Assembly: GCA_903828665.1 (NCBI GenBank)
Contig: CAIKMZ010000132.1
Location: 1 to 33,508 of the forward strand
From: an uncultured beta proteobacterium
GTDB taxonomy: Bacteria; Pseudomonadota; Gammaproteobacteria; Burkholderiales; Burkholderiaceae_C
Length of the DNA: 33,508 bases
Reading direction: 5' to 3'
Position 1 is the stretch's first letter. Each line of letters starts with the position of its first letter. Made by a program: the position numbers and the translations under genes. This document shows, piece after piece, positions 1 to 33,508 of this stretch. The notes under the pieces were generated by a model. It saw only the letters and a list, made by a program, of their open reading frames with translations, was not told the DNA's origin and did no database searches.

Positions 1-46
1 AGTCCGCAATGGCAAATCCCGGTTGTCGTGCCGCGCAGTCGGATTT

Positions 47-114
47 GTCATCCCGGGCTAGACCCGGGATCCACGACTTCTGCACCATGGATTGCGGAGC
101 AGGTTCGCAATGAC
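47..114. repeat. double-hairpin dispersed repeat, copy 1
   Basis: Two stem-loops lie side by side: an 8-bp stem ATCCCGGG/CCCGGGAT, then a 6-bp stem ATTGCG/CGCAAT, bounded by GTCAT and ATGAC ends. The same architecture recurs at 5712-5780 and 10215-10282. This copy begins about 10 bases beyond the stop codon of the HAD gene on the minus strand, so it could terminate or protect that transcript. The repeat is seen directly; the role is inference. Confidence 0.75.
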
Positions 115-124
115 AAGACAGCAA

Positions 125-784
125 TCAACCGGCCGCCAGCAAGTCCTGCAAATCCGACATGTGCCCGAACAGGCGGCTGGCACCGGCTTCGCGCAAGGCA
201 GCGCCCTCCTTCGGCAACGGGCAATAGGCCCAGACCGTGGCGCCGGCGGCGATGCCGGCCTGCACGCCGGTGACCGAGTCCTCGATCACCAGGCACTGCC
301 GTGGCGACGCCTGCAGATGCTGCGCCGCCGCCAGGTAGACGTCAGGCGCGGGCTTGGTGCGCGCCATTTCATGGCCGCTGAAGATGCAGCCATCGAAGTA
401 GTCGATCAGGCCGACCTTGGCCAACTGCATCTCGACCTTGAAGCGGTCGGCGCCGGAGGCGCAGGCGATGCGCTGCCGCGTGTGCGCATGGGCCGCCGCG
501 ACCGCCGCATGCGCGCCGGGAATCACTTCGAGCTCGACTTCGAGCGCGCGGTTGCGGCGCTCGCGAAACAGCGCGAGCCAGTCCTCGGTCAGCGCCTGGC
601 CGGTGCGCGCCTCGATCACGGCACGCTCGTCGCGCACCGCCTTGCCGACAAAGTGGCGCATGCAGTCCTCGCTCGACATGACCCAGCCGGCCTCGGCCAG
701 CATGTTGCGCAGCACGGTGTTGGTGATGAGCTCGCTGTCCACCAGCACGCCATCGCAATCGAACAGAACCGCTTCAAACTTCAT
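125..784 (-). CDS. HAD-superfamily phosphatase (beta-phosphoglucomutase/GPH-like)
   Basis: A 219-residue soluble haloacid dehalogenase-type hydrolase, expected to remove phosphate from a small cytosolic metabolite. Motif I is FDCDGVLVDSE, with the nucleophile Asp9 and the acid/base Asp11. Motif II is CASG, motif III is the lysine in TKPAPD, and motif IV is VIEDSVTG. The helical cap between motifs I and II places it in subfamily I near phosphoglycolate phosphatases and beta-phosphoglucomutases; the substrate cannot be told. A TTG lies one codon upstream, but the ATG at 784 is preferred, with GGA about 9 bases before it. It starts 12 bases after the rhodanese stop, so the two are probably cotranscribed. 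Confidence 0.9.
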   Translation of the reverse strand: MKFEAVLFDCDGVLVDSELITNTVLRNMLAEAGWVMSSEDCMRHFVGKAVRDERAVIEARTGQALTEDWLALFRERRNRALEVELEVIPGAHAAVAAAHAHTRQRIACASGADRFKVEMQLAKVGLIDYFDGCIFSGHEMARTKPAPDVYLAAAQHLQASPRQCLVIEDSVTGVQAGIAAGATVWAYCPLPKEGAALREAGASRLFGHMSDLQDLLAAG

Positions 785-796
785 CAATATATCCGT

Positions 797-1219
797 TCAG
801 GGTTTTGGTTTGCGGCGCGCCTTCTGCTGCTCCAGCGTCTCGGTCGGCGCGCCCTGCTTGACCCACTCGGCCCAGCCGCCGTCGATGTGCGCCACATTGG
901 TCATGCCCATGTCCTGCAAGGCCTTAGCCGCCAGCGCGCTGCGCCAGCCGGCGCCGCAGAACAGGATGAACTCCTTGCCCTCGTCGGCGAAGATCGGCTT
1001 GTGATAGGGCGAGGCCGGGTCGACCCAGAATTCGAGCATGCCGCGCGGCGCGTGAAACGCGTTTTGCACCGTGCCATCGCCGAGTTCGCGGATGTCGCGG
1101 ATGTCGACCACCTGCACATCGGCGTCGTTCAGGCGCGCGCGAACCTCGGCCACTGAATAGGTCTTGACCGCGGCCATGGCCTCGGCCACGAGTTGTTGGT
1201 AACCTTTGGTAATGGGCAT
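797..1219 (-). CDS. rhodanese-like sulfurtransferase domain protein
   Basis: A 140-residue cytoplasmic protein made of a single rhodanese domain (about residues 20-130). The active-site loop is CGAGWRS with the putative persulfide-forming Cys88, preceded by the FILF strand; VVDIRDIRE is the typical second-strand motif. Such proteins move sulfane sulfur or act in stress responses; the acceptor is unknown. The start is well supported by AAGGAG five bases upstream. It is the first gene of a probable two-gene operon with the HAD phosphatase. The lysine/arginine-rich tail after about residue 128 lies outside the domain. Confidence 0.9.
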   Translation of the reverse strand: MPITKGYQQLVAEAMAAVKTYSVAEVRARLNDADVQVVDIRDIRELGDGTVQNAFHAPRGMLEFWVDPASPYHKPIFADEGKEFILFCGAGWRSALAAKALQDMGMTNVAHIDGGWAEWVKQGAPTETLEQQKARRKPKP

Positions 1220-1324
1220 GTGGTCTCCTTGTAAGAATCAATACGCAGAGTCTACCCAGATACGGGCAAGCCGACCGGCCGCGAACCTGCACTCCCAGCC
1301 GCTACACCGGGGCCCGACTCGGCG

Positions 1325-2422
1325 GTGGCCGCCCGATGCGGTCGATGGCATCAAGCCTGTGCTTCCAATCCTGTTGAACCTGTGACCAATTCGCTACGTC
1401 AGGGCCATCTGCAGCAGCAGGCCGCAGTGGCGGTCGTGATTCCCACGGTGTTGCGACCGAGCCTGCTGCGGGCCGTGCGATCGGTCTATGGACAGGACCT
1501 GAAGCAGCGCATCCAGCTGCTGATCGGGATCGATCAACGTGTCAGCGCCGAGGAATGTCTGGACACCATCCTGCGGGAGTGTCCGGATCATGTCGCGCTA
1601 ACGATCCTGGACCTCGGCTACTCGACATCAGTCCGGCATGGCGGCATCTACCCGAACCGCTACGGCGGCGCCATCCGCACCATCCTCAGCTATGCCGCTA
1701 ACAGCGCGTACGTCGCCTATCTGGACGATGACGACTGGTGGGGCCACCAACACCTGTCGGCCCTGTTGGCAGCGGTAGTCGGCAAAGACTGGGCTTTTTC
1801 CCACCGCTGGCTGGTCGACCCTGAAACCGGCTGGCCGATCTGCCGCGATGAGTGGGATTCGCTGGGCCCGGGTCGCGGCATCGCCAGGGAACGCTTCGGC
1901 GGATTCGTCAGCACCAGCAACCTGCTGCTGAAGAAGGACGCCTGCCATTTCATCTTTCCCGCATGGTCGCTCTCGCCGTTCACCGACGGCAGCGGCGAGG
2001 ACATCCTGGTCTTCCAGAAACTGATGCAACAGCAACACAGCTGGGCTGCCAGCGCCGAGCACTCCTGCTTTTACGAATTGCGACGCGAGGTGCAGGCGGA
2101 TGCGCACCATGCGCGAGAATTCGCCGCGCGAGGCATCCGATGGATCGACCAGCGCGAACAGATCGGCGTCATCGAAAACCTGAGCGCCGAGGCGCTGCGC
2201 CTGTACCACGACGGCGCGCTCGATGCCGCGCCGCAGAAGTGCACCAGCGCCTTGTCCCTGCACGCGCACCATGCGCCGTCGCTTGGCCTGCAGGCGCTGG
2301 TCCATTGGCAGTCGGGTGACCGGGCAGCGGCGCTGACCAGCATCGCCCACGCCATGGCCGTCGATGATCGTGATCCGCAGATCGTCGAGACCTGGCGCAA
2401 GCTGAGGGCCGGACCGGCATAA
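1325..2422 (+). CDS. GT-A (family 2-like) glycosyltransferase with C-terminal TPR-like region
   Basis: A 365-residue protein when read from the GTG at 1325. The nucleotide-binding first strand is VAVVIPTVLRPS (about 35-46). An acidic DDDDWW cluster at 134-139 fits the metal-binding DxD motif of GT-A enzymes. Residues after about 285 look like a degenerate tetratricopeptide pair, with helices rich in Ala and Leu. There is no signal peptide or membrane segment, so it should act in the cytoplasm; donor and acceptor are unknown. The start is uncertain: an in-frame GTG at 1382 (residue 20) would leave a more typical 15 residues before the first strand, and neither has a clear ribosome site. It is a lone gene, convergent with the next one. 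Confidence 0.8.
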   Translation: MAARCGRWHQACASNPVEPVTNSLRQGHLQQQAAVAVVIPTVLRPSLLRAVRSVYGQDLKQRIQLLIGIDQRVSAEECLDTILRECPDHVALTILDLGYSTSVRHGGIYPNRYGGAIRTILSYAANSAYVAYLDDDDWWGHQHLSALLAAVVGKDWAFSHRWLVDPETGWPICRDEWDSLGPGRGIARERFGGFVSTSNLLLKKDACHFIFPAWSLSPFTDGSGEDILVFQKLMQQQHSWAASAEHSCFYELRREVQADAHHAREFAARGIRWIDQREQIGVIENLSAEALRLYHDGALDAAPQKCTSALSLHAHHAPSLGLQALVHWQSGDRAAALTSIAHAMAVDDRDPQIVETWRKLRAGPA

Positions 2423-2452
2423 GGCGCTGCCCGCGCGCCGCTCCGCAGCGCC
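2423..2452. terminator. possible bidirectional terminator hairpin
   Basis: A perfect inverted repeat GGCGCTGC/GCAGCGCC with a 14-base loop starts at the base after the glycosyltransferase stop and ends 15 bases before the end of the convergent gene. No T-tract follows on either strand, so intrinsic termination is only suggested by position and stem strength. Confidence 0.4.
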
Positions 2453-2467
2453 ATCGCGGCCGCCGGC

Positions 2468-3286
2468 TCAGCCGTGCTGCCGGCCCCAGTCCATGACGAT
2501 GCGATGCAGCTGCGCCACGCCATCGGTCAGCGCAGCGGGGCCGGGTTGCAGGATGTCGGCTGACTTGATTTCGAACAGCTGCCCGTTCTTCACCGCGTTG
2601 ACGTCGCCCCAGCCGGCACGTGCGGCCACCTTCTCGGGCCGGAACTTCTTGCCGCACCAGGAGCCAATCATGATATCGGGATTGCGCCGCACAATCTCGG
2701 CGCCGTCGGCAATGATGCGGTTCTTGCCCAGCGACTGCGCCGCGAGTTCAGGAAAGCAATCGTCGCCGCCGGCAATGCCGATCAGTTCGGAGACCCAGCG
2801 GATGGCGCTGATGTGCGGCTCGTCCCATTCTTCGAAGAAGACACGGGGCCGGCGCGCCAGCGCGCTGCTTGCACTGGCGATCGCCGCCAGTTGCTGCTGC
2901 ATGGCACCGATCTTCTCCAGACCGGGCCCGTCCTGCCCGACCATCGCCGCGACCTGGTACAGCACGGAGAAGATTTCGGCTACGCTGCGCTGGTTGAACA
3001 CCGTCACCTGCACGCCCTGGCGGATCAGCGCCGCGGCGATGTCGGCCTGCATGTCGGAAAAGCCGAAGACACAGTCCGGCTGCAGTTCCAGGATGCGGTC
3101 GATTTTGGCGCTGGTGAAGGCGCTCACGCGCGGCTTTTCGTCACGCGCGCGGCGCGGACGCACGGTGTAGCCCGAGATGCCGACGATGCGGCCCTCCTGC
3201 CCAAGCAGATACAGCCACTCGGTTGTCTCCTCGGTCATGCAGACGATACGCTGCGGGCCTTGCGGAAAGGAAAGATCAGGGGTCAT
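2468..3286 (-). CDS. cobalamin-type substrate-binding protein (BtuF-like), no signal peptide
   Basis: A 272-residue protein of the periplasmic-binding-protein-2 family (PF01497 type). The opening RIVCMTEETTEWLYLLG, the block KIDRILELQPDCVFGF and the C-terminal lobe with ISAIRWVSELIGIAGG resemble BtuF and related cobalamin or siderophore binders. Family members are usually exported, but this one starts directly with MTPDLSFPQG and no signal sequence is visible in or just upstream of the frame. No transporter permease or ATPase is adjacent. It may therefore be a cytoplasmic or orphan binder, or an upstream start is missed. The cobalamin ligand is inferred from family resemblance only. Confidence 0.75.
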   Translation of the reverse strand: MTPDLSFPQGPQRIVCMTEETTEWLYLLGQEGRIVGISGYTVRPRRARDEKPRVSAFTSAKIDRILELQPDCVFGFSDMQADIAAALIRQGVQVTVFNQRSVAEIFSVLYQVAAMVGQDGPGLEKIGAMQQQLAAIASASSALARRPRVFFEEWDEPHISAIRWVSELIGIAGGDDCFPELAAQSLGKNRIIADGAEIVRRNPDIMIGSWCGKKFRPEKVAARAGWGDVNAVKNGQLFEIKSADILQPGPAALTDGVAQLHRIVMDWGRQHG

Positions 3287-3456
3287 CGCTTCGATGATAG
3301 CGGCGCGATGGATCGGCCGGCGCCTGTGTGTGACGGCGAACAGACGCTGGCACGGCGCCGCCGGACACTGACCATCCTGCTACCGGGTTGTTCCGGCTGC
3401 CGGTACCGGCAAGCTGACGCTGTTCAGCGCGTCACCACCTTCTACAGGAGCTATCC

Positions 3457-4266
3457 ATGAAATTACGATTGAGAACCGCACTCGGCCTGGCCGCTGTCGC
3501 CATCGCCACGCAGGCTGTCGCACAGGTCACGTTCTACGAAAATGACAATTTCCGCGGCCGGACCTTCACCACATCGCGGCAGATCCCCAACTTTGACCGC
3601 TTCGGCTTCAATGACCGCGCCTCCTCCGTCGTGGTCAAGCGCGACCGCTGGGAGGTTTGCGAAGACGTGCGCTTCAACGGTCGCTGCGTCATCCTGCGCC
3701 CGGGCCAGTACCCATCGCTCGCCGCCATGGGTCTGAATGATCGCGTCTCGTCGGTGCGAACCGTCGGCCGCAACATGCGCATCGAAGAAGACCGCTACGC
3801 GCCGATGCCGGTTTCCGAGCCCGACTACCGCCGCCATGACAACGAGCGTCTCTACCAGGCCCGCGTCATCGAAGTGCGGGCCGTCGTCGGACCGCCCGAG
3901 CAGCGCTGCTGGGTCGAGCGCGAGCAGGTCGTCCAGGAACGCGGCGGGGCCAACGTGCCCGGCGCGGTTGCCGGAGCCCTGATCGGCGGCATCCTCGGCC
4001 ACCAGGTTGGCGGCGGCACCGGCAAGGACCTGGCGACAGCCGGTGGCGCCGTGGCCGGTGCAGCGATCGGCGCCAACGTCGGCCGCGATGGCACGCAGCA
4101 CAACTCGACGCAGAACATCCGGCGCTGCGAAACCACGCAGCGTCAGACACGCCCCGAATTCTGGGATGTGACCTATGAGTTCCGCGGCCAGCAGCACCAT
4201 GTCCAGTTGACCGCGCCGCCGGGACGCACAATTGCTGTCAATAATCAGGGTGAGCCCCGCAAATAG
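3457..4266 (+). CDS. exported beta/gamma-crystallin domain protein with glycine zipper
   Basis: A 269-residue protein. Residues 1-22 form a signal peptide ending AVA. Residues 23-103 form a beta/gamma-crystallin domain with two Greek-key openings (TFYENDNFRGRTF and WEVCEDVRFNGRC) and two calcium-site-like motifs, NDRASS and NDRVSS. Residues about 164-211 are a glycine zipper (GAVAGALIGGILGHQVGGG) of the Rickettsia 17-kDa/2TM type, which usually inserts in or packs against the outer membrane. A strong AGGAG precedes the ATG. It is monocistronic as far as seen. An envelope role with calcium binding is inferred; the exact function is unknown. Confidence 0.88.
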   Translation: MKLRLRTALGLAAVAIATQAVAQVTFYENDNFRGRTFTTSRQIPNFDRFGFNDRASSVVVKRDRWEVCEDVRFNGRCVILRPGQYPSLAAMGLNDRVSSVRTVGRNMRIEEDRYAPMPVSEPDYRRHDNERLYQARVIEVRAVVGPPEQRCWVEREQVVQERGGANVPGAVAGALIGGILGHQVGGGTGKDLATAGGAVAGAAIGANVGRDGTQHNSTQNIRRCETTQRQTRPEFWDVTYEFRGQQHHVQLTAPPGRTIAVNNQGEPRK

Positions 4267-4341
4267 TCAGGGCTGAGCGCAGGCAGCACGCTCTGCCTGC
4301 CCGAACCGGTCAGAATTGGCAGAACCAACAAGGAAGCAGAT

Positions 4342-5694
4342 TTGCGCAAGAAAGACGGCAATGACGAGAGCGCGCCGACACTGGCCGTGCCCAGCGGGCG
4401 CGGCTCGCGCTTGGTGCGCCTGGGCTGGATGGCCACCGGCGTGGCCGGAGGCATGCTGGCCGAAGGGGCGCGCCAGCTCGCGCGCGGCAACCGGCCCAAG
4501 GTCAGCGACCTGCTGCTGACGCCGGCAAATGCCCGGCGCGTGGCCGATCAGCTGGCCAAGCTGCGCGGCGCGGCGATGAAGGTCGGGCAACTGGTGTCAA
4601 TGGAGTCGGGCGACCTGCTGCCGCCGGCGCTGGCGGAAATCCTGGGGCGCCTGCGCTCGGACGCGCGCGCCATGCCCAAGGCCCAGGTCACCGAGGTCCT
4701 GCTCGCCAATTGGGGCGCAGGCTGGGAAAAGAAGTTCAAGCATTTCACATTCACGCCGATGGCCGCCGCGTCGATCGGACAGGTGCATCGCGCGCACACG
4801 CTCGACGGGCGCGACCTCGCAATCAAGATCCAGTACCCGGGCGTGCGCGAGAGCATCGACAGCGACGTCGACAACGTCGCCGGCCTGCTGCGCCTGTCAG
4901 GGCTGATGCCCAAGGGCATGGACATTGCGCCGCTGCTGCGCGATGCCAAGCGGCAGCTGCATGACGAGGCCGATTACATCCGCGAAGGCAACTACCTGCA
5001 GCGTTACGGCGAGCTGCTCTCCGACGCGCCGCAGTACCTGCTGCCGGGGCTGCACGCCGACCTGACCACGCGCAGCGTACTGGCCATGGACTATGTGCGC
5101 GGCGAGCCGATCGAAGCGCTGCTGGATGCGCCGCAAGCCGAGCGCGACCGCGTGATGACGCTGCTGTTTGCGCTGCTGCTGCGCGAAGTGTTCGAGTTCC
5201 GCCTCGTCCAGACCGACCCGAACTTCGCCAATTACCGCTACGACACGCGCAGCCACCGGCTCGTGCTGCTCGACTTCGGCGCGACGCGTCCGTGCAAGGC
5301 GCGCATGGCAAGCGACTTCGGCCGCATGATCAAGGCCGCGATGGCGACCGACCGCGCCGCCCTGAGCGCCGCGCTGCTGGCCATCGCCTATTTCGACGAG
5401 AGCACGCAGGAAAAGCACCGCCATGCCGTGCTCGATATCGCGACGCAGGCGCTCGAGCCGTTCTGCCAGCAAGGCGGCTACGACTTCGGCACGTCCGATC
5501 TGCCCGAGCGCGTGCGCGCCGCCGGCATGACGCTCGGGCTGGAGCGTGAATTTGCCCAGTTACCGCCGGCCGACGCCATGCTGCTGCAACGCAAGTTCGG
5601 CGGCCTGTACCTGCTGGCGATCCGGCTCAAGGCCCGCGTCGACCTGCACGGTCTGGCCCAGGCAACGCTGCATCCGCGCCAGCGCGCCGTCTGA
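4342..5694 (+). CDS. ABC1/UbiB-family atypical kinase
   Basis: A 450-residue ABC1/UbiB/ADCK family protein, linked in other organisms to ubiquinone biosynthesis or lipid homeostasis. Visible motifs are the N-terminal KxGQ (80-83), the alanine-rich loop AAASIGQVHRA (141-151), the lysine in LAIKIQYPGV (162), the acidic DEADY (208-212) and the metal-binding DFG (311-313). The usual HxDxHPGN catalytic loop reads QTDPNFANY (290-298), so the histidine-containing form is absent. The start is a TTG, supported by AAGGAAG about six bases upstream; no in-frame ATG lies nearby. It is a single gene, convergent with the oxidase block. Confidence 0.88.
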   Translation: MRKKDGNDESAPTLAVPSGRGSRLVRLGWMATGVAGGMLAEGARQLARGNRPKVSDLLLTPANARRVADQLAKLRGAAMKVGQLVSMESGDLLPPALAEILGRLRSDARAMPKAQVTEVLLANWGAGWEKKFKHFTFTPMAAASIGQVHRAHTLDGRDLAIKIQYPGVRESIDSDVDNVAGLLRLSGLMPKGMDIAPLLRDAKRQLHDEADYIREGNYLQRYGELLSDAPQYLLPGLHADLTTRSVLAMDYVRGEPIEALLDAPQAERDRVMTLLFALLLREVFEFRLVQTDPNFANYRYDTRSHRLVLLDFGATRPCKARMASDFGRMIKAAMATDRAALSAALLAIAYFDESTQEKHRHAVLDIATQALEPFCQQGGYDFGTSDLPERVRAAGMTLGLEREFAQLPPADAMLLQRKFGGLYLLAIRLKARVDLHGLAQATLHPRQRAV

Positions 5695-5711
5695 ACCGCT
5701 CTCCCGCTGTC

Positions 5712-5780
5712 GTCATTGCGGGCCCCGACCCGCAATCCAGGTCTTGCGTGGCATGGATCCCGGGTCAAGCCCGGGATGAC
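5712..5780. repeat. double-hairpin dispersed repeat, copy 2 (inverted orientation)
   Basis: It holds two perfect 8-bp stems, ATTGCGGG/CCCGCAAT and ATCCCGGG/CCCGGGAT. Its central spacer is the reverse complement of the copy-3 spacer with one mismatch over 24 bases. It begins 17 bases after the UbiB-family stop, in the gap between convergent genes. Nothing else is recognisable in the 181-base gap (5695-5875). Confidence 0.8.
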
Positions 5781-5875
5781 AGCCGGGGACTGAATGACAG
5801 CCTGGGTCGGGACGACATAGCGCGTGCGGCCATGACGAGTCCGAAACCCATCCTGCGTGCGCAGGCCCGGTGTGC

Positions 5876-6505
5876 CTAGGGATGCATCAGTTGCTTGATG
5901 TCACCCGCCATCAAGGCGGCGCCGGCGCCGTAGCGCGTATACAGGCGCAGCTTGCCCTGCGGGTCGTAAATGTAGCAACCGGCTGAATGGTCCATCGAAT
6001 AGCTCGTCGGCGTCTTGCCTTCGACCTTCTTGTAGAAGACCTTGTAGTCCTTGGCCAGCGCTTCGAGCTTTTCAGGCGTGGTGTAGAGCGCCAGAAAGCT
6101 CGGATCGAAAGCCGCCATGTAGTTCTTCAGCACCTCGGGCGTGTCGCGCGCGGGGTCGACCGTGACGAACAGGCCTTGCACGCGCTCGCCATCCTTGCCC
6201 AGCAGTTGCCGCACTTCGGCGATCTCGGCCATGGCCGTCGGGCAGACGTCGGGACACTGCGTGTAGCCGAAGAACAGCACCACCACCTTGCCGGCGAAAT
6301 CCTTCAGCGTACGCCGCTGGCCGTTGTGGTCGGTCAGGTCGAAATCGCGCGCGTAGTCAGCGCCCGTGATGTCGATCGCGGAAAAGGTCTGCGCCTTCTC
6401 CGAGCAGCCTGCGGTGATGCCGGCCAACGCCGTCAGGCCGGCGCCCGTCAGCAGGACTTGAAGCGCGTTTCGTTTGTTCATCAACATGAATTTTCGCCCA
6501 GGCAT
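5876..6505 (-). CDS. SCO1/SenC copper chaperone for cytochrome oxidase
   Basis: A 209-residue SCO-family thioredoxin-fold protein that delivers copper to, or reduces, the CuA site of oxidase subunit II. The copper ligands are C84-P-D-V-C88 and His173 (in DHSAGC). The N-terminus is hydrophobic and ends in TAGC at residue 34, a plausible lipobox, so it is anchored on the periplasmic face. The start at 6505 is chosen because its ATG overlaps the ctaB stop (TGATG), suggesting translational coupling; alternatives are ATGs at 6487 and 6481. It is the last gene of the minus-strand heme A and assembly operon. Confidence 0.92.
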   Translation of the reverse strand: MPGRKFMLMNKRNALQVLLTGAGLTALAGITAGCSEKAQTFSAIDITGADYARDFDLTDHNGQRRTLKDFAGKVVVLFFGYTQCPDVCPTAMAEIAEVRQLLGKDGERVQGLFVTVDPARDTPEVLKNYMAAFDPSFLALYTTPEKLEALAKDYKVFYKKVEGKTPTSYSMDHSAGCYIYDPQGKLRLYTRYGAGAALMAGDIKQLMHP

Positions 6506-7401
6506 CACAACAGGTAGTGGTCCAGCAGCAAGGCCGCGAACAGCGCGCTCAGGTGGATCAGCGAGAAGCGGAACGTCTTGCGCGCGAGCTGGTCCGAATA
6601 ATCGCGCCAGAGAAAGAAGCCGTACAGGCAGAAGCCGCAGCTCAGCACGATCGCCGCGATCAGGTAGAGCCAGGAACTCATGCCGTAGATGTAGGGCATC
6701 AGGCAGGCGGCAAACAGGATCAGCGTGTAGAGCAGCACCATCAGGCGCGTGAACTGGTTGCCGTGCGTGACCGGCAGCATCGGCAGGCCGGCCTTGCGGT
6801 AGTCCTCGACGCGGTACAGCGCCAGCGCCCAGAAGTGCGGCGGCGTCCACAGGAAGATGATCAGGAACAGGATCAGCGCTTCGGGGCCGACATCACCCGA
6901 CATCGCGGCCCATCCCAGCACCGGCGGCATGGCGCCGGAGGCGCCACCGATCACGATGTTCTGCGGCGTCAGCGGTTTGAGGATCACGGTGTAGACCACT
7001 GCATAGCCGATGAAGGTGGCAAAGGTCAGCCACATCGTCAGCGGGTTGACCCAGACGTACAGGATCACGCTGCCCAGCGCGCACAGCACGGCCGAGAACA
7101 GCAGGGTCTGGCGGTCGCCGAGTTCGCCGCTGGCGGTCGGGCGCCAGGCTGTGCGCCGCATCTTGGCGTCGATGCTTTTCTCGACGATGCAGTTGAAGGC
7201 CGCCGCTGCGCCCGCCACCAGCCAGATGCCCAGGCAGGCGAGCAAGGCGTGCAGCACGTGCTCCATCGATGGCAGACCGGGCACGGCCAGCACCATGCCG
7301 ATCAGGGCGCAGAACACGATCAGCTGGATCACGCGCGGTTTGGTCAGGGCATTGAACTGCCGCAGCACGCTGACGAATGCGGAAAGCGATGCCGCGCTCA
7401 T
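6505..7401 (-). CDS. ctaB: protoheme IX farnesyltransferase (heme O synthase)
   Basis: A 298-residue polytopic UbiA-family prenyltransferase that adds a farnesyl group to heme B, giving heme O. The N-terminal [11 protein letters not shown] is characteristic. The first prenyl-diphosphate motif is NCIVEKSID with MRRT following (70-84), where Glu74 stands in for the common first Asp. Several hydrophobic segments follow. The ATG at 7401 overlaps the ctaA stop (ATGA), so the long frame extending to 7752 is not the gene. It acts immediately before CtaA in heme A synthesis. Also known as cyoE. Confidence 0.94.
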
Positions 7402-8537
7402 GCCGTGGTCCCCGTCAACACATGCTGGCCGCGATGATCGTGGCCGCGCGTCGCAGCCAGCACCCAGGTCAGGGCCACGGCCAGCGCGCCGGCACCGCCG
7501 GTGTGCAGCACGGCCGCGAGCAGCGGCCAGTCGAGCACGACATTGCTCAGGCCGGTGACCAGTTGCAGGGCCGAGAGCGCGGCGATCCAACGCGCGGGAC
7601 GGCGCAGCGCCGGCACCCGGTGCAGCCGCCAGGCCAGCAGCGCCAGCGCCGCGAGCACTATGACGGCCGCCAGCCGGTGCGTGTAGTGGATCGCCGTCAG
7701 CGCGGCAAAGCTGAGAACCGCGCCCGTAGCGGTCATGCCAAGTTCGCGCCACAGCGCAAAGCCCTGTTCAAAGTCCATCAGCGGCCACCAGCTGCCCTGG
7801 CACTTCGGAAAATCGCTGCAGGCCAGCACCGCGTAATTGGTGCTGACCCAGCCGCCCAGCGCCACCTGCAACGCCAGCAGCGCGAGCGTCAGCCAGACCA
7901 GCTTGCGCAAGGGCGGGGCCATTACCGGGGTCGGTGCCTGCCGGTCGAACTGCGGCAGTTGCGCACACAGCAGCATCAGCAGCATGAGGCCGCCGAGCAG
8001 GTGCAGCGTGACAATGGCCGGGAACAGTTTCATCGTGACCGTCAGCGCGCCGAACGCGCCCTGGATGCAGACCCACAGCAAGGTCATGATTGGAAGGAAT
8101 ATGTCCATTTTCCGACGCGGCGCAGCGCGTGCCCAGCCAACCCAGGCGACGACTGCCAGCACCACGATCAGCACGCCGACGCTGGTGGCGAGGTAGCGGT
8201 GGATCATCTCGACCCAGGCCTTGCCCAGCGTGACCGGGCCGCTCGGCATCGCGCTCTGTGCCGCCGCGATCGGCGCATGCGCACCGAGCGGGCTCGCGTT
8301 GCCGTAGCAGCCGGGCCAGTCCGGGCAGCCCAGGCCCGAATCGGTCAGGCGCGTGAAGGCGCCGAACAGCAGCAGGTCGAAGGTCAGGAACAGGGTCAGC
8401 AGCGTCAGAGCCTGGACCCGTTGCCCTGCGCTCGCGCGTCGCTGGCGCAGCCAGACCCAGGCCAGTGGCCCGAGCGCCAGCAGCGCACCGACGGTCATCA
8501 TGCGCAGCAGGGGCGAGAGGTCGTACAGGCTTTGCAT
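7398..8537 (-). CDS. ctaA: heme A synthase (COX15/CtaA)
   Basis: A 379-residue membrane protein that oxidises the C8 methyl of heme O to give heme A. The first half has [17 protein letters not shown] (61-77) with the cysteine pair, and a heme-ligand His113 in EMIHRY. The second half repeats the pattern with YTHR and LHTGG, and there is a second cysteine pair in ACSDFPKC. Eight hydrophobic segments fit the duplicated four-helix design. It overlaps ctaB by four bases and follows the SCO-like gene by eight bases, so one transcript is likely. Confidence 0.94.
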
Positions 8538-8545
8538 CGTCGTGC

Positions 8546-9292
8546 CTACGGCGCAGCCACCGGCTGCGGCTCGCGCCCGGGCTGGTCCCAGGAGGCCGAG
8601 GCGCGCAACAGGCGCTCCAGATCACGCTTGGCCTTGGAGGCGCCGGCGATGTCGAGCCCGGCCGGGAAGCGCATCATCCAGTTGCCCATCGGGTCCACCA
8701 GGTACAGGTGCTCGGCGAGCAGATGACCGGTCTCGGGTTGCAGCCAGGCGCCGAGCGTGGCCGGCGCCACGCGCAGCACGGTGGCGTCCTTGAGCGCCGG
8801 CAACAGCTTGTCGGATACCGGTGCGTCATCCGCAATCAGCCAGACCCAGTCGACGCGGTCGCGCTCCTTGCCCAGGCCTTCGCGCAGCTGGCGCTGCAGG
8901 TAGAGGTGTTTGCCGCAGGCCTCATCGCAGGCGCCGCCGGCCACGCTGACCAGCAGCCACTGGCCCTTGAGCGCCCTGAGGCTGCTGCTTTGCCCGCTCA
9001 GGCTGACGCCCGGTCGATCGGGCAGCGGCTGCTGCGGCTCGATCAACTCGCCAAAATTGCGCCGGCCCTCGGGCCGCACGACGTAATACGTGAAATAGGA
9101 GGCGATCACCGGCGCCGCGCAGATCAGGGCCACGACCAGCATCTGCCAGCGACCGCGCCCGGTGCGGCGCACCTCCGCATCCATGGCGCGCTCGGGCGAC
9201 GGCAGGGAATGAACGGTCAGGCCCAGCGGCTGATCGAAGGCTTCAGGCGCGCCGGTGCGGGATGAATCGTCTAACAATTTGGAACCAGACAT
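8546..9292 (-). CDS. SCO-like membrane-anchored thioredoxin-fold protein of oxidase cluster
   Basis: A protein of up to 248 residues with one transmembrane segment (about 50-70, rich in Val, Ala and Ile), followed by an extracytoplasmic domain. The domain has a CDEAC pair (122-126) in the position of the SCO CxxxC motif, and WLLVSVAGG and LYLVDPMGNW resemble SCO beta strands. An obvious counterpart of the SCO distal histidine is not seen. It lies between SURF1 and ctaA and is probably a second redox or copper assembly factor; this role is inferred. The ATG at 9292 makes it overlap SURF1 by 50 bases. The in-frame ATG at 9184 (residue 37) would remove the overlap and still leave about 13 residues before the membrane helix. 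Confidence 0.8.
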   Translation of the reverse strand: MSGSKLLDDSSRTGAPEAFDQPLGLTVHSLPSPERAMDAEVRRTGRGRWQMLVVALICAAPVIASYFTYYVVRPEGRRNFGELIEPQQPLPDRPGVSLSGQSSSLRALKGQWLLVSVAGGACDEACGKHLYLQRQLREGLGKERDRVDWVWLIADDAPVSDKLLPALKDATVLRVAPATLGAWLQPETGHLLAEHLYLVDPMGNWMMRFPAGLDIAGASKAKRDLERLLRASASWDQPGREPQPVAAP

Positions 9293-9962
9293 AAAGGGCG
9301 GTGATCAGCGCACTGAGCGCAAACCATTGAAATGCATAACCGTAGTGGGTCTCGACACCGGCGCCGGCCTGCGGCCATTCGCGCAGCAAGCCGTCGCTGG
9401 CAGCGCCAGTCTGCTGCACCGAAACCGGCAACAGCGCCAGACCCGATTCTGCGCTGAAAGCGGCGAGATCCAGATTCTGCCGGATCCGGCCCGTCTCGGC
9501 ACCGCCGAACTGGTAAAGCCTGGACGGCACCGCGGCAATCCGGCCTTCGATTTCAAGCAGTCCGGGCGGGCTCTGCAGCACGGGCAGGCTGCTGCGGTCG
9601 ATGAAGTTGCGCGCCACCCAGCCGCGCTGCACCAGCACAATGGGGCCGCCTTCCAACTGCAGCGGCGTAACCACGTACAGGCCCTGCTTGTCGTTCATCT
9701 GCCGGTTGTCCAGGAACACCGTGTGCTGCGCCAGCCAGCTGCCGCGCAGGCGCACGCGGCGCTGCAGTTCAGCGGTCGGGTCGGGCAGCGCGGTCAACGC
9801 CGCCGTGTCGAGCGCGGGCAGTTCCGAGCGCGCCAGCATGCGCGCGTGCAGAACCTCCTTCTGCGCGGCGCGCGACAGCTGCCAGCGCCCGAGCGCGAAC
9901 GTCGTGCCGACCGCCAGCACGGCGCCCAATGTCAGCAGGAGGAAGCGCCAACGCAAACTCAC
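9243..9962 (-). CDS. SURF1 family cytochrome oxidase assembly protein
   Basis: A 239-residue SURF1-family protein that assists heme A insertion into CoxA. It has the two expected terminal membrane helices (about 5-22 and the segment ending YVWFQIV). Family motifs are ALGRWQLSRAAQK, RLRGSW, GLYVVTPL and VLVQRGWV. The start is taken as the GTG at 9962, with AGGA about ten bases upstream; the frame is open further but has no family similarity there. The divergent DUF2909 gene starts only 15 bases away. Confidence 0.92.
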   Translation of the reverse strand: MSLRWRFLLLTLGAVLAVGTTFALGRWQLSRAAQKEVLHARMLARSELPALDTAALTALPDPTAELQRRVRLRGSWLAQHTVFLDNRQMNDKQGLYVVTPLQLEGGPIVLVQRGWVARNFIDRSSLPVLQSPPGLLEIEGRIAAVPSRLYQFGGAETGRIRQNLDLAAFSAESGLALLPVSVQQTGAASDGLLREWPQAGAGVETHYGYAFQWFALSALITALYVWFQIVRRFIPHRRA

Positions 9963-9977
9963 GGGATAATCCTGTTC

Positions 9978-10199
9978 ATGAAATTCTGGGTCATTCTTGC
10001 ATTTGTCGCCATCATCGGCAGCCTCGGCAGCGCGCTGTTCTACATGATGAAGAGCAGCCGCAACGCCAATGCGCGATCGCGCAAGATGGCGCTGGCCCTG
10101 GCCATGCGCGTGGCGCTTTCCATCCTGCTGTTTGCCGGCATCCTGCTGGCCTGGAAGCTGGGCTACATCCACCCGAGCGGGATACCGGTGCAGGGCTGA
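9978..10199 (+). CDS. DUF2909 twin-transmembrane small protein
   Basis: A 73-residue protein with two hydrophobic helices (about 3-23 and 45-62) joined by a basic loop SSRNANARSRK. It is the small twin-membrane protein that commonly accompanies SURF1 and coxC in betaproteobacteria; its function is not established. It runs against the rest of the oxidase block, starting 15 bases from the SURF1 GTG. That gap contains GGATAATCC, whose two ends present GGA on opposite strands, so each gene may use it as a weak ribosome site. Confidence 0.82.
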   Translation: MKFWVILAFVAIIGSLGSALFYMMKSSRNANARSRKMALALAMRVALSILLFAGILLAWKLGYIHPSGIPVQG

Positions 10200-10214
10200 G
10201 ACGCTGCCACACTT

Positions 10215-10282
10215 GTCACCCCGGACCTAATCCGGGATCCATGCCACGCAAGATCTGGATTGCCGGTCAAGCCCGCAATGAC
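10215..10282. repeat. double-hairpin dispersed repeat, copy 3
   Basis: The stem CCCGGA/TCCGGG is followed by an imperfect ATTGCCGG/CCCGCAAT stem, bounded by GTCAC and ATGAC. It fills the gap between the convergent DUF2909 (15 bases after its stop) and coxC (19 bases after its stop), fitting a bidirectional terminator or mRNA-end stabiliser. Confidence 0.8.
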
Positions 10283-10301
10283 GAATGCCAGTTGCCGCGC
10301 G

Positions 10302-11183
10302 TCACAACCAGTACACCAGCACGTAAAGCCCGAGCCAGACCACGTCGACGAAGTGCCAGTACCAGGCCGCCCCTTCGAAGCCGAAGTGGCGCTCGGCAGT
10401 GAAGTGGCCCTTTTGCAGGCGCAGCGTGATGAACAGCAGCATCAGCATGCCGACGAAGACGTGGAAGCCGTGAAAGCCGGTCAGCATGAAGAAGGTCGAG
10501 CCATAGACGCCCGAGCTCAGCTTCAGGTTGAGCTCATGGTAGGCGTGGTAGTACTCGTAGCCCTGCACCGTCAGGAACACGATGCCCAGCAGCACGGTGG
10601 CCCACATGAAGGCGATCGTCCTGGCGCGCTTGTCCGCGATCAGCGCATGGTGCGCGATCGTCAGCGTCACGCCCGAGCTCAGCAGCAGCGCGGTGTTGAT
10701 GGTCGGCAGCCAGAACGGCGTCATGGTCGCAAACGGCTCGACGATGCCCGCGGGCGAACCGGTGGCGCCGGCCGCCAGGCTTGGCCAGACGGCCTTGAAG
10801 TTGGGCCACAGCAGGGCGTTGTCGGCATTGCCGAGGGCCGGGATCGAATGGCCGCGCGCCCACCACAGGGCTGTGAAGAAGGCGCCGAAGAACATCACTT
10901 CCGAAAAGATGAACCAGCTCATGCTCCAGCGGTAGGATAGGTCGACCTTGTGCCCGTACTGGCCGCCTTCGCTCTCGCCGACAGCGTCGCCAAACCACTG
11001 GAACAGCACGACCACGAACCAGAGCAGGCCGAAGGCCGTGGCATAGCGGCCCCAGTCGACGCCATTGACCCACTGGCTGGCGCCGAGGATGACGAAGAAC
11101 AGGCCCAGGGCCGCCATGGCCGGATGGCGTGACGGGCCCGGGACGTAGTAGTAGGGCTTTGCGGCGCTTGTGTTTGAACTCAT
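10302..11183 (-). CDS. coxC: cytochrome c oxidase subunit III
   Basis: A 293-residue polytopic subunit III of the aa3-type oxidase, which stabilises the catalytic core and shields proton uptake. Recognisable segments are YYYVPGPSRHP at the start, RWSMSWFIFSEVMFFGAFF with the conserved glutamate, YEYYHAYHELNL, FFMLTGFHGFHV and a C-terminal WYWHFVDVVWLGLYVLVY. The ATG at 11183 has GGAGA about six bases upstream, so the longer open frame to 11270 is not used. It lies 55 bases downstream of the DUF2970 gene in the cox operon. Confidence 0.96.
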   Translation of the reverse strand: MSSNTSAAKPYYYVPGPSRHPAMAALGLFFVILGASQWVNGVDWGRYATAFGLLWFVVVLFQWFGDAVGESEGGQYGHKVDLSYRWSMSWFIFSEVMFFGAFFTALWWARGHSIPALGNADNALLWPNFKAVWPSLAAGATGSPAGIVEPFATMTPFWLPTINTALLLSSGVTLTIAHHALIADKRARTIAFMWATVLLGIVFLTVQGYEYYHAYHELNLKLSSGVYGSTFFMLTGFHGFHVFVGMLMLLFITLRLQKGHFTAERHFGFEGAAWYWHFVDVVWLGLYVLVYWL

Positions 11184-11238
11184 GTCGTCTCCAATTCCTG
11201 CGGTTCTCTTGAATCGATATCGGGTCTGCTGCGACCCA

Positions 11239-11427
11239 TTACTTGCTGACCACCCAATGCACGAGCGCAATCAGGCCCAGCACAAAAACAATGGCCCCGG
11301 CGATGCCCACCACGATGATGTGGAAGGGATTGACCTGCGCCACATCCTGCTGCGATTCGCTGCTCTTGCGGATGCCGAAAAAAGACCAGGCCACCATCTT
11401 CGTGCTGCGCCAGAACGAGGGCTTCAT
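11239..11427 (-). CDS. DUF2970 small membrane protein
   Basis: A 62-residue protein with a basic amphipathic start (FWRSTKMVAWSFFGIRKSS) and one membrane helix (about 36-58). It matches the DUF2970 proteins regularly found between ctaG and coxC in betaproteobacterial oxidase operons. Its ATG overlaps the ctaG stop by four bases (ATGA), indicating coupled translation. A role in oxidase assembly or stability is inferred from location only. Confidence 0.85.
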   Translation of the reverse strand: MKPSFWRSTKMVAWSFFGIRKSSESQQDVAQVNPFHIIVVGIAGAIVFVLGLIALVHWVVSK

Positions 11428-12023
11428 GTGCCGGCTCCGGTCCTGACCTGCGCTGCGGCATCGGCCAGCGGCGCGGCCGGCGTCTTGCCGCCTACCTCGA
11501 AAAAGGTGTAGGACAGCGTGATGGTCTTGACGTCGTGCGAGAGCTTGGGATCGATCACGAACACCACCGGCCACGACTTCTTCTCGCCCGGCGCCAGCGT
11601 GTACTGGTTAAAGCAGAAGCATTGCAGCTTGTTGAAATACTTGGCGGCCTGCTGCGGCGCGTAGCTCGGGATCGCCTGCGCCGACATGCGTCGGTCCTGC
11701 ACGTTCTGGAACTCGTACATTACGGTCGCCATCTGGCCCGGGTGCACCTGCAGCGAGCGCTGCGCGGGCTTGAACTCCCAGGGGCCGCGCGAATTGGCGT
11801 CGAACTCGACCGTGATCGTGCGGCTGACATCGACCTGCGTGTTGGCGGGCAGCGGCTCGATGGCGCCGGGGATGTTGCGGTCGCCCAGCGCCAGCACGTT
11901 GATGCCCGTCATCTCGCAGATCGCGTTGTACAGCGGCACCAGCGCATAGCCGAAGGCGAACATGACGGCCGTGATCACGCCGAGCTTGCCCAGCATACGG
12001 ATGTTCTCGTGCCGCAGGTTCAT
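11424..12023 (-). CDS. ctaG: cytochrome c oxidase assembly protein CtaG/Cox11 (CuB insertion)
   Basis: A 199-residue Cox11-family protein that carries copper to the CuB centre of CoxA. An N-terminal helix (about 11-33) anchors it and the rest is periplasmic. The copper motif CFCF is at 135-138 and another conserved cysteine is Cys36 in YNAICEMTG. It starts only a few bases after the 36-residue small protein and overlaps the DUF2970 gene, inside the cox operon. Confidence 0.95.
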   Translation of the reverse strand: MNLRHENIRMLGKLGVITAVMFAFGYALVPLYNAICEMTGINVLALGDRNIPGAIEPLPANTQVDVSRTITVEFDANSRGPWEFKPAQRSLQVHPGQMATVMYEFQNVQDRRMSAQAIPSYAPQQAAKYFNKLQCFCFNQYTLAPGEKKSWPVVFVIDPKLSHDVKTITLSYTFFEVGGKTPAAPLADAAAQVRTGAGT

Positions 12024-12026
12024 CGA

Positions 12027-12137
12027 CTAATGGCTTTCCAGGTACATCTTCGTGATGAAGCCGACGAAGAACACCAGCGCGATCGATGCCAGGATCAGGC
12101 CGGTCTTCAGGTTGGCCTTCTTTTGTTCGGGGCTCAT
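12027..12137 (-). CDS. cytochrome oxidase small assembly protein
   Basis: A 36-residue protein, MSPEQKKANLKTG followed by one membrane helix and the tail ITKMYLESH. It lies between coxA (one base after its TAG) and ctaG (three bases before its ATG). Tiny single-helix proteins in this exact position are annotated as oxidase small assembly proteins in Burkholderiales. Sequence support beyond position and the charged-helix layout is limited. Confidence 0.78.
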   Translation of the reverse strand: MSPEQKKANLKTGLILASIALVFFVGFITKMYLESH

Positions 12138-12138
12138 G

Positions 12139-13758
12139 CTAGCCAATGATCCGGGTAGCGGTGGCGTCGAGCTTGGGCGGCGTCTCGAAGGTGTGGAAGG
12201 GCAGCGGTGTCGGCAGTTCCCACTCCAGGCCCTCGGCACCTTCCCACGGCTTTTGCGGCGCTTTTTCACCCTTGCCGCGCATGGTCGGCAGCACGATGAA
12301 GAGGATGAAATAGACCTGTGCAAAGCCGAAGAAGAAGGCGCCGACCGAAGACACGGCATTGAAGTCCGCGAACTGCATCGGGTAGTCGGCGTAGCGGCGC
12401 GGCATGCCCGCCAGGCCCAGGAAGTGCATCGGGAAGAAGGTGACGTTGAACGAGATCAGCGACCACCAGAAGTGGATCTTGCCGCGCGACTCGTTGTACA
12501 TGACACCGGTCCACTTCGGGCTCCAGTAGTAGTAGCCGGCGAACAGCGCGTAGAGCGAGCCCGCCACCAGCACGTAGTGGAAATGCGCCACCACGTAGTA
12601 GGTGTCATGGATCTGGATGTCGATCGGCGCCATCGCCAGCATCAGGCCCGAGAAGCCGCCGAGCGTGAACACGAAGATGAAGCCGACCGCGAACAGCATC
12701 GGCGTCTCGAAGGTCATCGAGCCCTGCCACATGGTGGCGATCCAGTTGAAGATCTTCACCGCGGTCGGCACGGCGATCAGCATCGTGGCGTACATGAAGA
12801 AGAGCTGGCCCGTCACCGGCATGCCCGAGGTGAACATGTGGTGCGCCCAGACGATGAAGCTTAGGATCGCGATCGACGAGGTCGCGTAAACCATCGAGGC
12901 GTAGCCGAACAGGCGCTTGCGCGCAAAGGCCGGCACGATCTGGCTGATGATGCCGAAGGCCGGCAGGATCATGATGTAGACCTCGGGGTGGCCGAAGAAC
13001 CAGAAGATGTGCTGGTACATGACCGGGTCGCCGCCGGCGGCCGGGTTGAAGAAGCTGGTGCCGAAATGGCGATCGGTCAGCGTCATGGTGATGGCGCCGG
13101 CCAGCACCGGCATGACGGCGATCAGCAGGTAGGCCGTGATCAGCCAGGTCCAGCAGAACATCGGCATCTTCATCAGCGTCATGCCGGGTGCGCGCATGTT
13201 CAGGATGGTGACGATGATGTTGATCGAACCCATGATGCTCGAGGCGCCCAGCAGGTGCAGCGCGAAGATGCCGGTGTCCATGCTCGGGCCCATCTGCAGC
13301 GTCAGCGGCGCGTACAGCGTCCAGCCCGCGGCCGGCGCGCCGCCGGGCACGAAGAAGGAGCTCGCCAGCATCACGCCGGCCGGGATCATAAGCCAGAAGC
13401 TGAAGTTGTTCATGCGCGCGAACGCCATGTCGGAGGCGCCGATCTGCATCGGGATCATCCAGTTGGCGAAGCCAACGAAGGCCGGCATGATGGCGCCGAA
13501 CACCATGATCAGGCCGTGCATTGTGGTGAGCTGGTTGAACAGTTCCGGGTTGACGAACTGCAGGCCCGGCTGGAACAGCTCGGCGCGGATGATCAGCGCG
13601 AGCACGCCGCCGATCATCAGCATCGTCAGGCTGAACAGCATGTAGAGCGTGCCGATGTCCTTGTGGTTGGTGGCGAACACCCAGCGCCGCCAGCCGCTGG
13701 GCGCGTGGTGGTGCTCGTGATCGTGGTCGTGGGCGGGAATCGGTAAAACGGCGCTCAT
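12139..13758 (-). CDS. coxA: cytochrome c oxidase subunit I
   Basis: A 539-residue heme-copper oxidase subunit I with 12 expected helices. Low-spin heme ligands are His81 and His394. CuB ligands are His257 (in GHPEVY, with Tyr261), His306 and His307. The high-spin heme ligand is His392. Glu259 of GHPEVY and Asp110 fit the D-channel and Lys335 (VKIFNW) the K-channel, so this is an A1-type aa3 oxidase. The N-terminus has an unusual histidine-rich run ([10 protein letters not shown]). It pumps protons while reducing oxygen to water. Confidence 0.97.
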
Positions 13759-13798
13759 GGCAATATCCTTGTCAATTCTTGTAATCCGCAGCGGCCGC

Positions 13799-14983
13799 TC
13801 AGTGGCGCGCCGCCGTGACGTCAGCCGGCTGGACCAGTTGACCCGTCTTGTTGGACCAGTTGTTCTTGGTGTAGGTGATCACCGCCGCGATGTCGGTGTC
13901 GCTGAGCGTCTTCCAGGACGGCATGGCGCCGTTGTTCTGGCCGTTAAGCAGCACGGCAATCTGCTTGCCCTTGTCGGCGTCGAGCACCACGGCCGCGCCG
14001 TCGAGCGGCTTGACCACGCCGCCGCCCTTGCCGTGGGCCTGATGGCAGACCACGCAGTTGGCGGCATAGACCTTCTCGCCGCGCTTGAAGATGTCGTCGG
14101 CGGTCCAGACCCGCTTCGGATCGTCCGCCTTGGCAGCCATGGCCTTCTTCTCGCCGGCAACCCACAGCGAATAGTCGGCCGCGGAAACCACCTTCACGTG
14201 GATCGGCATGTAGGCGTGCTCCTTGCCGCACAACTGGGCGCACTGGCCGTAGAAATCGCCGGTCTTCTCGGCGCGAAACCAGGTGTCGCGCACAAAGCCC
14301 GGAATCGCCGCCTGCTGGATACCCAGCGCGGGCACCATCCAGGCGTGGATGACGTCGTTGGCGGTGGTGATGATGCGGATCTTCTGGTTCACCGGCACGA
14401 CCAGCGGGTGATCGACCTTGAGCAGGTAATCGTCGACGACCTCGCCCGCTTTCGGGCCGCCGTCGTTCGACATCTGGCGCTGCGCCTTGTCCAGGGCCGA
14501 GATGAAGCCGATGCCCTCGCCCTCGCCCTTGAGGTAGTCGTAGCCCCATTTCCACTGCATGCCGGTGACCTTGATCGTGAGGTCGGCGTTGGTCGTGTCC
14601 TTCATCGCCACAACCACCTTGGTGGCCGGCAGCGCCATCAGGATCACGATGATGAAGGGCACGATGGTCCAGATCACCTCGACTGTCACCGATTCATGGA
14701 AATTGGCCGCCTTGTGGCCGACCGACTTGCGGTGCTTCCAGATCGAATAGAACATCACGCTGAAGACCGCGACAAAGATCACGGTGCAGATGATCAGCAT
14801 GAACCAGTGCAGCCAGGCCTGATTCTGGGCGATGCCGGTGACGCCGTCCGGCAGGTTCAGCTGGTTGACTGCCGGACCGCCGGGCAGGTCGTTGACCGCA
14901 TGGGCCGCGCTAAAGACCGCGCTGCCGGCCCAGGCGCTTGCAGCCAACAGCGGGCCAGTCAATTTCTTGAAAATGCTTTTCAT
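13799..14983 (-). CDS. coxB: cytochrome c oxidase subunit II with fused cytochrome c domain
   Basis: A 394-residue subunit II. Residues 1-29 look like a signal peptide, and two membrane helices follow (about 57-80 and 103-122). The CuA domain has His213, Cys248, Cys252, His256 and Met259 in [12 protein letters not shown]; the common Glu between the cysteines is Gln. A C-terminal cytochrome c domain (about 296-380) carries CVVCH (310-314) and the axial methionine in NGAMPSW. The fusion lets it take electrons through its own heme c. It is the first gene of the cox operon. The ATG at 14983 has only a weak AGTGAG upstream; the longer open frame is not used. Confidence 0.96.
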
Positions 14984-15082
14984 CGTGCTCACTTGTTTTG
15001 TTGCCTCGGAACCCCTGCTTGTCCCCGGCGCGGCAATCACAATCCGATCGCACGCCGTCTGCTCCAAGCCAGGTCGCGGGCA

Positions 15083-15124
15083 ATTGTAGTGCAGCCGACT
15101 AAATCGCGTTCGCCACCTTGTCAA
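15083..15124 (-). promoter_or_regulatory. candidate cox operon promoter
   Basis: Read on the minus strand, a perfect TTGACA (15124-15119) lies in the 150-base gap before coxB, and a TACAAT follows at 15088-15083. The two are 30 bases apart, so they cannot be one sigma-70 promoter. TTGACA would need the poor TAGTCG at 17 bases as its -10 element. The gap is the natural place for the operon promoter, but the exact site is uncertain. Confidence 0.3.
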
Positions 15125-15133
15125 GTCCTTTTC

Positions 15134-16021
15134 TCAAGGTTTACCGGGATAGCTTTTGCGCTGGTTCAAGCTTTCGCGCATTTGCGCCAAGGACAGCACG
15201 GTTTCGGGCCGCACATCGAGTCGCGGCGCGGGTTTCAAGGCGTGGCCGTAGACCACCTCGAAGGTCAGCTGCAGCGGCCGGGCGGCCAGCGCCTGGCGCA
15301 GTTGCGCCTGCCATTGTCGCCCGCGCAGGCCCTGGAAGCGCTGCGGATGCAGGTTGCGCCCGAGGCCGCGCAGCTCCTGCAGCAGCCGCTCGGGGGTCTC
15401 AAAGGTCAGGGTGATGCGCTCCATGTCCATCACCGGATCGGCAAAGCCGGCTGCCAGCAGCATGTCGCCCCAGTCGTGCATGTCGGTGTACTCGTGCGCC
15501 GGCGCGCCCCAGCCCAGCGCCTGGTAGAGCGGACGCAGTTCCTGCGCGGTGTCGGGCCCGAGGCAGGAGAACATCAGAAAGCCGTCCACCGCCAGCGCGC
15601 GGTGCCACTGCGCCATCAGCGCGCGCGGGTCGTCCGTCATGTGCAGCGCCATGTTGGCCCACAGCATCTGCGCCGCGCCCTCCCCCGGCAGCTCGAAGCG
15701 TGTCGCCTTGCCGGCCCAGCGCGACGGCCGCCACCAGGGTGTGGCGAGCACGCTCTGCGCATGCGCGGCGCGCGCTGGCTGGAGCTCGGTCACAAAGCAG
15801 TCGGCCTGCGGGTAGCGCCCGGCCAGCAGGGCATGCGCCTGCAGGCCGCCGCGCACCGGCTCCCAGTGCGCCCAGCTGGCGGGCTGCAGCTTGATGCAAT
15901 CGAGCCGCTCCTGCATGCGCCGCGCCACCTCCTCGTGCAGCCACGGCGATGCACTCTGCGGCATCTGCTGCCAGCGCCGCGCGGCGTTGGGGTCGATCGT
16001 GGGTGGGCGTTCGGTGGTCAT
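15134..16021 (-). CDS. BioC-type SAM-dependent methyltransferase
   Basis: A 295-residue class I methyltransferase-like protein resembling BioC (malonyl-ACP O-methyltransferase). Typical blocks are WANMALHMTDDPRALMAQWH (121-140), LMFSCLGPDTAQELR (149-163), EYTDMHDWGDMLLAAGFADP (177-196) and a late ELRGLGRN. The expected glycine-rich SAM motif I is not canonical: the matching place reads HWEPVRGGLQAHALL (52-66). It may be a BioC subfamily trait or a protein with altered cofactor binding. It is divergent from the damaged comF, with 51 bases between their starts, and lies upstream of coxB on the same strand. Confidence 0.8.
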   Translation of the reverse strand: MTTERPPTIDPNAARRWQQMPQSASPWLHEEVARRMQERLDCIKLQPASWAHWEPVRGGLQAHALLAGRYPQADCFVTELQPARAAHAQSVLATPWWRPSRWAGKATRFELPGEGAAQMLWANMALHMTDDPRALMAQWHRALAVDGFLMFSCLGPDTAQELRPLYQALGWGAPAHEYTDMHDWGDMLLAAGFADPVMDMERITLTFETPERLLQELRGLGRNLHPQRFQGLRGRQWQAQLRQALAARPLQLTFEVVYGHALKPAPRLDVRPETVLSLAQMRESLNQRKSYPGKP

Positions 16022-16072
16022 GTGGAGCTCGGGATAAGGTCGCCAGAGTATATTGACTCCATATTTGCGCGC

Positions 16073-16600
16073 GTGTTCAGGGGCTTGCTGGACGCACTGC
16101 CGAGCCAGTGCCTGGTGTGCCATGCCTGGCCGCGCCAGAGCCTGTGCAAGGACTGCGTCAGCCACTTCGCGCCGCCGCTGCCACGCTGCCGGACCTGCGC
16201 CCTGCTGCTGCCGCCGGGCGTGCGCCAGTGCGGCGACTGCATCAGCACGGCGCCGCCGCTGGATGCCTGTCTGGCGGCCGTCTCCTACGCCTACCCGTGG
16301 TCGCACCTGATTCAGGGCTACAAGTTTCACGCGCAGCCCGGGCGCGCCGGCGCCTTCGCACTGCTGCTGCGCATCAAGGACACGCCGACGCAGAGTTCGC
16401 TCAAGCGCAGCGAGCGCCTGCAGGCGCTCAAGCATGCGTTTGCCGTCGAGCCGCTGCTCGCGCCGCAGGTCAGGGGCAAGCGCCTCGTGTAGGTCGACGA
16501 TGTCATGACCAGCGGCGCCTCGCTGCATGCCGCCGCCGCGGTGTTGCGCGCCGCCGGCGCCGCGCACATCACAGGCCTGGTGATCGCGCGCACACAGTGA
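16073..16600 (+). pseudogene. comF: comF-family phosphoribosyltransferase, internal deletion and nonsense codon
   Basis: Reading from the GTG at 16073 gives a ComF-like protein: a zinc-ribbon start with CLVC, CKDC, CRTC and CGDC, then YPWSHLIQGYKFHAQP. It jumps from FALLLR straight to IKDTPTQSSL, so the block normally holding RxRGFNQ and about 60 residues is absent in frame. A TAG at 16490-16492 then stops translation directly before VDDVMTSGAS, the PRPP-binding loop. The frame continues cleanly to the natural end at 16600. ComF proteins act in DNA uptake; this copy cannot make the full enzyme. Confidence 0.85.
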
Positions 16601-16705
16601 ACGGTTTCGTCAACCGGAGCACCTCCTGAGGAATGTCGCGGACATCCGTCAGGCAAGAATGCCTTTGCATTCGTTTGGTTTGGGCGTACCCTTGAGGAAT
16701 CCTAA

Positions 16706-16738
16706 ATGGCAGTATGGCGTTCGGGCTCCACAATATGA
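16706..16738 (+). CDS. possible 10-residue leader ORF
   Basis: ATG at 16706 follows GAGGAA (16694-16699) at ideal spacing and encodes MAVWRSGSTI. Its TGA overlaps the ATG at 16735 of the following PAS-GGDEF frame (ATGA). This could couple translation to the downstream gene. It may be chance, since another ATG (16714) lies in the downstream frame. Confidence 0.3.
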   Translation: MAVWRSGSTI

Positions 16739-18345
16739 CCGACAAGAAAGCTTCAGACGCAGCCCCGAAAGCCGCAGCAGTCGTGTCCGGTGCACCGGTC
16801 AACGCCGCCTCTGCGATCAACCGGGAGGCCTTGCTCAGCCGTGCCAGGGCCGTTGCCCACGAAGAGCAAAAAGGTTCTCCTGGTTCGAGCGAGCATTTGT
16901 GGCCGGCACTTGCCCGGCAAGCACTGCAGGAACTGCGCGTGCATCAGATCGAGCTCGAAATGCAGAACGAGGAACTGCGTCGCAACCAGATGAAACTCGA
17001 CGCCGAGCGCGAGCGCTACTTCGACCTCTATGACCTCGCGCCGGTCGGCTATATCAGCGTCAGCGAGCAGGACTCGATCCTGGAGATCAACCTTGGCGCC
17101 GTCAAACTGCTCGGCAGCTCACGCCGGCAATTGCTCAGCCAGCGCTTCAGCCAGTTCATCGAGCGGCAGCACCAGGACAGCTACTACCTGGCCCGGAAGC
17201 AGCTTCTTGCCAGCCGCCAGACGCAGAGCTTCGACCTGCAGATGCTGGGCGAGCAGGGCCGGCCATTGTGGGTCAAGCTGATCGCCAGCGTGGTGCAAAA
17301 GGACGGCGGCGACGAAATCCGCATCGTGCTGAGCGACATTAGCGAGCGCAAGCAGGCGGAAATCGCGCTGGAGCAATCCGAGCGTGCGCTGCGCATCAGC
17401 GAAAGGCAGATGGAGATCGTGCAGCGCATCAGCGCCACCGGTTCCTAGACCTACAACCTCGCCACCGGCGAAATTTTCGGCTCGTCCGAAGGGATGCACA
17501 TCTTCGGCTTTCCGCCGGTGGCCGGCAGTTTACCGATCGGTCGCTTTGAAGCCTGCATTGCCGGGCAGGACCGGCAGCGGGTTCACGAAAGCCTCATGGC
17601 GCTGATCGCCGACGAAGGCGAATACGACCTCGAGTTCAGCGTCATGCCGGCCGACGGATCGGCGCAGCGGATTACCCACTCGATCGGGGTTCTGGAACGC
17701 GACGCGACGGGCAAACCGGCGCTCGTGCTGGGCTTTGTTCAGGACATCACCGAGCGCAAACGGATGGAGCAAAGCGTGCGGCAACTGGCCTTCTTCGACC
17801 CGCTGACGGCGCCGCCCAATCGCCGCCTGTTGCTCGATCGCCTGGGCCAAGCCAGCGCGGCCGCAGAGCGCAGTGATGTCTTCGGCGCGCTGCTGTACCT
17901 GGACCTGGATAATTTCAAGCCCCTCAATGACCGGTACGGGCACGATGCGGGAGACCTGCTGTTGCAGGTCGTCGCCCGCCGGCTCAAGGAGTGCGTTCGC
18001 GAAGTGGATACGGTGTCGCGCGTCGGGGGCGATGAATTCGTGGTGGTGCTGGCGGGCCTGGTTGCGGACCCGTCAGACGCGCGGGAGCGAGCCGGCATGA
18101 TTGCGGAGAAGGTCCGGCTGGCATTGGCCATGCCGTACCTTCTGGATATCCAGCAAAAAGGCACCGGCGCCAGCCGGGTCGCGCATGACTGCTCGGCCAG
18201 CATCGGCGTGGTGCTGTTCAGCAAGCAGCATCGAAACCTGGAGGGCATCGTGAAATGGGCAGATGCCGCGATGTACCGGTCCAAAGAAGACGGGGGCAAT
18301 CGCGTGACGTTCATGATCGAACGACGCACGCAGCAGCGGCCTTGA
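16735..18345 (+). pseudogene. PAS-PAS-GGDEF diguanylate cyclase interrupted by in-frame TAG
   Basis: One continuous frame encodes an N-terminal linker and coiled segment (HQIELEMQNEELRR), a first PAS domain (LYDLAPVGYISVSEQ to VLSDISERKQAE), a second PAS domain ending GFVQDITERKRMEQ, and a GGDEF domain. A TAG at 17446-17448 falls in ISATGS-stop-TYNL, where family members commonly have tryptophan (TGG). The GGDEF motif is intact at 18025-18039, with an inhibitory-site RxxD (REVD) five residues before it, but the usual LTGLPNR reads LTAPPNR. ATG 17494 could restart a PAS-fragment plus GGDEF protein of 283 residues. No membrane segments are seen. The frame also opens at ATG 16714. Confidence 0.82.
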
Positions 18346-18500
18346 ATGACCCGCACGACACGCAGCTTGCGGTCGCTGCCACTTTCTCCGGAACATCGCT
18401 GAGGCACCCATGGGGATTGATGCGGGATTGCCGATCAATTTAACGTCTGCTTGCATGCCACGCAGATTCCGGAGCCAATTGCTTATGCTCCCGGCAAGCA

Positions 18501-19232
18501 CTAGATTGGATGCGTGACTCTTCGCAGGAAGTCCTTGGTACGCTCGTGCTGCGGGTCACTCAGGACAGCGCGCGCCGGGCCTTGCTCGACGATGTGACCC
18601 CGGTCGATGAAGACAACGCGGTCCGCGACCTCGCGTGCAAAGCCCATCTCGTGCGTCACGACGATCATCGTCATGCCTTGATCGGCCAGCGCCCGCATGA
18701 CGGCCAAGACCTCGCCTACAAGTTCCGGGTCGAGGGCTGATGTCGGCTCATCAAACAGGATCGCGCGCGGTTGCATCGCCAGCGCCCGGGCAATGGCCAC
18801 CCGCTGCTGCTGACCACCGGAGAGGTTGCGAGGATAGGCATCCTCCTTGCCTGCCAGTCCGACCTGGGCAAGCAGATTGCGCGCTTTCAAAGCGGCCGCG
18901 TTTCGCGATTCGTGCTTGACGTAGATCGGGCCTTCCATCACATTTTCCAACGCCGTGCGGTGCGGGAAGAGGTTGAATCGCTGAAAGACCATCGCGACCC
19001 TTTCGCGAATGGCGATCATGTGGCGGCCGACCTGATCGACGCGCTGACCTTCAACCGTGATGTCGCCGCCGTCGTAGGTTTCCAGGCCGTTGACACATCG
19101 CAACAGCGTGGACTTGCCCGAACCCGAGGCGCCGATGACACACACGACCTCGCCCTGCGCGACATCAAGGGAGATGCCGTCAAGCACGAGATTGGTTCCA
19201 AAAGACTTGCTGATATTGCGTATCGAGATCAT
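18501..19232 (-). CDS. polar amino acid ABC transporter, ATP-binding protein (unit 1)
   Basis: A 243-residue ATPase of the GlnQ/HisP family. Walker A is GASGSGKST (34-42), the Q-loop is Gln84 in FQRFNLFPH, the signature is LSGGQ (137-141), Walker B is ILFDEP (158-163) and the switch histidine is His194. It overlaps the permease gene by four bases (ATGA) and is last in the order oxidoreductase, binding protein, permease, ATPase. It powers import through a single permease type. Its 3' end faces the GGDEF gene across a 155-base gap in which nothing was recognised. Confidence 0.95.
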
Positions 19233-19885
19233 GAGCGTCCAAACCTTTTCTCAAGCCGACCAACAACCATGATCAACGGTATGCACAGCAACAAGTAGAA
19301 CAGTGCAACCAGGGTAAACACCTCCGCGTTCTTGAAAGTCGAAGCTGCGATGACCTTGCTTTGGAAAGTGAGTTCGGTCACCGTGATGATCGATGCCTGT
19401 GACGTATCCTTGATCAGCATGATGCAGGTATTGCCGTATGGCGGAAGCGCAATCTTGAAGGCCTGGGGCAATACGACGCGCCATAGGGTCATGGCCTGGC
19501 TCATGCCGAGCGACTTTGCCGCCTCCACCTGTCCCGGGTCAACCGCTTCGATGCCGCCGCGAAAGACTTCGGCCATGTAACACGAGTAGGCAAAGCCAAG
19601 ACCGATGAAGCCGGCCTGGAAGGCCGTCATCTGGATGCCGACATCGGGCAATACGAAGTAGATAAAGAAGAGCTGCACCAGAATCGGAATGCCACGAATG
19701 GTGTTGATCAATGCCTTGGAGAACCCGGCAAGCGCCGGGACCCCGGAAACCCGCAACAGCGCCCATAGCAGGCCCAGCGCTGTGGCGACGATCAGACCGC
19801 AGACGAAGACCTCGATGGTTACCAGGGCCCCCTGGGCCAGGATCGGCACAAATTCAGCGATATCCTTCAATGCGAACGCGGTCAT
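19229..19885 (-). CDS. polar amino acid ABC transporter, permease (unit 1)
   Basis: A 218-residue HisM/GlnP-type permease with about five membrane helices. The opening [16 protein letters not shown], the [15 protein letters not shown] segment and the cytoplasmic coupling loop [20 protein letters not shown] (EAA motif) are diagnostic. It is the only permease of this unit, so it probably works as a homodimer. It lies 23 bases after the binding-protein gene and overlaps the ATPase start. Confidence 0.94.
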
Positions 19886-19908
19886 GGATCATTCCCTTGT
19901 TGGGCAGA

Positions 19909-20655
19909 TTACTTCAGATTCCAAGTGGCCAGGATTCGGTCAATGGTGCCATTGGCCTTGAACTTGGTCAGAGCCGCGTTGAGCTTGTCAAGCGTTGCCT
20001 TGTCGCCCTTGCGCACTGCCAGGCCAACGCTGCCGACCACCGCCGCCTTGTAGTTCTTTGCCAGCCTTGTTTCCGGGAACGCACCCTGGCTCAACTGATA
20101 GGCCACGATGGGGTAATCACCAAAACCTGCCTTGATGCGGCCCAGGTTGACATCGCGCATGATGTCAGGAATCGAGTCGTAGACCTTGACTTCCTTGAAC
20201 AGACCCGAAGCCTGAAGCGGCTTGATGTAGGCGGTGCCGATCTGCACGCCAACGATCTCACCCTTGAGGTCATCGTAGCTTTTGTAATCCTTGGTGTCCT
20301 TCGCTGCGACAAAGAGGCCGTCGCCGTAGGTGTAGATCGGGTCGCTGAAGTCGACCACCTCCTGGCGTGTCGGCGTGATGTACATCGCCGCGGCGATCAC
20401 GTCGATCTTGTTGGACTGGAGCGACGCGATCAATGCGCTGAAGGCCATCGCATTCACGTCTGCCGTGAAACCCTGGTCCTTGCCGATCTCCTTGATCAGA
20501 TCGACCATCACGCCGGAAATCTGATTGGTCTTGGTATCGAGGAAAGTGAATGGAACCCCGGTCGGGGTGGAGCCGATGCGCAGGGTCGTTTGAGCGCTCG
20601 CGAGCGAGCCAACGAATACCAGGCACAAGGCGAACAAGCGAAATAGTCTCGACAT
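19909..20655 (-). CDS. periplasmic amino acid-binding protein (unit 1)
   Basis: A 248-residue family 3 solute-binding protein. The signal peptide runs to about residue 21 (ASA, before QTTLRIG). IGSTPTGVPFTFLDTKTNQI, GVMVDLIKEIGKDQGF and FSDPIYTYGDGLFV are typical of the amino-acid-binding fold. The ATG at 20655 is chosen because AAGGAA lies six bases upstream; the TTG at 20670 overlaps that site. The ligand is not predictable by eye, but the partner FAD enzyme suggests an amine-bearing compound. Confidence 0.92.
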   Translation of the reverse strand: MSRLFRLFALCLVFVGSLASAQTTLRIGSTPTGVPFTFLDTKTNQISGVMVDLIKEIGKDQGFTADVNAMAFSALIASLQSNKIDVIAAAMYITPTRQEVVDFSDPIYTYGDGLFVAAKDTKDYKSYDDLKGEIVGVQIGTAYIKPLQASGLFKEVKVYDSIPDIMRDVNLGRIKAGFGDYPIVAYQLSQGAFPETRLAKNYKAAVVGSVGLAVRKGDKATLDKLNAALTKFKANGTIDRILATWNLK

Positions 20656-20715
20656 GATGTTTCCTTTCAAGGGTAAAGCGGGGGGACTGAAAAAAAGGTG
20701 CGGGCCGCGATGCGC

Positions 20716-21999
20716 CTATGCGGCTTCCATCTCATCGCGAACACGGTAGTAGCTTACCAACACCCGGGCCACAAGCCGGGTGAAAGGGTAACCCACGATC
20801 GGGTGCATCGAGGTCACGGGAAAAGGGATGTCCTTTGCGGGGACACCCGAGGCCAGATCGGCCAGCAGTCGACCCAGCAGAGTCGCCATGCCCACGCCTC
20901 GACCGTTGTAGCCCATCGCGGCCCACAAGCCCTTGTCAAGTTGATTGAGGTGTGGAACATGGTCTTGGGTCATCGCCACCCGTCCGGCCCAATGAAACTC
21001 GAACGGCGTGCTGCTGAGCTGCGGGAAGAGCCGGTTGACCGCGTTGCGGACATAGTTGTCGTCGGCGGCGCCCAGGTCCTCGCGGTACGGCGCGCGTCCA
21101 CCCATGATCAACCGACCGTGAGCGTCGCGCCGGAAGTACCACAACAGCCGGCGGGTGTCGGAAGCAGCGTGCCCTTCGGCGAGGATGCTCTTGCCCAGTG
21201 CGTCCGGAATTGGAACGGTGGCGGCCTGGTAGCTCATCATGGGAACGACGGTCTTGGCGAGTCCTGGCCAGAGCCCGTCGGTGTAGCCGTTGGTCGCAAT
21301 CAGCACCTGGTCTGCGTCAATTGAACCTTGCGGAGTCGACACTCGCCACTTTGTGCCCTGTTTGCTCAAGGATAGAGCCGGCGATTCGACGTGAATCTCG
21401 GCGCCAACCCGTTGGGCGGCCGAAGCAAGGCCGCGCACATACGACATCGGCTGGACATGACCGGCACGGCGATCTTCCCAGCCGCCAAGATAATGATCAG
21501 TCCCAAGCAGCTGCGCCATCCTCGATCGATCAACCGGGGTTACGTCAGCGCCGCGGCGCTTCCAGCTGTCGCAACGCCGCAAGGCCAGAGCGAGGGACTT
21601 TGCCGAGTAGGCAGGTTGAAGCCATCCCTTGCGCTGGGCGTCACACGAAATGCCGTGCCGCTCGATCAGGCCGAATACCTCATCGCCCACGCCACCGGCT
21701 GCATCAACCATGCGAGGGCCGAGTTCCGGTCCGAACATGGCTTCAAGTTCGTCCGGGTCATATTTCAGGCCCGGTATCACTTGGCCCCCGGTTCGGCCTG
21801 AGGCGCCCCACCCGACGGTCCTGGCTTCCAGAACTCGGACCCGCTGGCCGCGCTGCGCCAATGCCAGCGCCGCGGCGCAGCCGGTAAACCCGGCGCCAAT
21901 AATCACCACATCGGCCGATACTGCGCCGTGCAACGCTTGTGCCTGCACATCGGGCACTGCGGTATTGGCCCAAAGGCATGAGCTGGTTGATTCGGACAT
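20716..21999 (-). CDS. FAD-dependent amine oxidoreductase (PuuB/DAO family)
   Basis: A 427-residue DAO-family flavoenzyme, related to gamma-glutamylputrescine oxidase and glycine/D-amino acid oxidases. The dinucleotide fold has GAGFTG (35-40) and Glu58, followed by GWGASGRTGGQVIPG, which fits a flavin-contact loop. Late blocks are MGGRAPYREDLG, WAGRVAMTQDHVPH and GYNGRGVGMATLLG. It should oxidise a C-N bond to an imine and transfer electrons to oxygen or a quinone. The ATG at 21999 has GGAG about six bases upstream. It is first in the minus-strand operon, 60 bases before the binding-protein gene, and divergent from the XRE-cupin regulator. Confidence 0.9.
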   Translation of the reverse strand: MSESTSSCLWANTAVPDVQAQALHGAVSADVVIIGAGFTGCAAALALAQRGQRVRVLEARTVGWGASGRTGGQVIPGLKYDPDELEAMFGPELGPRMVDAAGGVGDEVFGLIERHGISCDAQRKGWLQPAYSAKSLALALRRCDSWKRRGADVTPVDRSRMAQLLGTDHYLGGWEDRRAGHVQPMSYVRGLASAAQRVGAEIHVESPALSLSKQGTKWRVSTPQGSIDADQVLIATNGYTDGLWPGLAKTVVPMMSYQAATVPIPDALGKSILAEGHAASDTRRLLWYFRRDAHGRLIMGGRAPYREDLGAADDNYVRNAVNRLFPQLSSTPFEFHWAGRVAMTQDHVPHLNQLDKGLWAAMGYNGRGVGMATLLGRLLADLASGVPAKDIPFPVTSMHPIVGYPFTRLVARVLVSYYRVRDEMEAA

Positions 22000-22031
22000 T
22001 CGCGCTCCAATTTCAATTGACCACACAAAAA

Positions 22032-22046
22032 TTCAATTAGATTGAA
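22032..22046. promoter_or_regulatory. palindromic operator candidate in divergent promoter region
   Basis: A perfect inverted repeat TTCAAT-TAG-ATTGAA lies in the AT-rich gap between the flavoenzyme and the XRE-cupin gene. It covers most of the -35 element of the rightward promoter. A shorter TCAATTGA palindrome lies at 22013-22020, close to the flavoenzyme start. Binding by the adjacent regulator is inferred. Confidence 0.55.
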
Positions 22047-22070
22047 AATTACATTAATTTATTTCATAAT
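22042..22070 (+). promoter_or_regulatory. sigma-70-like promoter for the XRE-cupin regulator
   Basis: TTGAAA (22042-22047) and CATAAT (22065-22070) are separated by exactly 17 bases in an AT-rich tract. The predicted transcript start near 22077 leaves only about 5 bases before ATG 22082 but about 68 before ATG 22145, which favours the latter as start codon. Confidence 0.55.
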
Positions 22071-22144
22071 ACCCATCGGATATGGCGGTGTCAATAAGGA
22101 TTGACCCAAGACTCACCGGACCAAGACATCAAGGCTTGAACGAA

Positions 22145-22738
22145 ATGAAGAAACTCTTTGAGGCACCGACTGATACCCAGAAATCGGGGCTTGGGCTTCA
22201 GATTCGACAACGCCGGCGCATCAAGGATTTCACACTGGCTGAACTGTCAGAGAAGTCCGGGCTGTCGGTTGGTTTGTTGAGTCAGATCGAACGCGGCATC
22301 TCCTCACCGTCCCTGAAATCGATGACGCAAATCTGCTCGGCCCTGGGCATTCCGGTGAGTTGGCTGTTTGACAGCGGTTCGGCGGAGAACCCGGCCGAAA
22401 AGGGCTTGGTGGTGCGGCGCAGCTCTCGAAAGCGTCTTGATCTTGGAACGTATGGCGTGACCAAGGAACTGCTTTCGCCCGATCTGGGAGGGGAAATGCA
22501 GATCTACCTTGTCACGATCCGTCCAGGCGGGCATTCGGGCCCCGAGACCTATACGCACCGTGGTGAAGAAGGCGGGCTGGTGCTGACAGGTGCGCTGGAA
22601 CTCACGGTTGATGATCGGATCGTCGTCCTGTATGAGGGTGATTCGTTTCGCTTCAGCAGTTCGCTGCCACACCGTTTCGCCAATGCTGCGGATACCCAAT
22701 CCAGTGTCGTGTGGGCAAATTCGCTTGGCTTCTACTGA
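22145..22738 (+). CDS. XRE-family regulator with C-terminal cupin domain (PuuR-like)
   Basis: A 197-residue regulator. The helix-turn-helix spans about 17-75 (LGLQIRQRRRIKDFTLAELS, then SVGLLSQIERGISSPSL). A cupin sensor domain lies at about 115-190 (IRPGGHSGPETYTHRGEEGG and YEGDSFRFSSSLPHRFAN). This layout is shared with PuuR and many repressors of amine and amino-acid catabolism. It is divergent from the flavoenzyme and transporter operon and likely controls it and itself. An in-frame ATG at 22082 would add 21 residues; the promoter position and family length favour 22145. Confidence 0.88.
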   Translation: MKKLFEAPTDTQKSGLGLQIRQRRRIKDFTLAELSEKSGLSVGLLSQIERGISSPSLKSMTQICSALGIPVSWLFDSGSAENPAEKGLVVRRSSRKRLDLGTYGVTKELLSPDLGGEMQIYLVTIRPGGHSGPETYTHRGEEGGLVLTGALELTVDDRIVVLYEGDSFRFSSSLPHRFANAADTQSSVVWANSLGFY

Positions 22739-22862
22739 ACCTGAGGGCTTTGGCCTTGCGCGATTGACGCGCTTGCCGGCCGCAACTTGACAGGGAAGAC
22801 CGCGGCTTCGAACTGGGTAGACTGGGACCATCTCGGAAACGAATCACACAGAGGGTAACTGC

Positions 22863-23207
22863 ATGATCCAACGCATGGAAATCGGCGCACGGATGTCCGA
22901 GGTGGCTGTGCACAATGGCACGATCTATTTGGCCGGGCAGGTCGCGAGTGACGCCAGAGCAGACATTCAGGGCCAAACCCGGCAGATTCTTGCCGAAATC
23001 GACACATGGCTGGCCCGTGCCGGCAGCGACAAGAGCAAGATTCTGATGGCACAGATCTTTCTAACCGACCTGGCCGACTTCGCGGGCATGAACGAGGTTT
23101 GGGATGCTTGGGTTGTGCCCGGCCAGACACCACCGCGTGCAACCGTGCAGGCCGCGCTTGCCAAGCCGGGCTGGAAAATTGAGGTGGTCGTCACGGCGGC
23201 CGTGTGA
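22863..23207 (+). CDS. RidA-family imine deaminase
   Basis: A 114-residue YjgF/YER057c/UK114-fold protein. The N-terminus RMEIGARMSEVAVHNGTIYLAGQV belongs, by recollection, to a Rid subgroup often found next to D-amino acid dehydrogenases. Arg92 in PPRATV and Glu107 in KIEVVV match the family's active-site pair. RidA proteins hydrolyse reactive imines or enamines to ketones and ammonia, which is what an amine-oxidising flavoenzyme would release. GAGGG lies about seven bases before the ATG. It starts 124 bases after the regulator on the same strand. Confidence 0.9.
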   Translation: MIQRMEIGARMSEVAVHNGTIYLAGQVASDARADIQGQTRQILAEIDTWLARAGSDKSKILMAQIFLTDLADFAGMNEVWDAWVVPGQTPPRATVQAALAKPGWKIEVVVTAAV

Positions 23208-23329
23208 ACCACTTGGGTCGAATTCGCCCTCAATCCCCCATCGCGATCACCTGAGCGTTGATCTCCCTTATAGCGGTCAAGACCCCAACAACTCCCGCAC
23301 CAGAACTGCCGCCAAATCCGATCGGGTGC

Positions 23330-23349
23330 GTTGGCGCGATGTTGGCGCG
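23330..23349. repeat. direct repeat GTTGGCGCG x2, 11-bp period
   Basis: GTTGGCGCG occurs at 23330-23338 and again at 23341-23349, with AT between. The 11-base period places both copies on the same face of the helix. It lies upstream of the two AT-rich palindromes that precede the Lrp-family gene. The rest of the gap from 23208 shows nothing recognisable. Confidence 0.45.
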
Positions 23350-23374
23350 TCTAGGTGTAAACACTCATATGCGC

Positions 23375-23392
23375 CTATTTTTTCCAAAATAG
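23375..23392. promoter_or_regulatory. palindrome, distal operator candidate of Lrp-family gene
   Basis: A perfect inverted repeat CTATTTT-TTCC-AAAATAG lies 65 bases upstream of the Lrp-family start. It shares the TATTTT/AAAATA core with the proximal palindrome; the centres are about 35 bases apart. Its T-rich, A-rich arms fit Lrp/AsnC-type sites, which are usually multiple and phased. Confidence 0.5.
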
Positions 23393-23405
23393 AATTTGTG
23401 CTGCA

Positions 23406-23432
23406 CTAATATTTTCATTTGGAAAATATTAG
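23406..23432. promoter_or_regulatory. 27-bp perfect palindrome, proximal operator candidate of Lrp-family gene
   Basis: Eleven-base arms CTAATATTTTC and GAAAATATTAG are perfectly complementary around ATTTG. The site ends 24 bases before the regulator ATG and should overlap its promoter, consistent with autoregulation. Such a long perfect AT-rich palindrome is striking in this high-GC sequence. Confidence 0.65.
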
Positions 23433-23456
23433 ACTGATATTTTTACCTATTAGCCG

Positions 23457-23984
23457 ATGCGCGAATTTCTTGATCCAACCGATCGCCGCTTGGCCAAGTT
23501 GCTTTCCAGTGATGGGCAGGACGGGGTCAACCAGCTGGCAGACAAGCTGCGCGTCAGTGCGCCGACGGTGCGGGCTCGCCTACGATCCCTGGTCGAAAAG
23601 AACATCCTCAAAGTGGTCGGCCTGCTCAATCTGTCGGAGCGGCCGGAACTGATTGCCGCCATCGTCTGCATCAATGCCAACGCGCAGGGACACCTTGACG
23701 ACCTCATGAAGGACATCGCCAATCTGCCGTTCGTGACTTCCGTCAGCATCGTGACCGGGCGTTTCGACCTGATCGTGGAGGTGTTGGTGGATGGCGATGT
23801 CCAAGATTTGTACCGTTTCACGAGCGAACTCCTTCCCCGCGTTGCGGCGCCCGGGGTCATCAGCCGCAGCGAGGCGTTCGTCGTCATGAAGTCGCATGAA
23901 AAATGGGTCCCTCTGCCGCGCGGCTGCTGGGAGAGCAGTGCGGATGGCGCCACGGATGCCAGCATCGCAAACCCGCCCCGCTAA
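23457..23984 (+). CDS. Lrp/AsnC-family transcriptional regulator
   Basis: A 175-residue regulator. The DNA-binding helix-turn-helix is at about 24-45 (VNQLADKLRVSAPTVRARLR), and the RAM/AsnC effector domain at about 66-148 includes TGRFDLIVEV. Members bind amino acids and form octamers or hexadecamers that wrap DNA. It precedes a six-gene run for uptake and oxidation of an amino acid on the same strand and likely controls it. No ribosome site is visible before the ATG, so it may be leaderless or weakly translated. The C-terminal 25 residues lie outside the family fold. Confidence 0.9.
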   Translation: MREFLDPTDRRLAKLLSSDGQDGVNQLADKLRVSAPTVRARLRSLVEKNILKVVGLLNLSERPELIAAIVCINANAQGHLDDLMKDIANLPFVTSVSIVTGRFDLIVEVLVDGDVQDLYRFTSELLPRVAAPGVISRSEAFVVMKSHEKWVPLPRGCWESSADGATDASIANPPR

Positions 23985-24006
23985 AGGGCGGACGACTGTT
24001 TTCTAT

Positions 24007-24027
24007 CCTGGAAGGTTTTCTTCCAGG
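24007..24027 (+). promoter_or_regulatory. stem-loop in the leader of the second transporter operon
   Basis: A perfect 8-bp stem CCTGGAAG/CTTCCAGG with loop GTTTT lies between the regulator stop and the binding-protein start, 10 bases before the GAGGAG ribosome site. No T-tract follows, so it is not a classical terminator; it may be an mRNA stabiliser or a protein-binding palindrome. Confidence 0.45.
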
Positions 24028-24050
24028 GAGATCATTAGAGGAGAACGTAA

Positions 24051-24854
24051 ATGATGAAGAAGTGGAATTTCTTGCCCGCGATATTGCTTTGCGGCCTGGG
24101 CTACCTGGCTATCGCAGCAAGCGCCCACGCGTCCACGCTTGACGATATCCAGAAGCGCGGCGAGTTGCGGATTGCGGTCCAGACACAAGGGCCTCCCTTT
24201 TCAATGGTCGACAAGAACGGCGAGCGCACCGGCAGTTCGGTGGAACTGGCCAAGCTGATGGCCAAGGAGATGGGCGTCAAAGTTGTCTTTCTTGATCTTG
24301 ACTGGGATGGTTTACTGCCGGCGCTCATTTCCGGCAAGGCCGATTTGCTCGCGGCCGACATGACGCCCACCCTGGCGCGCGCAACCAAGGTCGCGTTCAC
24401 CAAGCCGTTCATGTACATCGGACCTGTCGTTGCGACCAAGGAAGGCAGCAAGTTCACCTCCCTGAACGCCTGCAAGGCGCCAGGCACAAGAATCGCCGTT
24501 CTGTTTGGCAGCACCGGTGAAAAGCTGGCCAAGACCGTCTTCGAAAAAGGCCAGATCAAGAGCTACAAGGGCGGCGGAACATTGCTGTTGGACGCTGTGA
24601 AGACCGGACAGGCCGACTGCCTGCTCAACGACAGTTCGGCCGTGGCCGGACAAGCCGCCGGGTATCCCAAGGGGACGTTCAGGGTAATGCCGGAACTGCT
24701 GGCCAAGGAGCCCCTGGCTTACGCGACGCGCTACGACTCGCTGGACCTTCTGACGTGGATGAATCTGTTCATCGATCAGACCACACTGGACGGTCGACTT
24801 CAGCAGAATCTGGACTACTGGGTCAATTCGACCAAATGGAAAGAGACGCACTGA
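24051..24854 (+). CDS. periplasmic amino acid-binding protein (unit 2)
   Basis: A 267-residue family 3 solute-binding protein. The signal peptide ends at about residue 27 (AHA). Typical blocks are RGELRIAVQTQGPPFSMVDK, VELAKLMAKEMGVKVVFLD, DLLAADMTPTLARATKVAFT and a domain-linking VLFGSTGEKLAKTVF. Cysteines in NACKAP and ADCLLN may pair. GAGGAG lies seven bases before the ATG; a second ATG follows directly. It differs clearly from the unit 1 binding protein, so the two systems probably take different ligands. Confidence 0.92.
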   Translation: MMKKWNFLPAILLCGLGYLAIAASAHASTLDDIQKRGELRIAVQTQGPPFSMVDKNGERTGSSVELAKLMAKEMGVKVVFLDLDWDGLLPALISGKADLLAADMTPTLARATKVAFTKPFMYIGPVVATKEGSKFTSLNACKAPGTRIAVLFGSTGEKLAKTVFEKGQIKSYKGGGTLLLDAVKTGQADCLLNDSSAVAGQAAGYPKGTFRVMPELLAKEPLAYATRYDSLDLLTWMNLFIDQTTLDGRLQQNLDYWVNSTKWKETH

Positions 24855-24937
24855 GCGCCTGATCTGACCGCAGGTCCGGCATGGTTTGCGCCGTGCCGGA
24901 CCCGGTGCACCGTATTCATCCAACCCTTGGTTCGCGA

Positions 24938-25606
24938 ATGCTATTGAGTCTGAATTTTCGGGTGATCGGAGAGACCCTTCCCGACTATTGGGCGGGATTC
25001 CTGTCCACGCTGTCGATTTCACTGACTGCATTCGCAGGTGCCATTGCCATCGGCATCATCGCCTGCGCGATGAGCATCCAGCCGTCGCGGCTGGTTCGGG
25101 CACCGGCAGTGGCCTATGTGGATGTGATCCGGGCCACGCCCTTGCTGGCCCAACTCTATTTCCTGTACTTCGGATTGCCGAATTTCGGCGTGATCATGCC
25201 GGAGATCATGATTGGAATCATCGCCCTGTCCATCAACAGCGGCGCCTATGTCAGCGAGATCATCCGCTCCGGGATCATGTCAATTTCCCGGGGTCAGGTC
25301 GAGGCCAGTGCCAGTTCGGGAATGACATACTGGCAGCAAATGCGCCTCATCATCCTGCCGCAGGCGTTGCGCCCGATGGTGTCTCCGATGATCGGACAAG
25401 CCATCGTGCTGGTCAAGGACTCATCGTTGCTGTCCCTGATTTCGGTTCTGGAGTTGACGCGTGCCGGTCAGACCCTGGCCAATGACCGGTTCATGCCGGT
25501 GGAAGGCTTGACGACCACTGCGGTCGGCTACCTGATCATCTATTTCGGACTGAAGCTGATGGCCATGGCATGGATGCGCATCAACCAGTCATCCGCGCGC
25601 CACTGA
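24938..25606 (+). CDS. polar amino acid ABC transporter, permease A (unit 2)
   Basis: A 222-residue GlnP/HisQ-type permease. The family-typical opening is NFRVIGETLPDYWAGFLSTL. YVDVIRATPLLAQLYFLYFG and the coupling loop VEASASSGMTYWQQMRLIIL are diagnostic. The ATG at 24938 is preferred because it gives the normal N-terminus; an ATG at 24881 would add 19 residues without similarity. It is followed 11 bases later by a second, different permease, so a heterodimeric channel is likely. Confidence 0.92.
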   Translation: MLLSLNFRVIGETLPDYWAGFLSTLSISLTAFAGAIAIGIIACAMSIQPSRLVRAPAVAYVDVIRATPLLAQLYFLYFGLPNFGVIMPEIMIGIIALSINSGAYVSEIIRSGIMSISRGQVEASASSGMTYWQQMRLIILPQALRPMVSPMIGQAIVLVKDSSLLSLISVLELTRAGQTLANDRFMPVEGLTTTAVGYLIIYFGLKLMAMAWMRINQSSARH

Positions 25607-25617
25607 AGGACGAAGCC

Positions 25618-26286
25618 ATGACCATGTTTTTCGACCAACTGTACGGCATCGCCCAGTATTACCCGGTGGTTCTCAAGGGCATCGGCGTCACCCTGGCGCT
25701 CTCATTCATCGGCATCGTCGCCGGAACCTTCTTCGGCTTCGTGCTGGGCGTCGGTCGCGCCAGTTCCCACCGGTGGCTTGCCGGCATCGTCGGCGCCTAC
25801 ACCGACATCTTTCGCGGAACACCGGTTCTGGTGCAGGTGTTCGTCGTGTTCTTCATCCTTCCCGAGGCGGGCATCGAGCTGGACTCGTTCTCGGCGGGTG
25901 CGCTGGCGCTGTCCAATATCACGGCCTGTTTCATCTCTGAAATCGTCGCATCGGGCATCAAGGCGATACCGGTCGGGCAGGTGGAGGCAGCCGCGTCGGC
26001 CGGCCTGACACGCTTGCAGCAACTCAGGCTCATCGTGCTGCCCCAAGCCACCCGGATGATCGTGCCGTCTCTGGTCGGCCAGTTCGTGCTGCTGGTCAAG
26101 GATTCATCGGTGGTGTCGGCCATCGGTCTGCTCGACTTGACGCGCTCCGGCTGGGTCATCGTTCAAAGCATTCCCAACGGACTGATGGTTTTTTCCGTCA
26201 TCGGAATGGGCTATTTCGTGATCTGCTATCCCTTGCTGCACTTGTCACGACGTCTGGAAAAAGCCCAGCTTCACAACGCCAGCTGA
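25618..26286 (+). CDS. polar amino acid ABC transporter, permease B (unit 2)
   Basis: A 222-residue permease paired with the preceding one. [39 protein letters not shown] and the coupling loop [20 protein letters not shown] identify the family. The start at 25618 has AAGGA about seven bases upstream; the frame is open earlier but that part overlaps permease A. About five membrane helices are visible. Confidence 0.94.
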
Positions 26287-26339
26287 AGACCCATCACAGC
26301 CGCTCACGGCAATCACGAACACGACGAGGACTATCGGGC

Positions 26340-27065
26340 ATGATCAAATTCAACCAAATCAACAAGTGGTACGGCACGCATCACGTTTTGCAGAACATCA
26401 ACCTTGAAGTCGCCAAGGGCGAAGTGGTGGTGGTTTGCGGACCGAGCGGGTCGGGCAAGAGCACATTGATCCGCTGCGTCAATGGTCTGGAAAAATTTCA
26501 GAGCGGCACATTGATCGTCGACAGCCTGCCCGTCGCCGATGACGCAAATCTGAGGCCGCTGCGAATGGAGCTTGGCTTCGTCTTCCAGCAATTCAACCTG
26601 TATCCCCACAAGACGGCGCTTGAAAATGTCACGCTGGCGCCAATTCACGTGCGCCGGCTTGCCAGGAAGGAAGCTGACAGCCGGGGGCGGGAGATGCTGG
26701 AAAAGGTTGGGCTGGGCGACAAGTTCAATTCCTACCCGTTGCAGTTGTCGGGCGGCCAACAACAACGGGTCGCCATCGCCCGCAGCCTTTGCATGCAGCC
26801 CAAGGTCATGCTCTTTGACGAGCCCACCTCCGCGCTCGACCCGGAAATGATCAACGAGGTTCTGGATGTGATGGTTTCCCTGGCTAGGGACGGCATGACC
26901 ATGATTGTTGTCACCCATGAAATGGGATTCGCACGCAAGGTTGCCGATCGTGTCGTGTTCATCGACAAGGGGGCGATTGTCGAGGTTGCCGAGCCGGAGG
27001 CCTTCTTCACAACGCCGCGCAATGAGCGGACACGCGAATTCCTTGGGAAGATTCTTCACCACTAG
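26340..27065 (+). CDS. polar amino acid ABC transporter, ATP-binding protein (unit 2)
   Basis: A 241-residue GlnQ/HisP-type ATPase. Walker A is GPSGSGKST (34-42), the Q-loop Gln83 in FQQFNLYPH, the signature LSGGQ (136-140), Walker B VMLFDEP (156-162) and the switch His193 in VVTHEMGFA. It starts 53 bases after permease B, with GAGGA upstream, and completes the second importer. It is clearly divergent from the unit 1 ATPase between Walker A and the signature, so this is not a recent duplication. Confidence 0.95.
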
Positions 27066-27111
27066 GCATCGCAACTGCGGTCGGAAAACGAAAAAACTTT
27101 GGGAAGAATTG

Positions 27112-28389
27112 ATGAGTCATACAGATGCACAGGCAGCAGGGAACAACCGTTCCGTTGCCATTGTCGGAGCCGGCGTTGTCGGCGCAGCGACCGCCCTGGC
27201 GCTCGCAGTCCAGGGCTATCGGGTCACCGTCATTGACCATGGCGAGGTGGGCGCCGGAACGAGTTCCGGCAACGCCGGCGGCATTGTCACCGGCGCTGTG
27301 ACGCCAACCGCTACGCCCGGCGTGCTTCGATCAATTCCGTCTTATGTATTTGACCGCAATGGGGCCGCTGTCCTGCGTCCCTCGTATTTCTTTCAAGTGC
27401 TGCCGTGGCTTCTTCGCTTTATCGAGGCCGGTCGTCCGGCCCGGGTTGCCGGCATTGCCCGGGCACTCGAACCGCTGGTCTCCGGTTCAATGCAGGCGCA
27501 CCTTGCATTGGCCGACTTGAGTGGTGCCAGAGACCTGATCCGACCGGTGGGTTGGCTCAAGGTCTACAAGTCGGATGCGGGCTTTGCCGACACCGCCTTC
27601 GAGCGCGAACTGATGACGCGGCACGGTGTCAATTTTGCGATTCTCAATGCCGCAGAAATTGCCGATCTGGAACCCGGGCTCAACGCGAGTTCGTACACGC
27701 GTGGCGTATTCCAGCCCGACAGCGGCTTCGTCAATTACCCCAGGGCTTTGACAAACGCCTACTTCGAAGGCGCGCGCCAGCGGCAGGCGCAGTACATTCA
27801 GGAGAGCGTGCTGGAACTCAGCCCCGGCCAGGGCGGTGGCGTGACGATCAGGACCAACAGGACGACACGGCAGTTCGATTCTGTGGTGGTCGCTGCGGGC
27901 GCCTGGTCAAAGCAATTCGCCAAGCAGATTGGCGACAGCGTCTGCCTCGACACCGAGCGGGGCTACCACATTTCATTTGGCTCGACAGGCAACGAACTGC
28001 TGCGCCGTCCTGTCGGCTTCCCGGAGAAGCACTGCGTCCTGTCACCCATGCACGACGGCATTTCCCTGGTGACTGGCGACGAATTGGCGGGACTGACCGC
28101 GCCGCCCGATTACCGGCGCGTGCGCGCACTGGCGCCTTTCGCACGCAGTGTGCTGCCGGGTCTTGCCGAACAGGCGATTCAGCGTGAATGGATGGGTTAC
28201 CGTCCATCGACGCCCGATTCCCTGCCTGTGATCGGGCGTTCGCCAAGCTGCAAGAACGTGTTCTATGCCTTTGGCCACGGCCATCTGGGATTGACATTGG
28301 CCGCGATCACGGCCCAATTGATCGCCAGCATGGTCAGCGATCGTCCGGATCCGTTTGACCTGTCTCCGTATCGAATCGCAAGGTTCTGA
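27112..28389 (+). CDS. FAD-dependent D-amino acid dehydrogenase-like oxidoreductase (DadA family)
   Basis: A 425-residue DAO-family flavoenzyme. The FAD fold has GAGVVG (19-24), Asp42 and the loop GAGTSSGNAGGI (47-58). Late motifs DTERGYHISF, EWMGYRPSTPDSLPVIG and YAFGHGHLGLTLA match DadA, which oxidises D-amino acids to 2-oxo acids through an imine. GGGAAG lies just before the ATG. It lies 46 bases after the ATPase and 21 before the racemase, so it belongs to the unit 2 operon. It is a different subfamily from the unit 1 flavoenzyme. The substrate is unknown. Confidence 0.9.
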   Translation: MSHTDAQAAGNNRSVAIVGAGVVGAATALALAVQGYRVTVIDHGEVGAGTSSGNAGGIVTGAVTPTATPGVLRSIPSYVFDRNGAAVLRPSYFFQVLPWLLRFIEAGRPARVAGIARALEPLVSGSMQAHLALADLSGARDLIRPVGWLKVYKSDAGFADTAFERELMTRHGVNFAILNAAEIADLEPGLNASSYTRGVFQPDSGFVNYPRALTNAYFEGARQRQAQYIQESVLELSPGQGGGVTIRTNRTTRQFDSVVVAAGAWSKQFAKQIGDSVCLDTERGYHISFGSTGNELLRRPVGFPEKHCVLSPMHDGISLVTGDELAGLTAPPDYRRVRALAPFARSVLPGLAEQAIQREWMGYRPSTPDSLPVIGRSPSCKNVFYAFGHGHLGLTLAAITAQLIASMVSDRPDPFDLSPYRIARF

Positions 28390-28410
28390 GCAGCCGAATC
28401 CCCCGAAACC

Positions 28411-29151
28411 ATGGACGCCCCCACTGGCGAGTCAACGATGGAAATCAAGCGCCGACCGGCGAAGATCGGAATCTTGTGCTGGGAAGCCGGACAGGTCCCC
28501 AAGGGCCTGCTTCAGCTCGAGACCCTTCCAGGCAACAGCACGAATCCCGCGTCGTATGCATACGATGTCAGGTTCCATCGCGTATCCGGTGCCAACGTCC
28601 ACACGATTCTTGAAAAGCCCGATCAAGCCGTTCTGGAGACGATGATTGCCGATGCCAAGGTGATGGTGTCGGAAGGAATCAAGGCCATCACGACCAGTTG
28701 CGGATTCAATGCCATTTTCCAGCGGGAACTGGCCAGGGCTGTGGGTGCGCCAGTCTTTACGTCCAGTCTCCTGCAAGTTCCCTTGGCGAGGCAGATCAAC
28801 GGGCCGGATAGCGAGATCTGCATCATCACGGCCAACGCCAGTGCGCTTGGTCCGGAGCACCTGAAGTCGGTTGGCGTCACAAGCACAGCGGGCCTGCACA
28901 TCATAGGCTTGGAGAAATGTGCCGAATGGAACAGGATGTTCGCGGAACCGACCGCCGAAATCGATCTTGATGTCATCGAACAGGAAGTGCTGGACACGGC
29001 ACTTCGAGCCCTTGACGTGCATCCAGGCATTCAGACCTTCGTCCTTGAATGCACCGATCTGCCACCTTATTCTGCAGCGATTCGACGCCAGGCAGGCCTG
29101 CCAGTCTTCGATTTCATCACCATGGTCAACTACCTGCATTCAGCCATCTGA
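28411..29151 (+). CDS. Asp/Glu/hydantoin racemase-family protein
   Basis: A 246-residue protein with the duplicated alpha/beta fold of Asp/Glu and hydantoin racemases. The two catalytic-type cysteines are Cys97 in TTSCGFNA and Cys214 in VLECTDLPPYS, in the mirror positions expected for cofactor-free racemases. The opening AKIGILCWEAGQVPKGLLQ is unlike classical MurI. It ends the unit 2 operon, where it could convert an imported L-amino acid to the D-form used by the DadA-like enzyme, or the reverse. ATG 28438 (residue 10) is an alternative start. Confidence 0.85.
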   Translation: MDAPTGESTMEIKRRPAKIGILCWEAGQVPKGLLQLETLPGNSTNPASYAYDVRFHRVSGANVHTILEKPDQAVLETMIADAKVMVSEGIKAITTSCGFNAIFQRELARAVGAPVFTSSLLQVPLARQINGPDSEICIITANASALGPEHLKSVGVTSTAGLHIIGLEKCAEWNRMFAEPTAEIDLDVIEQEVLDTALRALDVHPGIQTFVLECTDLPPYSAAIRRQAGLPVFDFITMVNYLHSAI

Positions 29152-29653
29152 CCGACCTGTCCTGAACGTTCTCGCCGGCTTCTTTGGAAGCGTTGTTCGT
29201 GGTGACGACCGGTATGCGTTGGCCAAGGACTGAAACCTGCAACAGCCCAATTGATTTCACGCTGCGTCGCCGGGTGAACTGATCGGCCCCATTTGCGGTG
29301 CGGCTCAGTCGAGGTCCGCGTGGATGTCTGGCAGGCCGGGTCCGGTCGTGTGCAGGTCCAGGGACGTGAACGCGTCGTCTGCGTGATCGATTTGCCGTCG
29401 CCTTGGGGCACGTGAAAGCCACCGACCGCCGCGTGCCAAGGGCATCGGGCCTTGAGCCCGAGCGCCCTGGACGCCATGCATCTGGCGAAGCGCTTGCGCA
29501 CGGTCTTCGCATCGAAAACCAGCGGCGCGTCGCCACCACCCTGTTGGCGGCCAATACGTTGTCGGAACCCTCGGAAAGCCATGGGCCCTGGCTTTCTTGA
29601 GGCAGTCTCTTTCAAGAAGCGGAACCACCTGGCGCTGGCGCCGCTTCACGGGT
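29152..29653. other. 502-base stretch without a convincing gene
   Basis: Overlapping open frames exist on both strands, but none shows a recognisable family, a ribosome site or a natural amino acid composition; most are Arg/Pro-rich. One plus-strand piece (around 29300-29410, reading RVDVWQAGSGRVQVQGRERV) and one minus-strand piece (HADDAFTSLDLHTTGPGLPD) look slightly protein-like. A decayed gene is possible but not supported. Confidence 0.4.
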
Positions 29654-30538
29654 TCACTTGAATGACATCTCATCCCACCACGGGAAGAAATCCGGCATGT
29701 CGGTTGACACCCGATCCGGATAGGCCGGCGCACGTTTTTCCAGAAAAGCGCTGACGCCCTCTTTGGCGTCGGCCGATCGGCCACGCGCTTGCAAGGCTCG
29801 GCTGTCAATCTGATGGGCGCGCATCGGGTCATCTGCGCCCGACATGCGCCAGAGCATCTGGCGCGTCAAGGCGATGGACACCGGCGCCGTGTTGTCCGCG
29901 ATTTCCCGGGCCAGGGCGCGCACCGCAGGCAACAGGTCCTCGGGGGCATGAACCGAGCGCACCAGGCCGTGCCTGAGCGCTTCTGCTGCGTCAAAGACAC
30001 GACCGGTGTAGCACCATTCGAGTGCCGTCTGCATGCCTACCAGCCGGGAAAGAAACCAGGAAGAGGCAGCCTCCGGAACGATGCCACGGCGCGCAAAGAC
30101 AAAACCGAAGCGGGCGTTGCTCGAGGCCATCCGGATATCCATGGGCAAGAGCATCGTCACCCCGATCCCGACGGCGGCTCCGTTGATCGCGCCGATCACC
30201 GGCTTGAGGCTGCGAAACGTTCGCAGGGTCTGCAGTCCGCCACCATCCCGGTACACGTCGCCGACCCGGGTGGACTCGCGCTGCGGATTGGCCTGCGCCG
30301 CATAGTCAAACGTTTCTCCACCGCGCGACAAATTCGCTCCCGCGCAAAACGCCTTGCCGGCGCCCGTGACAATGACCACACGCACGGCGTCGTCCGCATC
30401 GGTTTCGTCAAATACTGAGATCAGTTCGTCACGCATTCGCGGCGTGTACGCATTCATCTTTTCGGGCCGGTTCAGGGTGACGGTCGCAATGCCCTTGTCA
30501 ACCGCGTAGAGCACCGTTTGCAGGTCGTTCAATGCCAT
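29654..30538 (-). CDS. enoyl-CoA hydratase/isomerase (crotonase) family protein
   Basis: A 294-residue crotonase-fold enzyme. The first oxyanion-hole block is TGAGKAFCAGANLSRGG (58-74), the second is GAINGAAVGIGVTML (116-130), and the catalytic glutamate is Glu156 in RRGIVPEAASSW. The N-terminal VTLNRPEKMNAYTPRMRDEL is typical. The C-terminal segment (FLEKRAPAYPDRVSTDMPDF) is like the longer enoyl-CoA hydratases of actinobacteria and proteobacteria. It acts on an acyl-CoA in the cytosol. GGAG lies nine bases before the ATG. It is convergent with the racemase operon. Confidence 0.9.
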   Translation of the reverse strand: MALNDLQTVLYAVDKGIATVTLNRPEKMNAYTPRMRDELISVFDETDADDAVRVVIVTGAGKAFCAGANLSRGGETFDYAAQANPQRESTRVGDVYRDGGGLQTLRTFRSLKPVIGAINGAAVGIGVTMLLPMDIRMASSNARFGFVFARRGIVPEAASSWFLSRLVGMQTALEWCYTGRVFDAAEALRHGLVRSVHAPEDLLPAVRALAREIADNTAPVSIALTRQMLWRMSGADDPMRAHQIDSRALQARGRSADAKEGVSAFLEKRAPAYPDRVSTDMPDFFPWWDEMSFK

Positions 30539-30841
30539 CTCGATTCTCTCCAGTCTTGGGGTGGGAACGGGTCCGGGGTTGCGGCGGCGGCAGTGGCAAA
30601 TCGAAACCTACTGCGAATGACCACGGGATATTTTCCGAGTGTAGATTGCCTTGCTGGCGGTCCGCCACATCCAGGAAATCGAATCTGTCACCTGGGTAAC
30701 TGCCTGGGCAATTCGAGCCACTGCGGCGACCGGCCGATTCTCAGGCCTTTGCCTGTCGACACGATGCCAGTTGTTGCGATTTGTCAACCGGCTCGGGACA
30801 ATTGCTTTTAAGGTGGCAGTCGTGATGCGTCGGGGGGCTCC
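30539..30841. other. 303-base intergenic gap
   Basis: This gap separates the starts of two divergent genes and must hold both promoters. TTGTCA lies in an AT-richer patch near 30780-30810 before the lipoprotein gene, without a clear -10 partner. No convincing small gene is seen. Confidence 0.4.
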
Positions 30842-32083
30842 ATGAACAAGAAGCTGAGACGGATATTGCTTGCATTGGCAAGCGCGGGCGTGTTGACGAT
30901 CAATGCCTGCGGAGGCGGCGGGGGCGGCGGCGACTACGAGATCACGCCATTCTGGACGCAGTCCGGCATGGTGCTCGGAGATTTCAACGGCGACGGGCGC
31001 CTTGACGTTGCCGTGGCCAACACCTATATCAGCGGGCCGCCGCCGCACGTCGGCTATGTCGACGTGTTCCTGCAGACACCGACAGGCGGCTTTGATCCGC
31101 CGGTCCAGTACCCTGCCGGACCCGACCCCTGGGCCTTGGCGGCGGGCGACCTGAACGGCGACGGGCTAACCGACCTGGTTGCCGTCACGCCGAGGAACGG
31201 CCCCGCGCAGATCAATGTGATCGGCGACAGCGGCGGCGTGTCGATTCTGCGTCAGGATGGCGCGCATCCGGGACAGTTCCTGGGTCCACAGTGGATCGCC
31301 ACCGGCGGTGGCCCGCAAAGCGCCGCCGTTGCAGACCTCAATGCGGACGGCGCCGCCGATTTGCTGGTGGCCGATGCGATCACGGTCAATGGGCGGGTAT
31401 TGCTCTACCAGCAAAACCGGTCGCTCGCCGGGACCTTTCTTGCGCCCACAGCCCTGCAGACGGGTGGCGGGTCCGTCGCAGTGGTCCTCAAGGATTTGAA
31501 CGGCGATGGCCTGAACGACATGGTCGTGTCGGTCTACGACCGAATCATCGCCTTCTATCAGCGACCGGGCGGCGGCTTGGACGCGCCCGTTACCCTGGCC
31601 ACGGGACAGACGATCAGCAGCCTCGCAGTGGCCGATATCGACGGCGACGGGCGAGCCGACATCGTCGCCACCAGTGCCGGCAATGCACCGGCCGGCGGCA
31701 CAGGCGGCGCCAGCGTCATGATTCTTCGGCAAGTCAGCGCCGGCAGTTTCCAGGCCACGACCGTTGCGGTAGCCGACGGGGCGGTCGGCGTTGCGGTGGG
31801 CGACCTCAACGGCGACGCAATCGCCGACATTGCGGTCGTATCGCTGGTGTACCAGTCCTTGTCGAAACCGTCCTACGTGACCGTCCTGTTGCAGTCAGAC
31901 ACCGACCGCGGCCAGTTCAGCCTGCCGGTCGTCTACGAGGGGCCTTACTCGGGGAACTTCATCGGCATTGGCGACGCCAACGGCGACGGTCGCAACGACA
32001 TCATCCTGAACGACGGACCCAGTGTCCTTCTGCAACGCGCGTCGGCACCGGGCACTTTCGACCCGGTGCGGCCCTTGCGCTAG
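30842..32083 (+). CDS. FG-GAP/VCBS-repeat lipoprotein, predicted seven-bladed beta-propeller
   Basis: A 413-residue exported protein. A signal peptide ends in the lipobox INAC with Cys23, followed by a run of seven glycines as linker. Seven FG-GAP-type calcium loops follow, recognisable as DFNGDGRLD, DLNGDGLTD, DLNADGAAD, DLNGDGLND, DIDGDGRAD, DLNGDAIAD and DANGDGRND. Seven such repeats fit one complete beta-propeller. The sixth loop lacks the second glycine (DGDG becomes GDAI). It probably sits on the outer membrane and binds calcium; the ligand is unknown. A GGGGGG run precedes the ATG. Confidence 0.9.
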   Translation: MNKKLRRILLALASAGVLTINACGGGGGGGDYEITPFWTQSGMVLGDFNGDGRLDVAVANTYISGPPPHVGYVDVFLQTPTGGFDPPVQYPAGPDPWALAAGDLNGDGLTDLVAVTPRNGPAQINVIGDSGGVSILRQDGAHPGQFLGPQWIATGGGPQSAAVADLNADGAADLLVADAITVNGRVLLYQQNRSLAGTFLAPTALQTGGGSVAVVLKDLNGDGLNDMVVSVYDRIIAFYQRPGGGLDAPVTLATGQTISSLAVADIDGDGRADIVATSAGNAPAGGTGGASVMILRQVSAGSFQATTVAVADGAVGVAVGDLNGDAIADIAVVSLVYQSLSKPSYVTVLLQSDTDRGQFSLPVVYEGPYSGNFIGIGDANGDGRNDIILNDGPSVLLQRASAPGTFDPVRPLR

Positions 32084-32130
32084 ATTCAGTCCCGCGCTGC
32101 GGCACAGGCCAGGCGCGAACAGCACCTTGC

Positions 32131-32865
32131 CTACTGAATCTCCAGCATGATTTCGTTGCGACGGAACATGGGCAGAGTCCATGGCGGGTTGTAGCGCGCG
32201 AGCTGCGGGCTGCCGATGGTCCTGATCTTTTTCGCGGCCAGCCACGCCACCAATTCATCGCTGCGCTGCTGGATTCCGGCTTCCGTGTTGAAGCCTGAAT
32301 AGCTCAGTACCGCCCAGGTCTTGGCCGGCACTTCACGCAGGTGCACAGCCGGATTCCCAGGTTTGGGCAGTGTGCTCAGCGTGTAACTGCGGGGCATCAC
32401 AAAATGCACGCGCCAGCGCTTGGCGCCTTGCATGGCTTGCGGCGTCTGGCCGGCTTGGGCGGCGTCTGGCAAGGGTTCCATGGCCACGGGCGCCGTCATG
32501 GCGATTTTTTGCGAGACTGCGGTCACGGGCTCCAGCGTCACCGGCGCGGTCATCGCAATCTTTGCCGAACCCTTGTCGGGTGCCGAACCGGCAGCCACGT
32601 TGTTGCCAAAGATGTAATCGGCAATGGCGCGAAATCCTTTGCCCGAAGCAGCATCCATGTCGCCTTCCACGAAGGTCTCGGCCACGATCAAGGCCGGGTA
32701 ACGGCGCAGCTCAATGTGATCGTGCTTGGCGACAAGTTCAAATGCGGGTTCTTCAGTGGCCATGGCGGGAGCTCCAAGCAGCCCGAGGGCCAGCAGAGTG
32801 ATGCATTGAGTGGGGTGTTTCAAGAGGGTCAGGCTTCCAGACCGCCATGCCTCGTCTGATGTCAT
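32131..32865 (-). CDS. SOUL-family heme-binding protein, exported
   Basis: A protein of up to 244 residues. Residues about 16-36 form a signal peptide (CITLLALGLLGAPAMA). The SOUL domain follows: ELVAKHDHIELRRYPALIVAE, two copies of KIAMTAPV (102-109 and 120-127), RVHFVMPRSYTLSTLPKP and a C-terminal LARYNPPWTLPMFRRNEIM. The family binds heme or tetrapyrroles. A TTG at 32823 (residue 15) would place the signal peptide right at the start, with GGAAG about ten bases upstream, and is a credible alternative to the ATG at 32865. It is convergent with the FG-GAP gene. Confidence 0.9.
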   Translation of the reverse strand: MTSDEAWRSGSLTLLKHPTQCITLLALGLLGAPAMATEEPAFELVAKHDHIELRRYPALIVAETFVEGDMDAASGKGFRAIADYIFGNNVAAGSAPDKGSAKIAMTAPVTLEPVTAVSQKIAMTAPVAMEPLPDAAQAGQTPQAMQGAKRWRVHFVMPRSYTLSTLPKPGNPAVHLREVPAKTWAVLSYSGFNTEAGIQQRSDELVAWLAAKKIRTIGSPQLARYNPPWTLPMFRRNEIMLEIQ

Positions 32866-32977
32866 GGCGCTCGACAGGTGGCGGTCATCCGCATACTAAC
32901 AGTCAGCCCGAAACCGGCGCGCAGAAAACTTCGCCGCATGCCACATGTGCCGTGCTGCGAACCGATAGAGCGGAGCA

Positions 32978-33508
32978 TCAATCGATCGCGCTGTATACGC
33001 CGGTTCTGAATTGGCGCCAGAATTTCGGGCCCGCGAACGGGTTGAGTCGTGCCATCATGTAGATGCCAACGAGCCTTTCCTTCGGATCGACAAAGAAGAA
33101 CGTCCCATCGGCTCCGAACCAGCTGTACTCACCCACCGATCCTGGCGCAGCGGCCTCGCCAAGCGCAGTGCGCACCTGAAAGCCAAGACCGAAACCGTAG
33201 CCGGGTCCGGGCATATAGAACGGTCCCTGATTGATCCCCGACCCGAGCTGGTCCGCCGTCATGTATTCAACAGATTTTCTGGAAAGAATTCGCACGCCAT
33301 CGAGTTGCCCGCCATTGAGCAGCATCTGCGCAAAGCGGTAATAGTCGCTTGCCGTGGAGACCATGCACGCGTCAGCACACAGGAAGCGTGGAGGATGGCG
33401 CACATCCAGCGCTTGCGCCGGCAACTTTGTGCCAGGGTCTACGGCCAGCGGCTCGGCGATGCGTCCTTGCTCGGCGGTGTCGACCCAGAAGCCGGTATCC
33501 TTCATGCC
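32978..33508 (-). CDS. beta-lactamase-family serine hydrolase, 3' part only
   Basis: The C-terminal 175 or so residues of a class C beta-lactamase/esterase-family (PF00144) protein; the 5' end lies beyond the window. Visible blocks are CMVSTASDYYRFAQMLLNGG, ILSRKSVEYMTADQLG, YGFGLGFQVRT and YSWFGADGTFFFVDPKERLV, where the usual YGWGGxxGT is YSWFGADGT. The SxxK nucleophile and YxN motif are not within the window. Members include esterases and D-aminopeptidases, so an antibiotic role should not be assumed. Stop at 32978. Confidence 0.88.
   Translation of the reverse strand, partial: GMKDTGFWVDTAEQGRIAEPLAVDPGTKLPAQALDVRHPPRFLCADACMVSTASDYYRFAQMLLNGGQLDGVRILSRKSVEYMTADQLGSGINQGPFYMPGPGYGFGLGFQVRTALGEAAAPGSVGEYSWFGADGTFFFVDPKERLVGIYMMARLNPFAGPKFWRQFRTGVYSAID

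Follow-up and report, generated by a model that had tools for sequence, protein, structure and literature searches.

A probable dad-like amino-acid catabolic unit beside a separate import-and-oxidise cassette in a draft betaproteobacterial genome

The window, a 33,508-nucleotide stretch of contig CAIKMZ010000132.1 from an uncultured beta proteobacterium, carries two amino-acid importers, each beside a flavoenzyme. Profile searches confirmed every gene named in a first-pass annotation of this DNA as an open frame with the kinship given there; scanning the window against Rfam and for tRNA genes gave no hits. Cassette A (18501-22738) consists of an XRE-cupin regulator gene divergent from genes for a flavoenzyme, a binding protein, a single permease and an ATPase. 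The minus strand encodes the importer ATPase ATP1 (18501..19232; PF00005, 123.6 bits), whose neighbours are the same at loci L096, L097 and L125, the permease PERM1 (19229..19885; TIGR01726, 102.2 bits, cut-off 42.2), the periplasmic binding protein SBP1 (19909..20655; PF00497, 119.5 bits), with GlnPQ domains and AncQR as its best sequence relatives in the PDB, and FLA1, a FAD enzyme of the AmaA/DAO kind (20716..21999; PF01266, 235.7 bits). The longest FLA1 frame spans 20716-22026, with a likely start at 21999. On the plus strand, the PuuR-like XRE-cupin regulator (22082..22738) matches PF01381 and PF07883 above cut-off.

Cassette B (22863-29151) is encoded on the plus strand. It begins with a Rid protein nearest to the Rid2 subfamily (22863..23207; PF01042, 97.7 bits) and an Lrp/AsnC-type regulator (23457..23984; PF01037, 31 bits, and PF13404, 30.7 bits, both above cut-off), and continues with the periplasmic binding protein SBP2 (24051..24854; PF00497, 109.6 bits), permease 1 (24881..25606; TIGR01726, 96.7 bits), permease 2 (25570..26286, start probably about 25618; TIGR01726, 94.1 bits) and the importer ATPase ATP2 (26340..27065; PF00005, 121.5 bits). 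A DadA-like FAD enzyme, DADA (about 27112-28389; PF01266, 219.7 bits), and an Asp/Glu-fold racemase with two conserved cysteines, RACE (28438..29151; NF005679, 267.5 bits, cut-off 231), complete it. Both importers have the composition of polar amino-acid ABC systems, with an SBP_bac_3 binding protein, HEQRo-type permease and ATPase. As the first-pass annotation had stated, the units did not arise by recent duplication: the ATPases are 56% identical, the permeases 35-37% and the binding proteins 30% over 119 aa, and the flavoenzymes align only over 48 aa.

The pairing of importer 1 with a flavoenzyme was upheld, but the 'PuuB-like' label given to the latter was not. The model nearest to FLA1 is that of the L-pipecolate oxidase AmaA (NF050086), nearly the whole of which it matches; at 340 bits it falls far under the cut-off of 600 and does not qualify as an AmaA L-pipecolate oxidase, and it is linked to its own importer. 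We also rejected the Puu putrescine pathway, as the XRE-cupin regulator reaches 67.5 bits on the PuuR model (cut-off 211) and the frames scanned across 16714-33505 include no PuuA, PuuC or PuuD partner (glutamine-synthetase-, aldehyde-dehydrogenase- or hydrolase-type).

The grouping of importer 2 with a DadA-like flavoenzyme and a racemase likewise stood, while a true DadA identity for DADA did not: it scores 174 bits on the D-amino acid dehydrogenase model NF001933, below the cut-off of 383. Another gene elsewhere in the same genome reaches 422 bits, above the cut-off, and likely encodes the true DadA. In the PDB, the sequence relatives of DADA are amine oxidases, those for glycine and sarcosine among them, and given these its substrate could be another amine. 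The Rid protein has 11 PDB sequence matches, among them PSPTO_0102 (rank 1) and PA5083 (rank 6), both classed as Rid2 (PMC5619798, excerpt). The Arg of its PPRATV motif pairs with an Arg in all four alignments shown, and we read it as the probable counterpart of RidA Arg-105. By sequence, the protein is a predicted imine deaminase of the Rid2 type in which the key arginine is present.

To survey conservation of cassette B, we compared the 17 named racemase loci most like RACE (66-83% identity), counting a gene as present only at ≥60% identity and listing genes with a simple longest-frame script. L080, L081, L082 and L083 were taken to equal L022, L024, L021 and L020, and L084, L104 and L105 to equal L035, L036 and L032; each was counted once. 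The full core of seven genes, encoding Lrp, SBP2, both permeases, the ATPase, DADA and RACE, is present at 11 of the 17 loci, and six of them, without Lrp, at a further three. The culturable Polaromonas sp. JS666 (L027) is among the bacteria with cassette B. The other three hold fewer: L021 ends at a contig end, L023 has RACE and an Lrp fragment with importer and dehydrogenase absent nearby, and L034 has an ATPase piece of 34 residues followed by DADA-RACE-Rid. In SBP2, the segments VQTQGPPF, DLDWDG, AADMTPTLAR and FGSTGEK are identical in 15/15 distinct sequences, that of the window included. The Rid gene occurs at five loci, beside Lrp (3) or directly after RACE (2), a count on which the truncation of several loci by contig ends bears; imine clearance in cassette B may therefore be optional. 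Below the 60% threshold, L022, L024 and L025 have generic importer ATPases (30-42% identity) in their flanks, and L047 has a FLA1-family match (32%) 7.5 kb from its racemase. The pair of DadA-like enzyme and racemase also recurs with another class of importer: of 162 plasmid hits, four were opened, and in two of these, from Leisingera and Ruegeria, the pair lies beside a TRAP-TAXI importer, the other two having an ABC importer next to the racemase.

Cassette A also recurs as a unit in other genomes. FLA1, SBP1, PERM1 and ATP1 occur together at L096, L097, L125 and L126, and in six of the eight plasmid records that were opened out of 84 (L115, L116, L118-L121). Adjacency of A and B, in contrast to the recurrence of each, was seen in this genome only, among the loci examined. 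This result bears on the first-pass proposal that both halves form one locus with two sensors, for which a search for conservation of the whole block had been set beforehand as the test. Nowhere in the related genomes examined were the halves neighbours: no cassette-A gene (≥60% identity) is found at any of the 17 racemase loci, 11 of which have at least 2.7 kb of upstream flank and six at most 0.4 kb. Nor do L096, L097 and L125 have a Rid or Lrp match in the 2.5 kb or more beyond the XRE gene of their cassette A. Our genome samples (100 relatives, 250 genomes of the family and 399 of the order, with the own genome in each) overlap, and thresholds vary among searches; in the sample of 100 (the own genome and 99 relatives), close relatives of both marker enzymes occur in the own genome alone. 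Because this genome is a draft of 167 contigs, the A-B join could itself be wrong.

Each cassette has its own operator-like palindrome. TTCAAT-TAG-ATTGAA (22032..22046), the probable XRE-cupin operator, is identical in L092 and degenerate in L093, and its pattern TTCAATNNNATTGAAA has no other match in the 3.74-Mb genome (control 0). It is overlapped by a promoter-like TTGAAA-17-CATAAT for the XRE-cupin gene (22042..22070, plus strand), whose hexamers and spacing are the same in L092 and L093; a promoter-like TTGACA-17-TATTAT for cassette A lies at 22066..22094 on the minus strand (11/12 matches). The region holds four promoter-like sites against 3.2 expected in shuffles. Ahead of the Lrp gene, the palindrome CTAATATTTTC-ATTTG-GAAAATATTAG (23406..23432) is the probable Lrp operator, and the pattern TATTTTC-N4-6-GAAAATA occurs at this single place in the genome (control 0). 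Both operator patterns were modelled on the very sites they match in the window, which makes their uniqueness a post hoc result. The looser TTTTC-N3-7-GAAAA, at 9 or 10 of 10 positions, lies upstream of Lrp at 11 of 12 loci when the window is counted. The two cassettes thus appear to be wired separately, each from its own palindrome.

Could the two importers and two flavoenzymes nevertheless serve, together with the racemase and the Rid protein, one substrate or its relatives? The genes are adjacent in the window, and the pocket letters of SBP1 and SBP2, compared by sequence only at what we take to be the ligand-touching positions in LAO and GlnBP, are unusual at the same two positions. Two of the 17 genomes with cassette B (G704, and G702 at 46% identity) also carry cassette A, on another contig, and the Rhizobium plasmid locus L112 places a RACE relative and a FLA1-type enzyme near one amino-acid importer, an arrangement suggesting that the two kinds are not strictly separate. 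Against this stand the separate operator-like sites, the absence of adjacency at the racemase loci, the lack of a Rid or Lrp match beside cassette A at L096, L097 and L125 and the presence of both marker enzymes in a single genome of the 100; the single composite locus is largely refuted, and we regard a shared substrate as quite unlikely. The Rid gene belongs with cassette B and the XRE-cupin gene with cassette A. We are thus reasonably confident that A and B are independent catabolic cassettes lying side by side, B being a dad-like amino-acid catabolic unit. The combination of uptake, racemase, D-oxidation, imine clearance and sensor proposed for the whole block survives for cassette B alone, with one sensor.

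The closest known parallel to cassette B that we considered is the Pseudomonas dad locus (DadR, DadA, DadX, DadY), in which an AsnC/Lrp-type regulator, a FAD enzyme of the D-amino acid dehydrogenase kind, a racemase and a Rid2-like protein occur together (PMC9714295, excerpt). According to the same excerpt, DadR is AsnC-type, DadY is a Rid2 protein, and the imine released by DadA is deaminated by DadY in vitro (PMC9714295); Rid2 proteins also deaminate iminoarginine produced by a D-arginine dehydrogenase (PMC5619798, excerpt), and D-amino acid genes are treated in general terms in the excerpted text of PMC12363236. Cassette B works like the Pseudomonas dad locus yet is not a member: it shares the AsnC/Lrp-type regulator (PF01037, PF13404) and the Rid2-type protein and has neither DadA nor the PLP-dependent alanine racemase DadX, its racemase being of the Asp/Glu fold, its DADA lying below the dehydrogenase cut-off, a dedicated ABC importer being built in, and the likely true DadA lying elsewhere in the genome. 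The three PF01168 matches of this genome are all on contigs other than that of the window. The dguRABC genes for D-glutamate use in Pseudomonas aeruginosa combine a DadA-like dehydrogenase with a Rid protein, as does cassette B, but to our knowledge include neither a complete importer nor a racemase; PA5083 is presumably DguB. Searching the open-licence literature, we found no paper on dguA and, in titles and abstract openings, no description of either cassette.

RACE matches PF01177 and lies above the curated cut-off of NF005679 (PRK07475), and its score, two cysteines and fold place it in the Asp/Glu racemase superfamily. C88 and C205 are invariant in 41/41 aligned sequences, a selection among the fetched loci. 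The predicted structure (pLDDT 94.8) finds its near folds in the PDB (lowest Foldseek E-value 6.7e-8, most TM-scores 0.45-0.6) among arylmalonate decarboxylase, glutamate, hydantoin (2eq5) and aspartate racemases, and allantoin racemase (5lg5). The subfamily model is named 'hypothetical protein'; the genes around RACE suggest a catabolic amino-acid racemase. Its fold neighbours mean that the substrate may be no free amino acid, and the hydantoin and allantoin racemases among them would fit a relative of hydantoin- or maleate-type isomerases acting on a ring or N-carbamoyl compound. We consider that reading improbable, since the conserved core of cassette-B loci has no hydantoinase or carbamoylase gene and since, in other phyla, members of the family have among their neighbours amino-acid dehydrogenase families as well as a PLP racemase family.

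Starting from the established gene content, conservation, conserved cysteines and operator-like sites, we infer the reactions and their order, the electron acceptor, the ligands and the regulation of both cassettes; their substrates and activities are unproven predictions from gene context. In cassette B, SBP2 and the ABC importer would take up an alpha-amino acid, probably not cationic, in L or D configuration or in both, and the two-cysteine, cofactor-free RACE would interconvert the enantiomers. DADA would oxidise the D-form, producing an imine and feeding electrons into the respiratory chain, and Rid would accelerate hydrolysis of the imine, which yields a 2-oxo acid and ammonia, with Lrp sensing the amino acid and acting at the palindrome ahead of its own gene. 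In the recurrent import-and-oxidise quartet of cassette A, the importer would take up an amino-acid-like compound and the AmaA-type FLA1 would oxidise an amine, probably substituted or ring, under control of the XRE-cupin regulator from the divergent operator.

A less probable, though serious, alternative for cassette B is D-amino-acid scavenging only, with SBP2 taking D-forms from peptidoglycan or necromass, DADA oxidising them and RACE feeding the excess into L-pools. The DadA-like enzyme and Rid2-like protein suit such a role, as does the asparaginase-family gene directly before Rid at L083 (taken as L020), but the pairing of a racemase with a D-specific dehydrogenase is best understood where the L-form is consumed too, the case of DadX and DadA. 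Cassette B looks like a self-contained unit for taking up, racemising and oxidising an amino acid, similar to the alanine (dad) locus except for its unrelated racemase. It suggests that the dad plan, which comprises a sensor, a racemase, a D-dehydrogenase and an imine deaminase, was built anew around such a racemase and with its own importer. A racemase subfamily labelled 'hypothetical protein' thereby gains a testable function, and the region cautions that adjacency in a single draft genome can unite unrelated cassettes.

A broader, tentative reading, which we hold at somewhat under even odds, is that PRK07475 proteins are a widespread, hitherto unassigned family of cofactor-independent catabolic amino-acid racemases, interchangeable 'enantiomer converters' that work with various importers and dehydrogenases. 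In aerobic Proteobacteria the partners would be ABC or TRAP importers together with FAD D-dehydrogenases; in Synergistetes, Spirochaetes and Firmicutes they would be enzymes of the alanine-dehydrogenase and saccharopine-dehydrogenase types. The cassette-B substrate would be a non-standard or D-amino acid, the binding protein having lost the usual acidic and aromatic side-chain contacts.

Both import cassettes carry every gene that the first-pass annotation named, on the strands it gave. Cassette A (18501-22738) runs along the minus strand as a tightly spaced series of flavoenzyme (FLA1), binding protein (SBP1), single permease (PERM1) and ATPase (ATP1), with an XRE-cupin regulator gene divergent from FLA1. 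Cassette B (22863-29151) lies on the plus strand, where Rid and Lrp genes are followed by a binding protein (SBP2), two permeases, an ATPase (ATP2), a DadA-like FAD enzyme (DADA) and an Asp/Glu-fold racemase (RACE). The two units are not recent duplicates, as had been stated: the ATPases are 56% identical, the binding proteins 30% over 119 amino acids, and the flavoenzymes match over 48 amino acids only. To one side, a PAS/GGDEF signalling gene occupies a single plus-strand frame (16714-18345) in which one stop codon (17446) separates PAS from GGDEF; this is either two genes or one broken gene. To the other (30842-33505) lie an FG-GAP repeat protein, a SOUL haem-binding protein and a partial beta-lactamase-family protein, apparently unrelated to either cassette.

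The same annotation had read the whole as one composite locus for uptake, stereo-inversion, oxidation and imine clearance with two sensors. This over-joined two halves: nowhere else among the genomes examined, mostly drafts, did cassette A lie beside cassette B, an outcome that the annotation itself had named as refuting its reading. Among 100 sampled genomes (our own plus 99 relatives), FLA1 relatives of at least 78% identity occurred in three and DADA relatives of at least 73% in six, counting our own, which alone held close relatives of both. FLA1 matches at 1e-90 were found in five of these genomes (two of them only 41-42% identical) and DADA matches at 1e-60 in 16, those beyond the close group at 34-39%. 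In a family sample of 250 genomes (1e-130), FLA1 was present in our genome and G620, and DADA in our genome and G633; in an order sample of 399, FLA1 (1e-150) was present in our genome alone and DADA (1e-130) in ours and G440.

A scan of named genomes for RACE gave 60 loci, the closest 17 of which (L020-L036) are 66-83% identical. With the threshold set at 60% identity, cassette-A genes were absent from all 17; the upstream flank was at least 2.7 kb in 11 and at most 0.4 kb, too short to tell, in the other six. FLA1, sought in all 17 genomes, matched at 1e-80 in G704 (71%) and G702 (46%; XRE-cupin match 36% only), and in both the cassette-A genes are grouped on a contig separate from cassette B. 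At least 2.5 kb past the XRE gene in L096, L097 and L125 (G704) held no Rid or Lrp match. The closest approach to the combined locus is on a plasmid of Rhizobium sp. CB3060 (L112, 3986-9987), where an FLA1-type flavoenzyme (37%) lies near the same two-permease amino-acid importer as a RACE relative (40%).

Cassette A recurs as a unit. FLA1, SBP1, PERM1 and ATP1 are grouped in L096, L097, L125 and L126 and, at 44-68% identity, in six of eight plasmid records opened (84 matched), from Burkholderia, Paraburkholderia (two strains of one species), Caballeronia, Variovorax and Pseudomonas oryzihabitans. Where annotated, the regulator of these plasmid groups is of the IclR family (L116, L121). In the remaining two of the eight, FLA1 relatives adjoin oxoprolinase-family genes (L114) or a different ABC importer (L117); in L103 (G620) FLA1 sits at the contig end, its downstream side beyond the available sequence. 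In Paraburkholderia L116 an annotated asparaginase lies about 2 kb upstream of the cassette. Profile searches placed FLA1 closest to the AmaA L-pipecolate oxidase model (340 bits, cut-off 600) and found the window's XRE-cupin regulator PuuR-like but below the PuuR cut-off (67.5 bits against 211).

In cassette B, C88 and C205 of RACE are kept in 41/41 aligned sequences, and two-base racemases keep two such cysteines; its predicted model (pLDDT 94.8) has arylmalonate decarboxylase and glutamate, hydantoin, aspartate and allantoin racemases among its top PDB matches. SBP2 retains the Arg and Asp with which binding proteins of its family hold the alpha-carboxylate and alpha-amino groups. In its pocket, Gln and Gly replace the Asp/Glu and Tyr/Phe of four of the five closest PDB sequences (two of the four represent one ancestral protein; the fifth, 9e2b, differs), and both letters are the same in 15/15 distinct cassette-B binding proteins; the corresponding residues are Thr and Gly in SBP1 and its two orthologues. 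We read these letters as probable alpha-amino-acid binding by proteins whose side-chain pocket is unusual, Lys or Arg being less likely ligands. The Rid protein had 11 PDB sequence matches, including PSPTO_0102 (rank 1) and PA5083 (rank 6), both Rid2 proteins, which deaminate iminoarginine produced by a D-arginine dehydrogenase (PMC5619798).

The precedent is dad, for which PMC9714295 describes an AsnC-type regulator (DadR), a racemase (DadX), an imine-releasing DadA and a Rid2 protein (DadY). By analogy, cassette B would most likely import an amino acid, equilibrate its enantiomers and oxidise the D-form, and the imine would then most likely be hydrolysed. With a racemase adjoining a D-dehydrogenase, the L-form would seem to be fed in as well. 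As no gene for 2-oxo acid handling occurs in the conserved core, the 2-oxo acid probably enters central metabolism directly. The Rid gene is present in five of the 17 closest RACE loci; such patchiness fits the dadY mutant, which grew normally on alanine in monoculture and lost only in competition (PMC9714295). The pathway idea is sound for half of the genes, but not for both halves as one locus. Although cassette B works like dad, it departs from it in two defining features: DADA falls below the cut-off of the D-amino acid dehydrogenase model (174 bits against 383), and the racemase is not PLP-dependent. We therefore regard it as a dad variant and not a member. Another gene of the genome reaches 422 bits with that model and is likely the true DadA. 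The genome has ten long DAO-family matches, the window's two included (E 1e-74 to 3e-46; 35 matches in total). Its three alanine-racemase-N matches all lie on contigs other than the window's.

Upstream of Lrp lies a palindrome (23406-23432), CTAATATTTTC-ATTTG-GAAAATATTAG. Its core, TATTTTC-N4-6-GAAAATA, a pattern derived from the site itself, occurs once in the genome with both strands read (control 0). Eleven of 12 loci, one of them the window, have a TTTTC-N3-7-GAAAA site with at least 9/10 matches upstream of Lrp. The 10/10 sites (six loci) were each matched in at most one of 300 single-base shuffles, the 9/10 sites (L024, L026, L028, L029, L036) in 1-7% of shuffles, and the 8/10 site of L031 in 29%. 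On the XRE side, TTCAAT-TAG-ATTGAA (22032-22046), found once in the genome, overlaps a TTGAAA-17-CATAAT box and adjoins an opposing TTGACA-17-TATTAT box; promoter-like sites in that scan were no more frequent than in shuffles.

What merits testing is the racemase subfamily and the exchange of importers and dehydrogenases around it. All seven core genes are present, in the same order, in 11 of the 17 closest RACE loci, six are present in three and fewer in three. Plasmid records with a RACE match numbered 162, of which four were opened, with RACE relatives of 38-41% identity. In Leisingera and Ruegeria, genes for a TRAP-TAXI importer are followed by a DadA-like gene (31-33% identical to DADA) and, directly after it, the RACE relative; in Rhizobium and Shinella the RACE relative comes after an ABC importer. 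L085 (G066) has a permease, an importer ATPase and DADA (35%) and RACE (37%) relatives in a row. In G016, of the same genus, a further import-and-oxidise unit (L089, 2876-7597) begins with a DadA-like gene (37%), after which come a permease, a binding protein, a second permease and an ATPase that is 58% identical to ATP2; it had no racemase match. Across 43 further RACE loci, mostly from other phyla (L037-L079; L053 lacked a usable frame), the commonest neighbours within five frames, counted as sequence clusters each named from one member, were of alanine-dehydrogenase (19 loci), saccharopine-dehydrogenase (18) and Na+/H+ antiporter (15) type.

Several loci show further peculiarities. An asparaginase-family gene immediately precedes the cassette-B Rid gene in L083 (10062-11084), taken as the same place as L020. 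L023 (1-1242) has RACE beside an opposing Lrp fragment, importer and dehydrogenase being absent, and L034 (4646-7176) has a 34-residue ATPase piece before DADA-RACE-Rid; these odd remnants reflect either decay or assembly breaks. Two RACE relatives lie close together on one strand in L077 (1494-4447) and L056 (2582-4156), perhaps duplicated racemases of differing specificity. Nine RACE loci from Firmicutes-type genomes (L052, L054, L057, L058, L061, L063, L064, L069 and L070) share recurrent small conserved clusters that, by eye, resemble selenium-metabolism genes, for example SelD-like ones.
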